From NCBI GenBank assembly GCA_021777105.1, contig JAIQZQ010000004.1:1-64000 (forward strand): a stretch of 64,000 nucleotides of DNA, written 5' to 3'. This document shows, piece after piece, positions 1 through 64,000 of this stretch; the first letter of the stretch is position 1, and each line of letters starts with the position of its first letter. The notes under the pieces are model-generated. The model made no database searches, was not told where the DNA came from, and saw only the letters and a list, made by a program, of their open reading frames with translations. The translations under genes and the position numbers were made by a program. The DNA is from Candidatus Anammoxibacter sp. (lineage in GTDB: Bacteria > Planctomycetota > Brocadiia > Brocadiales > Anammoxibacteraceae).

Positions 1-78
1 CTCCGCCATCGTTTTATCGCCTTTTATCGCTTCAAGCGCTACTTTACTTTTAAAATTTGGACTATATTTCTTTCGCAT
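1..78 (-). CDS. IS3-family transposase OrfA, N-terminal part, cut by the window edge
   Basis: Reading leftward from an ATG whose complement is at 76-78, 26 codons run off the window. They begin MRKKYSPNFKSKVALEAIKG, the usual opening of IS3/IS150-group OrfA proteins (helix-turn-helix DNA-binding subunit that works with the DDE catalytic OrfB). A strong ribosome binding site, GGAGG, lies 5 bases upstream of the start. The remainder of the element lies outside the window. The gene points away from the transposase fragment at 167-730, which it appears to interrupt. Confidence 0.75.
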   Translation of the reverse strand, partial: MRKKYSPNFKSKVALEAIKGDKTMAE

Positions 79-166
79 TTTGCCTCCTTTTCGTAAATTT
101 TCTTTTTTTCGAAATTATAGCAAAATGTAACTTAAGGGGCAGTCTAAATTATTGGGTCCATTATAG
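1..166 (-). mobile_element. Terminal part of an IS3-family insertion sequence
   Basis: The OrfA start (1-78) is followed by about 85 noncoding bases containing the motif GGGGCAGTCTAAATTATTGG, of the sort seen at IS3-family ends. Coding sequence of a different transposase begins right after, at 167. The outer end is therefore placed at about 160-166, but the exact terminal inverted repeat and target duplication cannot be set without the other end. Confidence 0.5.
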
Positions 167-730
167 TTTTCCCGTTTTTATAATAAACGGCATGAAAGAA
201 CAGGATATTTCTGGGGAGACCGGTTTAAAAGCGTCATTGTCGAAAACGGAAATACGTTGATCAATTTGCTTGCTTACATTGACCTGAATCCTCTCAGGGC
301 CGGGTTGGTAGCCAGGCCGGAGGAGTACAGGTGGTGTTCGATAGGTTATCATGCACAGACGGGGAACCGGGATGGTTTGTTATCGACTGATTTTGGGCTG
401 GAAGGGTATGACGAAATGTCTGAGCAAGAGAGGTTTGCGGATTACAGAGAGTTCCTATATGTGACAGGGGCAATTCAGACAGAAAAGGGAGCTTCAATTG
501 ACAAGGGAATAGTCCAAAAAGAACGCGCGGTTAAATATGAGTTAAGCGATGTTGATAAATTCAGGCACAAGACAAGGTATTTTACTGATAGCGGCATAAT
601 AGGCACAAAAGCGTTTGTCAGCCGTTATTATGAGCAGTTTAAAGATTACTTTAACACCAAAAAGGTCAAGAAGCCCAGAAAGATATCGGAAGGAACGGAA
701 ATATATTCTCTTAAGAATTTGATTAAATGA
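167..730 (+). pseudogene. REP-associated tyrosine (Y1/IS200-like) transposase, 5' end lost to IS insertion
   Basis: An open frame with no start codon of its own begins at 167 with FSRFYNKRHERTGYFWGDRF and continues with YIDLNPLRAGLVARPEEYRW, then runs to a stop at 730. These are signature stretches of the Y1_Tnp/COG1943 family, whose members act on short palindromic repeats. The N-terminal part with the HUH histidines is missing, because the frame meets a stop at 164-166, where IS3-family sequence begins. The C-terminal 100 residues are family-variable. The window is rich in REP-like hairpins, the usual targets of such enzymes, but a link is only inferred. The first in-frame ATG within the intact part is around 194. 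Confidence 0.75.
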
Positions 731-800
731 TTTAGTTGTATGTTTACAATGGTTTTTGCCATTTTGATTATTAGTGGCAGGGCACTCGGTTCGACTCAAT

Positions 801-822
801 CAGGTTGAACAAATTCAACCTG
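801..822. repeat. Perfect 9-bp hairpin downstream of the transposase remnant
   Basis: CAGGTTGAA at 801-809 pairs with TTCAACCTG at 814-822 around the loop CAAA. No T-run follows directly, so it is not a classical terminator. It could be a REP-type palindrome left with the adjacent REP-associated transposase. The rest of 731-1000 shows nothing recognisable. Confidence 0.4.
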
Positions 823-999
823 AATTTACAAGCAAAAAAGCCAAAGTTATTTCTTTCCGAGCCCTTATTTGGTTTGCCCAGAGAAACAAACCATACATTG
901 ATGCATTTTTTTACCACGTCCTTTTCAAATATTCCTCCCCCCCATTTTTTTATTTAAAATTTAAACAATTTGTTAATTTAGTATAAAATATACCTGTCT

Positions 1000-1277
1000 C
1001 CTTTTTGTTTTTTCCCTGCACAATTGCCGCATTTACCATCCCCCAAGTTCTCCGGTCGGGCTTTAGAATGTTGCGCTCCCTCGCCCAGGGGTTCGGCCTT
1101 ATATGCGATTTCTGTCCGTCAACTCGCAGGTCTTCACTCCGGCTTCCTTCAAACCTCGGGTCACCCTTTGGCTCTTGCCTTTGGATAGTACTTTTTGTTA
1201 TAGTCATTATATGAATCCTTACCGGAAAATGCACAGAGGACTTTCACCTCATTAGGTCATGCCCCTGCCGGGCACAC
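1000..1277 (-). mobile_element. Group II intron remnant (5' part, domain I), no intron-encoded protein
   Basis: Read on the minus strand from 1277, the sequence starts GTGTGCCCGGCAGGGGCATG, a typical GUGYG group II intron 5' end. It is followed by GGTGAAAGTCC and later by GAAATCGCATATAAGGC and GAGGGAGCGCAAC, blocks common in domain I of bacterial group II introns. Similarity fades by about 1000. The intron reverse transcriptase and catalytic domains V/VI are absent, so this is a dead 5' fragment. Its 5' boundary lies directly beside an attC-like palindrome (1278-1327), the habitat of group IIC-attC introns. Confidence 0.6.
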
Positions 1278-1327
1278 ACAAACGGCATGCACTGGACGGG
1301 CACATTTCTGCCGCTTTTTTGTTATAT
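1278..1327 (+). other. attC-like recombination site (partial)
   Basis: GGCATGCACTGGACGGGCA, then TTTCTGCCGC, and a terminal GTTATAT core resemble an integron attC site. They also resemble the second candidate at 2174-2231, which shares GCATG, GGACG and GTTAT blocks in the same order. The left core would be missing because the group II intron fragment begins at 1277. The match is by eye and the 7-mer core deviates from GTTRRRY. Confidence 0.35.
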
Positions 1328-1348
1328 AAAATTCGTAAATATTCAATA

Positions 1349-1378
1349 CTAACGCCCGCCAGTGATACGGGACGTTAG
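1349..1378. repeat. Short inverted repeat before the cassette-like gene
   Basis: CTAACG plus CCCG (1349-1358) pair with CGGG and CGTTAG (1368-1378) around a short loop. GTTAGAT at 1374-1380 matches the attC right core GTTRRRY, but the whole is only about 30 bases, much shorter than ordinary attC sites. It may be a degenerate attC or a regulatory hairpin just ahead of the gene at 1385. Confidence 0.35.
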
Positions 1379-1384
1379 ATTACT

Positions 1385-2089
1385 ATGAGAGAGTCTATGA
1401 AAATTCGAATTTTTGGGATTATCACCTTCTTTTTATTTACAGTGAATTGCTTTGCAAATGATTTTGGGAAACTCGAAAGTTATATACCCAAATCAGGAGT
1501 TGTAAAAGTTGATGTAATGATTCTAGGAGCGCCTCTTGATATTCAAGAAATTGGATCTCGTATGCAACTTGAAATTCAAAGTAAACCTGAGTGGTTCAAA
1601 TCTTATATTAGTGACGCTGTGCCTGGAGAACCATTAGCTTATCATAGCAATTTTGGAATTAGTGAAGATGAATATAAACATTTTCTAAACGGCGTTAATA
1701 GTAAAATGTCATTGGTTAAAAAAGCTGAGGCTAATATTTCTGTTACCTATAACGACCAAGGATCTGTAATAATCAGTGGACTGCCGGCAAAAAAACCGCA
1801 TGACAAGATAGTTTATGATGTTAAATTAGATACAATAAATGTTGGCCTTAACAGCCTTAATAAATTTTCAGAAATAAACCAGGATAATAAAGATTCAGCA
1901 ACTGGGAGATGGAATGGTAAGCAATGGATGTATCAAAATTTAGTTTCGAAGGGTGATTTTACTTCTATTAAGTTTGCAATAGGTAAAATGCTCGACCTGA
2001 AAAAAAATATTATTTACTATGATGTCAATATGGCTATAGATGGTAGCCCTGAAAAATTAGGATATATATTGCTGTTTAATCCCATTTAA
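1385..2089 (+). CDS. Secreted protein of unknown function, possible integron cassette gene
   Basis: A 234-residue protein with an N-terminal signal peptide (MKIRIFGIITFFLFTVNCFA, cleavage probably after the Ala), so it should be exported. The mature part is polar with several predicted beta-rich stretches and no motif I recognise. Initiation could be at 1385 or at the ATG at 1397; neither has a strong ribosome binding site. It is flanked by attC-like sites at about 1278-1327 and 2174-2231, one gene between two palindromes, the layout of a gene cassette. AT-rich codon use differs from the downstream gene. No neighbour suggests a function. Confidence 0.65.
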   Translation: MRESMKIRIFGIITFFLFTVNCFANDFGKLESYIPKSGVVKVDVMILGAPLDIQEIGSRMQLEIQSKPEWFKSYISDAVPGEPLAYHSNFGISEDEYKHFLNGVNSKMSLVKKAEANISVTYNDQGSVIISGLPAKKPHDKIVYDVKLDTINVGLNSLNKFSEINQDNKDSATGRWNGKQWMYQNLVSKGDFTSIKFAIGKMLDLKKNIIYYDVNMAIDGSPEKLGYILLFNPI

Positions 2090-2173
2090 ATAGTGATTTA
2101 ACTAGTTGCGGAACTCAGATTGACCCCAGTGACCCTAGTGGATTTGAAATTCAAAAAGAATGATCCAAAAAAC

Positions 2174-2231
2174 GCCTAATAAGAGCATGCGCCGGACGCA
2201 AAGTACGCGCCGCCGGCGCTTTTCGTTATGC
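2174..2231 (+). other. attC-like recombination site
   Basis: Outer cores GCCTAAT (2174-2180) and GTTATGC (2225-2231) bracket an imperfect palindrome whose inner arms GCGCCGG (2189-2195) and CCGGCGC (2213-2219) match perfectly. A GGAC follows the left arm, as in many attC sites with an extrahelical base. Length (58 nt) fits the family. The cores pair imperfectly, so this is a candidate only. Confidence 0.45.
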
Positions 2232-2271
2232 CTCAATATAAAGAAAAAACAAACAGGGAGAAAATTATTTC

Positions 2272-3048
2272 ATGATGAATATGATTAATAAAGTCGGCTT
2301 ATTGGCAGTACTGCTCTGTCTATCTCTGCCCTATCCTGCAATGGCGCAGGAAGTCAGGGTTTCAGCCGGTATTTTCCTTGGCATTATTAATAAGGACGGC
2401 AAGGGACCTTATCAGCTTATCCTGAAAGAAGCTGCCAAGCGCGCAAACATCAGTATCTCTGAAGAAGTTTACCCTTTGAAACGGGCGGTAAGAATGTTTG
2501 CGCGCAAGAAGTTTTTGGCTATCTATGGCATGACCGATGCTGTAATAGAAGAAATCGGAGACGATAAGATCATTACCAGTTATCCGCTGGGCGTTTACAA
2601 ACTTTTCATCTTTACCGGAAAGCGAGAAACACCCGTTTCCAGCTATGAACAGCTTAAAGGGAAATCCATAGGGGGTGTAAGCGGATACGAAGCATATTAT
2701 CAGGAACTTGTAAATAATAATATCCGTATTGATTATTTGGCAAATGAAGAGAATCAGATAAAGAAATTAGAAGCGGGGCGTATTGATGCGATCATCGGAT
2801 TCATGCCGGACTGGATTCCTTTTCTGAATAAACTTTCTTACGACCCGGGTTTTCCGATTCATCTCGGTTACGACTATATGACAGTATGGAACACACCTGA
2901 AGGGAAATCTTTTGTTGATAAAATATCTCCCGTACTTCGGGATATGAATTCAGACGGCACATTGAAGAAAATTCTCGGCGGCCGGTATATGAATTTTGAA
3001 TACAAAGCGACAAAGAAGTACGAATGGGTTCCGAATCGGCAAGAATAA
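2272..3048 (+). CDS. Periplasmic solute-binding protein, family 3 (SBP_bac_3-like)
   Basis: 258 residues with a signal peptide ending about ...LPYPAMAQ (residues 1-26). The mature part has the bacterial extracellular solute-binding family 3 pattern: an early lobe with YQLILKEAAKRANI, a hinge region, then LKGKSIGGVSGYEAYYQELV and LEAGRIDAIIGFMPDW, and a C-terminal LRDMNSDGTLKKIL motif typical of the family. No permease or ATPase gene is adjacent, so this is an orphan binding protein, perhaps a sensor or scavenger. It follows an attC-like site, so it could be a captured cassette, though no attC is seen after it. AGGGAG lies about 14 bases before the ATG. Confidence 0.8.
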   Translation: MMNMINKVGLLAVLLCLSLPYPAMAQEVRVSAGIFLGIINKDGKGPYQLILKEAAKRANISISEEVYPLKRAVRMFARKKFLAIYGMTDAVIEEIGDDKIITSYPLGVYKLFIFTGKRETPVSSYEQLKGKSIGGVSGYEAYYQELVNNNIRIDYLANEENQIKKLEAGRIDAIIGFMPDWIPFLNKLSYDPGFPIHLGYDYMTVWNTPEGKSFVDKISPVLRDMNSDGTLKKILGGRYMNFEYKATKKYEWVPNRQE

Positions 3049-3946
3049 AACATAAAGTAATAGGGGTGGGTAAATTTTAATAGAGATTCCAAATTTAATT
3101 CTTTATAATTCTAATGTTTAAAAATCTAAGGAGCATTTCGCGTAACGATTAGTTTAAAGGAGGGTTACATTAGAAATTTTAGATTTTATATTATGAATTT
3201 TAAATTAAAAATCAAAAGCAACTAATATTTTTCTTAACTATCATATTTCAGAGGGATTAAAATTCCAAGGATGATGCTTAAAAGCTCGGATGGGATTTAT
3301 CATGCTATACCGCACACTGCGCTGGATGGGTTTGTCTGCGGCAGCAGTTAAACTTACATTACCCATTTAACGTTTACCTTCAGGCCATCTTTCTCCAAAC
3401 TTCAATCGCCAAATCCTCAACATAGCTTAGGCTATGCTTCCGGTTTACCACATTCAGTTTGAACAAATCTAACCTAAACCCAAATTGAGCGATTCTTATC
3501 ACCCTCCCCTGCCCCCTCCCATCAAGGGCAATGTCATTGACTTAAGGGTGGGCCGTTTGTAATTAAAGGATCTATTTACATTTTTAAGCCCTGAAAGGGC
3601 AAATTATTACAGCCCAGGCTTGCAAAGCCTGGGCGCTCAGATAAACACGGTTTAGCCCTGAAAGGGCGACTTACTGTTCATATGCGTTACGTTAAATCGC
3701 CCTTTCAGGGCTAAAAAAACAATGTTGAACGTACCCAGGGTTTACAACCCTGGGCTATAATAAGTCAGCCTTTCAGGCTTTTTAATGAAAATAATTTTGA
3801 TACGGTTAAGACCCACCCTTAAGTCAACGACATTGCCCTTGATGGGAGGGGCAGGGGAGGGTGATAAGAATCGTTCAATTTAGGCTTAAGAAAAATGGCT
3901 TTAATATGAATAAAACTCTATAAGCTGTCTTTATTATAAAAATCAT
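3049..3946. other. Noncoding region dominated by nested inverted repeats
   Basis: About 900 bases without a credible gene. From 3482 to 3881 it holds a long inverted repeat (separate entry). Inside are three copies of the palindrome AGCCCTGAAAGGGC (3587-3600, 3654-3667, and the complement at 3699-3712) and two longer palindromes around CCCAGGCTTGCAAAGCCTGG (from 3613) and CCCAGGGTTTACAACCCTGG (from 3736). 3049-3480 shows only AT-rich sequence and nothing I can name. Confidence 0.6.
3482..3881. repeat. Long inverted repeat, about 72-bp arms, MITE-like
   Basis: The left arm 3482-3554 and the right arm 3810-3881 are near-perfect reverse complements, sharing GATTCTTATCACCCTCCCCT, the CCCATCAAGGGCAATGTC block and TTGACTTAAGGGTGGG. 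The arms contain the same CCCTCCC..TGATGGGAGGGG core that recurs singly near 7250, 11165, 12385 and 26850. A pair of dispersed repeats in opposite orientation, or one foldback element, would explain it. Confidence 0.65.
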
Positions 3947-6232
3947 ATGGAAACAGAAAATAATAATAATTTAATAGAATATCTTAAGAGATCGGATGTT
4001 TTTGACAATTTGCTGGAATCCACGCTTCGAACTCTTGCAGATAACGCTAGTTGCATTAAAATAAATAAGGGCGAAACTCTGTTTAAAAAAGGAGATACTG
4101 CGGACGCAATGTTTGTTGTCAAAAGTGGAGCTTTAACTGTTTTGCTTGTTAAAGAAAATGGAAAAGATGTTGAAATTGGCACAATCAGCGCCGGAGAAAT
4201 AGTAGGTGAAATCCAATTTCTTACCGGTGGAAAACGCACCGCTACTATTCGCGCTAAGGAAGATGCAGAGTTAATTAAACTTCATAAAACAATTTTTGAC
4301 ACTATTCAATCAGATCTATCCGTTTTTTTTCAACGAATAAATGGAATTATTCAGTATCGTTTGCGGCATGGTCAATTATCTGTGATTTTGCCAAAACTGT
4401 TTGGATCGCTTACCAGTGATGAAATTAAAGCTATAGAGAATAAAGCTGAATGTCTTTCAATCCGGCGCGGTGAAGAGCTTTTTCGTCAAGGCGAACAAAC
4501 AAATGCTTTTTATATCCTTTTAAACGGCATTTTAGGTGTTTCAATTATAGATGAAAATGGAAACAACAAAATAGTAAATCAGGTAAACAGGGGTGAAAGT
4601 GTGGGCGAAATATCTTTGATAACGGATGACGTCCATAGCGCAACGGTATATGCCATGCGTAATTCAGAGTTAGTAAGATTTTCAAAATCCGAGTTTATTG
4701 GTTTACTTGAAACATATCCAAAACTTTCACTACAAATCATGCAAATGATTGTTAGCAGACTACACAAATCACAACGCGCGGCAAAAAAGGAGAAAAGCGG
4801 GGTTGTCATTGCCATCGTTCCCGCAAGTCCTGAAACAGATTTGAAAGAGTTTATAAGCCGCTTAACTGCCTGCCTCTCTGATCATGGGCCATTGCTTCAT
4901 GTTAACAGTGACAAACTGGACAATTACCTGGAAACACCCGGAATATCACAAATATCTGAAGACAATCCTAACAAAATACGAGTATCCGCCTGGTTCAATC
5001 TACAGGAAGAAAAACATCGCTTTATCATATGCGAAACTGATAAATTTGCGTCAAACTGGACGAAACAATGCCTTAGTTTTACTGAACACGTTATCATTGT
5101 AGGCAACGCCGCTTCCGCCACGGATTTAGGCGAAATAGAATCAGAATTGATGTATCGCGAGCATGAGAATTTGTCTATGCAACATACGTTGATACTGTTG
5201 CACCCAAATAGTCAAAAAAAACCAAAAGGCACAAGAAAATGGCTTGAAAAAAGACCGGTTACTATGCATCATCATGTCCGTATGGATAATGATGTGGATT
5301 TTCAACGCGTAGCGCGTTTTCTGGCAAAAAATGAGATAGGTTTGGCTCTTAGCGGCGGCGGAGCGAGAAGTGCCGCGCAATCAGGCGCAATCGGGGCTTT
5401 TGAGGAGGCGGGTATTCCGATTGATATAATCGGAGGTGTTAGTATGGGAGCGCTTATCGGCGCTACCTATGCCATGGGATGGACTTACAAAACCATGGTT
5501 GAGAAGAGCGAACTCAATGCTTTAGACATGGTTTTTGATCTGACTCTTCCAATTTCATCCCTCCTGTCCGGTAAAAAACTTGTTAAGACTCTTAAACAAT
5601 TTTTTGGAGATACACAAATCGAAGATCTCTGGCTGCCATATTTTTGTGTCTCAAGCAATTTAACACGGGCAGAGGTTAAAGTTCACAGGATGGGATCATT
5701 GTGGGAAGCGCTGTATGCAAGCAATGCCGCTCCCGGTATATTTCCTCCCGCCCTGTTGAATAAAGAGCTTTATGTTGACGGCAGCCTTTTAAGCAACCTG
5801 CCGGCTAAGGAGATGAAAGAACTGTGCGCCGGCTCTGTTGTCGGCATTGATGTGGCGCCGCCCGTTGATCTGGAGAAGAATATTCTTTATGAAAACGGCA
5901 TTTCAGGCTGGCAAATACTGTGGAGAAAAATAAATCCTTTTGCTAAAACTATTGCAATTCCGGACATTGCGACTATTTTAAGAAGGGCCGGCGAGCTTTC
6001 AAGCGTATCAAACAGGAAACAGGTTATTGAAAAAAATATTGATCTATATCTATCATTGCCTGTTCAGGAATATAAAGTGCAGGATTATAAATTAGCAAAG
6101 CAGATTATTGAGGTTGGTTATGCCTATACAAAACAGAAAATGAAAAAAAACCGGTTTTTAGAGAAGCTGACAAGAAATCAGTCTATAGAGAACATTAACT
6201 TCAAAACGAAGATGACAAAAAATCGGTTTTAA
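3947..6232 (+). CDS. NTE-like patatin phospholipase with two cyclic-nucleotide-binding domains, copy 1
   Basis: 761 residues. Two cNMP-binding (cap-family) domains occupy about 15-130 and 145-260, with GEIVGEIQFLTGGKRTATI and GESVGEISLITDDVHSATVY as their signature loops. A linker of about 200 residues follows, then a patatin domain at about 465-640 with nucleophile motif GVSMG (about 496) and Asp in VDGS (about 610). The architecture matches bacterial neuropathy-target-esterase homologues, membrane-associated lysophospholipases. The oxyanion-hole motif, normally GGGxRG, reads GGGARSAAQ here, unlike the canonical GGGARGFAH of the paralogue at 7368. Activity is therefore doubtful. No clear ribosome binding site precedes the ATG. 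A receiver-domain gene follows at 6610. Confidence 0.9.
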   Translation: METENNNNLIEYLKRSDVFDNLLESTLRTLADNASCIKINKGETLFKKGDTADAMFVVKSGALTVLLVKENGKDVEIGTISAGEIVGEIQFLTGGKRTATIRAKEDAELIKLHKTIFDTIQSDLSVFFQRINGIIQYRLRHGQLSVILPKLFGSLTSDEIKAIENKAECLSIRRGEELFRQGEQTNAFYILLNGILGVSIIDENGNNKIVNQVNRGESVGEISLITDDVHSATVYAMRNSELVRFSKSEFIGLLETYPKLSLQIMQMIVSRLHKSQRAAKKEKSGVVIAIVPASPETDLKEFISRLTACLSDHGPLLHVNSDKLDNYLETPGISQISEDNPNKIRVSAWFNLQEEKHRFIICETDKFASNWTKQCLSFTEHVIIVGNAASATDLGEIESELMYREHENLSMQHTLILLHPNSQKKPKGTRKWLEKRPVTMHHHVRMDNDVDFQRVARFLAKNEIGLALSGGGARSAAQSGAIGAFEEAGIPIDIIGGVSMGALIGATYAMGWTYKTMVEKSELNALDMVFDLTLPISSLLSGKKLVKTLKQFFGDTQIEDLWLPYFCVSSNLTRAEVKVHRMGSLWEALYASNAAPGIFPPALLNKELYVDGSLLSNLPAKEMKELCAGSVVGIDVAPPVDLEKNILYENGISGWQILWRKINPFAKTIAIPDIATILRRAGELSSVSNRKQVIEKNIDLYLSLPVQEYKVQDYKLAKQIIEVGYAYTKQKMKKNRFLEKLTRNQSIENINFKTKMTKNRF

Positions 6233-6267
6233 AAATAAGGAATTAGTTGCAAATATTAAAAAAAAAC

Positions 6268-6552
6268 GTAACTGTTCAGCGTATTTTCTAATTTTTTAAC
6301 TAATAGCGCTCAAAAAAAACGAATACAACCATCCTTCCCCTTTAGAAAAGGGGGCGAGGGGATTTGAATATTAAAATTTTCATTTATTAATTTTTACTAT
6401 CGGTATTCTTTTATTCGAATCTCCCTTACTCCCTCTTTGGCCCCCAGGGCATAATTCTCCCTAGAGCAGGCAAGCTGCTCAGTTTTCATTTACCAAAGAG
6501 GGAGACCTAATGTATTATTCTGTTTTTTATTGAAATCACGCTGAACAGTTAC
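6268..6552. mobile_element. MITE-like element with 15-bp perfect terminal inverted repeats
   Basis: GTAACTGTTCAGCGT at 6268-6282 is exactly complementary to ACGCTGAACAGTTAC at 6538-6552. The 285-bp element has no ORF. Inside it are the repeat CATCCTTCCCCTTTAGAAAA..GGGGATTTGAATATT (about 6330-6405), seen again at 26208-26285, and a CTCCCTCTTTGG..CCAAAGAGGGAG foldback. It separates the patatin gene from its response regulator, so it probably inserted between them. Confidence 0.6.
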
Positions 6553-6609
6553 AATAGTTTTATTATTCTTTTTGAATATATTTAAATGTTTTAAAAAGGA
6601 ATTTCTATT

Positions 6610-7179
6610 ATGAAAAGGGAAGATTTAGACATAACCGGTATGGAAATAATGATAGTTGACGATAAACCGGAAAATATCGACGTTTTAAGGAAATCAATAG
6701 CTGCCGACGGATTTAAAATATCGTTTGCCCTTGAAGGGAAAACCGCTTTAAAACTGATAGAGAAATCCATGCCGGATCTAATATTATTAGATATTATGAT
6801 GCCTGTGATGGATGGTTTTGAGACCTGCAAATGGTTAAAGGGTAATCTGGATACATGTGATATACCGGTTATTTTCCTTTCCGCTAAAACCGATAGCGAA
6901 GATATTGTAAAGGGATTTCAGCTTGGCGCAGTCGATTATATTACCAAACCGTTTAAACAAGATGAAGTTTGCGCAAGGATACGAACACATCTTCAACTGG
7001 TTTTGGCTTATAACTATCTAATTTCAACACAAGGGCAACTTGAAGCAAAAAACAAAAATTTGTTGAAAATGAATGAATTACAAAGCTCCTTTATAGAGAT
7101 GGCGATGAAGGACCTGCAAAATTTAGATAAATACAATGAAATTATAAAAAAATTGTCGGACTTAAAAGAAGATGCGTAA
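6610..7179 (+). CDS. Single-domain response regulator with C-terminal helix, copy 1
   Basis: 189 residues. A receiver domain at about 12-135 has the acidic pocket (IMIVDDKPENIDVLRK), phosphoacceptor Asp in LILLDIMMPVMDGF, Thr/Ser in VIFLSAKTDSED and Lys in DYITKPF. About 50 helical, probably coiled-coil residues follow with no DNA-binding or enzymatic output domain. A good ribosome binding site (AAGGA) lies upstream. The same kind of gene follows the second patatin copy (9630), and a third follows it (10271), so these regulators probably act by protein contact, perhaps on the patatin proteins. Confidence 0.9.
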   Translation: MKREDLDITGMEIMIVDDKPENIDVLRKSIAADGFKISFALEGKTALKLIEKSMPDLILLDIMMPVMDGFETCKWLKGNLDTCDIPVIFLSAKTDSEDIVKGFQLGAVDYITKPFKQDEVCARIRTHLQLVLAYNYLISTQGQLEAKNKNLLKMNELQSSFIEMAMKDLQNLDKYNEIIKKLSDLKEDA

Positions 7180-7240
7180 AATATTCTTTAAGGCCTTAAA
7201 GAATTTCACATAAAGGGCTCTGTATTGTAATAAATATATA

Positions 7241-7305
7241 CCGTTTATTCCCCCTCCCTTGATGGGAGGGGTCAGGGGAGGGTGATAAGAATCGTTCAAT
7301 TCAGG
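7241..7305. repeat. Dispersed CCCTCCCTTGATGGGAGGGG repeat
   Basis: An imperfect palindrome of the family also found at 3482-3554, 3810-3881, 11160-11222, 12365-12433 and 26838-26912. It is followed by GGTGATAAGAATCGTTCAAT, which also precedes the first patatin gene, so the duplication of the patatin block extends into this repeat. Confidence 0.65.
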
Positions 7306-7367
7306 TTTACAAACAATGACACTGATATAAATAAAACTTTATTAGCTACGTTAATTATAAAAATCAC

Positions 7368-9593
7368 ATGCAAACAGGAAATAACAACAATTTAATAGAA
7401 TACCTCAAAACTGTGGATGTCTTTAATAATTTAGAGGTCTCCACTCTGCAAGCTCTCGCCGACAACACCAGTAGTGTAATGTTAAACAGAGATGAAACTC
7501 TGTTTAAAAAAGGAGATGCCGCGGACGCAATGTTTGTTGTTAAAAGCGGAATGTTGGCGGTTTTTATGCCGGGAAATGATGGAAAAGAAGTCGAGGTGGG
7601 AGAGATCGGGACCGGAAGCATAGCGGGTGAAATTCAATTCCTTACAGGCGGCAAGCGCACTGCCACCATCTGCGCTAAGGAAGACGCTGAGTTAATTAAA
7701 CTTTATAAAACAATTTTTGACACTATTCAATCAGATCTATCCGTTTTTTTGCAACGAATAAATGAAATTATTCAGTATCGTTTACGGCATAGTCAATTAT
7801 CGGTAATTTTGCCGAAACTTTTTGGATCGCTTAGCAGCGGCGAAATTAAGGCAATAGAGAAGAATGCAGAGCGTGTTACAATCACGCGAGGCAAAACGCT
7901 TTTTCATCAAGGAGAACAAACAGACGCTTTTTATATCCTTTTAAATGACCATTTAGGAGTTTCAATTAAGGACGGCGCCAAAAAAGCAGTGATGGTAAAC
8001 CAAATATACAGCGGCGAAAGCGTTGGAGAAATATCCTTGATAACGGACGGCATCCATAGCGCGACCGTATATGCGATGCGTAATTCAGAATTAGTTAAAT
8101 TCTCAAAAACCGCTTTTCATAGATTTCTTAAGATGTATCCGGAACTTTCAACACAAATCATGCAAATGATTGTGCGCAGGCTGCACCGGGCGCAACGCGC
8201 CACAAAGAGAAAGAAAAGCTGCGCAATTATTGCTGTTGCGCCTGTAAACCCTGAAGCTCCCATGGGAGAATTTACAAAACGGTTAATTACGGCGCTTTCC
8301 GCTCAAGGTTCAATGCTTCATGTAAACAGTAAAAGCCTGGACACTTTCCTGGAAACTCCTGGAATATCTCAAATATCAGAACAAGACCATAACATGATAC
8401 GTGTGGCAACCTGGTTTAATTTACAGGAAGAAAAATATCGTTTTATCATATGCGAAACTGATAACTCCGTGTCTAACTGGACAAAACATTGCCTCAGTCT
8501 TGCAGAGCATGTCGTCCTTATCGGCAGCGCTTCATCTGATTCCGGTTTAGGTGAAATAGAGTCAAAATTGATTTATCATGAACAGAAAGAGCAAGGTGTG
8601 CGCTATACATTAATCTTGTTGCACCCTAACGGTCACAACCTGCCCGCAGGCACAAAAAAATGGCTGGAAAAGAGACCGATCTCTATGCATCACCATATTC
8701 GTATGGATAATAACGCGGATTTCCATAGAGTGGCGCGCTTTATTTCAGAACGCGAGATAGGATTGGCCCTTAGCGGGGGCGGGGCAAGGGGTTTTGCTCA
8801 TATCGGAGCATTTCGAGCTTTTGAGGAGTCGGAAACACCGGTAGATATAATAGGGGGCGTTAGTATGGGGTCGCTTGTAGGCGCCTTCTATGCCATGGGG
8901 TGGAGTTACGAAACTATGGTTGGGATGTGCAACTTCAGCGCTTCAGACATGATTTTTGACCTCACACTTCCATTTTCATCCATACTATCCGGGAAAAAGT
9001 TTGTTAAAGCTCTTGAAGACCATTTTGGGGATACACAGATAGAAGATCTCTGGCTTCCATATTTTTGTGTTTCAACTAATTTAACAAGGGCGGAAACCAA
9101 AACCCACAGGACAGGGCCTTTATGGGAAGCTCTCCAGGCCAGCAATGCCGCCCCCGGCATATTCCCTCCTGTTGTGTTGGATAAAGAGCTTCATGTAGAC
9201 GGATGCCTTTTAAGCAACCTCCCCGCCACGGAAATGAGAGAGTTGTGCAACGGCGCGGTGGTGGGCATTGATGTGACGCCTCCTGTTGATTTGGCTGAAA
9301 ACACACCGTATAAAAAAGGCCTTTCCGGTTGGCGCATCTTGTGGAGTAAATTAAATCCTTTTGCTAAAACAATCACTATTCCCAGCATTGCCTCGATTTT
9401 AAGGCGATCAGGGGAGATTGCAAGCATTGCAAACAGAAGACAGGTTATTGAAAACAGTGTTGATCTATATCTTCGATTGCCTGCTGAAAAATATAATGTG
9501 CAGGATTATAAATTAGCAAAACAAATTATTGATGATGGTTATATTTATACAAAACAGGAAATGGCAAAAAATCAATTGACGGGAAAACTGTAA
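7368..9593 (+). CDS. NTE-like patatin phospholipase with two cyclic-nucleotide-binding domains, copy 2
   Basis: 741 residues, the close paralogue of the protein at 3947 with the same order: two cNMP-binding domains (about 15-260, with GEIQFLTGGKRTATI and GESVGEISLITDGIHSATVY), a 200-residue linker, and a patatin domain. All catalytic features are canonical here: GGGARGFAHIG oxyanion loop (about 470), GVSMG nucleophile elbow (about 498) and VDGC Asp (about 611). It probably hydrolyses membrane (lyso)phospholipids under control of a bound nucleotide or a partner. Upstream noncoding sequence (GATAAGAATCGTTCAAT to the ATG) also resembles that of copy 1, so a whole promoter-gene unit was duplicated. 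A receiver gene starts 36 bases downstream. Confidence 0.9.
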   Translation: MQTGNNNNLIEYLKTVDVFNNLEVSTLQALADNTSSVMLNRDETLFKKGDAADAMFVVKSGMLAVFMPGNDGKEVEVGEIGTGSIAGEIQFLTGGKRTATICAKEDAELIKLYKTIFDTIQSDLSVFLQRINEIIQYRLRHSQLSVILPKLFGSLSSGEIKAIEKNAERVTITRGKTLFHQGEQTDAFYILLNDHLGVSIKDGAKKAVMVNQIYSGESVGEISLITDGIHSATVYAMRNSELVKFSKTAFHRFLKMYPELSTQIMQMIVRRLHRAQRATKRKKSCAIIAVAPVNPEAPMGEFTKRLITALSAQGSMLHVNSKSLDTFLETPGISQISEQDHNMIRVATWFNLQEEKYRFIICETDNSVSNWTKHCLSLAEHVVLIGSASSDSGLGEIESKLIYHEQKEQGVRYTLILLHPNGHNLPAGTKKWLEKRPISMHHHIRMDNNADFHRVARFISEREIGLALSGGGARGFAHIGAFRAFEESETPVDIIGGVSMGSLVGAFYAMGWSYETMVGMCNFSASDMIFDLTLPFSSILSGKKFVKALEDHFGDTQIEDLWLPYFCVSTNLTRAETKTHRTGPLWEALQASNAAPGIFPPVVLDKELHVDGCLLSNLPATEMRELCNGAVVGIDVTPPVDLAENTPYKKGLSGWRILWSKLNPFAKTITIPSIASILRRSGEIASIANRRQVIENSVDLYLRLPAEKYNVQDYKLAKQIIDDGYIYTKQEMAKNQLTGKL

Positions 9594-9629
9594 AACCAGG
9601 ACGACATCTTTAAAAAAGGAAGGCCCATT

Positions 9630-10106
9630 ATGAAAGAAGACAATTTAGACATAACCGGCATGGAAATAATGATAGTAGACGACAAGCCGGAAAATATAGA
9701 CGTTTTAAGAAAAACAATAGAGGGGGAGGGATTTAAAATATCATTTGCCCTTGATGGGGCAACTGCTTTAAAATTGTTGGAGAAGTCCATGCCTGATCTA
9801 ATATTATTAGACATTATGATGCCTGTAATGGGCGGATTTGAAATCTGCAAAAGGTTAAAGGCCAACCCGGACACATGTGATATACCTGTTATTTTTCTTT
9901 CAGCGAAAACCGATACCGATGATATCGCAAAAGGGTTTAAGCTTGGCGCGGCTGATTATATTACCAAACCATTTATACCCGGCGAAGTTTGCGCAAGAGT
10001 GCGAACAAATCTTCAACTGGTTTTGGCCCGCAACTATCTCGCTTCAACACTGCGCCGGCTTGAAGAGAAAAACAAACAACAGCCGGATGATCATGAAGAA
10101 TCATAA
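9630..10106 (+). CDS. Single-domain response regulator, copy 2
   Basis: 158 residues, strongly similar to the regulator at 6610 in its first 140. The receiver pocket (IMIVDDKPENIDVLRK), phosphoacceptor Asp in LILLDIMMPVMGGF, Ser in FLSAKTDTDD and Lys in DYITKPF are all present. The C-terminal helix is shorter than in the other two copies. AAAAAGGAAGG just upstream gives a strong ribosome binding site. It is placed 36 bases after the second patatin gene, so co-transcription is likely, and a phosphorylation-dependent partner role is plausible. No kinase gene is nearby. Confidence 0.9.
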   Translation: MKEDNLDITGMEIMIVDDKPENIDVLRKTIEGEGFKISFALDGATALKLLEKSMPDLILLDIMMPVMGGFEICKRLKANPDTCDIPVIFLSAKTDTDDIAKGFKLGAADYITKPFIPGEVCARVRTNLQLVLARNYLASTLRRLEEKNKQQPDDHEES

Positions 10107-10270
10107 AATATTATTTAATGCGCCGGCAAAGTTATATATACCAAAAAAATTGTAAATTTTTACCAAAACTTTAGTTCACTTTTAACTTTAGGGCGCTTTA
10201 GTCACTTTTCCGGTTTATTTGGATTTGTAAATGGTAGTAATACTTTTGGGATTTTATTTAGGGAGTTATT

Positions 10271-10843
10271 ATGAAAATCAAAGATTTAGACCTGTCCGGG
10301 ATGGAGATATTGATAGTTGACGATGTGCAGGCAAATATTGATGTCTTAAGGAAAACATTAGAATCTGAAAATTATACGATATCATTTGCCCCTGCCGGCA
10401 AGATCGGATTGGAGTTGGCTGAGCTTTCAATGCCGGCTCTAATACTTTTGGATATTATGATGCCTGAAATGGATGGTTTTGAAACATGCGAAAAGCTAAA
10501 AGCCAACCCTAAAACATGCGATATACCGGTCATATTCCTTTCCGCAAAAAATGATACTGACGATATCGTAAAAGGTTTTAAACTTGGAGCAATAGATTAT
10601 ATAACAAAACCATTCCAACAGGACGAAGTGTGCGCAAGGGTAAAAACACACCTTACTTTAGCGCTGCAAGAAAAAAAACTGGTTTCAGTATATAAACAAT
10701 TAGAATCAAAAAGTGAACATTTAGAGGAAATGATTAAGTTTAAAGACGAGTTTCTTGAAGCGACTTTACGCGACCTCCAGGACCCTGAAAAATCTAAAGA
10801 GGTTATAGAGAAACTGGTAAATTTACAGAAATTATTAAAATAG
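10271..10843 (+). CDS. Single-domain response regulator, copy 3
   Basis: 190 residues with receiver domain (ILIVDDVQANIDVLRKTLES, Asp in LILLDIMMPEMDGF, Ser in FLSAKNDTDD, Lys in DYITKPF) and a C-terminal coiled coil of about 55 residues resembling that of the copy at 6610 (ELQSS..DLQN versus FKDEFLEATLRDLQD). A ribosome binding site AGGGAG precedes the ATG. Being the third receiver gene of this type in 4 kb, it probably arose by the same tandem amplification, but it has no patatin partner of its own. Confidence 0.9.
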   Translation: MKIKDLDLSGMEILIVDDVQANIDVLRKTLESENYTISFAPAGKIGLELAELSMPALILLDIMMPEMDGFETCEKLKANPKTCDIPVIFLSAKNDTDDIVKGFKLGAIDYITKPFQQDEVCARVKTHLTLALQEKKLVSVYKQLESKSEHLEEMIKFKDEFLEATLRDLQDPEKSKEVIEKLVNLQKLLK

Positions 10844-11383
10844 AAGCTAAGGAACCCGGATTAACCGGATAAGTAAAAAGTCAAAAGCGGATTAACCACA
10901 AATCCTCACAAATCGACACTAATAAAATATCAAGTTGTTTTTTTCGAGCCCAAGTCTTCGACTTGAACCAAATAAATCCCAGCCCTTTGAAGGTGGTTGC
11001 AAAACCTTCGCATTTCCTGTTGTAATGTAGGCGCGTCCTCGCGCCGTACGCGTTTGAAGAAGATATTTTCAATTTTGCGGCGCCCCATAAACAAGAGATT
11101 TCAACACATAGGCTTTCCCAAACCGGATTTTGTAGCGATATATATTGTAATAAAAATATACCGCTTATTCCCCCTCCCTTGATGGGAGTGGTTAGGGGAG
11201 GGTGATAAGAAACGCTTAATAATTTTAACGCGATTTGGGGCTAATTTAGCGCTTGCATCAAATCTTGGTATGATATATTATCAAACTGAGTAAATGATTA
11301 ACAAAAAAGCATTACAAAGATTTTAGATGCAATATCCGGTCAATAAAAATTCACGTTCACTATGAGATTAAGAGGGTGATTTA
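10844..11383. other. Noncoding region with dispersed repeats
   Basis: 540 bases with no credible gene. It contains a GTAGGCGCGTCCTCGCGCCG palindrome near 11028 (a similar one lies near 12003) and, at about 11160-11222, a further copy of the CCCTCCCTTGATGGGAG repeat. The last 100 bases before the next gene are AT-rich and could carry its promoter. Confidence 0.5.
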
Positions 11384-11743
11384 ATGTTTAAAGTAATAGA
11401 AGGAATATATCATAAAGGGAAAATTTGTATTCCTCAATCTACTGATATGATAGACGAAACAAAAGTTCTCATTATCTTTACGGATAATTCCGGCGAATCA
11501 GTTCATATAGATAAACCTTTAGTCGAATTGCCGGTGACAAATTCCGCGGAACCGGACAAATTGAAGTTAGAAGATATTGATGTGACAATCAGCACAAAAG
11601 AGAAGTATGAAAAAGAATTGTTAGCGCAAAATCATGAAGGCGAAGACAATGAGCGGCCAGGTTTCTTTACGTCAAAACCGATTAATATAGGCTATACTGA
11701 CGCTGACATGCTGGACGGAATAATTGGAGGCGTAAAGAATTGA
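11384..11743 (+). CDS. Putative antitoxin of a PIN-type toxin-antitoxin pair
   Basis: 119 residues, starting MFKVIEGIYHKGKICI, a short beta segment like that of small antitoxin or DUF104-type proteins, followed by a charged C-terminal half. It overlaps the next ORF by 4 bases (GTGA/ATTGA junction region at 11740), the usual arrangement of antitoxin and toxin. I do not recognise a clear DNA-binding motif. Function is inferred mainly from its position before a PIN-domain start. AGAGGGTG upstream of the ATG is an acceptable ribosome binding site. Confidence 0.55.
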   Translation: MFKVIEGIYHKGKICIPQSTDMIDETKVLIIFTDNSGESVHIDKPLVELPVTNSAEPDKLKLEDIDVTISTKEKYEKELLAQNHEGEDNERPGFFTSKPINIGYTDADMLDGIIGGVKN

Positions 11744-12000
11744 AAAAACTCTTTGTCGATACTTCCTTTCTTGTCGCATTTTGCAATATGAATGATAAAA
11801 ATCATACTGATTTAAAATACTTCCGTAACATTTTCCGCCATAAATTTAGAGAGTTGTTTTTCCAATTCTGCAAAATTGCGAATCTTAAATCAACAATTAT
11901 CATCCTGTTCCTTTCTCCCCTTTTTTCGCTAAATTCTGTTTTTAAAACCCCGAAGCTTTCCTTAACTGTTGAATTCAACACGACTTCCAAAATAATGTAG
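11740..12000 (+). pseudogene. Truncated PIN-domain toxin
   Basis: The first about 24 residues, KKLFVDTSFLVAFCNMNDKNH, are a clear PIN-domain N-terminus with the first metal-binding Asp (VDTS). From about codon 25 the frame changes to unrelated, low-complexity sequence (..FRNIFRHKFRELFFQFCK..) and ends at 2000 bases short of any acidic C-terminal motif; the later PIN catalytic acids are absent. Translation starts at a TTG or GTG-like codon overlapping the antitoxin stop. An insertion or deletion at about 11810 has inactivated the toxin, leaving the antitoxin gene behind. Confidence 0.6.
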
Positions 12001-12994
12001 TGTAGGCGCCTCCCCGCGCCGTGTCAGGCAAGTAAAGCCTATACGTTCAAATTAAGTAATCATGCGTTGAAATCGCTTGCTAATGAGCCCCCGCAAAATT
12101 TAAACAATCTTCCTCAAACGCAGACGGCGCCGGGACAAGCTCCATTCCCAAACTCCGTTTCCTGCCTGGATGCGGTTTAGAAAATTGTTTAAATTCCAAG
12201 CAATGGATGTTGTGTTTCGTCCCTCTATCCAACCTACATGCTGGATGCTGGATGCTACATACTGGATGACGTACGCTTGTTAGGTGTGCAATTTTGGGTT
12301 GGTATATTTTGCTTTTGGTTAGCGAAACCGAAGGTTCTCACCCAATTGACGGAATATTGAAATTAAATATATACCTTTAATTCCCCCTCCCTTGATGGGA
12401 GGGGTTAGGGAAGGGTGGTAAAAATCGCTCTTTTTCACAATGAATGTTGGGTTTCGTCCCTCTACCCAACCTACTTTTTATAAAACCGTTGTTTTTCCAC
12501 CATTTGCAGCCCCAAATCATAGTTTGCCCGCAATCCGAATTATCCAACCTTTTCTTTAATTGTCAAAACAGTTAAAACAAGATATAATGACCGCCTGTTT
12601 GTATGGTAGAGCGCAAAAGCAGTTTTGTAGGTTGGGTAGAGCGCTAGCGAAACCCAACATCGTTTGAAAAGATCAAAAGTACTTCGTAATTACTCAGCAT
12701 AAACTCAGAGAAAAGCGAATTTCGAACATCGAATTTCGAATAATGAAGTAAGAGCGAAAAATTGTGTAGGTTGGGTAGAGCTCTAGCGAAACCCAACATC
12801 AAATTAAAAAACCATATATAATTTGAGTTTTAAAGGCGCAATAAGCGCTGAACAGTGGCACAGGCATCCTGCCTGTGATCAATTAAAACACAGGCAAGGA
12901 TGCCTGTGCCACTATTTCTTTATGGAGCAATCTGCAAGATTGCGCCGGTTGTAAATATTATTTCAACCTTTTTACTTGTCAAAGGGTGTTTATT
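12001..12994. other. Noncoding repeat-rich region upstream of the DGR
   Basis: About 1 kb without a gene. REP-like hairpins with the GTAGGTTGGGTAGAG..CGAAACCCAACA pattern occur at about 12207-12237 and 12444-12473 (both reversed), 12627-12660 and 12766-12799. A CCCTCCCTTGATGGGAGGGG repeat lies at about 12365-12433, and a CACAGGCA foldback repeat at 12853-12913. A CTGGATG short tandem repeat lies near 12240-12268. The TTTACTTGTC..AAAGGG segment before 12995 provides the ribosome binding site of the next gene. Confidence 0.6.
12853..12913. repeat. AGTGGCACAGGCA foldback repeat, copy 1
   Basis: AGTGGCACAGGCATCC and its complement GGATGCCTGTGCCACT form a long hairpin around a CTGTG..CACAG inner stem. 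The same element recurs at 19007-19067 and 27070-27127. Confidence 0.7.
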
Positions 12995-15900
12995 ATGAAA
13001 ATACGTTATCTACACATATCAGACCTGCATTTTGCCGTTAAAGAGGAAGCTTTTAATCAAGGGCTTGTAACCCGCGCAATGGTAAAAAAGATCAAGGAGT
13101 TTGATGATAAAGTTGACTTTATCATCATAACCGGCGATCTTGTCTATTCCGGGAAAAAGGATGAATTTGATATTGCCGAACAATTCTGTAATGAACTTTT
13201 GAATGCCTGCAATTTAACAAATAAAAACATCTTCGTCGTTCCCGGCAATCATGATTTGGACAGGGAGGGCATGAACAAGGCAGTTGTTAAACGTATCTAT
13301 TCGTTTAATAAGCAGGATGAAGTAAACGAAATATTAGAGGATGAAACAATGCATCCCTTTATTATGAGCAAATTTGATAATTTTAACGCCTTTGCCTCAA
13401 AAGTTATGGGTAGAGAACTGTTTAACCCTGAAATAACCGGTTATCTTGAATCCCTCACAATTAATAAAAACAATCAGAATTGCAATGTAAACTTAATGGG
13501 CCTCAATTCATCCCTGTTTGCCGGTTATGAAGGCGACGATAAACAAAAGTTGGCCTTGGGATTGTATCAAATAGAGCCTTGTTTGGAAAAACTGGACAAT
13601 AATAATATAAGCATCGGTTTCTTCCACCACCCATTTTCATGCTACCACCCTGAAGATAAATTTTGTGAGAAAAAATTGGTAAGGGAGTTAGACCTAATCC
13701 TTACGGGGCATTGTCATTCGTCTGAAAATGTTAGCATAATTAGCCGCGCGGGACAAACTGTTTTGATAAGCGCCGGCGCGTCATTTGAAACAAGGGAAAG
13801 CTATAATTCGTTTAATGTGGTTGAGCTGGACACTGAAACCGGCGCCGGCAAAGCTATAGATTATAAATATATTTTTGACGACGGAGTGTGGATAAGGGAT
13901 AAAAATGCCAATCCGGATGAGGAAGATGGCTCCTTTCCTTTTCAAATTCAAAGAATGGCAAAAGCTAATGAAGTTCCACAGCTACCGGTAAAGGAGTCAA
14001 TGGTTGTTGACAAAAGTATCCCGTTAATAAGGATTAATTACAATCCAAACGAAGTCTTGCGCGCCTACAGAAATATGCTGATAAACAAGCTTCAACGCCT
14101 CCCACTGAGCGGAATAGATGTGGGCGCGAGCGACGCTGAGAATAACCGGGAGAAGATGGAGCTGGACAGCGTATACATAGAGCTGGATACAAAAACATTT
14201 GTGGAAATAGAAGATAAAGATAGTGAAAAGGGTGATTTTAAGCTCGGGTATAAAGATACACGCCCTCTTTCAGCTCTGGAAGCTGCGACAAAACATAGAT
14301 GCCTGGTTATCCTTGGCGATCCCGGCTCAGGCAAATCCACGTTTGTAAACCATCTTGCCCTTAGTTTTGCGTCGCAAAATGAAAATAAAGATATTAATGA
14401 TAAAAAAAGCAATGATATTTGGCCTGAAAGCGCTGGTAAAGTAGTTCCAATCCATATCATTCTGCGGGATTTTATTAAATCTGTTCCTGAAAGCGAAAAA
14501 AAGGCGGAGGTTAGGCATTTATGGGAATTTATCTGCAAACGTTTACGCGACCAAAAACTAGAGAATGCTGATGTTTTGCTTGAAGAAGCCCTTGATAATG
14601 GAACCGCTTTGGTCCTGTTGGACGGCCTTGATGAAATAACCGTTAAAGAGAAACGCGTTTTTGTGCGCAATGCCGTAGACGAGTTTGCTCAGAGGTATGA
14701 CAAATGCAGGTTAGTGGTCACATGCCGGACTCTCTCATATCAAAAGCCTGAGTGGCAATTAGACAAAAAAATGTTCCCGTCATTTGAACTTGCCCCGTTT
14801 GACGATGAAAAAATTGATGGTTTTATAACCGCCTGGTACGCCGACCTTGCGCGGATGGGCAATCTTGATACCGCCCGCGCTGATAATCTTGCGGCGCGGT
14901 TGAAAGTGTCTGTTACACGAAAAGACCTTTCGCTAATAGCTGACAACCCACTGCTTCTTACGGTCATGGCCCTTGTAAACACACACAAGGGAAGGCTGCC
15001 TGACGCAAGGGTTTTACTCTATGAGGAGTGTGTTGAAATACTGCTATGGCGTTGGGAGGAGATTAAAAGCTTTGATGACGATAAACAGCCAATGCTTCAG
15101 GAGCTTTTAATGGAAGCGGGAAGGACGGGGATTGATTTAAAAAAGGCTCTTTGGCAACTTGCCTTTACTGCTCACAAAGATTCAAAAAAAGACAACAGTG
15201 AATCGCTTGCTGACATCTCAAAATGGGATTTAATTAAAGGATTGTCATGTTTACATCCTGATAAAAACAAAGATTGGGCTGAAAAAGTAGTAGAAATAAT
15301 GAACATGCGGGCCGGGCTTCTGCTTGAACGCGAAACTGATGTCTACACATTCCCGCACAGGACTTTTCAGGAGTATCTGGCAGGCGCGCATCTTTCCGTA
15401 ATGCCAAGGTTTGAGGATGAGGTTATGAAATTAATAGAATCATCCAATCTATGGCGCGAGGTTATATTACTGGCCGTGGGCCGTCTTTTTCACGTGAGTG
15501 GAGAAACGGGAAGGCCGCTTTTGCTGGCGTGTAAATTGTTGACATCCGCAAAGGGAGACAGTGAAGCTGATTGGCGAAATATATGGTATGCAGGCGAAAT
15601 CTTGGTTGAAATAGGGATAAACAGGCTAACAAATGATAAATTTGATATTGATCAAAAAGAGCTAGCGCAAAAAAGGCTCGTGGAGTTGCTGGAGGGCGGC
15701 TATCTTAAACCTGTTGAACGCGCCGCCGCCGGAACGGCGCTGGGCAAAATAGGGGATACGCGGTTTGATCCCAATAAATGGCATTTGCCGAAAGATGATA
15801 ATCTTGGTTTTGTGCGTATTGAAGCCGGTAAGTTTCAAATGGGAAGCGATGAGAACGAATCAGATGCTTTTAAGGATGAGTTTCCCAGGTCTGAAGTTTC

Positions 15901-16516
15901 AATTCCTGAATTTTCGATTTCAAAGTACCCTGTAACCGTTGCTCAATTTAGGGCATTTGTTGAAGATAGCGGATATGAAGCTGGAAAGGGTTGGGAAAAC
16001 AGCGCAGATAACTCGCCTGTAACGTCTGTGTCGTGGGATGACGCAAAAGAGTATTGCAAATGGTTGAGCGAGAAACTGAAAGGAATTGGATATGGCGAAG
16101 TGAGGTTGCCAACTGAGGCGGAGTGGGAAAAGGCGGCCCGTGGAGAAGGGGCCGGCAAATATCCCTGGGGAGATGAAGCGGATATCAACAAGATGAATTT
16201 TGGTGAAACAGGTATAAATGGAGTTTCACCGGTAGGCTGTTTTCCGGGAGCCGGAAATTCGTATGGCTTGCAGGATATGAACGGCAATGTATGGGAGTGG
16301 GTTGAGGATGACTGGCATGCTGATTACAATGGGGCGCCTGATGATGGCCGGGCGTGGATTGATGATATTAATAAAAGGGGCTCTGACCGGGTTCTGCGCG
16401 GCGGTTCGTGGGCTGACTTCGCCCGTATCTGCCGTTCGGCTTCCCGTGGCAGGAACAGGTCCGGCATCCGCTTCGACTTTTTCGGTTTCCGGCTTGTCTT
16501 GCCCAGGTCAGTTTAG
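12995..16516 (+). CDS. DGR variable protein 1: metallophosphoesterase-NACHT-FGE-sulfatase/C-type lectin
   Basis: 1173 residues from the ATG at 12995, chosen over a GTG at 12986 because AAAGGG sits 8 bases before it. Residues 1-240 are a calcineurin-like phosphoesterase: HISDLHF, GDLVYSG, GNHD, and a later GHCHS. A NACHT-type STAND NTPase follows, with Walker A GDPGSGKS at about 441, Walker B LVLLDGLDE at about 540 and the downstream FPHRTFQEYLAG motif. From about 937 to the end is an FGE-sulfatase (C-type-lectin-fold) domain with RLPTEAEWEKAARGE, NGNVWEW and LRGGSW. The last 44 residues are variable repeat VR1. In related proteins the lectin fold displays diversified residues for ligand binding. 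Binding could open the NACHT switch and trigger the phosphoesterase. A role in conflict or defence is inference. Confidence 0.92.
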   Translation: MKIRYLHISDLHFAVKEEAFNQGLVTRAMVKKIKEFDDKVDFIIITGDLVYSGKKDEFDIAEQFCNELLNACNLTNKNIFVVPGNHDLDREGMNKAVVKRIYSFNKQDEVNEILEDETMHPFIMSKFDNFNAFASKVMGRELFNPEITGYLESLTINKNNQNCNVNLMGLNSSLFAGYEGDDKQKLALGLYQIEPCLEKLDNNNISIGFFHHPFSCYHPEDKFCEKKLVRELDLILTGHCHSSENVSIISRAGQTVLISAGASFETRESYNSFNVVELDTETGAGKAIDYKYIFDDGVWIRDKNANPDEEDGSFPFQIQRMAKANEVPQLPVKESMVVDKSIPLIRINYNPNEVLRAYRNMLINKLQRLPLSGIDVGASDAENNREKMELDSVYIELDTKTFVEIEDKDSEKGDFKLGYKDTRPLSALEAATKHRCLVILGDPGSGKSTFVNHLALSFASQNENKDINDKKSNDIWPESAGKVVPIHIILRDFIKSVPESEKKAEVRHLWEFICKRLRDQKLENADVLLEEALDNGTALVLLDGLDEITVKEKRVFVRNAVDEFAQRYDKCRLVVTCRTLSYQKPEWQLDKKMFPSFELAPFDDEKIDGFITAWYADLARMGNLDTARADNLAARLKVSVTRKDLSLIADNPLLLTVMALVNTHKGRLPDARVLLYEECVEILLWRWEEIKSFDDDKQPMLQELLMEAGRTGIDLKKALWQLAFTAHKDSKKDNSESLADISKWDLIKGLSCLHPDKNKDWAEKVVEIMNMRAGLLLERETDVYTFPHRTFQEYLAGAHLSVMPRFEDEVMKLIESSNLWREVILLAVGRLFHVSGETGRPLLLACKLLTSAKGDSEADWRNIWYAGEILVEIGINRLTNDKFDIDQKELAQKRLVELLEGGYLKPVERAAAGTALGKIGDTRFDPNKWHLPKDDNLGFVRIEAGKFQMGSDENESDAFKDEFPRSEVSIPEFSISKYPVTVAQFRAFVEDSGYEAGKGWENSADNSPVTSVSWDDAKEYCKWLSEKLKGIGYGEVRLPTEAEWEKAARGEGAGKYPWGDEADINKMNFGETGINGVSPVGCFPGAGNSYGLQDMNGNVWEWVEDDWHADYNGAPDDGRAWIDDINKRGSDRVLRGGSWADFARICRSASRGRNRSGIRFDFFGFRLVLPRSV
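16379..16510 (+). repeat. DGR variable repeat VR1
   Basis: 132 bases, from GGCTCT to CCCAGGTCA, aligned without gaps to TR (18485-18616). I count 14 substitutions in the variable core, all opposite template adenines (for example AAC to GAC, TTC, ATC or GGC). Non-A positions are identical until one C-to-G change in the last bases. The final conserved block GTTTCCGGCTTGTCTTGCCC is the likely IMH (initiation of mutagenic homing) region. The repeat encodes residues 1129-1172 of the upstream protein. Confidence 0.95.
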
Positions 16517-16543
16517 TAAACAAGCAGGTAAACGGAGCGCGGA

Positions 16544-16607
16544 ATCGAGTGAAGCGGATGGCGCAGGCCGTGGCGGAGCAGGCCGGAGCCATCCGGTTCG
16601 TCTCGAT
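16544..16607. repeat. Inverted-repeat element 3' of VR1
   Basis: Nested arms ATCGAG (16544-16549)/CTCGAT (16602-16607) and CGGATGGC (16555-16562)/GCCATCCG (16588-16595), with an inner GGCC/GGCC pair, can form one long imperfect hairpin or cruciform. GGAGCGCGGA flanks it on both sides as a direct repeat (16534-16543 and 16608-16617). DGR targets in other bacteria carry a hairpin just after the IMH, so this is a candidate homing-enhancing structure. Confidence 0.65.
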
Positions 16608-16626
16608 GGAGCGCGGAGTGGGTCGG

Positions 16627-16731
16627 TAATTGGTAATTGGTTATTGGTAATTGGTTATTGGTAATTGGTAATTGGTTATTGGTAATTGGTTATTGGTTAT
16701 CGGTTATCGGTTATCGGTTATCGGTAATCGG
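16627..16731. repeat. Heptanucleotide tandem repeat array after VR1
   Basis: Fifteen units of 7 bases, of the forms TAATTGG, TTATTGG, TTATCGG and TAATCGG, run without interruption. The left ten end in TTGG and the last five in TCGG. An equivalent array of pure TTATCGG follows VR2. Confidence 0.9.
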
Positions 16732-16739
16732 TGGGTTTT

Positions 16740-16954
16740 GTAGGTTGGGTAGAGCGCCAGCGAAACCCAACATCAAATTAAAAAACCATATATGATTTTG
16801 AGTTTGGGGAGCGCGAAGGGTGTTTGTGTTTCAATTTTCACCTTTGCCGGCGCATGGGATTGTTGGGTTTCGTTCCACTCTACCCAACCTACAAATAGCT
16901 TGTGGTTGTTTTGTTGGGTTTGTAGGTTGGGTAGAGCTCTAGCGAAGCCCAACA
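16740..16954. repeat. Three REP-like hairpin repeats downstream of VR1
   Basis: Copies at 16740-16773, 16861-16892 (reversed) and 16922-16954 share GTAGGTTGGGTAGAG followed by CGAAACCCAACA, where TTGGGT pairs with ACCCAA. The intervening sequence contains the AAACCATATATGATTTTGAG block that also follows copies at 12799, 18952 and 22930. Confidence 0.8.
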
Positions 16955-16994
16955 TAAATCATAAATACATTTAAAATACAAAATATTAATAAAT

Positions 16995-17483
16995 ATGTCA
17001 CTACAATATAAATTTTTTATGATAAGGGTTCAAGATCATTTGGAATCAGAGGAAGCGCTTAACAGATTTTTAAGGTCGGTTAGCATAATTAATGTTCAGC
17101 GCGAGTTTGTGGCGGAAGGGGCGAACTCCTTTTGGAGTATAGTCGTTGAATACATGGCAAAGCAGCCCGGCAGTAATGGTGATAGGAGTGCTTCCAAAAA
17201 GAGCAGGCTTGATTATAAAGAGATTTTGTCAGAGGATGATTTTGCGGTTTTTGCAAAACTTCGCGACTGGCGCAAAACCAAGGCGGATGAGGAGGCTATC
17301 CCGGTTTACACCATTTTTACAAATGAACAGTTGGCTCAAATTGCGCAGAGTAGGATTGTTGAAAAGGCTAATCTACAACAAATTGCTGGGCTTGGTGAAG
17401 CAAGGTTAAAAAAATATGGGGACGATATCATAGGCGTTATCAGCCTTGAACTTCAAAATAAAAGGGATGAAACTGGGAAATGA
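16995..17483 (+). CDS. DGR-associated HRDC-domain accessory protein
   Basis: 162 residues. The N-terminal part (about 8-55) has EEALNRFLRSVSIINVQREF and NSFWSIVVEYM, a segment I associate with small HRDC proteins found beside DGR reverse transcriptases. The C-terminal half (about 75-155), with FAVFAKLRDWRKTKADEEAI, NEQLAQIAQSR and LQQIAGLGEARLKKYGDDII, is a standard HRDC helical nucleic-acid-binding domain. The stop overlaps the RT start by 4 bases (ATGA), so translation is coupled. It takes the place of the Avd accessory protein found in phage DGRs, and presumably binds template RNA or cDNA with the RT. Start at 16995; an ATG at 17019 is an alternative. No strong ribosome binding site is visible. 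Confidence 0.88.
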   Translation: MSLQYKFFMIRVQDHLESEEALNRFLRSVSIINVQREFVAEGANSFWSIVVEYMAKQPGSNGDRSASKKSRLDYKEILSEDDFAVFAKLRDWRKTKADEEAIPVYTIFTNEQLAQIAQSRIVEKANLQQIAGLGEARLKKYGDDIIGVISLELQNKRDETGK

Positions 17484-18484
17484 AGAGAGCGGGCTCTTTA
17501 TATAATCGCATATCTTCTTATGTGAATCTTTGCGAAGCTTACAATAAGGCTGTTAGAGGAAAACAAAAACGAAGAGAGGTTATAAAATTTCGTGATGATT
17601 TTGATGCTAATATTCAAAAAATTAGAAGACAATTGATAGAGAAAGACCTTGATGTGGGAGATTATCATTTTTTTAGAGTCAATGATCCTAAACCAAGAGA
17701 TATTTGCGCTGCTTCATTTGCAGAAAGAGTGTTACACCATGCGATCATGAATGTTTGCAACCATGCGCTCGAATCATACGCAATATTTGATTCATATGCA
17801 TGCCGAAAAGGAAAGGGCGCGCCAAAGGCGTTGGCAAGAGCTTGCGAGTTTGCGGGGAGATATGGCTGGTATTTAAAACTGGATATAAGGAAATATTTTG
17901 ATTCTATTGATCATGATATTATGTTGCGTTTGTTAGCAAGACGCATCAAGGACAATGATTTGTTGAATCTTTTTGGCGACATTCTTGAAACCTATCATAA
18001 AAAGTGTGGAAAAGGATTGCCTATCGGCAATCTCATATCCCAGCATCTTGCAAATTTTTATCTGGGATATTTTGATCATTGGGTTAAAGAGGCAAGGATG
18101 ATCAAAGGGTATGTTAGATACATGGATGATTTTATTCTTTTTGGAAACACAAAATCTGATTTGAAATCAAAATATTTACAAGTTAAAAAATTTCTTAAAT
18201 CTGAATTAAGATTAGAGTTAAAGAGTAATTTTCAGCTAAACAAATGCAAATACGGAGTACCATTTTTAGGGTACAGGGCGTTTGCCGCAAAAATATTGCT
18301 CTCTCAGGCAAGCAGGAAACGGTTTATAAGAAAATTCAGAAAATATGAGGAAAGGTTTCTGAATGGTAAATGGAGCGCTGAAGAGCTTGTGATCCATATG
18401 GAACCGTTAATTGAATTTACAAAGCATGCTGACACTCTAAATTTTAGGAGAACAATTATTAAAGGAACAAGGGTTTCATTCTAA
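17480..18484 (+). CDS. DGR reverse transcriptase
   Basis: 334 residues, typical for DGR RTs, consisting only of fingers/palm with a short thumb and no protease, RNase H or maturase domain. Visible motifs: domain A-like LDIRKYFDSIDH, the DGR-diagnostic IGNLISQHLANFYLG (where retroviral and intron enzymes have QGxxxSP), the catalytic RYMDDFILF, and a downstream LNKCKYGVPFLGYRAF. The family copies TR RNA into cDNA with frequent misincorporation at adenines, and the cDNA then replaces the VR. It is translationally coupled to the HRDC gene and its stop codon touches the TR. All catalytic aspartates are present, so the element looks active. Confidence 0.96.
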   Translation: MKRAGSLYNRISSYVNLCEAYNKAVRGKQKRREVIKFRDDFDANIQKIRRQLIEKDLDVGDYHFFRVNDPKPRDICAASFAERVLHHAIMNVCNHALESYAIFDSYACRKGKGAPKALARACEFAGRYGWYLKLDIRKYFDSIDHDIMLRLLARRIKDNDLLNLFGDILETYHKKCGKGLPIGNLISQHLANFYLGYFDHWVKEARMIKGYVRYMDDFILFGNTKSDLKSKYLQVKKFLKSELRLELKSNFQLNKCKYGVPFLGYRAFAAKILLSQASRKRFIRKFRKYEERFLNGKWSAEELVIHMEPLIEFTKHADTLNFRRTIIKGTRVSF

Positions 18485-18616
18485 GGCTCTAACCGGGTTC
18501 TGCGCGGCGGTTCGTGGGCTAACAACGCCCGTAACTGCCGTTCGGCTTACCGTAACAGGAACAGGTCCGGCAACCGCAACGACAATATCGGTTTCCGGCT
18601 TGTCTTGCCCAGCTCA
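18485..18616 (+). repeat. DGR template repeat TR
   Basis: 132 bases starting GGCTCTAACCGGGTTCTGCG directly after the RT stop (18482-18484) and ending CCCAGCTCA. Rich in AAC codons in the VR frame (nine in the core), as expected of a template that diversifies Asn codons to many residues. About 23 adenines lie in the variable core. The end differs from both VRs at one base (CCCAGC against CCCAGG), a candidate IMH/IMH* difference that would protect TR from self-homing. Confidence 0.95.
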
Positions 18617-18790
18617 ACGAATCGGCGGATGCCGATCCGCTGACCCGAATGAAATCCCGCCCCTGTTTCATGAGTTGCGCAGGCGCATGTTGTCTGCTCA
18701 TTTCTGTTGTTACAGGGCAAAAATGAAACGCCATATCAGGGTTAGTAACAGGATTGGACTGTTTTGTGAAAATCCTGATATGGTTTTATT
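18617..18790 (+). ncRNA. Predicted structured 3' spacer of the DGR template RNA
   Basis: Directly after TR lie two overlapping hairpins, ATCGGC-GGAT-GCCGAT (18621-18636) and GCGGAT-GCCG-ATCCGC (18625-18640). A longer stem CCATATCAGG (18731-18740)/CCTGATATGG (18774-18783) follows, trailed by TTTTATTTT. Pairs CCCTGT (18661-18666)/ACAGGG (18712-18717) and GTTTCAT/ATGAAAC (18665/18723) could also form. In the Bordetella phage system the spacer RNA 3' of TR primes cDNA synthesis, so a similar role is likely. The transcript ends are unknown. Confidence 0.45.
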
Positions 18791-18809
18791 TTATAAGCAA
18801 TACAGTTTT

Positions 18810-19344
18810 GTAGGTTGGGTAGAGCGCTAGCGAAACCCAACATCAATTGTGGAAATCAAAAGCGAATATCGAACCGCAGAACATCGAATAACGAATCATG
18901 AAGTAAGAGCGAACAAAAGTAGGTTGGGTAGAGCGCTAGCGAAACCCAACATCGAATTAAAAAACCATATATGATTTTGAGTTTGTAGGGCGAAAATGGC
19001 GCTGAGCAGTGGCACAGGCATCCTTGCCTGTGATTAATTGAAACACAGGCAAGGATGCCTGTGACACTATTTTTTTTGACTTTAAAATCTTTCAATTGTA
19101 TGGGGTGTTGGGTATCAATTTACTCCTTTGCCGGCGCATGGGAGTGTTGGGTTTCGCTAGCGCTCTACCCAACCTACAATATATTTTTTTTGGATATACA
19201 CTTGTAAGGCGTGCAACTGTGGGTTGGTGTGTTTTGCTTTTGATTTTAGGACTTGTTCCCAAACTTCGATTTGGGAACTCAATTGTGTTTGAAACTTTGT
19301 TTCCTGTTTTGTTGGTTGGGTAGTGCATAGCGGGCCCCAACATC
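18810..19344. repeat. Cluster of REP-like hairpins and one CACAGGCA foldback
   Basis: GTAGGTTGGGTAGAGCGC..CGAAACCCAACA copies at 18810-18843, 18919-18952 and 19145-19178 (reversed), with a degenerate one at 19312-19344. A CACAGGCA foldback lies at 19007-19067. Together they fill most of the space between the TR and the second variable-protein gene. Confidence 0.8.
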
Positions 19345-19371
19345 GAATCTTTTACCATTGGAGGTTTTGTT

Positions 19372-22300
19372 ATGTTAATACCTATTGTAGGTTCAGTAAT
19401 TTCCGTAATCGCCAAAAAATCCGCGGATATAACATGGAAAAAATTGTCCAGAAGGGATAAAGTTTTAAGCATACTTGCGGCCGCCAACTTTAAACCGGAA
19501 AGGCCTGAAGATGATTTTGAATCTATATATGCCCATACTTTGGTAGAGTTTGGCATTGAAAAAGACTTACTACTGCTGGAGTTTTTTCGCAATGATAACA
19601 TTGTAAATGCGTTTAGAAGCTCTTTTGAGAAAAAAGATAACTCTATTTTTAATCAGGGCGCTGAAAGGTTTATTGAAGAGACAAAGGTTGGCGACGGCAT
19701 TTGTGCGAAAAAAATTGATATCCATCTGGAGTTTGAGGGTTTTAAAGCTATATTTTATGAGATGGCAAATCTGGCGAGCCGTCCGTCGGATCGTATTACG
19801 CATCATAAACTGGATGAATTGTTAGAGTTGATCAAAAACGGCAGTATAAACGAGATCAGGGCGGAAAACCTGAAGATGATTCAGGGTGGTCTTGCCGTGC
19901 AACTAAAGGATTGGTTTGGCACTCTCGGCTACAGTTTTGGCGGGCATGAGATAATGGGTGAGTGGTTTTGTGAAATGATTATCAAGATACCGGCTCGCCG
20001 TGGATTTGACGTTATATTTGTAAAAGGCGTTGAGGGAAAGGCGGAAATTGGGGATATTGAAGATGTGATAAAAGCTGTGAAGAGTCATAAAGTTGATGAG
20101 GGGTGGCTTGTATCTTCCAATATGAAGACAAAAGGCGCTGTTGATGTTGCTAAGGAGACGGAAAATATTTTTTGTTATACATTTGATGAGTTGATAGATG
20201 AGCAGGCTGATTTCTCAAGATACTTTGAATGGCTTAAAGAATATGTAAATGAGCGGGGGATTGACACTGATTACATACCACTGGCATGCAACCGCGAGAC
20301 TTATGACGGCGCAGGAAATAAAAGGGATAAGGTTGAACGTTATGGAAGAGAGGAGGGGTGGATGGAGGGCTATATTAATCAATGGATTAACGACCCTTGC
20401 AAAGAGCACATATCTATTCTTGGTGAATTTGGAACTGGAAAGACATGGTTTACCCACCACTTTGCTTATGAAATGATGTTGAAGTATGAGGACGCAAAAT
20501 CCAAGGGGTTGAGACGCCCCAGAGTCCCTTTGGTGGTGCAGCTTCGCGATTATTCGAAAAAATTAGAGAGCGAGGCTCTGTTTTCAGATTTCTTTTTCCG
20601 TAAACATGAGATTCGATTAACTGGATACTCTGCTTTTGAACAACTTAACCGTATGGGCAAGCTGTTGCTGATTTTTGACGGGTTTGATGAAATGGCTGAT
20701 AAGCTGGATAAGCAGAAGATGATTGACAATTTCTGGGAGCTTGCAAAGGTGGTTGCGCCTGGGGCTAAGGCAATACTCAGCTGCCGGACTGAACATTTTC
20801 CCGACGCAAAACTTGGGCGCGACTTGCTGAATGCGGACCTACAGGCTTCAACCGCAAAACTTACGGGCGACCCTCCACAGTTTGAGGTTCTGAATTTGGA
20901 GAAGTTTGATAATGATCAGATTCGCGCTGCTCTGTTAAAGAAGTGCGCGCCGGAAATTGTTGACCGGGTGATGGGCGACCAGGATCTGCTGGACCTTGCC
21001 GCCAGGCCGGTTATGCTGGACTTTCTTCTGGAAGCGTTGCCGGATGTTGACAAAACCGGCATTGTTGACCTATCGCGTGTATATTTATACGCAATAACAA
21101 GGAAACTGGAAAGGGATGTCAAGTCCGAGCGCACGTTTACTTCAACAGCGGATAAGCTCTACTTTATGTGCGAGCTGGCGTGGGAGATGATAACAACTGA
21201 AAAGATGAGCATAAACTATCGGGCATTTCCAGTGAGGTTGAAGAATCTGTTTGGCCCTGCTATCTCGGAAGAGAAGGATCTTGACCACTGGCATTACGAT
21301 ATGATGGGCAATACACTTCTGATACGCAATGATGACGGCGATTACAAACCCGCGCATCGTTCGCTTTTGGAATTCCTTGTGGCTTACAAGCTGGTTGCCG
21401 GCCTGGGGCTGATGCCGGACGACTTTATTAAAACGGCTTCCCTACAATCTGAGCAGGCAATAGATTACGGGCTTGAAAAAGAGGATTATACATGGCAAAG
21501 ATACTTTCTCAGAAAATTTGGCGAAGATGGCGAGATGATAAAGCCGGCGCCGTTAAGAAGATTTTCTTCTGATGATAAAGATATCTTTTTTAGCCAAATA
21601 GGCGCCATGGCTGATACTGTATTGCGTTTTGTGTACGAAATAACCAATGTTGAAGAGACAAGGCTGTCTTTTCAGAATATGTTAGCAGCCCTTTTAGATG
21701 AATTTAAAGAAGGGACGCGTGAGCCGGCAAAGGAGCAAGAACTCTTACAGTTTATATATAGATACAGGTCGCTCAGCCGGGGATGGGAGAGGGATGCGGG
21801 TAAATCCAGTTTTGCCGGTGAATTCTGGAGAGTGTACTATAATAAAGAGCGTTCGTTGAATTGTTGCAACGGCGCCACTAAAACCATGTCAATAAAATGC
21901 ATTGATTCTGGAGCCGTATCATTTGAAATGGTTGAAATTGGGCCTGGTTCATTTTTAATGGGAGATGAAGATGTTAATCCAATTCATAAGGTTAATATAA
22001 CAAAGCCGTTTATGATGGCCGCCACACAGGTAACGCAGGAAATTTACCGCGCAGTTATGGGAAGTAATCCAGATAGGTTTAAAGGGGATGATCTGCCGGT
22101 GGAAAGAGTTTCATGGTTTGACGCCATAGAATTCTGTAACACGCTTTCAAAGATGTTAAATCTTGAAACGGCATATACTCGTAACGGCGATAATATTGTA
22201 TGGAACAGGGATAGTCCGGGATTTCGGCTTCCAACTGAGGCAGAGTGGGAGTATGCGTGCCGCGCAGGTTCTACAGGCATGTATGCGTGCGGAGATAATG

Positions 22301-22626
22301 AGTCTGATTTAGAAGATATGGCCTGGTTTAATGTAAACAGCGCAAAAAAAACACATCCTGTAAAAACTAAAGAGCCAAATAACTGGGGGCTGTTTGATAT
22401 GCACGGCAATGTGTGGGACTGGGTATGGGATTGTTATGGCTCTTATCAGGGTGGCTTGTTGCAGGATCCTGTGTGTTCAAATGGCTCTAACCGGGTTCTG
22501 CGTGGCGGTTCGTGGGCTTACGACGCCCGTAACTGCCGTTCGGCTTGCCGTGGCGGGGACAGGTCCGGCTCCCGCTCCGGCAATTTCGGTTTCGGTTTCC
22601 GGCTTGTCTTGCCCAGGTCAGTTTAG
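19372..22626 (+). CDS. DGR variable protein 2: NACHT-FGE-sulfatase/C-type lectin with a distinct N-terminus
   Basis: 1084 residues from an ATG preceded by GGAGG. Residues 1-330 lack the phosphoesterase of protein 1. They comprise a helical segment and a region (about 200-290) with FDVIFVKGVEGKAEIGDIED, DEGWLVSSNMKTKGAVDVAK and YTFDELIDEQADFSRYFEWL, which looks like a restriction-endonuclease-like fold; I cannot identify a full PD-(D/E)xK set, so activity is uncertain. The NACHT domain has Walker A GEFGTGKT at about 351 and Walker B LLLIFDGFDE at about 431. The FGE-sulfatase/lectin domain starts near 851 (RLPTEAEWEYACRAG, HGNVWDW, LRGGSW). Residues 1038-1083 are variable repeat VR2. Shared NACHT-lectin parts with different N-termini imply the same sensing logic with a different effector. 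Confidence 0.9.
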   Translation: MLIPIVGSVISVIAKKSADITWKKLSRRDKVLSILAAANFKPERPEDDFESIYAHTLVEFGIEKDLLLLEFFRNDNIVNAFRSSFEKKDNSIFNQGAERFIEETKVGDGICAKKIDIHLEFEGFKAIFYEMANLASRPSDRITHHKLDELLELIKNGSINEIRAENLKMIQGGLAVQLKDWFGTLGYSFGGHEIMGEWFCEMIIKIPARRGFDVIFVKGVEGKAEIGDIEDVIKAVKSHKVDEGWLVSSNMKTKGAVDVAKETENIFCYTFDELIDEQADFSRYFEWLKEYVNERGIDTDYIPLACNRETYDGAGNKRDKVERYGREEGWMEGYINQWINDPCKEHISILGEFGTGKTWFTHHFAYEMMLKYEDAKSKGLRRPRVPLVVQLRDYSKKLESEALFSDFFFRKHEIRLTGYSAFEQLNRMGKLLLIFDGFDEMADKLDKQKMIDNFWELAKVVAPGAKAILSCRTEHFPDAKLGRDLLNADLQASTAKLTGDPPQFEVLNLEKFDNDQIRAALLKKCAPEIVDRVMGDQDLLDLAARPVMLDFLLEALPDVDKTGIVDLSRVYLYAITRKLERDVKSERTFTSTADKLYFMCELAWEMITTEKMSINYRAFPVRLKNLFGPAISEEKDLDHWHYDMMGNTLLIRNDDGDYKPAHRSLLEFLVAYKLVAGLGLMPDDFIKTASLQSEQAIDYGLEKEDYTWQRYFLRKFGEDGEMIKPAPLRRFSSDDKDIFFSQIGAMADTVLRFVYEITNVEETRLSFQNMLAALLDEFKEGTREPAKEQELLQFIYRYRSLSRGWERDAGKSSFAGEFWRVYYNKERSLNCCNGATKTMSIKCIDSGAVSFEMVEIGPGSFLMGDEDVNPIHKVNITKPFMMAATQVTQEIYRAVMGSNPDRFKGDDLPVERVSWFDAIEFCNTLSKMLNLETAYTRNGDNIVWNRDSPGFRLPTEAEWEYACRAGSTGMYACGDNESDLEDMAWFNVNSAKKTHPVKTKEPNNWGLFDMHGNVWDWVWDCYGSYQGGLLQDPVCSNGSNRVLRGGSWAYDARNCRSACRGGDRSGSRSGNFGFGFRLVLPRSV
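22483..22620 (+). repeat. DGR variable repeat VR2
   Basis: 138 bases. Aligned with TR it shows 13 adenine-position substitutions, one non-A change (CGC to CGT, silent, near the 5' end) and a 6-base in-frame insertion duplicating TTCGGT near the 3' end, which adds Gly-Phe. The last block GTTTCCGGCTTGTCTTGCCC equals that of VR1 and TR. Its substitutions differ from those in VR1, as expected from independent mutagenic homing. Confidence 0.95.
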
Positions 22627-22664
22627 TAAACAAGCAGGTAAACGGAGCGCGGAATCGAGTGAAC

Positions 22665-22800
22665 CGGATGCGCAGGCCGTGGCGGAGCAGGCCACCGCCT
22701 TCCGGTTCGTCTCGATGGAGCGCGGAGTGGGGCGGATGCGCAGGCCGTGGCGGAGCAGGCCACCGCCTTCCGGTTCGTCTCGATGGAGCGCGGAGTGGGG
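22665..22800. repeat. Perfect 68-bp tandem duplication 3' of VR2
   Basis: Two identical 68-base units (22665-22732 and 22733-22800) begin CGGATGCGCAGG and end GGAGTGGGG. Each unit holds the main arms (CGGA..TCCG, with GGCGG..CCGCC) of the inverted-repeat element that follows VR1, and the first is preceded by the matching ATCGAG (22654-22659). Confidence 0.9.
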
Positions 22801-22803
22801 CGG

Positions 22804-22887
22804 TTATCGGTTATCGGTTATCGGTTATCGGTTATCGGTTATCGGTTATCGGTTATCGGTTATCGGTTATCGGTTATCGGTTATCGG
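22804..22887. repeat. Heptanucleotide tandem repeat array after VR2
   Basis: Twelve perfect copies of TTATCGG. The flanking sequence (GGAGTGGGGCGG before, TGGGTTTTGTAGG after) matches the array after VR1, so both belong to one duplicated 3' block. Confidence 0.92.
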
Positions 22888-22895
22888 TGGGTTTT

Positions 22896-23049
22896 GTAGG
22901 TTGGGTAGAGCGCTAGCGAAACCCAACATTGAATTAAAAAACCATATATGATTTTGAGTTTTGGGGAGCGCGGTGGGTGTTTGTGTTTCAATTTTTTTCT
23001 TTGCCGGCGTAAGGGAGTGTTGGGTTTCGTTCCACTCTACCCAACCTAC
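22896..23049. repeat. Two REP-like hairpins after VR2
   Basis: A forward GTAGGTTGGGTAGAGCGC copy at 22896-22930 and a reversed one at about 23018-23049, in the same order and with the same spacer (AAACCATATATGATTTTGAG) as the pair at 16740-16892. The stretch 23050-23150 shows nothing else. Confidence 0.8.
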
Positions 23050-23150
23050 AAATTGGATGTGGCTCGCTTGTCAGGTGTGCAACTGTGAGTTTGTGTGTTT
23101 TGCTTTTGATCCGCTTTTGTCCTGTGGTTTCGGCTGAAGTTTGATTTTGG

Positions 23151-23408
23151 TTATGCTGATATTAGCTCAATTCTTGGCTCAGGCGGTTTAGGCAGGTCGA
23201 GATGTATAATCATAACCGGCGCTCCTTTAGATTTAAGTTTATCGGCTGTTTTTTGGTTCTCTTTTGACAGCTCAGGGTCATTATCAGGCAGAAAAACCAG
23301 TTGCGCTCCTTCCGGGATTTGGTCCAGCGCGTCTGGTTGTTCAAATACATATCTCATCCATTCCGCGTGTAAATCAAGATTTTTTTTAACAATTTCAGTT
23401 TCTTCCAT
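23151..23408 (-). CDS. Small acidic protein, DUF5647-like
   Basis: 85 residues, with HAEWMRYVFEQPDALDQIPE and GAQLVFLPDNDPELSKENQK, a pattern I know from a small family of uncharacterised proteins (DUF5647-like) in cyanobacteria and other environmental bacteria. It overlaps the end of the upstream minus-strand gene by 14 bases, so the two form an operon. Size and coupling suggest a toxin-antitoxin-type or regulatory pair, without direct proof. TCCTCC complement (GGAGGA) lies about 7 bases before the start. Confidence 0.65.
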   Translation of the reverse strand: MEETEIVKKNLDLHAEWMRYVFEQPDALDQIPEGAQLVFLPDNDPELSKENQKTADKLKSKGAPVMIIHLDLPKPPEPRIELISA

Positions 23409-23721
23409 ATAATTCCTCCTCGAATCTTTGGCGATATTTTTGCCAATTTTGTTTTATGTCGTTGGTTGCGAATGTCATGCTTAAATTATAATTACCCATA
23501 GAGAGAGGCTCTTTGTCTGTTGATCCATCCGAATGGATCAGATCTCGGTGGAAAAATCCGTGTTTCGTGTCATAGCGGACAATCGTATGCCATTTATTTA
23601 CTATTTTAGCTTCATATTGGACAACAAATCCAACAATTTTATTTTTATCTTTATCGGCCTGAACTCTTAGCCTGTTCTTCATAGAACTGGAAAGAAAGAA
23701 AACATACTCAATATTTTTCAT
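23395..23721 (-). CDS. Small protein of unknown function paired with the DUF5647-like gene
   Basis: About 108 residues from the ATG at 23721 (a TTG at 23736 would add five). The core KIVGFVVQYEAKIVNKWHTI..RYDTKHGFFHRDLIH is a beta-rich domain, resembling an uncharacterised family (DUF7718-like) that I have seen beside small DUF5647-type proteins. It precedes and overlaps the gene ending at 23151. The pair sits at the edge of the repeat-rich DGR island. A toxin-antitoxin role is a guess from layout only. Confidence 0.6.
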   Translation of the reverse strand: MKNIEYVFFLSSSMKNRLRVQADKDKNKIVGFVVQYEAKIVNKWHTIVRYDTKHGFFHRDLIHSDGSTDKEPLSMGNYNLSMTFATNDIKQNWQKYRQRFEEELYGRN

Positions 23722-23736
23722 ATAAAAAAGAGACAA

Positions 23737-24092
23737 ACTGTGTTGAGTTTTTAGGCTCTATTATAAAACTTTATGTCAATTAATGCTCTGGTGAATTTCA
23801 AACTAGTAAAATACGAAAATCATGTCAAGGTAAATGAAATTTACTGAAGAAAATGTTTTTAAGCATTGTGAAAAACGAATGATTAATGTTGGATAACGAA
23901 CGCCGGATTTTGAGGTAACGGCAAAAAGGAAAACAGGGCCGGGATGACTGTGGCCCGGCTTGTTAAAATCCTAAAAATTTGCTCAGTATATGCGTAGATT
24001 ATAATGCTTGTAAACCAGTGTTAAACCCTGTACAATGCAGCCTTTGCAGAGGTTTATCTGTTTATTTTGAACAATATTAGGAGGATGTGTTA
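23737..24092. other. Divergent intergenic region upstream of hflK
   Basis: 356 bases between divergent genes, probably holding promoters for both. A short GC-rich hairpin GCCGGG (23938-23943)/CCCGGC (23954-23959) is visible, with no T-run. Nothing else recognisable. Confidence 0.4.
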
Positions 24093-25124
24093 ATGCCAAA
24101 TGGTTATGATGGAAAACCGCCGGATTTTAATTTTGACAGTCTTAATTTAAAAGCCAATAAGAAATATATATTTATAGGGATCGCTGTTTTGGCCGTTATA
24201 ATTATGATTTCGTCGGCGTATTACACTGTAAAGGCGAATCAGGAGGCCGTGATATTGCGATTTGGCCGGTACTCTGAGACCGTGGGGCCGGGGCTTCATT
24301 TTAAGGTTCCTTATATTGATAAGGTGCTGGTCGGCGAGGTTAAACGCATATACAATGAGGAGTTTGGATTTAGAACAAGGTCAAGCGGAAGGGTTAGCAC
24401 ATTTGATTACAGCTTTCCCGGGGCTTCGGATGAGTCGCTGATGCTTACGGGCGATTTAAACTGCGCGGATGTGCATTGGGTGATCAGGTATAAGATAAAA
24501 AATTTGCGTGATTTCTTTTTTAATGTAAGAAACGTGCGGGAGACGTTAAGGCAGGTTTCGCAGGGGGTTATGCGGCGGGTTGTTGGCGACAGGTCAATCG
24601 ACGAGGTGTTGACCATCGGCAGAAATGAGATTGAGGATGTGGCTAAGCTTGAGGTTGCAAGAAATCTTGACAATTATGGGTGCGGCATTTCAGTACAGTC
24701 GGTTATGTTAAAAGGCGTTAACCCTCCGGGCGCGGTTAAGAACGCATTTGACGCGGTAAATCAGGCTGTTCAGTTAAGGGATAAGATTATTAACGACGCG
24801 GAGGGACAGAAAAACAAGATATTGCCGGCTGCTTTGGGTAAAAAGGAGCAGATAATTAAGGAGGCCGAGGGTTACCAGATTAAAAGGGTAAACGAGGCGC
24901 AGGGCGACACTAACGCTTTCCTTGCAATACTTGAGGAGTATAAGAAGGCTCAGGAGGTTACGAGGAGAAGGTTGTATCTTGAAACGCTTTCTGAGATATT
25001 CCCGAAATGTGAAAAACTGTATTTGATAGATGAGGATCAAAAAACGCTTTTGCCTCTATTGAATCTGGGCGGAAAAAATGGCGGCCAGGGACTTGATGAA
25101 TTAATAGGAAAGGGGGCTAAATAA
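24093..25124 (+). CDS. hflK: HflK, membrane SPFH/prohibitin-family protease regulator
   Basis: 343 residues from the ATG at 24093, set by AGGAGG 8 bases upstream; a GTG at 24087 is less likely. One transmembrane helix at about 28-48 (IFIGIAVLAVIIMISSAYYT) is followed by an SPFH/band-7 domain with AVILRFGRYSETVGPGLHFK, QVSQGVMRRVVGDRSIDEVL and a C-terminal coiled coil with NEAQGDTNAF. In E. coli HflK and HflC form a complex around the FtsH protease at the inner membrane. The next gene, hflC, overlaps the stop by one base, consistent with a two-gene operon. The C-terminus is not Gly-rich as in enterobacteria. Confidence 0.92.
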   Translation: MPNGYDGKPPDFNFDSLNLKANKKYIFIGIAVLAVIIMISSAYYTVKANQEAVILRFGRYSETVGPGLHFKVPYIDKVLVGEVKRIYNEEFGFRTRSSGRVSTFDYSFPGASDESLMLTGDLNCADVHWVIRYKIKNLRDFFFNVRNVRETLRQVSQGVMRRVVGDRSIDEVLTIGRNEIEDVAKLEVARNLDNYGCGISVQSVMLKGVNPPGAVKNAFDAVNQAVQLRDKIINDAEGQKNKILPAALGKKEQIIKEAEGYQIKRVNEAQGDTNAFLAILEEYKKAQEVTRRRLYLETLSEIFPKCEKLYLIDEDQKTLLPLLNLGGKNGGQGLDELIGKGAK

Positions 25125-26092
25125 TGAGAATACAGACAATTATTACTTTAGCGGTTGTTGGCGTGATTGCGCTGATTATATTATTAAAGGGCTCTCTATA
25201 TGTTGTTGATATGCGCGAGCAGGTCGTTGTGACCCAGTTCGGCAGGCCGGTGCGAACAGTGACCGAGCCGGGGCTGTGCGCAAAAACGCCGTTTATTCAG
25301 TCTGTGAAACGTTTTGAGAAACGGACTATTGAGTGGGACGGTGAATCAAGCGACATTTTGACAAGGGATAAGGAGAATATTGAGGTAAATACATGGGCGT
25401 TGTGGAAGATAATTGATCCGTTAAAGTTCTACACGGCTTTGGGCGCTGAATACAGGGGGCAGGGGGTGCTTGACGAGGTTATTGCATCGAGCGTTAAGAA
25501 TATAGTAAGCTCGTACACTTTAAAGGAGATTGTCAGGGACACTAACAGGAAACTTCTTTACACAACCCAGGAGCTTGAAGACGCTGAGATGGGAAAGTCG
25601 GTTTTGATTGAAAAGGGCCGCGGCACGCTTCTTAAAGAGATGAAAGAGGCAGGGGAGCAGGGGCTAAAAGATCGTTACGGCATAGAGCTTGTTGACGTTG
25701 TGATAAAACATATCAATTACGTCTCTTCCGTAATACCAAAGATATATGACCGTATGAGGTCTGAAAGGTTGAGAATAGCAAACAAGTACGAGTCCGAGGG
25801 AAGGCGCCAGGAGGCGGAGATAATAGGTACTATGAAGAAGGAGCTTGAGAAGATAGAGTCGGAAGGGTACAAACGGGCCAAGGAGGTTATGGGCGAGGGC
25901 GATGCAAGGGCTGTTAAGATATACGCGGATGCGTATAAACAGACTCCTGAGTTCTATTCGTTTCTAAAGACGCTGGAGACGTACAAGTCAACAATCAAAG
26001 ATAACTCTGTGCTGATATTGGGCACAAAAGGGGATTATTTTAAATATTTGCAAAGTTTTGACGGCAACGAGGTAATCAAAGAGATTAAATAA
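25124..26092 (+). CDS. hflC: HflC, membrane SPFH/prohibitin-family protease regulator
   Basis: 322 residues. An N-terminal membrane anchor (about 4-22, IITLAVVGVIALIILLKGSL) precedes a band-7 domain with REQVVVTQFGRPVRTVTEPG, ending in a coiled coil with EAEIIGTMKKELEKIESEGY and YADAYKQTPEFYSFLKTLET, the typical HflC tail. It partners HflK in the FtsH-associated complex. Translation is coupled through the 1-base overlap (TAATG). The FtsH gene is not in the window. A strong terminator follows at 26120. Confidence 0.92.
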   Translation: MRIQTIITLAVVGVIALIILLKGSLYVVDMREQVVVTQFGRPVRTVTEPGLCAKTPFIQSVKRFEKRTIEWDGESSDILTRDKENIEVNTWALWKIIDPLKFYTALGAEYRGQGVLDEVIASSVKNIVSSYTLKEIVRDTNRKLLYTTQELEDAEMGKSVLIEKGRGTLLKEMKEAGEQGLKDRYGIELVDVVIKHINYVSSVIPKIYDRMRSERLRIANKYESEGRRQEAEIIGTMKKELEKIESEGYKRAKEVMGEGDARAVKIYADAYKQTPEFYSFLKTLETYKSTIKDNSVLILGTKGDYFKYLQSFDGNEVIKEIK

Positions 26093-26119
26093 AGGCGTAA
26101 ATTTATTGCCGCATTTTAT

Positions 26120-26166
26120 CGGCCAACAGGGAATAGTTGTTTATCTCCTGTTGGCCGTTTGTTTTT
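26120..26166 (+). terminator. Rho-independent terminator after hflC
   Basis: CGGCCAACAGG (26120-26130) pairs with CCTGTTGGCCG (26147-26157), followed by TTTGTTTTTG. The placement 28 bases after the hflC stop fits. Confidence 0.85.
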
Positions 26167-26207
26167 GTGGCGGCAAGGTAAAATGAAGGGATATGTTTTT
26201 TAGCTCG

Positions 26208-26285
26208 TTCAACCATCCTTCCCATTTAGAAAAGGGGGCGGGGGGGATTTGAATATTTAAATTTTCATTTATTAATTTTTACTAG
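26208..26285. repeat. CATCCTTCCC..GGGGGATTTGAATATT repeat copy
   Basis: About 78 bases closely matching 6325-6405 inside the MITE-like element. It contains a CTTCCCATTTAGAAAAGGG hairpin, ends in ATTTATTAATTTTTACTA and stops about 10 bases before the cvpA-like start. Confidence 0.7.
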
Positions 26286-26294
26286 ACGAATATT

Positions 26295-26783
26295 GTGTTT
26301 AATTGGCTGGATTTTGTGATAATTGGGTTTTTTATTGTAGGCGCCGTGTTTGGATTTATGCAGGGGTGGCGGTGGCAGCTATACAGGATTGGGTGCGTGA
26401 TTGGGGCTTTTGTGTTGTCCGCGCTGTTCTGCAATGTTGTTAACCGGTTATTGGCCTCAATATTTAAGACGGAAGTCGCGCTGTTTATGGGATATGCGGC
26501 AATCTTTTTCGGTGTATTGGGCGTTACATTTTTTGCGGGGGCGTTAATTGCAAAGCTGAAAATGGAGAGCGCAAAAGGGGGCAAGATTGCGGGCTCGGGC
26601 CTGGGTTTTGTTAAAAATGTTATTTTTTGCGCGGTTTTGGTCACCGGTATCTGGATATTGGGCGGCGCAAAACAGAGGGTTCATTTGGACGGTTCAATAA
26701 TCTCAACTGAGTTGCGCATTAACACGCTTAATGTGATTTATAAAATACCAAAGAGCTTTTCCGCCAAGGCCGAAAAGCCGTAA
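26295..26783 (+). CDS. CvpA-family membrane protein
   Basis: 162 residues from a GTG start. Four hydrophobic segments (about 5-22, 30-50, 62-85, 105-125) and the opening NWLDFVIIGFFIVGAVFGFM are typical of the CvpA/colicin V production family. In other bacteria these are inner-membrane proteins linked to envelope homeostasis or division, but the biochemical activity is unknown. No good ribosome binding site is present, and the dispersed repeat at 26208-26285 directly abuts the start, so its 5' region derives from the repeat. The protein ends in a short basic tail. Confidence 0.8.
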   Translation: MFNWLDFVIIGFFIVGAVFGFMQGWRWQLYRIGCVIGAFVLSALFCNVVNRLLASIFKTEVALFMGYAAIFFGVLGVTFFAGALIAKLKMESAKGGKIAGSGLGFVKNVIFCAVLVTGIWILGGAKQRVHLDGSIISTELRINTLNVIYKIPKSFSAKAEKP

Positions 26784-26977
26784 GACTGCCTCGCGCAAGT
26801 AAAGAAGTCTGGAATAATATTTCTTTCCGGAACACTAAATTGAACGATTCTTATCACCCTCCCCTAACCCCTCCCATCAATGGAGGGGGAATTAAAGGTA
26901 TATATTTAATTTCAGTATTTCACTAATTGGGTGAAACTTTTCCTTCTCGCTCCAAAACCCCAGTTTGGGAGCGAAAC

Positions 26978-27057
26978 AATTCAAGAAGCCCCAGCTTCGC
27001 GCGCAGGTGCAAGCAATTTGGCCCCATTTTACGCGCGAAGCAGGGGCTTCTTGAATT
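26978..27057. repeat. Hairpin with a 25-bp stem interrupted by one mismatch
   Basis: AATTCAAGAAGCCCC (26978-26992) and GCTTCGCGCG (26994-27003) pair with CGCGCGAAGC (27032-27041) and GGGGCTTCTTGAATT (27043-27057), with a single A-A mismatch and a 28-base loop. No other copy seen in the window. Confidence 0.8.
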
Positions 27058-27069
27058 ACCGGTTAAAAT

Positions 27070-27127
27070 AGTGGCACAGGCTCCTTGCCTGTGTTTCAAT
27101 TGATCACAGGCAGGATGCCTGTGCCAC
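27070..27127. repeat. AGTGGCACAGGCA-type foldback repeat, copy 3
   Basis: AGTGGCACAGGC and CAGGATGCCTGTGCCAC arms around a TTGCCTGTG..CACAGGCAG inner stem; same family as 12853-12913 and 19007-19067. Confidence 0.7.
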
Positions 27128-27168
27128 CAACAATCACTTTTAGGCTCTTTTAAATATTTAACAACATT

Positions 27169-28557
27169 ATGAGTAAAACAGTAGCTGCTATTACCACACC
27201 GACCGGCGAGGGAGGGATCGGGATCGTGCAGTTGCGCGGGCCTTCCGCTTTTGAGATTGTCAACTCTATCTTTAAATCCTCAAGAATCAATGACATTTGC
27301 GAGTCTGAAAACAACAAGATTTACTATGGCATAATACATGACAACGGCGCTCAGATTGACGAGGTGATTGTACGCACGCAAAAATGCCAAGGCGTTAGCG
27401 GCGATGAGTATACGGTTGAGATAAATTGCCATGGGGGTATATATCTTACAACAAGGATATATGATCTGGTATGCTCAAAAGGGGCGCTTGGAATAGATTG
27501 GAGGGAAAACCCGTGTTGTTTTGCCGGCTTTGCGTTTGATGCCGGCGAGCGTGCTGACCTTGTTCAAAATGAGGCAGTTATAGAGTTGCCCAAAACCCTG
27601 ACCGGGCTCTGCTCGAAAGTAATGCTCGACCAATGCCGCGGCGCGTTGTCGTTTGCTGTTTCAAACCTTATAGATCAAATCAACCAACTTGCACAATGCC
27701 ATGATGAAGCGGAATCTTCAGGTAAACATCCATGCGCGGTTTCCGATATCCGGTTAATTTCATCAAATCTTAAAGTTCTGTTAGACACGTATAGATTTGG
27801 ATATGCAATAACCAACCCCGGCAATGTTGCCGTTATAGGCAAACCAAATGTGGGCAAATCAACATTGATCAATGCTTTGCTGGGCAAGGATCGGGTTCTT
27901 GTCCACCATGAACCGGGCACAACCAGAGACGCTATATCTGAATTGATTTCAATAAAAGGCATCCCTTTCAACCTTATTGACACAGCCGGGGTCAGGGACA
28001 CTGATCACTCGCTGGAGAAAAAAGGCATTGAGATATCAGGCGATGTGATAATGAGAGCGGACAAGCTGATTGTAATGTTTGATTGCTCAACGCAGCTAAA
28101 CGCGGATGATTGGAATCTTATTAATTTTGTGGCGTCTAAGTGTGCGAACAATAGAAACGGTTCCCGCAAGATTACGGCAACGCCTGCGCTAAACAAGATT
28201 GATTTATCCCCAAATGTGACGCGGGAAGATATTGATGAGTTATTCAGGCCTGTTGCGGGCCTGATTGAAATAAGCGATCATGTTGAGATGTCGGCGATTG
28301 CCGGCTCAGGCCTTTCTGAATTGGAGGCTGTTATTGTTCATGAATTTAAAGACTTTATTGAGTATGCGCCCGGAATGCCGGTAATTTTTAACGCCAGGCA
28401 GTTTGACCTGATCAACCAGGCAAATGTGGCTGCCCAAAAAGTTGAATGCATGATCAATGAAAATGAAGGAGCTGAAAAAATCTCTGGGCAATTGATAAAG
28501 GCAAAACATTTATTATGCGGTTGTTTGAATGGGGCGATGAATATAGATGATTTGTAA
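27169..28557 (+). CDS. mnmE: MnmE-type tRNA modification GTPase lacking the canonical C-terminal tail
   Basis: 462 residues. The N-terminal formyl-THF-binding domain begins TVAAITTPTGEGGIGIVQLR and has GDEYTVEINCHGG. The G domain has GKPNVGKS (about 224), GTTRDAISE, the DTAGVRDTD switch and NKID. In the family, MnmE with MnmG installs the cmnm5 group at the wobble uridine of several tRNAs. Two things are unusual: the stretch normally reading PGEFTxRAFLNGxLDLxQAE is ENPCCFAGFAFDAGERADLV here, and the protein stops at GAMNIDDL, about a dozen residues before the expected FCIGK end, so the catalytic-type Cys is absent. It could be a divergent paralogue rather than the housekeeping enzyme. Confidence 0.85.
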   Translation: MSKTVAAITTPTGEGGIGIVQLRGPSAFEIVNSIFKSSRINDICESENNKIYYGIIHDNGAQIDEVIVRTQKCQGVSGDEYTVEINCHGGIYLTTRIYDLVCSKGALGIDWRENPCCFAGFAFDAGERADLVQNEAVIELPKTLTGLCSKVMLDQCRGALSFAVSNLIDQINQLAQCHDEAESSGKHPCAVSDIRLISSNLKVLLDTYRFGYAITNPGNVAVIGKPNVGKSTLINALLGKDRVLVHHEPGTTRDAISELISIKGIPFNLIDTAGVRDTDHSLEKKGIEISGDVIMRADKLIVMFDCSTQLNADDWNLINFVASKCANNRNGSRKITATPALNKIDLSPNVTREDIDELFRPVAGLIEISDHVEMSAIAGSGLSELEAVIVHEFKDFIEYAPGMPVIFNARQFDLINQANVAAQKVECMINENEGAEKISGQLIKAKHLLCGCLNGAMNIDDL

Positions 28558-28775
28558 AATTTATAAAATTTGCGGTAATAATTACAAATTAGAGGGGCGT
28601 TAATCAGAAAAAATCTGTTTTTTTAGTTAATTTGGGCTTCAAATAGAGCAAAAATGGACAAAATTTGGGAAAAAGCGCGTTGTTTTCCATTTGGCATATT
28701 TTTTGCTTTTATTTACCGCATGCCGGCTGTGGTAAGTAATAATCTCTATTCCATTTTTTAAAAGGATATGAATTT

Positions 28776-29639
28776 ATGGAAAAAGTTCTGATAGTTGAAG
28801 ACAAGCAGGAGTTGGGGCGCAAAATATGTGATGATTTGAAATATATGGGATATGAAGTCGTCTCAATAGTTGAGTCCGCCGGCGAGGTTGTTGACGCGAT
28901 AAAAGAGAATACGCCGGATATTGTGATAATGGAGCTGCTTTTTAATGATGGCGCCGACAGCGTTGAAACGGCTATGGAGTTGCATCTGGATTTTGATATT
29001 CCTGTTGTTTACATTGTGTCTGAGACAGATGACGAGCTGGTTGAGCGGGCAAAGCTAACGCAACCGTCCGGCTTTCTGACAAAGCCGTTTGGAGCCGGCG
29101 AATTAAACACTGTTTTGAAATCGGCTCTATATAAACACGGTTTTGATAAAAAGATGAAACAGTACGCTGATAATCTTGAATTGATTGTTGAGGAGAGAAC
29201 CGACCAGTTAATAGCCGCAAATAGAAAACTGGAAGCGGAAATAATCAGACGAAAAAAGGTGGACAGCCACATCCGCAAGTTGCATCGGGCAATTGAGCAG
29301 AGCAGCAGCCTGGTTGTGATTACCGATGTTGAGGGCAACATAGAGTACGCAAACCCAAAATTTACCGATTTAACAGGCTATTCTACCAGTGAAGTTATGG
29401 GTGAAAATCTAAAAATATTGAATTCCGGGGAACATCCTGATGATGTTTTTGAAGGTATGTGGTCAACAATTAAATCAGGAAAAAAATGGAACGGGGAGTT
29501 GTGCAACAAGAAAAAGAACGGCGAACTTTATTGGGAATCGGCGTCAATATCGCCGTTAAGAGACCCAAATGGGGTTATTACCAACTTCATAAAAGACTCC
29601 TGGGACATATCTGAACGAAGCTCTCGCCAAAATGCCTGA
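28776..29639 (+). CDS. Receiver-PAS protein with Glu at the phosphoacceptor position
   Basis: 287 residues. Receiver domain at about 1-120 with acidic pocket (VLIVEDKQELG) and Lys in GFLTKPFGAG. The segment that should carry the phosphoacceptor reads DIVIMELLFNDGADSVETAM, so Glu stands where Asp is expected. A coiled coil (about 125-165) leads to one PAS/PAC domain (about 170-280, VVITDVEGNIEYANPKFTDL and GELYWESASISPLRDPNG). There is no kinase, GGDEF or DNA-binding output; the protein stops right after the PAC motif. A strong AAAAGGA site precedes the ATG. It could be a constitutively active-like signalling adaptor. Confidence 0.88.
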   Translation: MEKVLIVEDKQELGRKICDDLKYMGYEVVSIVESAGEVVDAIKENTPDIVIMELLFNDGADSVETAMELHLDFDIPVVYIVSETDDELVERAKLTQPSGFLTKPFGAGELNTVLKSALYKHGFDKKMKQYADNLELIVEERTDQLIAANRKLEAEIIRRKKVDSHIRKLHRAIEQSSSLVVITDVEGNIEYANPKFTDLTGYSTSEVMGENLKILNSGEHPDDVFEGMWSTIKSGKKWNGELCNKKKNGELYWESASISPLRDPNGVITNFIKDSWDISERSSRQNA

Positions 29640-29674
29640 GCCCCCATCACGCGCAAGCCGGATGCCGGCCCAGG

Positions 29675-31594
29675 CTAGTGAACAATTATTTTAATAGACT
29701 CGGTATTGTTTCTCTCATTTGACTCAAAAACGTTATTGCCGGCGTCTCCCTTTATAAAGATAAACCATGTCCCGATTTCGTTTAACCTCAATCGACCGCT
29801 GACATTTAGCGTTCCGCCGGGGGGCAAATCGTCTCTATGCATAGGCGTTGAGCCAAGTTTTGTGTCATCAATGCTTAATGTTGAGTCTGAAGAGAGCCGG
29901 AATGCTTCATAATAACTACGCGTTACCGTCTGTTTTCCCTGGTTCTTTACCGTGTGGCTCATCGTAAACGCCTCGCCTATAGATACGAAAGTTTCAGAAG
30001 CAGACACATTAGTTATCACTATGTCTCCTTCAGGAGTTATATCGTTGCCGCGTTCAACCTTTATCTCGATAAACTCAGTATTGTTGTTTTCATTTGATTC
30101 CGGCACATTATTGCCTGCGTCGCCTTTAATAAAGATAAACCATGTCCCGATTGACCGCAACGTGATTGCCCCGCTGACATTACGCGTCTCATCAGGAGCT
30201 AGATTAGTTAAGTGAATAGGCGTTGTTCCAATCATTGAATCCAGATTGCTTAATGTTGCGTCCGGCGACATCCAGATCCTTTCAAAATAACCACGGGTTA
30301 TAGTCTCGACCCCCTGGTTCTTCACTTGGTAATTCAACGTAAACGGCTTTCCTAAAAACACAGTTGTTTTAGACGCAAACACATCCGTTATCACAATATC
30401 GCCGCCGCTCCCACCGCCGCCTCCGCCACTGACATTTACAGTTATCTCAATAAACGCGGTGTTATTATCCTCATTTGATTCCGGCACGTTGTTGCCCGCG
30501 TCGCCCTTAATAATTAAAAACCATGTGCCCGGCCTGGATAACGACAAAGCGCCGCTAACCGAAATTGTTTGCCCTTGCTCAAGATTTTTAATGTGCACTG
30601 GCGACCTTCCAAGTCTTGTGTCAAGCAGGTCTAATGTTGAATTTGAAGACAACCAGAGCTCTTCATAATAACTATTCATTATCTTAGAAGTTCCCTGGTT
30701 TTGCACTGTATGGCTTAAAATGAATGATTCGCCGGGGGAAATTGAATCTTTAGACGCGGAGACATTAGTTATAACAATATCCTGATCATGCGACTGAATC
30801 TCAATCTTAGCGTCTTTGTCCTTATCATTAACCGCCGTGAACAAAGCCGGCCTGATTTCGCTTGCTGTTTGAAACGGGTTAACGGTGTCGCTAAAACAAC
30901 ACGCCATATCTGTTTGCATGCCGTTTACAGCTTCAAAATGCAGGGTTGATTTATCTCTGTTTTTAGCCTCTATGCCGCCAATTGGATTTGCAGTTGAGAC
31001 CTGTTGGCCGTTTGTAACTAAAATATTTGAAACATTCAAATATATGAATGAGACGTCAAATTCCAAATTATAGAGAGCTATTTTGCCTCTCTTTTTATCT
31101 ATGTCTGTTATAACTCCGTCCACAACCGGATAAATATCCGTATACGCTTTATCTGAGCTGAAATCAACCCCCGTGTTTTTGCAGTCGCCGCAATTAGAGC
31201 AATCGTTGCCACGGTTGCCCCAACTTTCGGAACAATCTTCCCGGCCCCATTTGGAGATCAAAGAGCCTTCGCCGCCAAAAATCCATGACCTTAATTTTTC
31301 ATATTGGCTGTTCGTTACTAATACATCGCCGTCTGCCGGCAAGCCTGTATACTTGCTTGATTCATTCCCCAAATTATTGGGCAAATCGCCTTTTGCGTGA
31401 TCCGGCTTATAAATGCCGAACTCTGCAAAATTGCCTTCGGCTTGCGGTTTTGCCTGCGCGTATTTATTTAAAACATCGCTAACATACTGAGCAAAAGAGA
31501 CTGATACAGGCAAATGCGTTAAAGCTATAACGATGATTAGGGCCAAACATTTTCTTATTGTGCGGCTAATAATAATTTTTCCATGCGCTTTCAT
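29675..31594 (-). CDS. Secreted protein: degenerate M23-like domain plus three CARDB domains
   Basis: 639 residues with a signal peptide (about 1-36). Residues about 90-250 have the fold pattern of M23/LytM peptidases (VDGVITDI, GKIALYN, YLNVSNILVTNGQQV, STLHFEAVNG), but the first His and the YxH His positions are Asn, so the zinc site is incomplete and peptidase activity unlikely. Three CARDB adhesion-type domains follow (about 275-390, 400-515, 525-638), each beginning GDIVITxVxAS and ending with GDAGNNVPESNExNNT-like text. It probably binds at the cell surface or in the periplasm. It converges with the upstream receiver-PAS gene. A Cys-rich stretch near residues 115-140 is unusual. Confidence 0.8.
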   Translation of the reverse strand: MKAHGKIIISRTIRKCLALIIVIALTHLPVSVSFAQYVSDVLNKYAQAKPQAEGNFAEFGIYKPDHAKGDLPNNLGNESSKYTGLPADGDVLVTNSQYEKLRSWIFGGEGSLISKWGREDCSESWGNRGNDCSNCGDCKNTGVDFSSDKAYTDIYPVVDGVITDIDKKRGKIALYNLEFDVSFIYLNVSNILVTNGQQVSTANPIGGIEAKNRDKSTLHFEAVNGMQTDMACCFSDTVNPFQTASEIRPALFTAVNDKDKDAKIEIQSHDQDIVITNVSASKDSISPGESFILSHTVQNQGTSKIMNSYYEELWLSSNSTLDLLDTRLGRSPVHIKNLEQGQTISVSGALSLSRPGTWFLIIKGDAGNNVPESNEDNNTAFIEITVNVSGGGGGGSGGDIVITDVFASKTTVFLGKPFTLNYQVKNQGVETITRGYFERIWMSPDATLSNLDSMIGTTPIHLTNLAPDETRNVSGAITLRSIGTWFIFIKGDAGNNVPESNENNNTEFIEIKVERGNDITPEGDIVITNVSASETFVSIGEAFTMSHTVKNQGKQTVTRSYYEAFRLSSDSTLSIDDTKLGSTPMHRDDLPPGGTLNVSGRLRLNEIGTWFIFIKGDAGNNVFESNERNNTESIKIIVH

Positions 31595-31714
31595 AGGACA
31601 ACCCCTTTTACGGAAAAATAGTAAATAAATATGGGCAAAACTATATTTTATCCTAAATTAAGCGGAATTTAGAATTTTTTATTAATATCGGCGCCGGAAT
31701 CATTGCCTTTAGCT

Positions 31715-33988
31715 TTAACCTATATTTTCCAGTTTTTCAAGCAGGGTAACAAAGGATGTTTGTAGAGATGAGCCTACTACTCTCCAGATAACAATTAATT
31801 CAATTACAAAAATTGTCAAACCGGTGAGAATGGCGTAAATTATGTTCTTGCCGGTCTCGTTTTTTTCCAGCAAGAGATTTGCCCAGGTTGATATGGCTGC
31901 TCGTTGGCCTGATTCATTGTTATGGCCTTCCCATAGATGCAGCGCTATAGGTGTGAATTTGTTTATTTCAAATTGGATGTCCTTATCCTTGTCGCTTGTT
32001 AACAATGTTCTTGTTATAAGCAACTTGCGGCGGCCGTCATCAAATAGTTGAGATGCTTTAATGTCAGCTCCGCTTTTATCCTGAATTTTTACATCGTCGG
32101 AGCCATTTGCGTTGAGTTCGTTAAAGCCATCTTTTGCGTCCCATTTCCAAAGATTAACGCTTGTCTTTTTGTCGCCCATAAAGAAGTATGGTTTTTGGGA
32201 TGATGTTGATTCAGGCAGTTTAACCGGGAACTGAATTGCGGCCGCGTCGGGAAGTATTGCCGCCCCTGATTCGGTTTCGCCTGAAACGCTTTGAGTGATA
32301 TCATCCCACTCAAGCAAAAAGGCGACATTTTCATCATTAAAAACGGATTTTACATTTATGGCGCTAATAGCCGGCGTAAACAATTTCGGCTCAATCAGGA
32401 TTTGGCCGAATAACGAAAATTCCGAGGTTTTAACGGTGTCCCATATTGGGTCGTCGCATGTTGCCGGCAGCGCGCCATTAGTAAAATGCGATTTAAGAAC
32501 AGTGGCCTTTGCCGGTATATCCGTTGGTCCCAATGATTTAACGAAATTTGCAATATGCCAACGCTCCTCATCGGTTGCGCTGTCAACAAACGACGGCATT
32601 GGTGTGCCGGCCCTGCCGGTTGTTATTGTTTTGTAGATATCTACCACATCATAGCCGCCTTTAAAATCCCAATATCTCCAAAGGTTTGCCGGTTTGATTG
32701 GATGCTTCCAATCATCTTTTAACGTTAAGGCGTTCGGCCCGTTTCCGCGCCCGTTTTTCCCGTGGCATTTCCAGCATTCCAGTTTTGTGAATAGTTCACG
32801 GCCTTTGTTTATGCTATCTTGAGTTATGGGCAGAGGTGTTCCAACTTTAATAGGATCCGGCAGGGGCTTGCCTCTCTCTTTATATTTTCTAAATCGTTTT
32901 GCCAGCGTTTTAACATGGTCCGCAAGCGCGCGCACATTGCTTTCGCCAAGGACGGACCATGGCGGCATTGATGTGCCGTGAATTCCGTTTGCAATAACGT
33001 TGCGCACATCGTCATTTGTGGGCAGCTCACCGCCGGGGGTTGATTTAATTTTGTATCTTGCTTTTGTCAGATCTCTTGGTCTTGGGTCGACAAATTCAGC
33101 GGCGGGTCCGTCGCCTTTGCCTTTAGGGCCGTGGCAATATTGGCATTTTTTCATGTAGAGAGCTTCGCCGGGGGTTGTGGTTTCAGGGCTTTTGCCGGTT
33201 GAGGCGGGCTCATGCGGTGTTGATTGATGCGCGTCCGGTTCTGAGCTGTGTTCCTCCCATGTCCTTGGCTCAACTCCTGCGCCGTCATATATATACAAAA
33301 TAACTTTCCATATTTCGTCTTCGCTGAGTATGGTTTCCCAGGCGGGCATTGCGGAATTCCAGGGCGTTCCTTCGTTAGGCAGCCCGGGGCCGCCTTTGCT
33401 TATGCGCCAAAAGACGAATGATTCCTGAAGTTGCGCGATTGTGCCTTTGTCTACAAAGTTTGCCGGCATGGGGTTAAGGGCTTTTGCAAAATGGCCTTTG
33501 CCGTCAAGATTGTCGCCATGGCAAAAGAAGCAGTTTTTAAAATAGATAACCGCGCCTTCTTCCACATATTTCCTGAAGTTTGCTTTGTCTTTTCTAAACG
33601 GGTTCTCTGCTCCGTCTAAATTTATGCTTTTGCCCCTAAACTGAATTTGAGACGGGGGGGCCGGATGTATTGACCTTAACTCAGCCGGAGGCGGCGCTTC
33701 GCCGGAACGGTTTACATATGTCAGGGACGCAACGAGTATAGGGAGCCCGGCAAACACCGATATCCTTAAGCCTCTTTTTTCAGGATTGACTATTGTATCT
33801 TTTATTGGGCGGAAGAATTCGCCCAACGACTGATTGCCGGCTGAAATATATATGAGAACCGCAAAAATTGCGATTACCAGATAAAAATAGAGCAATGATG
33901 AAGGAATAGGAGGATAAATCCCAAACCTTAATATTAAAAAGACTATTCCGACTATTATGAATGAGAGTGTAAATTTTGATATTTTCAT
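31715..33988 (-). CDS. Membrane-anchored triheme cytochrome c with EB_dh-like C-terminal domain
   Basis: 757 residues. Two N-terminal transmembrane helices (about 7-25 and 32-50) and a third near 85. Three cytochrome c domains carry CFFCH, CQYCH and CWKCH haem-binding motifs at about 150, 280 and 400. The C-terminal 250 residues (DDPIWDTV.., AFLLEWDD.., AIQFPVKLP) resemble the ethylbenzene-dehydrogenase gamma-type haem-b domain, with a final transmembrane helix at about 715-740. The protein would face the periplasm and shuttle electrons. It is the last of four minus-strand genes and probably works with the CydA-cytochrome c fusion upstream. I cannot tell whether it feeds oxygen, nitrogen-oxide or another acceptor. 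Confidence 0.85.
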   Translation of the reverse strand: MKISKFTLSFIIVGIVFLILRFGIYPPIPSSLLYFYLVIAIFAVLIYISAGNQSLGEFFRPIKDTIVNPEKRGLRISVFAGLPILVASLTYVNRSGEAPPPAELRSIHPAPPSQIQFRGKSINLDGAENPFRKDKANFRKYVEEGAVIYFKNCFFCHGDNLDGKGHFAKALNPMPANFVDKGTIAQLQESFVFWRISKGGPGLPNEGTPWNSAMPAWETILSEDEIWKVILYIYDGAGVEPRTWEEHSSEPDAHQSTPHEPASTGKSPETTTPGEALYMKKCQYCHGPKGKGDGPAAEFVDPRPRDLTKARYKIKSTPGGELPTNDDVRNVIANGIHGTSMPPWSVLGESNVRALADHVKTLAKRFRKYKERGKPLPDPIKVGTPLPITQDSINKGRELFTKLECWKCHGKNGRGNGPNALTLKDDWKHPIKPANLWRYWDFKGGYDVVDIYKTITTGRAGTPMPSFVDSATDEERWHIANFVKSLGPTDIPAKATVLKSHFTNGALPATCDDPIWDTVKTSEFSLFGQILIEPKLFTPAISAINVKSVFNDENVAFLLEWDDITQSVSGETESGAAILPDAAAIQFPVKLPESTSSQKPYFFMGDKKTSVNLWKWDAKDGFNELNANGSDDVKIQDKSGADIKASQLFDDGRRKLLITRTLLTSDKDKDIQFEINKFTPIALHLWEGHNNESGQRAAISTWANLLLEKNETGKNIIYAILTGLTIFVIELIVIWRVVGSSLQTSFVTLLEKLENIG

Positions 33989-34083
33989 TATTCAGCTTTT
34001 TTTGCGCATTTTGTAAAAATTATTTTTAAACAAGGCCTTTGCGCCGGGCTTTTGTTGCTCGCGCTAAATACGGACTATTAGAA

Positions 34084-36726
34084 CTAGCCTTTAAGGTTAA
34101 GCATGAACGCCATTAGATCGTTAAATTCCTTTACGCTTAGTTTATATTTATAATCGTTTGGCATTTTAAATTTGAATCCTTCCGCAATCTTAGCTTCCGG
34201 ATCAAGTATTGATTCCTTAATATAATCCGCGCCGGCCCTAATGCCGATAGTGAAGAGGTTTGGGCCGTGTCTCTCTTCTTCGCCTTCGATTTTATGGCAC
34301 ACAAAGCATCCAAAGGCCAGGAACACTTCTTTGCCCGCCACGGCGTCGCCTGTAATTTCCGGTGTATATGAAAGCTGTGTTTCCGTTTTGGTGTCTGTTT
34401 TCGCTACCTTCGCGGTTGAGATTGATTTAAAATCTTCCGGTCGCACGGTTACCTCTCCGCCAAGGCTTTCGAGATAGGCGACTATCGCCAAAAGTTCCGG
34501 TTGCGTAAATGAAATAGGAGGTTTGTCGGCGGCCGGCATTATAGGGCCAAATCCTTCAACCACGTAAACTGTCGGGTCCAGAAGGGATTCCATTAAATAA
34601 TCTTTTGCGGAAATGCCGTCTTTTCGGCCGGCGGCTAGTTCGCCGACTCTGTCAAGATTAGGGCCGCGTCCGCCGTCATCTTTATGACAAACCTTGCAAT
34701 TGCCTTTGCCCTGATAAAGAGCCTCGCCCATCTTCACAATGCCGCTTTGGGTTAAACCTTCCGTGGAAATTACAACCTCTTCGGGAACTTTTGATTCAAG
34801 TTGAGGTATGCTGTTTGAATAGAGTGTAAAGATGCCGATAAGCGCGGCGGCAAAGCCTAATTTGCGTAAAAGTATTACTGTCGTGCCTGAAGACTCTGCT
34901 TTTGTCAGGTCTTTTCCGGTTTTGGAGACCCTCTTCTTTTTATCGCCAAGCGATCCAATCCAGAAAATAAACAGAAGCATCCCTATAAACACAATAGTTA
35001 CAACGGACACAACGTTTGCCGCGTAACCTAGAGCCGGGGTGTACGCCTCGGAAGAGGTGTCTTTTAACACGCCGTAAACATGCCAATGCTGCCGTATTGC
35101 GGAACGGGCAAAGCCCATCAATCCCATAAGCCATGTGAACGTAACCGCCACGGCAAGGAGCGTGTATTGCGACCGTGGCGGGATGGATCCCCATTTAATT
35201 TGGCCCTTAATGCTTGCCTTGCGGAATAGAAATAGATCAATTGTAATTATTAAAATTATAGCGGCGATCACTGCTGAAACCTGATACACTGAAAAGCCTA
35301 CTCTTACAATAGCCTCAACCATATAACCGTATATTCCATAGAATATGACTACTATGCATGAGACTGCCAATATGGCGATCTGGATATACATGCCAACTTT
35401 TGCCCAGCTGACCGTGGCGACCTTGTTTCCCCTGCGGTACAACAAAAAGCTGACAAATGTGGAGAGTATCATTAGATTTACCGCAGTGTTCTTTGCGGAC
35501 ATAACGCCTAGGAAACCAATTAGAGGATGATGCGAACCGCCCATTCGTTGTGTTTCCACAAAACTTGCGATCAGGGTGTGCGGGGTGGCCCAAATCATGA
35601 AACTCAGAGTTAGAACGCCGACCAGATACTTTATATATTTGCGGTATCTATCGGCCCCGGGTATCCTCTCCATCCCCACCCATAGATAATAATTGGTGCA
35701 CATAAACAAGATGCCGATAAGCACTGCCTGGATAATCCAGAGCCAGGAGAGAAAACCGCCCATAAGGCTTATGCCGAGTTGTTGGTTGTATCCATAAATC
35801 TCCCTTGTCAATAAATAGCCGGCAAACGGCAGCGCAAGGAATGCGGAAATTGCTATGAAATTGCCTATATAGCCTTCCCAATCATAAAAGGCCCGTTCCG
35901 CCTCTGTTCTGGCCGTCATAAATTTAAATCCGGCAAACGCGGCAACCACCGCTCCGCCAAAGCAGATGTTGGCAATAAATCTGTGTATATTTAGCGGCAT
36001 CCATGTGAAATTGGCAGTGGCTTCCCAAAGGCTCAGGAGGTTTCCGTTTTGGTCTATGCCGGCGGGGCTCATAGTAAAACTCACCCATGAATTGGCTATT
36101 ACCATAATAGAAATGCCGAAGAGGTTTAGGAGTATGCCTAAAATGAGATGTTTTACCTTGCTATGTTTTAACCTGTCCCATGTATACCAATAGAGGTAGA
36201 GCAGAAATGTTTCGCCAAAGAAAAGGAGGGCGTATATCCAGAATGAGCCGTAAAAGATGCTTGAAAAATAACTCATGAACTTTGGATAAAATCCTATAAG
36301 CAGAAAGGCCAGCAAAGCTCCAAGAATGGCCGTGGTTGAAAAAGCGGCTAGCGTAAGTTTTGTAAATTCCTTTGCCATGCGGTCAAAGCGGGGGCTCTTG
36401 GTTCGTATGCCTATAAACTCGGCTGTTACAGCAAAAATAGGCACACCCAGGATGAAAGCCGCAAACATTAAATGAAGCTGCGCAACAAACCATACTGCAA
36501 CCCTGCTGCCGAATACCGGAAATGAACGGTAATCCGCGGAACTGCCGGATTTGGTTTTATTTATCGCTGTTTCGCCTGCGTTTGTGGACGGGGGTTTAAC
36601 GGCAACTGAATCCGGTTCATGAGATTCTGACGCATAGGCATGTGTATTGGAACTAAACGGGCTCGCAATTTCGCTGCTTATTACAATTATGCCGACAAAT
36701 AAAAACAGGTATATTAATTTTTTCAT
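34084..36726 (-). CDS. Cytochrome bd oxidase subunit I-like protein fused to a diheme cytochrome c
   Basis: 880 residues, nearly twice the length of CydA. After a signal-like N-terminus, residues about 70-560 form a multi-pass (about nine helices) CydA-type domain with QLHLMFAAFILGVPIFAVTA and NIHRFIANICFGGAVV carrying candidate haem-ligand histidines. The C-terminal 270 residues hold two cytochrome c domains with CKVCH (about 680) and CFVCH (about 810). No CydB partner is found in the window. Such bd-like proteins with attached cytochrome c occur in several nitrogen-cycling and deep-branching bacteria; they may accept electrons from cytochromes rather than quinol, which is inference. It lies two bases from the thiamine-binding-type gene and in line with the triheme cytochrome. 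Confidence 0.88.
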   Translation of the reverse strand: MKKLIYLFLFVGIIVISSEIASPFSSNTHAYASESHEPDSVAVKPPSTNAGETAINKTKSGSSADYRSFPVFGSRVAVWFVAQLHLMFAAFILGVPIFAVTAEFIGIRTKSPRFDRMAKEFTKLTLAAFSTTAILGALLAFLLIGFYPKFMSYFSSIFYGSFWIYALLFFGETFLLYLYWYTWDRLKHSKVKHLILGILLNLFGISIMVIANSWVSFTMSPAGIDQNGNLLSLWEATANFTWMPLNIHRFIANICFGGAVVAAFAGFKFMTARTEAERAFYDWEGYIGNFIAISAFLALPFAGYLLTREIYGYNQQLGISLMGGFLSWLWIIQAVLIGILFMCTNYYLWVGMERIPGADRYRKYIKYLVGVLTLSFMIWATPHTLIASFVETQRMGGSHHPLIGFLGVMSAKNTAVNLMILSTFVSFLLYRRGNKVATVSWAKVGMYIQIAILAVSCIVVIFYGIYGYMVEAIVRVGFSVYQVSAVIAAIILIITIDLFLFRKASIKGQIKWGSIPPRSQYTLLAVAVTFTWLMGLMGFARSAIRQHWHVYGVLKDTSSEAYTPALGYAANVVSVVTIVFIGMLLFIFWIGSLGDKKKRVSKTGKDLTKAESSGTTVILLRKLGFAAALIGIFTLYSNSIPQLESKVPEEVVISTEGLTQSGIVKMGEALYQGKGNCKVCHKDDGGRGPNLDRVGELAAGRKDGISAKDYLMESLLDPTVYVVEGFGPIMPAADKPPISFTQPELLAIVAYLESLGGEVTVRPEDFKSISTAKVAKTDTKTETQLSYTPEITGDAVAGKEVFLAFGCFVCHKIEGEEERHGPNLFTIGIRAGADYIKESILDPEAKIAEGFKFKMPNDYKYKLSVKEFNDLMAFMLNLKG

Positions 36727-36727
36727 A

Positions 36728-37036
36728 TTAACTCTTTAACTTTTTGCCTAATTTACTTTCAACGCTTTCAATTTTTGAGGCAATCCTGCCGCTTTTGCCT
36801 TTTCTGTAATCGAGTTTCATTGTCGTTATAATACGGTTGCAATCATTCTGCATTACACTAAAACATTGTTTGACAACGTCAAGAAGCTCGTCTATTTCGC
36901 CTTCAATAACAGTGCCCATTGGGTTAAGTTTGTATTCAAGGCCGCTTTTATCAATAACATCCAATGACCTTGCCACATATTTGCTTACGCTTTCGCCTTT
37001 GTCAAGAGGCGTCATACTAAATTCAAGAAGCGTCAC
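36728..37036 (-). CDS. MTH1187/DUF77-family thiamine-binding-type protein
   Basis: 102 residues starting MTLLEFSMTPLDKGESVSKY, with YKLNPMGTVIEGEIDELLDV, the signature of the DUF77/MTH1187 family of small ferredoxin-like-fold proteins, some of which bind thiamine or related ligands. The start overlaps the upstream ypdA-like stop by 4 bases and the stop is 2 bases before the next start, so it is embedded in the operon with cytochrome genes. Its role there is unclear. Confidence 0.85.
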   Translation of the reverse strand: MTLLEFSMTPLDKGESVSKYVARSLDVIDKSGLEYKLNPMGTVIEGEIDELLDVVKQCFSVMQNDCNRIITTMKLDYRKGKSGRIASKIESVESKLGKKLKS

Positions 37037-38013
37037 TGTTTTCTCTCCTTTAAAATGTGTTCAATTATCTTTTTACCGTGAAATCTGCCTGTTTCAATAA
37101 ATATCTTGCCTGTTTGCCTGCCGCCTATAATGGAGCCCGCCAAATATGCCCCTTTTATGTTTGATTCATAAGACTCTTCAGAGAATTCCGGCTCCAATGA
37201 ATCCGGGTTAAACCTGATTCCGCATTTTTCCAATAGATTTGTGTCCGGCATATAACCAACAAGCGCAAATAAAAAATCGTTCTTTATTTCAACCGCGCCG
37301 GAATCATTGTTGTTTATAACTATGGAATTTGGCCTTATTTCAGCCAATTCTGAGTTAAAAAACGCATTTATTGAACCGTCGTTAATCCGTTTTTCCAATT
37401 CAGGCGCGATCCAGTATTTTACCTTTTTGCCCAGATCATTTCCACGATGAACTAAAGTTGTGTTTGCGCCGTGCCTGTATAGGTCAAGCGCGGCTTCAAC
37501 AGATGAATTATTTGCGCCCAGAACCGCCACGTCCATTTTATAGTATTGATGGCCCTCTGTGTAATAATGAGATACTTTAGGGCTCTCCTCGCCTTTAATA
37601 TTCAGCTTCTTTGGAATGTCGAAATAACCGGTGGATATTATGATATTTTTAGCATAATATGACTTTTCTAAAACATTTAACCGTTTGACTGAGATTGTAA
37701 ATGCGTTATCTTTCCGTTTAATGTCAACAACCTCTTCATAACAATTAACATTTAAATCATGCCGCTCCGAGACTGTTCTATAATAATTGAGTGTTTCCCT
37801 CCTTGACGGCCTGAAATTAAGGCTTGCAAACGGCGCATTCCCAATCTCCAGCAGATCGGGGGTGGAAAAAAATGTCATATCAACTGGAAAGTTGTTTATA
37901 GAGTTAGTCAGGCATCCTTTTTCAACAACGGCATAATCCAGCTTGCGCAACCCTGCTTCAATCGCGCACGCAAGCCCGGCCGGCCCGGCTCCAATTATAA
38001 CTACGTCTTTCAT
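37033..38013 (-). CDS. ypdA: YpdA-like FAD-dependent oxidoreductase
   Basis: 326 residues of the thioredoxin-reductase-like flavoprotein class. The FAD-binding VVIIGAGPAGLACAIEAG opens the protein, a second nucleotide-binding GxNNSSVEAALDLYRHGA lies near 165-185, and ITGRQTGKIFIETGRFHG-like text at the end resembles YpdA/Bdr bacillithiol-disulfide reductases. A CxxC redox motif of thioredoxin reductases is missing, as in YpdA. It probably reduces a low-molecular-weight disulfide using NADPH. It leads a tight four-gene operon with the DUF77 protein and two cytochrome genes. Confidence 0.82.
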   Translation of the reverse strand: MKDVVIIGAGPAGLACAIEAGLRKLDYAVVEKGCLTNSINNFPVDMTFFSTPDLLEIGNAPFASLNFRPSRRETLNYYRTVSERHDLNVNCYEEVVDIKRKDNAFTISVKRLNVLEKSYYAKNIIISTGYFDIPKKLNIKGEESPKVSHYYTEGHQYYKMDVAVLGANNSSVEAALDLYRHGANTTLVHRGNDLGKKVKYWIAPELEKRINDGSINAFFNSELAEIRPNSIVINNNDSGAVEIKNDFLFALVGYMPDTNLLEKCGIRFNPDSLEPEFSEESYESNIKGAYLAGSIIGGRQTGKIFIETGRFHGKKIIEHILKERKQ

Positions 38014-38443
38014 TTCTTAAGAATTGCAAATTAAGGGTTTGTAAAGAATTGATAATGCCGTATGTTTTATTAAATTCTTGAGACAACTTCGCTTCCGGCA
38101 TACTGTTGGAAGACGCGGAAAATATGGCAAAAAGAGGGTTTAGGATAACGCAAGTAGCGCTGTAAATCAAGTTAAAACAACGCATACAATCCGGCGTTTT
38201 ATAAATTTTTCCTATAATTATTCTATTAATTCGTTCAGCCGAATTATTTGTTAATATGAGCTCATTCTTTTATGCCGGCAACCTGGAAAGCTCTGTGATG
38301 AAATTTTCAACTAATTGTATAACCGTTTGCGTAATTTAACGTTATAAATCAAACACGATTCTTCATGCTAAGATTGTCGTAACTTGTGATATAATATAAG
38401 ATTAGATTATTTAATAATTCTTAATTTAGAAAGGGGTTTTTAA

Positions 38444-38536
38444 ATGGAAAATTTAAAAAATCAACAACTAATGCTCAATATTCGTCCAAATATTATTAAT
38501 TGGTTAAAAATTTATACACAATTTCAAAAATATTAG
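38444..38536 (+). CDS. Possible small peptide (30 residues)
   Basis: ATG at 38444 preceded by AAAGGGG at about 7 bases, encoding MENLKNQQLMLNIRPNIINW and ten further residues. The small basic, Asn-rich peptide has no known relative that I recognise. It could be chance in AT-rich sequence. Confidence 0.2.
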   Translation: MENLKNQQLMLNIRPNIINWLKIYTQFQKY

Positions 38537-38607
38537 TAAATTTTAAATTTTTTTGCCGATACATTAATAATGTATAGTTGTTTATCCACAAAGATTGCGC
38601 TTGTAAG

Positions 38608-38638
38608 AAAAATTTTCCTAAACTATGGGAAAATTTTT
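38608..38638. terminator. AAAAATTTTCC/GGAAAATTTTT hairpin
   Basis: Eleven-base stem (38608-38618 and 38628-38638) with an 8-base loop and T-rich ends on both strands, possibly a bidirectional terminator for the small ORF or for a short transcript. Confidence 0.4.
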
Positions 38639-38838
38639 ATTTAGAGCGGTTAATGCGCAATTTTACGGTTAAGATATTAAAGGGGTTTATAAAGAAAATT
38701 AAGTTTATATTGATAATGGCATGCAATGTGCTTTAAATACTTTTGAGATTTAAAAGTGTTTAATTTTTGTCTAGTATTTATTAACAAAATAACCACTATA
38801 GCCTATATTTAATGATGAAAAGGAGGGCTTGTTTAGAG

Positions 38839-40998
38839 ATGAATAAAAAACCTGTTTTATTGATAGCCGGCATAATCGTCTTTTTTTTAAACAGTAGCGC
38901 CGATATTTATGGCGGCTCAAATGATCTTGAAGCTGTTTTAAAGAATTCCGATGGCACAAGCGCCTTTGAGGTGCAGGATTCAACCGCAAAAGCCCTGGTC
39001 AGGATGCAGTCTGACGGCAAGGTTGGCGTAGGAGTAACTGTTCCTGAAGCGTTTTTGCATGTAAAGGGGACATCTTCCACCGCATTGAAAATAGAAGGCA
39101 ACGCTATAGTCATGGACGGTAATTTAGGAATTGGAACCGCGTCGCCCGCAAACGCGTTGGAAATTGCCGGCGCGGCTGTTATTACCGGCAGCGTCACGGC
39201 TTCCGCTTTTATTGGCGACGGTTCAGGTATAACAGGCATTTCATCCGACGCATTTGCCGTTATTAGCAGCAATATTACAGACGGCACGATTGCGGGAGCC
39301 GATTTGTCGTCCAGCCTTGATTTGACAACCACGGGAACTATATCGGCAAACAGGCTTGCTGTAACGGGAGATGGTTTTGTTGTGGACAGTACAGGTTCGG
39401 TTACAGCTGCGCTTATTACAACAACAGGCTCAATAACGGCTAATAAACTAATAATAACAGGCAATGATTTTGCTATTGATAACGCGGGTTCAATGACGGC
39501 TCTTGCAATTAAATCAAGAGGTTCGATTACTGCGGCAGGCACTGTTACGGCCTCTGCGTTTTCATTTGCGTCAGGCCAGGTTGGCGGGACAATTTCTGCC
39601 TCTACCGGCACAATAACGGTCTTGTCCTCATGGATGGACGTGCGCGGCACATTGACCGCTATGTCGTTTATTGGCGACGGCTCAGGCATAACCGGCATTT
39701 CATCCAGCGCAATTGCCGTTGTCAGCAGCAGCATTACAGACGGCACAATCCAGAGCGTTGATTTGGCTCCAAATATTAGCATAAATACAATGGGCACAAT
39801 CTCGGCAACACGTATAGCAAACGGCAGCGATACTTTTGTTGTAGATAGCTCCGGATCAATGACTGTATCAACTCTAAAATCAACAGGCTCTGTGACTGTC
39901 ACTGGAACTGTGACTGTAAGCAATGATTTAGTTGTGGATACGAGCACGTTATTTGTGGATTCAACAAATAATAGGGTAGGCATAGGCACAATAACTCCCG
40001 CATTGAAATTGCATATAGTGGGTTCTTCAACAATATCTGGCAGAGTAGGTATTGGAACTACGACTCCAAATGCAGCATTAGATATAGTAGGCTCACCGGC
40101 AATTGCGCTTACAACTTTAAATGTCAGCGGCACCACAACTATAACCGGAGGCTATTCCGGTATAGGCACTACAACACCGGCAATGCGGCTGCACATAGTA
40201 GGCTCTTCAACAATATCGGGCAATGTGGGAATTGGAACAACCACGCCATCTTCACCGTTGCATGTATCCGGGGCCGCTACGATATCGGGCAATACAGGGA
40301 TAGGCACAACCACCCCCGCATTGAAATTGCATATAGTGGGTTCTTCAACAATATCGGGCAATATAGGAATTGGAACAACCACGCCATCTTCACCGTTGCA
40401 TGTGGCCGGGGCCGCTACAATATCGGGTAATACAGGCATAGGCACAACAACGCCGTCATTGAAACTGCATGTCGTAGGCTCGTCAACAATATCGGGTAGA
40501 GTAGGTATTGGAACTACTACTCCTAGTGCTGTCTTGGATATAATAGGCTCATCGACAATTGCGCTTACAACTTTAAATGTCAGCGGCACTACAACTATGA
40601 CCGGTGGCAATGTAAGCATAGGCACGACCACAACTTCGGTGGATTTGCATGTTGAGGGAACCGTCACCGTTTCAAACAGTTTAAATATAGGCACAACTAC
40701 TGCGGGGGCCGCTATTACTATGCACCTCTCAGAATCGTCGCTTATTACTTTCGGGTCTATTTCCAATAATTCGTGCGCTGACAAATTTTTCAGCGTGGCA
40801 GGCGCATCTGACGGCGACACTGTCTTCCTTGGCGTGCCTGCGGCTATGGTAGGAACAGGTTCGCCAACGTCCGTAGGTCTGGCTTTCTTTGGATATGTAA
40901 TTGAAACCAATAGCGTGGCAGTGAGGGCGTGCAATTTTACAGGCTCTGCGGTCACACCGACTGCCGGCACGGTTACCGCCGATGTGTGGAAGCATTAA
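38839..40998 (+). CDS. Secreted repeat protein with GIGTTTP/ISG repeats
   Basis: 719 residues from the ATG at 38839, next to a signal peptide (MNKKPVLLIAGIIVFFLNSS); a start at 38812 would add nine residues. The rest is low-complexity beta-rich sequence built of short repeats such as VGIGTTTPxxxLHIVGSSTISG, about 23 residues each, plus SGITGIS blocks, like the shafts of phage tail fibres and large surface proteins. No catalytic domain is visible. The C-terminal 70 residues (DKFFSVAGASDGDTVFLGVP) are non-repetitive. It is the first of three secreted proteins on this strand, perhaps parts of one surface structure. Confidence 0.75.
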   Translation: MNKKPVLLIAGIIVFFLNSSADIYGGSNDLEAVLKNSDGTSAFEVQDSTAKALVRMQSDGKVGVGVTVPEAFLHVKGTSSTALKIEGNAIVMDGNLGIGTASPANALEIAGAAVITGSVTASAFIGDGSGITGISSDAFAVISSNITDGTIAGADLSSSLDLTTTGTISANRLAVTGDGFVVDSTGSVTAALITTTGSITANKLIITGNDFAIDNAGSMTALAIKSRGSITAAGTVTASAFSFASGQVGGTISASTGTITVLSSWMDVRGTLTAMSFIGDGSGITGISSSAIAVVSSSITDGTIQSVDLAPNISINTMGTISATRIANGSDTFVVDSSGSMTVSTLKSTGSVTVTGTVTVSNDLVVDTSTLFVDSTNNRVGIGTITPALKLHIVGSSTISGRVGIGTTTPNAALDIVGSPAIALTTLNVSGTTTITGGYSGIGTTTPAMRLHIVGSSTISGNVGIGTTTPSSPLHVSGAATISGNTGIGTTTPALKLHIVGSSTISGNIGIGTTTPSSPLHVAGAATISGNTGIGTTTPSLKLHVVGSSTISGRVGIGTTTPSAVLDIIGSSTIALTTLNVSGTTTMTGGNVSIGTTTTSVDLHVEGTVTVSNSLNIGTTTAGAAITMHLSESSLITFGSISNNSCADKFFSVAGASDGDTVFLGVPAAMVGTGSPTSVGLAFFGYVIETNSVAVRACNFTGSAVTPTAGTVTADVWKH
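40185..40500. repeat. Tandem repeats inside the secreted repeat gene
   Basis: Near-identical units of about 69 bases, arranged in pairs of about 138 bases, each with TTGCATATAGTGGGTTCTTC and GGAATTGGAACAACCACGCC. The high DNA identity between units suggests recent amplification and a potential for copy-number change. Confidence 0.75.
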
Positions 40999-41107
40999 TA
41001 TAAACTCAATATTTTTAGAGCATAGTTATACATAGCGGCAAGCAAATGTTTTTAAAGAATTTGCGTGATATTTACAGACTAAAAGAACAGCTTTTGAAAG
41101 TTGTAAA

Positions 41108-44100
41108 ATGAAACAAAAAGAGAGATTGTTTACAATATATAAACCAAACATGATTGTGTTATTGCTGTTGGCTCTTGTTTTGGTTTTTACGGCAAGAGTT
41201 GGCTATTCCGACGGGTTTATTATTAATTCAGGCCTAAAACTTGATATTAACGATATCGTTCTGAATGTCAACGGCTCTATGACTGTCAGCGGGAATTTGG
41301 AGAGCGGCAACGGAACTATAACTGTCAGCGGAAACCTCGTGAATACCGGCACAATTACGGCAAGCTCCGGGTTTATTGAGTTTACAGGGCTTAGCGGAAC
41401 GCAAACTTTTAATCCCGGCTCATCCGGCAGCGTATTTAATAATGTCACGTATTCAGGCACAAGCACGTTAACGCTGGCCAATAATATTGATATAAACGGC
41501 GCATTTCTCAATAAAACCGGCGCCTTTGACGCCGGCTTGTTTAACATGAACATTGCCGGTGATTGGAATAATGAGGGTACTTTCCTGCCCGGTTCCAGCA
41601 CCGTTACTTTTGACGGTGTAAATCAAACAATAAAAGGCTCAAATACTTTTTATAATCTTGCAAAAGTCGCTTCATCGCCTGTCACTTTGACGTTTGAGGG
41701 CTCAAAATCACAGACAATAACAAACAATTTGATATTGCAGGGTATTCCAGGCGTTCTTATATCTTTAAGAAGCGATGCGTCTCCCACTCAATTTAAGATA
41801 GCTGTCACAGAAACCGGCAGAAGTATTTTGTCATTTTTGGATGTTAAGGATTCAGATGCTTCAGGCGGGAAACTGTTGGAGGTAGGCGACGATTCCGTCG
41901 ATTCAGGCAATAATACAAATTGGCAATTTTTCGTGCCCACAACACCCACGCCTCCTCCAGCGGGAACGCCTGTGCCAACTCCTCCGGGAGGCGGTGGCGG
42001 TGGCGGCGGGCCGGTCGCAACTCCGGCGCCTACTCCGGCTCCGGCTCCAAGCGGATCGATTATAGGCAATGTTGCCGACTCAAAACTGCGGCCGATCAAA
42101 GGAATCTTTGTCGATGCTTACGATTTCTTTAGCGGTTTATGGATTGGCGGCGCGAAAACGGATGAATTGGGTGATTATACTATAACAAATATTGCCGCCG
42201 GCACATATAAGGTCGGTGTTGACGTTTCAGATACCGCTTTTGTTGAGCAGTTCTTCAACAAGGCGAATTGGGCGACTGCTGATAAAGTCATTGTAACTGA
42301 GACCGCCGGCAGGAGCGGCATTAATTTTATTTTGACAAACGGCAATTTTATTCGCGGCAAAGTTTCTGATTCCGCAAGCAATCCTGTGCCGGGGATATTT
42401 GTTGACGCGTTTGACTCTGTTACAAGGGAGTGGGTAAGCGACAGCCTTACCGACGGGCAGGGAAATTATTCCATTACTGTTCCGCCGGGAAGTTATAAAG
42501 TAGCGGTTAATACTTTAGGCACAGATTTTTTGCGCGAATTCTTCCTTGATTCAGGCTCCTTTGAGGACGCTCTGGAAATAGTGGTGACTGCCAATAAAAA
42601 TGCCGAGAACAAAAACTTCTCCCTTTCAAAAGGGAACACTATAAAAGGTCAAATAACCGATATTTTCAACAACAAGTTGCAAGGGGTCTTTGTTAATGTG
42701 TTTGACGCGTCGTCCGGCGAATTAGTTAATTTTGGCGAAACCGACTCTGACGGCAATTATGAGGTTGCTGTTTTGCCGGGCAGATACAATGTGGTTGTGG
42801 AGGTGTTCGGCACTAATTTCTCCCCGGCGATACGGGAAAGTGTTGTTGTTAAAAGCAACGGCGAATCTCCTATTATCAATTTCATCCTTAATGTCTCCAA
42901 TTTTGTCAAAGGCAAGGTTGCAAGCTCCACCGGGGCTCCATTGGCGAACATATTTATCGAAGCTTTAAATTCAGAAACAGGGGTGTTTGTGGATTTTGGC
43001 GTCACAGGTCTAACAGGCGAGTATTCCATACCATTGCATCCGGGGGGCTACACTATTAAGGTGAATACCGACGGCACAAATTTTCTGGAGTCTTCCCAAG
43101 ATATTAATATGGTTGCCTCTGATGTGACTGTTGATTTTACTTTAAAGTTCGGCAATTTGATACACGGCAATGTTACGGACAGCTCAAATGCGCCTGTTTT
43201 TGGAGTTACTGTAAACGCTTTTGATTTTAAGACCGGTGTTTGGGCCGGCGCCGGGGCTACGGATATAAATGGAGATTATTCGATTCCGGTTGTTCCAGGC
43301 TCATATAAGGTCGGCATTGATCCGTTTGGGACAAATTTTGCTCCAATATTTTACGACAATGTTGATTGGGACAACGCTGAATCTGTAACGGTTTTTGAAG
43401 TGGGCGACACACTGGATATTAATATTGTTGTGCCGGAGGGCAGTTTTATAGAGGGAAAAGTCACAGCCGGCTCTAATCCTATAAGCGGCGTAATAGTGGA
43501 AGTGTATGATTTTCAGAGCGACACGTGGATTAACTCGGATAAGACAGATAATGACGGCAACTATTCCGTCCCAGTTATGGCCGGGCTATACAAGGTCGGC
43601 ACATTTGCCTTAAAACAGGGATTTGCGGACGAGTTTTATAATAATACGGGGGTTAATTTTGCCGATAAAGTTACTGTTATCCCCGGCAAAACAGTTTCAC
43701 GGATTAATTTTGAACTTGATCCGGGTGGGTCTATTTCAGGCCTTGTAACTAATGGATCAACTCCTATAAAAGATATAGAGGTTAACGCTTTTGAATTTGA
43801 AACTAACAGGTGGGTTAGTTCCGGCCTAACAGACGCAGACGGAAACTATAAAATAAGTGGGTTGACTGAGGGGAATTATCGCGTATGGGCGTTTGATCCA
43901 GACGGATTTACGCCACCGCCGCCTGTAGTGGCAACGCCTACTCCGCAAGCGCCTTCAGCAACGCCGACGCCGGCTCCAATTTCTGGAGGAACGCCAACTC
44001 CACCGGGGCCAACACCGGCTCCTACACCACCGCCACCGGGGCCGCCACCGGCGCCAACACCGCCGCCGCAACCAGGAGGACCTCCGCCGAGAGATCCGCT

Positions 44101-46576
44101 AGGGTTTACAATTGCAAGCGTTCGGCCGGAAGGTCGCTACACCAGCAAGTTTTTTAATAACGGCATTAGTTGGAGTCAGGCTACGCCGGTTGCCGTTGTT
44201 AACGGGGCCGATACTCCGAATATTGATATAAACTTAAGTCTGGGAGGCAAAGTATCGGGAAAAGTCCTTAATTCTAAAGATTTTGAACTTAGCGGCATAG
44301 TTATAGAAGCGTATGAATCCGACACTGGTTTATGGATCAATTCAGTTACAACTGATTTGTCCGGCAATTATACTATTAGCCTGCGGCCTAACGCTGATTA
44401 TAAACTGAAGGCGTTTGATCCTAACGTAGTGCATAATGCGCTCTATTACCAAAACGTTTCAAGTTGGCATCAATCCGACAGAATACATATAGATCCGGCT
44501 GATAACAAGTCGGGCTTTGATTTCTCTATGGTTGATGATGGAGGTTTTATTAGCGGCAAAGTAACTGATGAAAAAAACAGGCCTGTAAGAGAAGTGGAAA
44601 TAGGCGTGTTTAATTTCGACACAGGGTCGTGGTTTGATTCGACAATAACAGACGTGGACGGTCTGTATAAAATAGTTGTTCCTTCAGGAAAATACAAAGT
44701 AGGCGCTTTGCCTGTGGATTCAAAAAGTCTTTCTACTTTTTACAACAATGCTTCAAACTGGAAAGACGCTGAGGCTGTTTTTGTGCCAAAGACGCAAGGA
44801 ACCGGCAATATAAATTTCAAACTATTTAAAGGCGGAAATATTGAGGGCCTGGTTAAGGACAAATCAGACAATGCATTGCCGCAAATAAATATACAGGTTT
44901 TTGATTTTGCAACGGGGTCGTGGGTTAATGAAAGCATTACAGATAAGGAAGGCAAATATAATGTTGCTGTTCCGGCAGGCAAATATAAGATCAGGGCTGA
45001 AGCCCTTGACGTTAAATCCAAATTTGCCGGCCAGTTTTATAAAAACGCGTTTAATTGGAACCAAAGCGAGCCTGTTGCTGCCGCTAATGACGCGACTACG
45101 ACGCTTGATGATATAGAGCTGACAAATGGAAGTTCAATTTCCGGTAAAGTTGTGGACGGCAATAGTTTGCCTTTGTCAAACGCAAAGGTTGATATATATG
45201 AATTTGACACCGGTTTTTGGGTTGCATCCACAAGTTCAGATAAAAATGGGGATTATACCGTAAAAGGGCTGCCTAACAATGATTTTCGGGTAAAAGCGTC
45301 GCCTCCGCCTGGAAGAGGCTTGTCTTGCGTGTTTTATAATAACGCTGTTGAATGGGATAATGCCTGGCGCGCAGTAATTAATAACAAGGATTTGGATAAT
45401 ATTAACTTTACCCTTGTTGCCGGCGGGTTGATTTTAGGCAAAGTAAGCGATGATGTTACCGGAGATGGTATTTCCGGAGTGGAAGTCGGCGCTTATGACT
45501 TTGGATCAGGCAGTTGGGTTGGCAGCGGTATTACCGATGGAAATGGGGATTATTCGATACAGGCTCCATTTGGCGTTTATTTGCTTCATACCGCCGCAAG
45601 CGGAATAGACTATGTGGATGAATTCTATGATAACACCTTGAATCTGGACGAGGCTAAACCTGCAATCGTTACGGCCACGAAGAATTTTAACGCAAACTTT
45701 CAATTGGGCACAGGTGGAAAGATAAGCGGTAAAATAAGCGATTTTGAGAATGAGGATATTTTTGGGGCTAAAATAAGCGCTTTTAATTTTGGGACTGATT
45801 TATGGGTTAATAGCGGTCTTACAAACATTGACGGCGAATTTACAATAAACGTGCCTGTTGGCAAATACCGCCTTGAAGTTAACGCTCCTGTTAACAGCGA
45901 CCTAATTGACGCGTCGTTAGACTCGCCAATTAAGGTTGGCGAGGATGAGAATGTGACTATTGCCGGAATAGCTTTGCAAAAAGGAAGAGGCTCTGTTATA
46001 GGCATTGTTAAAGATGACACAGGGCCGGTTTTGGAAGGTATAAAAGTAATCGCTGTTAACGCTATTTCAAATGCCATTGCTGGTTCTGATGTCACAGACA
46101 GCAAGGGCGCTTATAAAATTAGCGTTCCTCCTGGAAGTTATCGGATAAAAACAGTCTCCGGGCTAGGTGATGACAAATTTGTTGATAAATTATTTGATAA
46201 TGTTATCAGCTGGGATGACGCTTCGTTGGTTAATGTAAGCAAAGATGTTTTACGCACTGTTGATTTTGTGCTGAATAAAGGCGTCAAAATTAGTGGAAGG
46301 GTCAGGAAGGCGACAGGCTCGATTCCATTGCCGGGTCTTGAAGTGCATGTTTTGCAATCCGACACGGGAAAATGGATAAACAGCGGTAAAACCGACGGAA
46401 ATGGAAATTATTCGATAACTGTTCCTGATGGAGTTTATCGTATATGGGCTGATAATAAAGGCGTTAATGTTAATTCGCAATTCTTTAGCTCTACAAAAAG
46501 TTTTGACAAAGCGAAGAGAATTGTTGTCAGCGGGACTGATATAAAGGGTGTTGATTTTGATTTAACGTCTAAATAA
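41108..46576 (+). CDS. Giant secreted protein with many carboxypeptidase-regulatory-like domains
   Basis: 1822 residues. A signal peptide (about 1-34) is followed by a beta-rich N-terminal part with filamentous-type repeats (GNLESGNGTITVSGNLVNTG). A Pro/Gly-rich linker lies at about 278-315. About seventeen carboxypeptidase-regulatory-like (CarboxypepD_reg) domains follow, each with G-V-x-D, FD..TGxWV, TDxxGNYxI and GxYKV marks, interrupted by a second Pro-rich linker at about 935-1000. Such beta-sandwich stalks often span the cell surface. No anchor such as LPXTG or a PEP-CTERM motif is seen, so attachment is unclear. It starts 110 bases after the previous gene and is followed by a smaller protein with one such domain. 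Confidence 0.82.
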   Translation: MKQKERLFTIYKPNMIVLLLLALVLVFTARVGYSDGFIINSGLKLDINDIVLNVNGSMTVSGNLESGNGTITVSGNLVNTGTITASSGFIEFTGLSGTQTFNPGSSGSVFNNVTYSGTSTLTLANNIDINGAFLNKTGAFDAGLFNMNIAGDWNNEGTFLPGSSTVTFDGVNQTIKGSNTFYNLAKVASSPVTLTFEGSKSQTITNNLILQGIPGVLISLRSDASPTQFKIAVTETGRSILSFLDVKDSDASGGKLLEVGDDSVDSGNNTNWQFFVPTTPTPPPAGTPVPTPPGGGGGGGGPVATPAPTPAPAPSGSIIGNVADSKLRPIKGIFVDAYDFFSGLWIGGAKTDELGDYTITNIAAGTYKVGVDVSDTAFVEQFFNKANWATADKVIVTETAGRSGINFILTNGNFIRGKVSDSASNPVPGIFVDAFDSVTREWVSDSLTDGQGNYSITVPPGSYKVAVNTLGTDFLREFFLDSGSFEDALEIVVTANKNAENKNFSLSKGNTIKGQITDIFNNKLQGVFVNVFDASSGELVNFGETDSDGNYEVAVLPGRYNVVVEVFGTNFSPAIRESVVVKSNGESPIINFILNVSNFVKGKVASSTGAPLANIFIEALNSETGVFVDFGVTGLTGEYSIPLHPGGYTIKVNTDGTNFLESSQDINMVASDVTVDFTLKFGNLIHGNVTDSSNAPVFGVTVNAFDFKTGVWAGAGATDINGDYSIPVVPGSYKVGIDPFGTNFAPIFYDNVDWDNAESVTVFEVGDTLDINIVVPEGSFIEGKVTAGSNPISGVIVEVYDFQSDTWINSDKTDNDGNYSVPVMAGLYKVGTFALKQGFADEFYNNTGVNFADKVTVIPGKTVSRINFELDPGGSISGLVTNGSTPIKDIEVNAFEFETNRWVSSGLTDADGNYKISGLTEGNYRVWAFDPDGFTPPPPVVATPTPQAPSATPTPAPISGGTPTPPGPTPAPTPPPPGPPPAPTPPPQPGGPPPRDPLGFTIASVRPEGRYTSKFFNNGISWSQATPVAVVNGADTPNIDINLSLGGKVSGKVLNSKDFELSGIVIEAYESDTGLWINSVTTDLSGNYTISLRPNADYKLKAFDPNVVHNALYYQNVSSWHQSDRIHIDPADNKSGFDFSMVDDGGFISGKVTDEKNRPVREVEIGVFNFDTGSWFDSTITDVDGLYKIVVPSGKYKVGALPVDSKSLSTFYNNASNWKDAEAVFVPKTQGTGNINFKLFKGGNIEGLVKDKSDNALPQINIQVFDFATGSWVNESITDKEGKYNVAVPAGKYKIRAEALDVKSKFAGQFYKNAFNWNQSEPVAAANDATTTLDDIELTNGSSISGKVVDGNSLPLSNAKVDIYEFDTGFWVASTSSDKNGDYTVKGLPNNDFRVKASPPPGRGLSCVFYNNAVEWDNAWRAVINNKDLDNINFTLVAGGLILGKVSDDVTGDGISGVEVGAYDFGSGSWVGSGITDGNGDYSIQAPFGVYLLHTAASGIDYVDEFYDNTLNLDEAKPAIVTATKNFNANFQLGTGGKISGKISDFENEDIFGAKISAFNFGTDLWVNSGLTNIDGEFTINVPVGKYRLEVNAPVNSDLIDASLDSPIKVGEDENVTIAGIALQKGRGSVIGIVKDDTGPVLEGIKVIAVNAISNAIAGSDVTDSKGAYKISVPPGSYRIKTVSGLGDDKFVDKLFDNVISWDDASLVNVSKDVLRTVDFVLNKGVKISGRVRKATGSIPLPGLEVHVLQSDTGKWINSGKTDGNGNYSITVPDGVYRIWADNKGVNVNSQFFSSTKSFDKAKRIVVSGTDIKGVDFDLTSK

Positions 46577-46674
46577 CAGCAGTTTCTAAATTTAGGCGGA
46601 TAGCGAATAGCAATTTAATAAAAACGGTTTTACGTTTGCGTTAAATCTTTTATTGCGTCCAGAGGTTGAAAGTT

Positions 46675-47547
46675 ATGAAGAATCCAAAAAAAATTATAAG
46701 AAATTCAATGACGGCTATGTTTTTAATTCCTATATTGGCGTTGTTTGGGAGCTTTATTATAGGGTTGGCCAACAACGCTTTAGCTGAGGTTAGGGTTGGC
46801 ACAAATTCCAGACAAACTGAGAAGATTGTAGGCGCTCAGGAAAGCACGCATAAAACTACAAGTTCATTGCCTGGTTTTGTCACAGGCAAGGTTTTTGATA
46901 ATGTCACCGGCTCCGGCATTCCAGACGCTGAAATTAAGCTTTTGCAGTCGGGCGAAACTGTAGTCTCTGATCGAAGCGCCGGCGACGGGATGTTCTTTTT
47001 GAGAATTGCTCCGGGTAATTATAATATAAAGGTAGTTAAAAGCGGTTTTGAAAACAGGAATGACACTGTAGAAATTGATCCGTTCGAAACTGAGTTGAAG
47101 AATATGAATATGGCTCCGTCAATTTCGTCGCCTCCAACGCCGCCGGATTCAAACGACCCTAATTTAGAATGCGCCCAAGGAGGCGCTCCAAGCAGAGTTG
47201 AAATACTGCCAAGTTCACTAAGCGTTAGGCCTGGAGGCGCAAAATTGGTAAGAATTCATGTCCTGAAAGACAAAATAGGGGGGTGCTCTATTGATGTTAA
47301 TATTAAATGCGTTGCCGGTTGCGAGAAGATTGAGTTAAAAGAAGAAACCGTCACAACTAACAAAAGAGGCTTTGCGGTGGCTTCAATAGGGGTGAAGAAA
47401 CTAAAAAGGGGCATTGCTGTTCTGCGGTTTGAAGCGGGTAAAGTTAAAGATGTATTGCCTGTAAAGATCGAAAAATCGTCATATAGGCCTGTTATTGATA
47501 TTGATAAACCAAAATTGGGAAAATTATTAAAAAAAGTCAATAAATAG
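46675..47547 (+). CDS. Secreted protein with one carboxypeptidase-regulatory-like domain and an Ig-like tail
   Basis: 290 residues from the ATG at 46675 (AGAGG nine bases before; a TTG at 46666 is less likely). A signal peptide (about 1-38) precedes a CarboxypepD_reg domain (about 60-140) with FVTGKVFDNVTGSGIPDAEI and LRIAPGNYNIKVVKSGF. The C-terminal 120 residues are a beta-sandwich, SRVEILPSSLSVRPGGAKLV, with a pair of cysteines around GGCSIDVNIKCVAGCEKIEL. It follows the giant repeat protein, probably co-transcribed, and would share its extracytoplasmic location. Confidence 0.75.
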   Translation: MKNPKKIIRNSMTAMFLIPILALFGSFIIGLANNALAEVRVGTNSRQTEKIVGAQESTHKTTSSLPGFVTGKVFDNVTGSGIPDAEIKLLQSGETVVSDRSAGDGMFFLRIAPGNYNIKVVKSGFENRNDTVEIDPFETELKNMNMAPSISSPPTPPDSNDPNLECAQGGAPSRVEILPSSLSVRPGGAKLVRIHVLKDKIGGCSIDVNIKCVAGCEKIELKEETVTTNKRGFAVASIGVKKLKRGIAVLRFEAGKVKDVLPVKIEKSSYRPVIDIDKPKLGKLLKKVNK

Positions 47548-47653
47548 CGGCAGGCTTCTTTTGAGCGGCTTTAAAATATTTACAGTACTTATATTGATGC
47601 AGCAGTTTTTGGAGCTTTTAAACAGGAGAATCTTTAAATCTATGCGCAGGATC

Positions 47654-48916
47654 TTAGTTGTCAAATACGGTGTTTGATATTATTTTAAAGTTTGAGCCGG
47701 ATCTGTAAAACGGATGGTAATGCAACCCACAACATCTTGAACAAATTGGCAGAGTATTGCCTTTTATAAATTTCCTGAACTTCCTCGCCTTTTCGTTATT
47801 CCACATTTCGTGAAAATTCTCTTTATTTATATTGCCTAAAATGTAATCAGGGTTGTCGTTACAAAACATAGCGTCGCCATTTGGGTAAACCATCAAATGC
47901 GTCCACGGCGCTATGCATTTAAAATTCTTGTCGTTAAACGATCCTTTAGAAACGGTTTCGTTTGTTTTGACCGGGTAGAATAATTTTGGGTCTTTAGAAT
48001 AATATTTTGGAATGTCGTCAATTTCCACATGAGGGAAAAACGACAACAGAAATTTGTTTTTGCGGTCATGAATATTTCTTAGCGCTTGTTGAATGTAATC
48101 CAAATCCATTCCAAAGTCGTCCCGCGCCCAACCTTTCCATGATGTTGCCCGGCAGTTAAAATGCTTTTCCATTACTTTTTCGTACATCTCGCCGGCTTCG
48201 CTTAATGTAAAGTATGAATGCTTTATAATCAACATATCCAGACCTAGCTCTTCAGTAATTTCCGGTAGTTGGCTTATATTTTTGTATGAATGGTCTGATA
48301 TTGTTGAAATCTGGCATAGTTTAGGTTTGTCTGCGCCGTATTTTACCTTTAGCTTTTTTATCTTTTCGATTCCGGCTTTTACTTTTGCGAAGCAATCTTT
48401 CATTCCCCTGATTTCATTATGTTTATCGCCTGGGCCGTCTATTGAAACATATAAAACATCTACTCCGGCTTTAACAATATCTTCCGCGTATCGCTCAAAC
48501 ATGGTGCCGTTTGAGACAATCCAGCAAACCATGTTTTTTGATTTGATGTGGTTGATTAATTCGATAATGTCTTTATGTAAAAACGGCTCGCCGCCGGTAA
48601 GGAATATGGTAGGTTTAAATCTCGATACCTGATTTATGAATGATTTAAATACATTCTTGTCCAATGAACGTTCTTGTGTTTCTTTTTGGGCGTCTTTTAA
48701 GAAGCCCGTAGATCCCCATTGTCCGCAACTTTTACAGCGCAAATTACACGCTTGCGTAGGCATCATATGTATAAGATACGGCATATAGCTATAGCCATCG
48801 GCAAATCTGCCGTCTAACTGGAGCGAAAATAATCTTGTGACCCATCGGATCATTTTTTTGTCGCCAAACGGGCTTTTGTTTAAAACTTTATAAAATTGCA
48901 GAGCTTTTTTGAGCAT
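47654..48916 (-). CDS. Radical SAM enzyme with SPASM domain
   Basis: 420 residues. The radical-SAM cluster motif CNLRCKSC lies at about 56-63, followed by FLTGGEPFLHKDI and the barrel. The C-terminal SPASM region has CIAPWTHLMVYPNGDAMFC and a terminal CSRCCG cluster for auxiliary Fe-S binding. Family members modify ribosomally made peptides, activate sulfatases or act on lipids and sugars, and the substrate here cannot be read. No obvious small precursor peptide gene is adjacent. It is a lone minus-strand gene beside the secreted repeat proteins. Confidence 0.88.
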   Translation of the reverse strand: MLKKALQFYKVLNKSPFGDKKMIRWVTRLFSLQLDGRFADGYSYMPYLIHMMPTQACNLRCKSCGQWGSTGFLKDAQKETQERSLDKNVFKSFINQVSRFKPTIFLTGGEPFLHKDIIELINHIKSKNMVCWIVSNGTMFERYAEDIVKAGVDVLYVSIDGPGDKHNEIRGMKDCFAKVKAGIEKIKKLKVKYGADKPKLCQISTISDHSYKNISQLPEITEELGLDMLIIKHSYFTLSEAGEMYEKVMEKHFNCRATSWKGWARDDFGMDLDYIQQALRNIHDRKNKFLLSFFPHVEIDDIPKYYSKDPKLFYPVKTNETVSKGSFNDKNFKCIAPWTHLMVYPNGDAMFCNDNPDYILGNINKENFHEMWNNEKARKFRKFIKGNTLPICSRCCGLHYHPFYRSGSNFKIISNTVFDN

Positions 48917-49174
48917 ATTGTTTTGTTTGTTTTTCGTATATACAAAAAAATAGGAGAGAGCACAATACGTTAATCAATAGAAATGGTCAAGTGAAATTTA
49001 AATGGTTTTGTTTTGCTTGAAGCTAAATGCCTCAAGTTAAATTCTTTTTTGTTGAAGCGGTAAACCGAAACCTCTGTTTTTAACCGAAAATAATGGTATA
49101 ATTTTCGAAAACAAGAAGCCGCAAAAAGGGTTTGGTTCGCAAAAAAAGCGGGTTATTTCTTAAAAAATAGACAT

Positions 49175-49579
49175 TTATTTTGTTGTGTCGTTATTGGCAA
49201 CCTTAATGCCTAAAACGTCTTCTGTTTTTTTTACAATATCGTCAGGATCAAACGGTTTTGTCACATAATCGTCGGCGCCTACTTTAAAGCCCATATCTTT
49301 ATCAAACTCTTGGCCTTTTGCGGTTAGGAAGATAACGTAAATATCTTTTAAATTAGGATCGCTTTTGATTTTTTCACAAATATCAAAACCGCTTAGTTTT
49401 GGCATCATAACATCTAAAAAAACCAAATCAGGTTTTGCCGTTTTAGACAATTCCCAGGCTTCATCGCCGTCCTCAGCAAACAAAATATCTACGTCAAAAG
49501 CCCTAAAACTCCTTAAAGATCGATTTAAAAGCAATCTGATATGAAATTCGTCGTCTACAATTAATATTTTTTTTGCCAT
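49175..49579 (-). CDS. Response regulator, receiver domain only
   Basis: 134 residues, KILIVDDEFHIRLLLNRSLR, phosphoacceptor Asp in LVFLDVMMPKLSGF, Thr in VIFLTAKGQ and Lys in DYVTKPFDPDD. There is no output domain, so it probably acts by binding a partner. It is the last gene of a run with a related regulator and a histidine kinase on the same strand, and it probably receives phosphate from that kinase. Confidence 0.92.
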   Translation of the reverse strand: MAKKILIVDDEFHIRLLLNRSLRSFRAFDVDILFAEDGDEAWELSKTAKPDLVFLDVMMPKLSGFDICEKIKSDPNLKDIYVIFLTAKGQEFDKDMGFKVGADDYVTKPFDPDDIVKKTEDVLGIKVANNDTTK

Positions 49580-49636
49580 TATTATTGTTCCACGGAAAAA
49601 ATAAAAATTTATAAATTAGTATAATTTTGTAAAGTC

Positions 49637-50023
49637 CTATTCTACTTTAATATCTAAAATCCTTTCAACTTTATTAATTAAATCTTCCGGATCCATGGGT
49701 TTTGTAAGATATTCGTTAGCGCCTGATTTAAACCCCTCCTCTTTGTCAAAATATTGCCCTTTCGCTGTTAAGAATATTATATAAATATTCTTTAGCTCTG
49801 GATCATTTTTTAACTTTTTGCATACATCGAAGCCATTTATTTTCGGCATCATAATATCAAGAAAGATTAAGTCCGGTTTTTCTTTAATTGCTAATTCTAA
49901 AGCTTGTTCGCCATTCCTTGCAATTAAAATATCAACGCCTAATGATTGAAAACACTTAAATGACCTTTTCAGCAACAGACAAATAAGCTCTTCATCTTCA
50001 GCGATTAAAATTTTTTTTGACAC
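49637..50023 (-). CDS. Response regulator, receiver domain only
   Basis: 128 residues with KILIAEDEELICLLLKRSFK, Asp in LIFLDIMMPKINGF, Thr in IIFLTAKGQ and Lys in EYLTKPMDPED. It is close in sequence to the regulator 57 bases downstream, so a duplicate. GGAGGA precedes the start. No DNA-binding domain. Probably a phosphoacceptor for the kinase at 50262-52031. Confidence 0.92.
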   Translation of the reverse strand: MSKKILIAEDEELICLLLKRSFKCFQSLGVDILIARNGEQALELAIKEKPDLIFLDIMMPKINGFDVCKKLKNDPELKNIYIIFLTAKGQYFDKEEGFKSGANEYLTKPMDPEDLINKVERILDIKVE

Positions 50024-50261
50024 TTTCTATATCCTCCTTCAAAAAAACAGGAAAACGCAAATGAAATTGTAATGCTACAATTCTGTTTTTTTTATTTTAA
50101 CAAGAACTTTTCCTTATAATCGTTTTTAGTAGAATACAAATATAAAAACCAAAATTTGCTGGATTGTCTAGCTTTCATATTGTGTGAAATTGTAATACAA
50201 TACGATGGCGCTTAAAACTAAAAAATATGATATGGAGCCGGAATATGAATATATCCGCAAA

Positions 50262-52031
50262 TCATGCTATTTTTCCATGCATTTTTTGTTTGTTTACGTC
50301 CTCGTCCTCGTCCTTTTTATTAAAGTTAAAGCTTTGAGCCGTATTTCTAATTGCTAGTGTAAAAGTGAAGGACGTTCCTCTTCCAAGTTCGCTTTCAACC
50401 CAAATTTTCCCGCCATAATGCTCAATTATTTCTTTACAAATCGGCAAACCAAGGCCTGTGCCGGTTGGTTTGTCTGTTAATGTATTTCCAACCTGTTTGA
50501 ATTTGTCAAAAATTTGAGAAATTTCTCTTTCGTCAATGCCGGTTCCTGTGTCTGTTATTCTTACTTCAACAAATTGTCCTGTGTTGCGTAAACCCCAGGT
50601 AATCAGACCTTGATTGGTAAATTTTAGAGCGTTGCTTAATAAATTTAATATTACTTGTAAAACCCTATCCTTATCGCAATAAATATTAGGGATGTTTTCT
50701 TCCTTATTAAAGACAATTTCCAGGCCTTTTTCCTCTAATATGCATGTTGATGTGTTTATAGCGTAGTCAATTATTTCAATTAATGAAATCATCTCATCGT
50801 TCCAGTCTACTTTGCCTGCTTCCATTTTAGCTATATCCAACACTTCATTTATTAATCGGGCAAGCCGGTCGCCTTCGCTAACAATGATTGCTATTTCTTC
50901 CTGGGCTTCATCTATTTCATTTTTTAAGATGCAATTGTCTTCGTCGTTTAAATCAGCTAAATTTATTCTGGGGATAATGTTCTTTTTAAATGACGAATTC
51001 ATAAGTTTTGCAAATCCGACAATTGATGTTAATGGGGTTCGCAATTCATGTGACACTGATGATATAAAGTTGGTCTTCATTTCATCCAGTTTTCTTAAAT
51101 CCTCATTAGCTTTTTCTAATTCCATAATTGCGTAATTTAAGTCTTTCGTTCTTAATGCGACTTTATTTTCCAGTTCATCCTTAAGTTCTTCAAGCTCTTC
51201 AATTGTGTTCTTAAGGCTTGTTGTCATCCTATTGAAGTTGTCAGCCATAACGCCTACTTCATCAGAAGATTGGACTTCTACGATTTTAGTTAAATCGCCT
51301 TTAGAAATATCCATAGCGGTTTGCGCTACGTTGCGAATTGGAGTTACTATCTTTTTAACAAAAATCAGCGCAATAATTATAGCGATAGTTATAACGACAA
51401 AAATAATTAGAACGTTAATAAATAAGATCTCCATCATCCTTGTCTCCATATTTTTTAGAGACATGCCAATCTTTACGATTACTTTTGTTTGCGCGTTGAG
51501 CTCCTCCTCAGGTTCATCTTCATCAATAAATAGGATGTCTTGAAAAAGATCTGAATCTTCCGGTCTTACCTGTTCTTCCATAACTATTGGAGTTGAAAAT
51601 TCATAAATTTTTTCTCCTTTATCTGATATAAACGCTAATCTGTGGACATTATCTTCCATTTGTACTTTTGGCATTTTTTTGTTAATTTGCAAAATGTATT
51701 CGCCTTTGCTCTCTTTTGCAAGAATTTTGCCGTCTTCCCTCTCGATTGTTACATAAACGATATCTGACTTTTTCATCCTGCCTGAAATAAGCCTGCTAAG
51801 TATAATTGTGTCTTCTGTAAAACCTCCATACTTGGCGTCATACGCAAGGCTTTTTGCTTCAGAAATTCCTCTTTTTTCAATTTCGTTTTCCAATTCCCTT
51901 TTAGACAATAGCATTGATGAAAAAACAATGCTGGTGCTTACAAAAATTATTATGGAAATAATGGCAATAAAGAATTTTAGTCTAATACTAAATTTTACGC
52001 CTTTGTTTATTCTATTCAATTGTTCGTCCAT
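50262..52031 (-). CDS. Membrane sensor histidine kinase (HAMP-HisKA-HATPase)
   Basis: 589 residues. Transmembrane helices at about 20-42 and 195-220 bracket a periplasmic sensing region of about 150 residues. A HAMP linker (about 221-275) and coiled coil lead to HisKA with SVSHELRTPLTSIVG (His near 332) and an HATPase with NLLSNALKF, DTGTGI and GTGLGLPI. A 17-residue charged insertion, EDSDLFQDILFIDEDEPEE, lies in the sensor part. It lies just downstream of two orphan substrate-binding proteins and upstream of two receiver genes on one strand, so it may read the ligand state of those proteins. Confidence 0.92.
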   Translation of the reverse strand: MDEQLNRINKGVKFSIRLKFFIAIISIIIFVSTSIVFSSMLLSKRELENEIEKRGISEAKSLAYDAKYGGFTEDTIILSRLISGRMKKSDIVYVTIEREDGKILAKESKGEYILQINKKMPKVQMEDNVHRLAFISDKGEKIYEFSTPIVMEEQVRPEDSDLFQDILFIDEDEPEEELNAQTKVIVKIGMSLKNMETRMMEILFINVLIIFVVITIAIIIALIFVKKIVTPIRNVAQTAMDISKGDLTKIVEVQSSDEVGVMADNFNRMTTSLKNTIEELEELKDELENKVALRTKDLNYAIMELEKANEDLRKLDEMKTNFISSVSHELRTPLTSIVGFAKLMNSSFKKNIIPRINLADLNDEDNCILKNEIDEAQEEIAIIVSEGDRLARLINEVLDIAKMEAGKVDWNDEMISLIEIIDYAINTSTCILEEKGLEIVFNKEENIPNIYCDKDRVLQVILNLLSNALKFTNQGLITWGLRNTGQFVEVRITDTGTGIDEREISQIFDKFKQVGNTLTDKPTGTGLGLPICKEIIEHYGGKIWVESELGRGTSFTFTLAIRNTAQSFNFNKKDEDEDVNKQKMHGKIA

Positions 52032-52168
52032 ATTTTTACTTGCGCCTTAAATTTAAACTTGCTTCGTTCCAAGCTACCTAAAGAAATTATTGACCGTTTT
52101 TTTATAATCTAAGCTTGCGATATGATTTCTATAGTTTTTTGTTTATCTATATTGACTGTGTTTGGACT

Positions 52169-53095
52169 CTATTCAAATACTTTTGATGAAGATTTTGCCA
52201 CATGTTCAGGTATATTTATGCCCATTTTTTTTGCTGTTTTCAAATTAATTGTAATGTTGGCCGCGTCAGGCGGTATTATATTTTTAAAATCAGATTTATT
52301 GTCTGTATAGTCTAGGACTTTGCGTGTGAATCTGGCCGCTTGTTTCCCTATATCAAAATAGTTAGGCGATATTGACAAAAGCGCTCCGGCCTGCACAAAT
52401 CTTTCCGAATGTGTAATTATAGGCATATTATTTCCAAATGATGATAGAAGCAAGAAGTCAAAAGATTCCCTTGTTACAACGGTTGCGTCGGCAATTAACC
52501 AAAGGGCGTCAATTTGTTTTATTAAATCTCTAATTGCTTTTGGAACAACTTTTTTTGACTTAACTTTTACAGACAATAATTTAATTCCAAATTTTTCCAC
52601 AACCGAATCTGCATTTTTAATAATATGGCCTGTATTTTCCGGGTTGTAAATGACGCCCATGGTCTTTATCATGGGCAAAACAGTTTGCATTTTTTGTATC
52701 TGGTCATTTACGGTGATTCTGAGTGTTATTCCGTATATATTGCTCAATTTATCGTCTATTAAGCCGTGTTTTTCCGGGTTCATTACCATACAATACATTA
52801 TAGGTGTATTTGTAAAATCCTCTTTAATAAGCAATGTGGCATTTAGACCAATGGTTAATAACAGATCCGGGTTAATATCCTTAATTTCTTTTATTATACT
52901 TCTATTTTCAGCCTTTTTTGGGCTTATCAGGTATTCAGTGATTTTAAATTTGGAATCGCTTTTGAATCCTTCCACTGCCTGGTTATATGGAGCAACATTT
53001 TTGCTTTTAATGACTACTATATTATTTGCCGTTGCGTCAAATATCGGCAAACAAAATATGAAAAACAAAATAGTTGGTTTTAAGTAAGATTTCAT
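52169..53095 (-). CDS. TrpX/ABC_sub_bind-type periplasmic binding protein, copy 2
   Basis: 308 residues from the ATG at 53095 (a GTG at 53107 is the alternative). Signal peptide MKSYLKPTILFFIFCLPIFD. The fold follows the ABC-transporter substrate-binding PF04392 type: LTIGLNATLLIKEDFTNTPI, YCMVMNPEKHGL, MGVIYNPENTGHII and QAGALLSISPNYFDIGKQAA. No permease or ATPase gene is found, but a histidine kinase follows. About half its residues match the protein encoded just upstream. Confidence 0.85.
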   Translation of the reverse strand: MKSYLKPTILFFIFCLPIFDATANNIVVIKSKNVAPYNQAVEGFKSDSKFKITEYLISPKKAENRSIIKEIKDINPDLLLTIGLNATLLIKEDFTNTPIMYCMVMNPEKHGLIDDKLSNIYGITLRITVNDQIQKMQTVLPMIKTMGVIYNPENTGHIIKNADSVVEKFGIKLLSVKVKSKKVVPKAIRDLIKQIDALWLIADATVVTRESFDFLLLSSFGNNMPIITHSERFVQAGALLSISPNYFDIGKQAARFTRKVLDYTDNKSDFKNIIPPDAANITINLKTAKKMGINIPEHVAKSSSKVFE

Positions 53096-53153
53096 TTTAA
53101 TAATCACGACAAGAAATAAAGAATTATTTTGTTACTATTTCTGGGTATATAAT

Positions 53154-54086
53154 TTATTCAAAGATATTTTTAGCTGAATTTATTAGATCATCAGTAATAT
53201 TGATTTTTATTTTTTTTGCTGTTTTCAAATTCATATCTAAATTAACAACTTTAGGCGTTATCACGCTTTCTTTTGGGAAATTATTATTATGAATTATATC
53301 TTTGGCAATTTCGCCGGCTTGCGCGCCAACCGCAAAATAATCAGGGGAAAGAGATAACAGCGCTCCTGCTTGCACAAAGCTCCCCGCGTATGTCATTAAG
53401 GCGATATTGTTTTCTATAGATAGTAAGATAAGGAATTTGCAGGAATCTATTGTCACAATGGTTTGATCTGGCGGAAGCCACAACGCGTCAACGCCTTTTT
53501 TGACTAATCGCCTTGCGGCTTTTGGAACGGATTTTTTTAACGATATGTTTTCAAATACAAGGTCAATATTCTTGTCTTTTAAAAATCGCCTGCCCTCTTC
53601 AATTAACAATCCGGTGTTATTTTCATTGTAAATTACACCGATTTTTTTTATGTTTGGAATAACTTCTGCTAATTGGGCGAGTTGTGTTTTTGCGGGAACT
53701 TTTAGTGTAATGCCGGATATGTTGCTGTGTCCTGATTCAATCAAACCATGTTTTTCAGGGTTCATAACCATGCAGTATAATATTGGTATATCATCAATCT
53801 CGTCTTTCACTAACAATGTGGCGTTTAACCCTATTGTTAGAACAAGCACCGGCTTTTTCGATTTTATTTTCTTTAATACTTCCCTGTTTTTTTTGAGTTT
53901 ACTCTCGACAAAGAACGTGGTAATTTTAAAGTCGCATTCGCTCTTAAACCCTTCTAATGCTTGAGTGTATGGGTGTATATCTTTGCCTTGCACCACCACT
54001 ATTTCGCTATTATCCGCTAGAGCCTCTGTCAATAGCATAAAGGGGAATAATAGTGATAAGAATATTATTAAAAATTTATTTTGCAT
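53154..54086 (-). CDS. TrpX/ABC_sub_bind-type periplasmic binding protein, copy 1
   Basis: 310 residues, a paralogue of the next gene, sharing VLTIGLNATLLVKDEIDDIP, YCMVMNPEKHGL, IGVIYNENNTGLLI and QAGALLSLSPDYFAVGAQAG. Signal peptide at about 1-24. The family binds small solutes such as amino acids. As first gene of a run to the kinase and two regulators, with no transporter components, it is more likely a sensory binding protein than part of an uptake system. Confidence 0.85.
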   Translation of the reverse strand: MQNKFLIIFLSLLFPFMLLTEALADNSEIVVVQGKDIHPYTQALEGFKSECDFKITTFFVESKLKKNREVLKKIKSKKPVLVLTIGLNATLLVKDEIDDIPILYCMVMNPEKHGLIESGHSNISGITLKVPAKTQLAQLAEVIPNIKKIGVIYNENNTGLLIEEGRRFLKDKNIDLVFENISLKKSVPKAARRLVKKGVDALWLPPDQTIVTIDSCKFLILLSIENNIALMTYAGSFVQAGALLSLSPDYFAVGAQAGEIAKDIIHNNNFPKESVITPKVVNLDMNLKTAKKIKINITDDLINSAKNIFE

Positions 54087-55630
54087 TTAAGTCTGCTGTA
54101 AGCGTTTTTCAATTAAAACTAAAATGTTGTTATTAAAAATTGACGCGCATTAATTGAAAAAAACGGCGTTTAAACTATTAATTGATGGCGGTAAAATAAG
54201 CTCTGTTAATCTTAAAAAATTGTCGCTGAAGATAGCTTATTCTAAAAAAAATATCCCTGTTGTTAAAATTGATTAGATTATATCAAATGGCAATAAAGAA
54301 GCATACTAAAAAGTTGGCTTTTGTTTTAAAAATGTGCCACTACAAAGTGTACTATAATCGCTTACATTACGTAGTGTATTGGTTGTAATCAAGGTTTTTT
54401 TTTAGTGGTTCCGTTAAACATGCCGCAACATAACGATTCGAATATATTTTTATCCGCTTCTTTATTTGTTGTTGTTTATAATTAATATTGTATATTATTT
54501 ACTTTAATGGAAATTTGTCGTAAAATGTTTTGTGCCAAATAGTAATGGCTTTAATTGTAGATTCATCAATTGCGATTAATATGTCAGTATAATGTTGCTT
54601 TATGCATATATGTTATAGAGATGAAAAATTGATATAAATCTATTATTTACAATAAATTGTTACGAACCTTTTGCAAATTAAATGCAGATTTTACGTAGAA
54701 TGATAGAATGTAATCAGTAATATGGATGCAGTTTTTATAAAGCGACCGGCTTGGGGCGCTTTTAAGTCAAATTTTTGACATATAATGACGATCTGAACTA
54801 GTTAAACAATTTAATTAAGAGACAACTGTTGCGGCAATATGTATATAACGAAGTAAAGATCCCGGCTTTTTTCGAAGAATGTGATACATCTACAAAGGAA
54901 TGGGGATATATTGTTGCTATTTAGATAGTAAACAATATAGTGTGTGGACTACTTATATTTAATAATGAGGAATTTTAATTGAGAAGGCGGTTTAAAATTG
55001 CGTTTAACCTGTTCTCGCATAGTCTGTGTTTGTATTCTTTGCGCTTTCAAGCATTATGCTTAATGCCTGGTTTTTACGGAAAGTTGGCAAGGTGTTGCAG
55101 GTATAAGACAGTTTAACGTCTTATACCAGCGCTACACTCGGGATAGTATGCACCTTGCCAATAATGACTCGCCCGAAAAATACGTTGATACTACAAATTT
55201 GCTCATTTACCTAGTTAAGTTAATAAAGGCAAGGCAATTTCAGTTTAATTTTTAAGTATCGGATATTTTTAAATTTAATTTAACTGAAAACATCAGGTTT
55301 TCTGGAAAAATTGCAAACCCATTTTTCTTAGCGCGGTATAGAGAAAAAAGCGCTATTTGACGATAATTTGGGAAAATAACAATACTTAAGGTTAAAAAAT
55401 TTTTAAATGTTTTAATTTAAGATCTAATAAAAGCCTCAACTATTCATTGCCAAATATATTGATATAAAAATAAAGCGGGAAATAAGTTAATATCTACTAT
55501 AATGGCGGAATAATTAATTCTTGATCTTTTTCCGATATATGGTGTATTATTGAACGTCTTTATTTTACATTAGCAGAATCTAAGGCTCTGTTTTTCTGCG
55601 TTTTAAATATTTTTTTTAAAAAAGATAAAA
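54087..55630. other. AT-rich gene desert
   Basis: About 1.54 kb with no credible ORF on either strand. It probably holds the promoters of the two flanking divergent operons, but is much longer than that requires. The one strong feature is the nested hairpin at 55084-55161. No tRNA, CRISPR or recognisable gene remnant was found. Confidence 0.55.
55084..55161 (+). ncRNA. Nested double-hairpin element, possible structured RNA
   Basis: Outer arms TTGGCAAGGTG (55084-55094) and CACCTTGCCAA (55151-55161) pair over 11 bases. Inside, GGTATAAGAC (55100-55109) and GTCTTATACC (55118-55127) form a perfect 10-bp hairpin with loop AGTTTAAC. A further 23-base strand (55128-55150) would complete a multi-branch junction. 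Such exactly paired arms in AT-rich sequence are unlikely by chance. It could be an RNA, a DNA cruciform or a recombination site; I recognise no known family. Confidence 0.45.
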
Positions 55631-57574
55631 ATGGAAGAAGTTAAATATACAACTTGTCCGAGGGATTGTCCTGATTCATGCGGGATCGTCGCCACGGTTG
55701 AAGACGGTAAAATTGTTAAACACACAGGGCAGCCTGATCATCCTATAACGCGCGGTTTTTTGTGTTATAAGGGCACAAACTATCTTAAACGGTTCTACAG
55801 CCCAAATAGGATCTATAATCCTATGCTAAAGAAAGACGGCAAATGGAACGAAATCAGTTGGGAAGAAGCTTTTAACATAGCGGCGGAGAAGTTGAGTTAT
55901 TACAGGGACTCTTTTGGCCATAAATCAATTCTTTTTGTCCAATATGGCGGGATTTTGGCTTTTGTAAATCAATTGGCGGGAAAGATGTTTTTTAACGCTT
56001 TTGGAGGGGCCACTTTTGTTAGCGGCGGTTTGAGCCACGACGGCGGGGCTGCCGGCCAAAAACTTGATTTTGGAACTGTAAGTTGCCATGTGCCTTCTGA
56101 TATGGTTAACAGCAAGAATATGGTTATTTGGGGCAGAAATCCGGTGGTGACAAACCTTCATATGGTGCCGTTTATTAAGGAAGCCAAAGAGAAGGGGTGT
56201 AAAGTGCATCTAATCGACCCCATTAAGACTGAGACTTCAAAACACGCGGATAAACACTACCCAATAAGGGCCGGCAGCGACGGTTTGCTGGCGATCGGCA
56301 TTGCAAAGCTTCTTTTAGAGTCGTCTAAAGCTGATGAAGATTTTATAAAGGAAAGAACAGAAGGTTTTGAGGGGTATAAAAAGATCTTAGATAGCTTTGA
56401 GCTTGAACAGATTACGGTTGAGACCGGCCTTAGTATAGATGCTATTAAAGAATTGGCCGTAATTTATTCTGACGGCAAGCCCACTTCAACCCATCTCGGA
56501 ATAGGGCCGCAATACTGGCGAAACGGAGCGTCTCATTTTAGGTTAATAGATGCTATGGTAGGTTTATCAGGAAACTTGGGCATAGAAGGGGGCGGCGCTA
56601 ATTACATGCCTGATAGAAGGTCTCATATAGACACCTCGATAGCTGCAAGCATAAAACCTAAGGAGAGCCGGACTGTTTTGTTGCCGCAATTGGGCAGGGG
56701 CATTTTGGAAGCCGATAATCCTAAAATAAAAATGGCATGGTTTATCACTTCTAATCCAGTGTCAACCGCGCCTAATTCAAATTTAACGGCGCAAGCCCTT
56801 AAAGCTCTTGATTTTGTGATAGTTTCAGACAATTTTATGACGAGCACTGCGGAGCTTGCCGATCTTTTCTTGCCTATCACCACATATCTTGAAAACACTG
56901 ACATTACAACTAGCTATTGGCATAATCTTATTGGGTTTGTAAACCCTGTAATAGAGCCTCAAGGCCAGGCAAAATCTGATTTGGAAATTTTCACGACTTT
57001 GGCTAAAAAAATGGGGATAGACCAGATGGCGGATCTTTCAGGCGATGATTGGGTTAAAAAGTTATCCCAAAAAATGGTTAACGCTGATCCGTCGTTTTTG
57101 TCCGAGAACGGAACGGCCCGGAAAAGCCCGCTTCAGAAAGAGATTCCATTTGCCGACGGCAAATTTTTAACGGAATCAGGCAAGTTTAATTTTATTCAGG
57201 AGTACAAGTATTCGCAAAGGGAGTTAAGCCCTGAATTCCCATTTAATTTAATTGCGCCCAAGACTGGCAAGTTGATAAACCTGCAAGCCCTTGAAAAAGA
57301 CGTTCCTGATTTCCCTACTCTTGAAATGCAACAAGAGAAAGGGGATGCGCTTAATATAACTGAGGGCGAATTAGTGCGTGTTGTCAGCAAAGTGGGCGAA
57401 ATTAAGGCGAAAACCATGTTTTCTACAGATGTTTTGCCGGAAAATATAAAGATAACTCCGGCTGTGTGGAAAGATGATTTAAAAGGCGTTAATGTTTTGC
57501 GCGAAGATTTTGTCACAGACAAAGGCAACTGCGCGGCTTTTCATGAGACGTTGGTAAGGGTAGAAAAAATTTAA
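55631..57574 (+). CDS. Molybdopterin oxidoreductase (formate-dehydrogenase/DMSO-reductase superfamily)
   Basis: 647 residues. The N-terminus has Fe-S ligands, CPRDCPDSCG and a fourth Cys in RGFLCYKG (about 45), then FYSPNRIYNPML and the three-part Mo-cofactor-binding fold ending in a C-terminal dinucleotide-binding domain with AFHETLVRVEKI. The segment GGLSHDGGAAGQ lies where family members often have the metal-ligand Cys or Sec; Ser stands here. No twin-arginine signal is present, so it should be cytoplasmic. The substrate is unknown. It is followed by a small membrane protein and redox genes, but no separate Fe-S or membrane-subunit gene. Confidence 0.88.
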   Translation: MEEVKYTTCPRDCPDSCGIVATVEDGKIVKHTGQPDHPITRGFLCYKGTNYLKRFYSPNRIYNPMLKKDGKWNEISWEEAFNIAAEKLSYYRDSFGHKSILFVQYGGILAFVNQLAGKMFFNAFGGATFVSGGLSHDGGAAGQKLDFGTVSCHVPSDMVNSKNMVIWGRNPVVTNLHMVPFIKEAKEKGCKVHLIDPIKTETSKHADKHYPIRAGSDGLLAIGIAKLLLESSKADEDFIKERTEGFEGYKKILDSFELEQITVETGLSIDAIKELAVIYSDGKPTSTHLGIGPQYWRNGASHFRLIDAMVGLSGNLGIEGGGANYMPDRRSHIDTSIAASIKPKESRTVLLPQLGRGILEADNPKIKMAWFITSNPVSTAPNSNLTAQALKALDFVIVSDNFMTSTAELADLFLPITTYLENTDITTSYWHNLIGFVNPVIEPQGQAKSDLEIFTTLAKKMGIDQMADLSGDDWVKKLSQKMVNADPSFLSENGTARKSPLQKEIPFADGKFLTESGKFNFIQEYKYSQRELSPEFPFNLIAPKTGKLINLQALEKDVPDFPTLEMQQEKGDALNITEGELVRVVSKVGEIKAKTMFSTDVLPENIKITPAVWKDDLKGVNVLREDFVTDKGNCAAFHETLVRVEKI

Positions 57575-57633
57575 CAATGGATTACTCATATTTTATTTCA
57601 AAAAACCTGATTAGAAATTGGTAATTTGAGATA

Positions 57634-58059
57634 ATGAAAAAAGGTTTTATTGCCAGTCTACACGCGCATCCGATCTCTGCTCATTTCCCCAGCGCTTTTT
57701 TTCCATTCTCCGCTGTGTTTTTGATTCTATTGATGATTAAGGGCGGCAGCGCCTTTGAATTGGGCGTTAAATATGCGCTTTGGTGCGGAGTTTTGACAAA
57801 TCCTGTTGCCTTGGCGTCCGGGTTTTATGATTGGAAGACAAGGTATAAGGCTGCCCGTGTGCCTATTTTCAAGAAAAAGATAAAGTATTCCATTGCCGCT
57901 CAGACACTGGCTATTGTATGCGCTGTTTGGCTATGGTTTGAGCCTGATGTTTTAACGGCAAGCTCTTATTTGCCGTATATATTTTTAGCGTTGCTTATAA
58001 CTTCTACTGTTTTTACATTTTTGGTCGGCAGATGGGGCGCGCGGCTTGTTTATTTGTAA
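57634..58059 (+). CDS. DUF2231-family membrane protein
   Basis: 141 residues with four transmembrane segments (about 18-38, 45-62, 90-108, 115-135) and the family opening LHAHPISAHFPSAFFPFSAV. Members are small membrane proteins of unknown function, often near cytochromes or redox genes. The conserved His near residues 12-16 could bind haem or metal, but this is inference. It lies 60 bases after the molybdopterin gene. Confidence 0.8.
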   Translation: MKKGFIASLHAHPISAHFPSAFFPFSAVFLILLMIKGGSAFELGVKYALWCGVLTNPVALASGFYDWKTRYKAARVPIFKKKIKYSIAAQTLAIVCAVWLWFEPDVLTASSYLPYIFLALLITSTVFTFLVGRWGARLVYL

Positions 58060-58108
58060 TACCGGCGTTTTTAACTGCGCACAAAATGCAAGAAGAGAAA
58101 ACTTTCAA

Positions 58109-58339
58109 ATGAACATTGAAACAAAAAAAGATATTAATCGCGCAATAGAAGCTCTTGTCATGGCAATGGGACGCGAGCAGAACACTCTTGAGTTTTACGA
58201 ATTTCTTGCTAAAAACAGCCAACACCAAGCTACTAAGAAGTTTTTTGAGGATATTGTTGAAAAGGAAGCCGTGGATATTAAACAAACGGAGGATTTCCTT
58301 AAAGAGCTTGAAGATTATAAGATGAAGGTTGAAAATTAA
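58109..58339 (+). CDS. Small ferritin-like (rubrerythrin-type) helical protein
   Basis: 76 residues from the ATG at 58109 (a longer start at 58046 would overlap the previous gene and add an unlikely tail). The text ALVMAMGREQNTLEFYEFLA and FFEDIVEKEAVDIKQTEDFL matches half of a ferritin-like bundle with ExxxxxYE and ExxH-type ligands partly present. Too short for a complete di-iron four-helix bundle, so it may dimerise. It lies in a run of oxidative-stress or redox genes. Confidence 0.75.
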   Translation: MNIETKKDINRAIEALVMAMGREQNTLEFYEFLAKNSQHQATKKFFEDIVEKEAVDIKQTEDFLKELEDYKMKVEN

Positions 58340-58404
58340 GCGCTATGTAAAAGCGCAAATTAAATGGAATTAATTTATCTGCATTGTATGCGGATTGGTT
58401 GTAT

Positions 58405-59343
58405 ATGGAACTTGATGAAAAATACGATGTTATTATGATCGGCGGCGGCGCCGGAGCTTTGGCTGCGTCTATCTACACATGCCGCGCAGATCTCAAAACG
58501 TTGATTCTTGAACGCAAGTATGTTGGAGGCCAGGTTATTATAACGACTGATGTTGATAATTACCCTGGGTTTCCTGACGGTATTAACGGCGTGGAATTGA
58601 TTCAGAGGATGGAGATGCAGGCTAAAAGATTTGGCGTTGAAATAAGGAACGAAGAGGTTGTAAAGATTGATGTTGAAGCCGGCAAAAAAGTAGTGACAAC
58701 TGATTCCGCTGTGTACGCCGCGCCTATTTTGATACTTGCCATGGGCGCTGATCCGCGCAAACTGGACGTGCCCGGAGAGAACGAGCTTGTAGGCAGGGGG
58801 GTTAGCTATTGCGGGACCTGTGACGGCCCGTTTTTCAGGGATAAGGATGTTGTTGTCGCCGGCGGTGGCGACTCGGCGATAACCGAAGCCATATTTATTG
58901 CCAAGTTTGTTAAAAGCATGACTATTGTGCATAGACGCGACACATTAAGGGCTGAAAAGATTTTGCAAAATGAGATTACAAGCAACCCGAAAGCGAGTTT
59001 TATGTGGAATAGTAAGATTGAGAAAATTTCCGGAAATAATAAAGTCGAGGAAGTTTCCATAGTTAACGTTGTTGACGGCGGGAAGAAGAATCTTCCATGT
59101 GGAGGTGTGTTTATTTTTATTGGCAATGAGCCGAACACTGGATTTCTAGGCAATTTGTTGCCGGCCGACGCCGGGTCGCATATTGAGACCGATCAAACAA
59201 TGGAGACTGCCGTAAAAGGTATTTTTGCTATCGGTGACGTTAGAAAGAACTCATTCAGACAAATTGCGACTGCGGTTGGCGAGGGTGTCACGGCGGCAAT
59301 TGCGGCTGAGCATCGACTGGGCGATATGAGAAATAAAGGATAG
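58405..59343 (+). CDS. trxB: Thioredoxin reductase
   Basis: 312 residues from the ATG at 58405 (58384 is another in-frame ATG with no better support). FAD-binding DVIMIGGGAGALAASIY opens the protein, the redox centre SYCGTCDGPFF lies at about 130-140 (CGTC in place of the common CATC), and the NADPH-binding VVVAGGGDSAITEA follows, then the final GIFAIGDVR. It reduces thioredoxin with NADPH. The thioredoxin partner is not in the window, but a DsbD-type protein lies at 61922. Confidence 0.88.
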   Translation: MELDEKYDVIMIGGGAGALAASIYTCRADLKTLILERKYVGGQVIITTDVDNYPGFPDGINGVELIQRMEMQAKRFGVEIRNEEVVKIDVEAGKKVVTTDSAVYAAPILILAMGADPRKLDVPGENELVGRGVSYCGTCDGPFFRDKDVVVAGGGDSAITEAIFIAKFVKSMTIVHRRDTLRAEKILQNEITSNPKASFMWNSKIEKISGNNKVEEVSIVNVVDGGKKNLPCGGVFIFIGNEPNTGFLGNLLPADAGSHIETDQTMETAVKGIFAIGDVRKNSFRQIATAVGEGVTAAIAAEHRLGDMRNKG

Positions 59344-59402
59344 GCATAATGAAATCTCGACATATTTGTTAAATACCTTGAAAACAATGTTTTATACCTG
59401 TG

Positions 59403-59629
59403 ACTAAATGGACAATCAGGATTGCGAATGGAATAGTGATACCGGAAGTTATCAGAAAAGCTTTTAGGTTGGCGGAGTTGGAAAAACTAAAGATTTTTTC
59501 TGCGTGTTGAGAAAGAGTTTAAATCACGATAAGCCTGTTATAATTGAAGTTCCTGTTGACTATAGCGAAAATTTAAAGCTTAGCGAAAACTTGGCAAACT
59601 TGTGTGTCCGATGTGATAGTAACGGATAA
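59403..59629 (+). pseudogene. Acetolactate synthase remnant, two out-of-frame pieces
   Basis: The first piece (59403 to about 59480) reads TKWTIRIANGIVIPEVIRKA and ends in a stop; it matches the central region of acetolactate synthase/AlsS-type ThDP enzymes. A second piece in another frame (about 59520-59629) reads NHDKPVIIEVPVDYSENLKL, the C-terminal end of the same enzymes. An internal deletion of most of the gene joined them. It lies directly before the aldehyde dehydrogenase, a neighbour pair seen elsewhere. Confidence 0.6.
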
Positions 59630-59655
59630 CTTTGAGTATGGGGGGGAGGGGAAAT

Positions 59656-61080
59656 ATGGCGCAAAAATATAAATATCTTGTGGGAGGCGACAGGGAAGAG
59701 TCGAATGAAGAGCTTGTAGTTAAAAGCCCTTTTGACGATTCCATCGTTGGCGTTACTTATAAAGCTACGGCAGGTGATGTTGAAAATGCCGCAAAGCTTG
59801 CGGTAGAAGCGTTTGAACAGACAAAAAAGATGTCAGGTTATGAAAGGTCTCAGGTTTTAGCAAATATTGCCGGCGGACTCGAAAAAAGAAAACGGGAAGT
59901 TGCCGAAGCAATAGCGGGAGAGGCCGGAAAACCTCTGAAATATTCATTGATTGAAGTCGAGCGCTCTATTTTCCTATTCCAGATTGCGTCTGAAGAGGCT
60001 AAACGGATTACCGGCGAAACAATTCCTTTAGATATAATTAAGGGCTCTGAAAATACGTTTGCGATAAATAAACCGTTTCCGCTTGGGCCGATTTTTGGAA
60101 TTACTCCATTTAATTTCCCTTTAAATCTTGTTTCCCACAAAGTTGGCCCTGCATTTGCCGCAGGGAACACTATAATTATTAAACCTGCTTCGGCTACTCC
60201 AATTACCGCTATTCTTTTAGGTGAGATTGTGGCTGATTCGGGCCTGCCAAAAGGGGCGTTTAGCGTGTTGCCGATGTCGGCCACGCTCGGCGAAGAACTG
60301 GTAGCCGACGATAGATTTAGGATGGCCAGCTTTACCGGCAGCCCTAAAGTGGGTTGGCATTTAAAGGCTGTTGCCGGCAGAAAGAAAGTTACTCTGGAAT
60401 TGGGCGGCAACGCCGGTTGCGTTATAGATTGCGACGCTAATCTGGATTACGCGGCAGACAGATGCTGTTATGGCGGCTTTGTTTATAGCGGCCAAACGTG
60501 CATTTCTCTGCAAAGGCTTTTTGCGCATGAAACGGTTTATGATGATTTTGTCTCAAAATTTGCCGAACGGGTGAATAGTTTGAAGCTCGGGAATCCGCTT
60601 GATGAAACAACCGATATAGGGCCGATGATTAATCAGAAAGAGACGGCCCGCGCTGAACAATGGATAGCCGAGGCTGTTGAAGGCGGCGCAAAAATATTGA
60701 CAGGCGGCAAGCGTAATGGCACAATATTAGAGCCTACTGTTCTTGAGAACACAAGTTCTGATATGAATGTAAATTGCAGCGAAGTGTTTGGGCCAATTGT
60801 CACTGTGACAAAATTTGCGGAATTTAAGGACGCAATCAGGCAAATTGATGATTCCGCGTTTGGTTTGCAGGCCGGCATATTTACAAAAAACATTGATAAT
60901 ATTTTTATGGCCTACAATACGCTGGATGTGGGCGGTGTTATTGTGAATGATGTTCCAACTTACAGGTTGGATAATATGCCGTATGGCGGCGTTAAAGATT
61001 CCGGAACCGGCAGGGAAGGCGTTAGATACGCAATGGAAGAGATGTCGGAGCCAAAGTTGATGGTATTTAGAAATTGTTAA
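59656..61080 (+). CDS. Aldehyde dehydrogenase
   Basis: 474 residues from the ATG at 59656, set by a strong GGAGGGG before it (a TTG at 59632 lies further up). Family marks: GITPFNFPLNLVSHKVGPAF, KPASATPITAI, VTLELGGNAGCVI (general base Glu in the ELGG), the catalytic Cys in YSGQTCISLQR and EVFGPIVTV. It oxidises an aldehyde with NAD(P); the closest relatives I can think of include glyceraldehyde-3-phosphate- or lactaldehyde-type enzymes, but the substrate is not readable. It follows the acetolactate synthase remnant and precedes a rubrerythrin-like gene by 29 bases. Confidence 0.9.
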   Translation: MAQKYKYLVGGDREESNEELVVKSPFDDSIVGVTYKATAGDVENAAKLAVEAFEQTKKMSGYERSQVLANIAGGLEKRKREVAEAIAGEAGKPLKYSLIEVERSIFLFQIASEEAKRITGETIPLDIIKGSENTFAINKPFPLGPIFGITPFNFPLNLVSHKVGPAFAAGNTIIIKPASATPITAILLGEIVADSGLPKGAFSVLPMSATLGEELVADDRFRMASFTGSPKVGWHLKAVAGRKKVTLELGGNAGCVIDCDANLDYAADRCCYGGFVYSGQTCISLQRLFAHETVYDDFVSKFAERVNSLKLGNPLDETTDIGPMINQKETARAEQWIAEAVEGGAKILTGGKRNGTILEPTVLENTSSDMNVNCSEVFGPIVTVTKFAEFKDAIRQIDDSAFGLQAGIFTKNIDNIFMAYNTLDVGGVIVNDVPTYRLDNMPYGGVKDSGTGREGVRYAMEEMSEPKLMVFRNC

Positions 61081-61109
61081 TTGTTTACTTTTAAAGGAGG
61101 ATTTGCAAT

Positions 61110-61736
61110 ATGAAATGGATTTGTAGAGTTTGTGGATATATGACTGACGCTGTGGAGCCTCCAAAGGAGTGCCCGGTTTGTTTTGTTGGAAGTTACGCGT
61201 TTGACAAAATGGACGATGATTCTTCAGGCGCCGCGTCTGCTGATGATGCGAAAGCCGAAGCAACAAAAATGCCTGAAGATGAGATTATAAAGAAATCAGC
61301 GGATGAAATAATGAAACAGGCGATTATAAAAGAGCAGGAGTCTTTTGAGTTTTATAGGGACGCGTTAAATATAGTTAAAGACGCCGGAGCTATACAGTTG
61401 ATTGACGAGCTTGCCAAAGAGGAGCTTGAGCATAAAAATAAGCTTGAGAATTTTAAGCCGGAAGATTTAAAGGATTATGAATTAAAGAAAATAAGAGACC
61501 TCCGCATTGCCGATTTTCTGGTTGATGATGAAATAACGGATAAGACGGGATTCCAGGGCGTTCTAATAAAAGCAATGAAAAAGGAGCAGCATGCGTATGA
61601 GTTTTTTACCCGCATGGTTGACTCCGTGGATGACAAAGACGTAAAAAGGTTGTTTGAAATCATGGCAAATGAGGAGCTTAGCCATAAGAACAAACTTGAG
61701 AAATATTATGATGATGTTGTCTATGCTGAAAATTAA
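61110..61736 (+). CDS. Rubredoxin-ferritin-like (rubrerythrin-type) protein
   Basis: 208 residues. A rubredoxin-like N-terminus, WICRVCGYM..PKECPVCFVG (four Cys, about 4-27), is joined to two ferritin-like halves (about 70-135 and 150-205) with KEQESFEFYRDALN, EELEHKNKLENF, EQHAYEFF and EELSHKNKLEKY. This order, rubredoxin first, is reversed relative to classical rubrerythrin. It probably helps peroxide reduction or iron handling. GGAGG lies seven bases upstream. A terminator follows. Confidence 0.88.
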   Translation: MKWICRVCGYMTDAVEPPKECPVCFVGSYAFDKMDDDSSGAASADDAKAEATKMPEDEIIKKSADEIMKQAIIKEQESFEFYRDALNIVKDAGAIQLIDELAKEELEHKNKLENFKPEDLKDYELKKIRDLRIADFLVDDEITDKTGFQGVLIKAMKKEQHAYEFFTRMVDSVDDKDVKRLFEIMANEELSHKNKLEKYYDDVVYAEN

Positions 61737-61784
61737 TTTCTTTAAAATCAATTTTGTTGTTAAACATCTATAAACTGGTTAGTC

Positions 61785-61818
61785 AAAACGGCGCACATAT
61801 AGTGCGCCGTTTTGTTTT
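61785..61818 (+). terminator. Rho-independent terminator
   Basis: AAAACGGCGCAC (61785-61796) pairs with GTGCGCCGTTTT (61802-61813) around loop ATATA, followed by GTTTTG. Ends the aldehyde dehydrogenase-rubrerythrin unit. Confidence 0.9.
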
Positions 61819-61921
61819 GGGTATTTATTTGAATTTATAAAATTTACTTTTCTTTATATTGCGCCTTGTTTATTGGACGCTCAAATTCAATGCTGGTTGT
61901 CCTTAAAGGGTTTTTTGTATA

Positions 61922-63736
61922 ATGCCGCAAAAAATAAAACTAAATTTATTAATTTCAACTCTGTTGCTGCTGCTAATTCCTGCGTTATCGGCTTTTGCGC
62001 AGGAAGATCCTTTTGCCGCAAGTGTATCTCCATTAACGAAATCAATACAGCCGGGCTCTGAGTTTGAGATTAGCGCCCTCATTAAAATCAAACCTCACTA
62101 TTTTATATATAAAGATAGAACAAAAATTGAGGTTGAGCCAAGTGACGGCTTTGCATTTGGAGACGTCATATTTCCAAAAGCTGAAACCAAATTTGATAAA
62201 TTTCTTGAACAGAATGTTGATATTTACAAAGGCTCCCCGTCATTTAGCTTAAAAGCTTCCGCTAATAATGAAATAAAACCTGGTCAATATGACGTTAAAT
62301 TATTTGTGTATTATCAGGGCTGTTCTGAAGAGACTTGCTATCTACCCCAAAGAAAAGAATTTACAATTTCAGTGACGGTATTGGAAGGCAATGCCGCCGG
62401 CGGCATTAGCGGCCCTAAATCTTCTTTAAATAATAAACCGGATATATCTCCTAATAATCCGTTTGCCAACAAAAGCTTGTTGGGGGCATTGGTTCTTGCT
62501 TTTATAGCCGGCATTGGGGTAAGTTTTACTCCGTGTATTTACCCTATGATACCTATAACCGTGGCTATTATAGGAGGTCAGGCAAGCCATAGGCCTTTAA
62601 AGGGTTTTTACCTTTCGCTTTTCTACGTGCTTGGAATTGCGGTGGTTTATTCAGCTTTGGGCGTGGCAGCCGCGTCAACAGGCGCGTTATTCGGTTCCGC
62701 CGTTAATAGCCCCTGGGTTGTTGGGTGTGTGGCGGCGGTGTTTATAGCCCTAGCTTTTAGTATGTTTGGCGTGTATGAATTAAAGATGCCGACCGCAATG
62801 GCTGAGAAATTTGGGGGCAAAAAAAAGGGCGGAGGCGTACTGGGAGTTTTTTTGTTGGGTTTAATTTCCGGCACGGTCGCTTCTCCATGTGTTGGGCCTG
62901 TTTTGGTTAGTTTGCTTGTTTTTATAGCAGGCACGGGCAGCAAGGTTTTGGGGTTCTGGTTGTTGTTTGTTTTTTCGTGGGGAATGGGTTTAATTCTAAT
63001 CGCAGTAGGCACTTTTTCCGGCGCTATGAATGCGATGCCTAAATCCGGCACATGGATGGTGATGGTCAAGAAAGTCCTTGGCGTGCTTCTGCTTGGGGCT
63101 GCTTTGTATTATTTGAAAGCAATTATCCCGGAACAAGCCTTCCTTATAATACTCGGCGTATTTTTAATTGTAGTCGGCGTTTTTTCCGGAGGGTTTGACA
63201 GGCTTGTCTCTGAAAGCTCAGTCATGCCGCGGGTTAAAAAAAGTTTCGGCATATTATGCGTTATATTTGGACTCTATTTTCTTGGAGGCACGCTGCTGAC
63301 AAAAGGCCTAATCTTGGGACCTTTTGCGTTTTCATCCAACTCTAACGCGACTATTGACAATGAAGTTGCGAATCCCGATAAATTCGGGATTGAGTGGATG
63401 TTGTCTGAAGAGCAAGGGCTTAAAATGGCTCAAAACATTTCAAAGCCGGTAATGATTGATTTTTGGGCTGAATGGTGCTCTGTCTGTAAAAAACTTGAGA
63501 AGAAGACCCTTTACGACCCAATTGTTATAAACGCTTCTAAAAATTTTGTGAATATAAAGATTGATTGCACGGATGTTGACGACTCAAAAATAAAGAGTTT
63601 GTGGAAAAAATATGGCATTGTTGGGCTGCCCACTATTATTTTTGTTGATAAAGACGGCGCGGTTTTAAATGATAAAACAGTGAACGGTTTTGTTAAACCA
63701 AGCGAATTTAAAAAGATTATGGATAGTGTTTTGTAG
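61922..63736 (+). CDS. dsbD: DsbD-type thiol:disulfide interchange protein
   Basis: 604 residues. A signal peptide (about 1-28) precedes the periplasmic DsbD-alpha domain with QGCSEETCYLPQ. Eight transmembrane segments (about 180-480) follow, with GVSFTPCIYPMIPI and TVASPCVGPVLV carrying the two membrane cysteines, then a C-terminal thioredoxin domain with FWAEWCSVCKKLE (about 519-522). It moves electrons from cytoplasmic thioredoxin to periplasmic thiols, useful for c-type cytochrome maturation. The thioredoxin reductase at 58405 could feed it through thioredoxin. Confidence 0.92.
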   Translation: MPQKIKLNLLISTLLLLLIPALSAFAQEDPFAASVSPLTKSIQPGSEFEISALIKIKPHYFIYKDRTKIEVEPSDGFAFGDVIFPKAETKFDKFLEQNVDIYKGSPSFSLKASANNEIKPGQYDVKLFVYYQGCSEETCYLPQRKEFTISVTVLEGNAAGGISGPKSSLNNKPDISPNNPFANKSLLGALVLAFIAGIGVSFTPCIYPMIPITVAIIGGQASHRPLKGFYLSLFYVLGIAVVYSALGVAAASTGALFGSAVNSPWVVGCVAAVFIALAFSMFGVYELKMPTAMAEKFGGKKKGGGVLGVFLLGLISGTVASPCVGPVLVSLLVFIAGTGSKVLGFWLLFVFSWGMGLILIAVGTFSGAMNAMPKSGTWMVMVKKVLGVLLLGAALYYLKAIIPEQAFLIILGVFLIVVGVFSGGFDRLVSESSVMPRVKKSFGILCVIFGLYFLGGTLLTKGLILGPFAFSSNSNATIDNEVANPDKFGIEWMLSEEQGLKMAQNISKPVMIDFWAEWCSVCKKLEKKTLYDPIVINASKNFVNIKIDCTDVDDSKIKSLWKKYGIVGLPTIIFVDKDGAVLNDKTVNGFVKPSEFKKIMDSVL

Positions 63737-63811
63737 TTTTGACGAGCATTTAAAGCGGTTACAATAGTTGAGATGATTAATTTTTTAACCTTTTGTTAAG
63801 GATATTTAATT

Positions 63812-64000
63812 ATGGAAACATGGAAATGTGAAAACTGCGGATACCAGTACGAAGGGGAATTCCTCGAAGTGTGCCCATCATGTGAAAAATCATGCGGGTT
63901 TGTTGACGCGACTAACTATGTTCCAGAATCTTTTAATGCCAAAGGAGAGCTTGATATGGCAAACGCCACAATCTATTGCGACCCGTTTTGTCCGTCGTGC
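63812..64000 (+). CDS. Rubredoxin-like domain protein, N-terminal part
   Basis: 63 codons run off the window. WKCENCGYQYEGEF..VCPSCEKSCGF has two CxxC pairs for iron. After about 45 residues a second Cys-rich start, MANATIYCDPFCPSC, appears and may begin another domain or a separate translation. AAGGA precedes the ATG at about eight bases. It sits after dsbD in the redox block. Confidence 0.65.
   Translation, partial: METWKCENCGYQYEGEFLEVCPSCEKSCGFVDATNYVPESFNAKGELDMANATIYCDPFCPSC

What the first reader, a model, noticed from the sequence alone, without database searches (positions are those of the whole stretch)
12995..23049. Complete DGR with one template, one RT, one HRDC accessory and two flanking target genes
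The core RT has the DGR-type IGNLISQ and YMDD motifs. TR (18485-18616) matches VR1 (16379-16510) and VR2 (22483-22620), both at the 3' ends of NACHT-lectin genes. Symmetric flanking of one element by two targets is uncommon, and the TR begins at the base after the RT stop. The genes look intact, so the system seems active.
Basis: partly seen in the sequence, partly recalled or inferred. Interest (0 to 1): 0.95.

Follow-up and report, generated by a model that had tools for sequence, protein, structure and literature searches.

The report
Hypermutation element with conserved RNA tail
This bacterial genome holds all the parts of a diversity-generating retroelement, with one template lying between two likely immune-sensor genes that differ from it almost only at its adenines, and the template runs straight into a sequence, conserved in related elements across several phyla, that is predicted to fold into the RNA tail on which the error-prone copying would start.

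Summary
The finding is real. RT, HRDC accessory, TR and two targets are present and open. In the 128-nt TR core, 14 of 14 VR1 and 13 of 14 VR2 mismatches are at template adenines; VR2 also has a 6-nt in-frame duplication. The RT lies in a supported clade of HRDC-linked DGR RTs. Both targets are NACHT proteins with C-terminal FGE/C-type-lectin VR domains. One RT with two STAND-lectin targets is a published kind (Dore 2024, PMC10907252), and a TR beside the RT stop is the rule.
What I add: the TR runs into a conserved, covarying RNA domain (18611-18783). It starts within 40 nt of the TR end in 40 of 43 HRDC-type loci with a detected TR. Searching 294 genomes with the RNA model alone gave 9 new matches, 8 beside DGR lectin/TR sequence. 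No Rfam 15 family matched it. By analogy with the BPP-1 spacer RNA it likely binds the RT and primes cDNA. Handa 2025 (Nature), which may overlap, could not be read. A second, Avd-type DGR with a like two-target layout lies on contig C26. Activity is untested.

The parts
12995..16516 (+). Target gene 1: calcineurin-like metallophosphoesterase + NACHT + FGE/C-type lectin
   Evidence: Pfam PF00149, PF05729, PF03781
16379..16506 (+). VR1, 3' end of target 1
   Evidence: 14 of 14 mismatches to TR at template A
16995..17483 (+). HRDC accessory gene; N-terminal ~78 aa conserved but without a Pfam match
   Evidence: PF00570 70.1 bits; alignment of 36; N-terminus no Pfam match at E<=1 in three members scanned
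17480..18484 (+). DGR reverse transcriptase, overlaps HRDC gene by 4 nt
18485..18612 (+). Template repeat (TR) core, begins at the base after the RT stop
18611..18783 (+). Conserved structured RNA tail directly 3' of TR
   Evidence: R1 112.3 bits E 3.2e-24; R2 101.4 bits; covariation; fold z -4.97
19372..22626 (+). Target gene 2: NNH5 + NA-iREase1 + NACHT + FGE/C-type lectin
   Evidence: Pfam; lectin end best matched by TvpA 2y3c, E 2.7e-43
22483..22616 (+). VR2, 3' end of target 2, with in-frame 6-nt duplication
   Evidence: 13 of 14 mismatches at template A
12620..12921 (+). Repeat 5' of target 1, paired with 18803-19076
   Evidence: 79% over 304 columns
18803..19076 (+). Repeat 5' of target 2, paired with 12620-12921
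16379..16905 (+). VR1 plus 3' flank, paired with 22483-23062
   Evidence: 81% over 581 columns
22483..23062 (+). VR2 plus 3' flank, paired with 16379-16905

Best explanation
This is a complete HRDC-type diversity-generating retroelement whose one template RNA, predicted to fold at its 3' end into a conserved tail that likely recruits the reverse transcriptase and would prime copying, is likely reverse-transcribed with errors at adenines and pasted into the lectin ends of two predicted NACHT immune-sensor genes. Shown here: the parts and their order, adenine-specific TR/VR differences in both targets, RT clade membership, and covariation and conservation of the tail next to the TR. Inferred: (1) TR and tail are one transcript; (2) the tail does what the Sp RNA of phage BPP-1 does (binds RT plus accessory and primes cDNA); (3) cDNA replaces VR1 and VR2; (4) the varied lectin face senses invaders and the NACHT ATPase then triggers the N-terminal module (a phosphoesterase in target 1; NNH5 plus an inactive-nuclease-like domain in target 2).
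For: Adenine bias p 1.1e-12 and 1.5e-10; all 24 TR adenines at codon positions 1-2. RT. HRDC. Targets. Tail: unfitted MAFFT alignment of 10, 33 pairs, 20 with two-sided changes, covariation 0.514 against 0.266 shuffled and at most 0.151 slid; model-fitted 36 sequences 0.680 against 0.222 and 67 sequences 0.709 against 0.217. G-U cells outnumber A-C cells 49 to 8 in the unfitted alignment and 288 to 63 in the fitted one, which points to the plus-strand RNA. The tail starts within 40 nt of the TR end in 40 of 43 HRDC-type loci (R2, E<=2), including four whose TR lies upstream of the RT. Search of 294 genomes with the RNA model alone: 9 new matches, 8 beside lectin/TR sequence, 6 beside a DGR RT; none of the 9 loci is a near-copy of a locus already held. 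Only match with E below 1 in this genome.
Against: No expression, cDNA or population data. The tail model does not match the BPP-1 spacer or three other phage DGRs, so 'works like Sp' is analogy. Three of 43 loci lack a tail match (L025, L072, L078); of the same-order DGRs, L105 and L106 have none. L012 holds a second strong copy without a TR, and R1 gave off-place hits in L070 (E 0.005), L016 and L028 (E about 1). The single-sequence MFE recovers only half of the model pairs on average (26 of 32 for the window). Pairing between TR 3' end and tail showed no single conserved partner. No hairpin of 14 nt or more was found after either VR, only a short 4-bp palindrome.
Confidence: 0.78

Rival explanations
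1. A degenerate or silent DGR: the parts are intact relics, and the VR differences date from old activity.
For: No activity data; one silent C>T and a 6-nt duplication in VR2; heptamer arrays and dispersed repeats around the locus.
Against: RT, HRDC and both long targets are open; all other VR mismatches are at adenines; the window tail still folds as the model asks (26 of 32 pairs in its MFE).
Confidence: 0.15
2. The tail is only a transcription terminator or a stable 3' end, with no role in priming or RT binding.
For: The last hairpin is long and followed by a T-rich stretch, though the terminator scan did not list it.
Against: Separate hairpin regions and conserved single-stranded motifs are kept (consensus); it follows the TR even where the RT lies downstream (L018, L048, L061, L069), where a terminator would cut the RT off from an upstream promoter (inference).
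Confidence: 0.15
3. The tail is a DNA-level element (cruciform or recombination site) rather than RNA.
For: BPP-1 targets need a DNA hairpin/cruciform after the VR (PMC3240598, passages read).
Against: The element is at the TR, not at VRs; G-U pairs outnumber A-C 49 to 8 in the unfitted alignment and 288 to 63 in the fitted one.
Confidence: 0.05
4. The targets are not immune sensors but signalling or enzymatic FGE-like proteins.
For: Target 1 lectin end is closer to ToxD/PvdO/FGE structures than to TvpA; lectin domains on STAND proteins had not been characterised experimentally (PMC10907252, section read).
Against: N-terminus of target 1 matches PADLOC PDC-S60 (E 8.6e-46) and NCBIfam DS8 antiphage protein (E 1.4e-40, far below its cut-off) over the phosphoesterase region only; target 2 has no PADLOC match; domain plan matches published STAND-lectin conflict systems.
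Confidence: 0.25

Closest known systems
Thiohalocapsa sp. PB-PSB1 DGR 3/DGR 6 and clade 5D DGRs (Dore et al. 2024, PMC10907252; abstract, sections 6 and 12, and passages read)
   Same: One RT with two targets that carry a central NACHT/nSTAND domain and a C-terminal FGE/C-type lectin VR; several DGRs per genome; one PB-PSB1 target combines phosphodiesterase, NACHT, vWA and lectin domains (passage)
   Different: Different N-terminal modules here (phosphoesterase without vWA; NNH5 + NA-iREase1); host lifestyle unknown here; clade 5D placement not tested because no labelled reference RTs were at hand
Bordetella phage BPP-1 DGR (NC_005357)
   Same: RT homology, adenine-specific TR/VR differences, structured RNA 3' of TR (Sp recruits bRT-Avd and primes cDNA; PMC12875486 passage read)
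   Different: Avd not HRDC; gene order; tail model R2 does not match its spacer
Treponema denticola TvpA (2y3c)
   Same: FGE-type C-type-lectin variable protein; best PDB match of target 2's lectin end (E 2.7e-43)
   Different: No NACHT or effector module (from recall)
DS8 / PDC-S60 antiphage phosphoesterase proteins
   Same: N-terminal ~300 residues of target 1 align
   Different: Only that region matches; 138.9 bits against a cut-off of 790 for DS8

Membership tests
Diversity-generating retroelement | RT of the DGR clade | tested here: met
Diversity-generating retroelement | TR and VR that differ at template adenines | tested here: met
   14/14 and 13/14
Diversity-generating retroelement | Accessory gene (Avd, HRDC or MSL; list from PMC10053308 passage) | tested here: met
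   HRDC, PF00570
Diversity-generating retroelement | VR at the 3' end of a C-type-lectin (or Ig) target | tested here: met
   FGE-sulfatase domains to the C-terminus of both targets
Diversity-generating retroelement | Mutagenic retrohoming in cells | not testable with these tools
   no reads or assays
Dore clade 5D STAND-lectin DGRs | RT falls in clade 5D | not tested
   no clade-labelled RT sequences were available; only an unlabelled HRDC clade was recovered
Dore clade 5D STAND-lectin DGRs | Two targets with NACHT/nSTAND plus one lectin domain | tested here: met
Dore clade 5D STAND-lectin DGRs | Multicellular or aggregate-forming host | not testable with these tools
   genome unnamed
BPP-1-type DGR | Avd accessory | tested here: not met
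   the accessory here is HRDC; Avd is at the second locus on C26
BPP-1-type DGR | Hairpin/cruciform a few bases after VR | tested here: inconclusive
   no hairpin of 14-42 nt near either VR end, but an 11-nt palindrome with a 4-bp stem, too short for that scan, lies 4 nt after both VR cores (16511-16521, 22621-22631)
BPP-1-type DGR | Sp RNA of the same family as this tail | tested here: not met
   R2 without filters gives no match at the BPP-1 spacer up to E 10
Antiviral STAND (Avs/bNACHT) | Effector - NTPase - sensor architecture | tested here: met
   Walker motifs visible
Antiviral STAND (Avs/bNACHT) | Protects against phage | not testable with these tools
   no assay
Rfam 15 RNA families | Tail matches a catalogued family | tested here: not met
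   12 matches in window 10000-26000 at E<=0.1, all miRNA families and none at the tail; none at the tails of L012-L017 and L081 at E<=1

The most novel reading that the evidence does not exclude
The sequence 3' of the TR is an uncatalogued RNA family, the priming and RT-docking domain of most cellular DGRs. One fold is shared by HRDC-only, HRDC-plus-Avd and Avd-only DGRs and by DGRs with no recognised accessory, from bacterial chromosomes to an archaeal virus and a crAss-like phage, and it is distinct enough from the BPP-1 spacer to find DGRs by itself. In this genome it serves an element whose two target slots, bounded by matching 5' and 3' repeats, have had their gene bodies exchanged while keeping one template.
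Probability: 0.5. Interest if true: 0.78.

Novelty: new member of a known kind. Interest (0 to 1): 0.58.

Why it matters
As a DGR with two NACHT-lectin targets this is one more example of a published group. The tail matters more: to my knowledge DGR priming has been worked out for one phage element, and this gives a defined, covarying RNA with named helices for the HRDC-linked group, plus a model that finds DGRs without using the RT. Two DGRs of different accessory type with a like two-target layout in one genome also make a natural comparison.

Tried and rejected
Rejected: group II intron, retron or DRT RT. Rejected: the tail as coding sequence, given its indels and compensatory changes. A hand-written regular expression for the last hairpin gave 187 mostly meaningless hits and was dropped. 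MAFFT over 18 diverse tails misaligned the last hairpin and was not used for counts. No conserved TR-to-tail pairing emerged. Hairpins of 14-42 nt after VRs: not enriched over 63 VR ends (median 0.0 against -0.19 kcal/mol; the control used a coarser grid). The Rfam miRNA names at 12853-12914 and 19007-19069 are most likely chance matches to a dispersed hairpin repeat. The three best relatives of target 1 on plasmids (Thiodictyon, nearly full length; Chlorohelix and Alisedimentitalea, partial) have no RT annotated within 8 kb (the gene table is incomplete) and no tail match.

Rows dropped: the RT tree left out 27 named loci to keep it small. One search used 49 of the 52 R1 matches and one search used 59 of the 67 R2 matches (left out: loci of unnamed relatives and, L079 and the second L012 copy). 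One search left out that L012 copy. TR counts use loci where my script found a TR/VR pair (54 of 82 loci, window and C26 included). 'HRDC' was a label by exclusion in the tree; one search shows the gene for these rows except L015, whose contig begins about 440 nt before the RT.
Full report
OBSERVATION. The window lies on contig C66 of a 7.65-Mb, 142-contig genome. Order on the plus strand: target 1 (12995-16516), HRDC gene (16995-17483), RT (17480-18484), TR (18485-18612), target 2 (19372-22626). In the 128-nt TR core there are 24 adenines: 13 at codon position 1, 11 at position 2, none at position 3. VR1 (16379-16506) differs at 14 sites, all A; VR2 (22483-22616) differs at 14 sites, 13 at A and one silent C>T, and has an extra TTTCGG in frame. 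Nine adenines are changed in both VRs, at four of them to the same base; 18 of 24 are changed in at least one. Nine TR codons are AAC or AAT; the template allows about 10^13 lectin variants per target. A search of the assembly with the TR gives only these three places.

PROTEINS. Target 1: metallophosphoesterase (PF00149), NACHT (PF05729) and FGE-sulfatase/C-type lectin (PF03781). Target 2: NNH5 (PF22736), NA-iREase1 (PF22722), NACHT and the same lectin class. Target 2's lectin end is closest to the Treponema DGR variable protein 2y3c (E 2.7e-43); target 1's is closer to ToxD/PvdO/FGE, with 2y3c at 4.2e-14. The phosphoesterase region of target 1 matches antiphage profiles DS8 and PDC-S60, but only over about 300 residues and, for DS8, far under the cut-off; target 2 has no PADLOC match at E<=1e-5. 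The RT's best PDB match is 8ub7 (listed as reverse transcriptase; BPP-1 bRT by recall), E 2.5e-36; the next are 5hhj ('Retron-type', 1.4e-16) and a group II intron RT (4.3e-16). In a tree of 68 RTs (27 further loci left out for size) the window RT sits in a 50-row clade (SH-aLRT 99) holding all 49 rows labelled HRDC plus one RT of a same-family genome, L103, whose locus also has an HRDC gene. HRDC genes are not confined to that clade: L104, L105 and L111, outside it, have HRDC as well as Avd. The window RT's nearest rows are from Thermodesulfobacteriota, a 'Deltaproteobacteria' bin, Verrucomicrobiota and Kiritimatiellota, at up to 57% identity, while RT matches in its own order (9 of 59 genomes at E<=1e-20, this one included) are 44% or less, which suggests horizontal transfer (inference).

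SECOND DGR IN THE SAME GENOME. Contig C26 (L092) holds target A (phosphoesterase-NACHT-lectin), a bAvd gene (PF22296, 61 bits over a cut-off of 40), a TR (8092-8217), an RT and target B (lectin, with a NACHT match just below the Pfam cut-off), with A-biased VRs in both targets (16 of 17 and 18 of 19 mismatches at A). Its RT is outside the HRDC clade. One genome thus has an HRDC-type and an Avd-type DGR, each with a target on either side.

RNA TAIL. Reading past the TR in relatives showed a shared pattern of hairpin regions with fixed motifs. The window copy is 18611-18783; its predicted fold is -64.8 kcal/mol, z -4.97 against shuffles. On a plain MAFFT alignment of ten tails, RNAalifold gives 33 pairs, 20 with a two-sided compensatory change; 92.0% of cells pair against 79.7% shuffled and at most 51.3% slid. 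A covariance model from these ten (R1) searched 95 sources (1.06 Mb) and gave 52 matches at E<=5, the window's at 3.2e-24. A second model from 36 matches (R2) searched 96 sources and gave 67 matches at E<=2, 31 of them not among the 36 it was built from. In the 67-row alignment 642 cells carry two-sided changes against 207.5 shuffled, and the covariation score is 0.709 against 0.217 shuffled and at most 0.160 slid; that alignment is fitted to the structure, so the ten-sequence result is the cleaner one, and shuffles do not allow for relatedness. The count 'pairs with a change on both sides' is not special in the large set (31 observed, reached by 31 of 500 shuffles). G-U cells are 49 against 8 A-C in the unfitted and 288 against 63 in the fitted alignment, which points to the plus-strand RNA. 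Folding each tail alone recovers on average half of the model pairs.

PLACEMENT. Of 82 loci examined, a TR/VR pair was detected in 54; 43 of these are HRDC-type, and R2 matches (E<=2) start within 40 nt of the TR end in 40 of the 43 (misses L025, L072, L078). In L018, L048, L061 and L069 the TR lies upstream of the RT and the tail still follows the TR. Named hosts span Thermodesulfobacteriota, Verrucomicrobiota, Kiritimatiellota, Lentisphaerota, Planctomycetota, Bacteroidota, Chlorobiota, Cloacimonadota and Fibrobacterota (record titles and tree labels). In 12 of 12 loci without HRDC (L079, L080, L082, L084-L092), a search without filters gives a same-strand match starting between -25 and +42 nt of the TR end, at 7.4 to 22.1 bits; it is the locus's best match in 9 of the 12, not in L082, L084 and L092 (L085's TR). 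Such searches give about five matches per locus, so one landing there by chance is roughly a 1% event per locus (my estimate). No Avd match was found in L079-L091. Among same-order DGRs, R2 at default filters matches L104 and L111 (HRDC plus Avd), L107 and L108 (Avd only, weak, 37-52 nt past the TR) and L109, but not L105 or L106. Of seven phage or viral DGRs, two have a fair match at the TR end (archaeal virus vir525, 24.2 bits, -2 nt; crAss-like cr52_1, 23.2 bits, -45 nt), ANMV-1 a weak one (12.0 bits, +46 nt), and four, BPP-1 among them, none.

SEARCH WITH THE RNA ALONE. R2 was run on 294 genomes drawn from the same phylum, this one included (strict filters). Eight have a match at E<=0.001, this genome included; there are nine new matches in seven other genomes, none a near-copy of a locus held before. 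Eight of the nine lie beside DGR lectin/TR sequence, six beside a DGR RT and three with an A-biased TR/VR pair in the fetched stretch (up to 1.5 kb each side); the ninth (L125) ends 21 nt upstream of the tail, where its TR would be. In this whole genome R2 finds only the window copy, plus one E 5 match.

MECHANISM. In BPP-1 the spacer RNA 3' of the TR folds, recruits bRT-Avd and primes cDNA from an internal adenine (passage of PMC12875486); [quoted passage not shown] The tail here has the same place and fits the same job, with HRDC in place of Avd. That is inference: my model does not match the BPP-1 spacer. BPP-1 also needs a hairpin/cruciform a few bases after its VR (PMC3240598, passages). 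Here no hairpin of 14-42 nt was found, but both VRs are followed, after 4 nt, by an 11-nt palindrome with a 4-bp stem (16511-16521, 22621-22631), so that point is open.

TARGET SLOTS. The sequence 5' of target 1 (12620-12921) matches that 5' of target 2 (18803-19076) at 79%, and VR1 plus 3' flank (16379-16905) matches VR2 plus 3' flank (22483-23062) at 81%, while the gene bodies show one DNA match of 29 nt. At protein level the lectin domains are 41% identical and the NACHT cores 26%. Part of the 5' match is a ~64-nt hairpin repeat with at least about 35 copies genome-wide (84 matches on both strands; 40 of 403 first-look candidates were scored), but no other scored place matches as long a stretch. 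The simplest reading is a duplicated slot whose gene body was later replaced (inference).

NOVELTY. Two STAND-lectin targets around one DGR is published (PMC10907252, sections 6 and 12 read). The tail has no Rfam 15 match. The listings of my library searches (titles and abstract starts, up to 20 per search) showed no paper on a conserved RNA in HRDC-type DGRs. Handa et al. 2025 (Nature) is not held; from recall its abstract says that the BPP-1 mechanisms are probably conserved in distant DGRs, so overlap is likely and I do not claim first sight. Host: the partial 16S looks planctomycete-like to me from recall, and ribosomal protein L13 is closest to two Planctomycetota genomes, at 58% and 57%, with Desulfobacteraceae and Smithellaceae close behind at 54-55% and five other Planctomycetota at 49-50% (14 of 16 genomes matched); this is tentative.

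Noticed in passing
L092 (G000:C26:18000-37900): A second DGR in the same genome, Avd-type, with a phosphoesterase-NACHT-lectin target upstream and a lectin target with a sub-threshold NACHT match downstream of one RT.
   Followed up: partly
L012:4279-4408: A second strong copy of the RNA tail (105 bits) with no TR seen in front; possibly an orphan or moved copy.
   Followed up: partly
L032, L038, L053 (and L029): The RT reading frame runs on through the TR without a stop, so translation would make an RT with a lectin-like end.
   Followed up: no
L104, L105, L111: DGR loci of the same order that carry both an HRDC and a bAvd accessory gene.
   Followed up: partly
window 12852-12916 and 19007-19069: Dispersed ~64-nt hairpin repeat, at least about 35 copies genome-wide, beside both target genes; Rfam miRNA hits there are most likely spurious.
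   Followed up: partly
window 16625-16725 and 22801-22888: Heptamer arrays (GGTTATT x14, CGGTTAT x12.6) just after both targets, and a 68-nt GC-rich unit present once after target 1 and twice after target 2.
   Followed up: partly
window 12627-23054: Many copies of a ~33-nt palindromic repeat (GTAGGTTGGGTAGAGC...) between genes.
   Followed up: no
window 16995-17228: The N-terminal ~78 residues of the HRDC accessory form a conserved domain with no Pfam match; a structure job was not finished.
   Followed up: partly
window 16511-16521 and 22621-22631: An 11-nt palindrome (4-bp stem, 3-nt loop) lies 4 nt after both VR cores, the place where BPP-1 has its larger hairpin.
   Followed up: no
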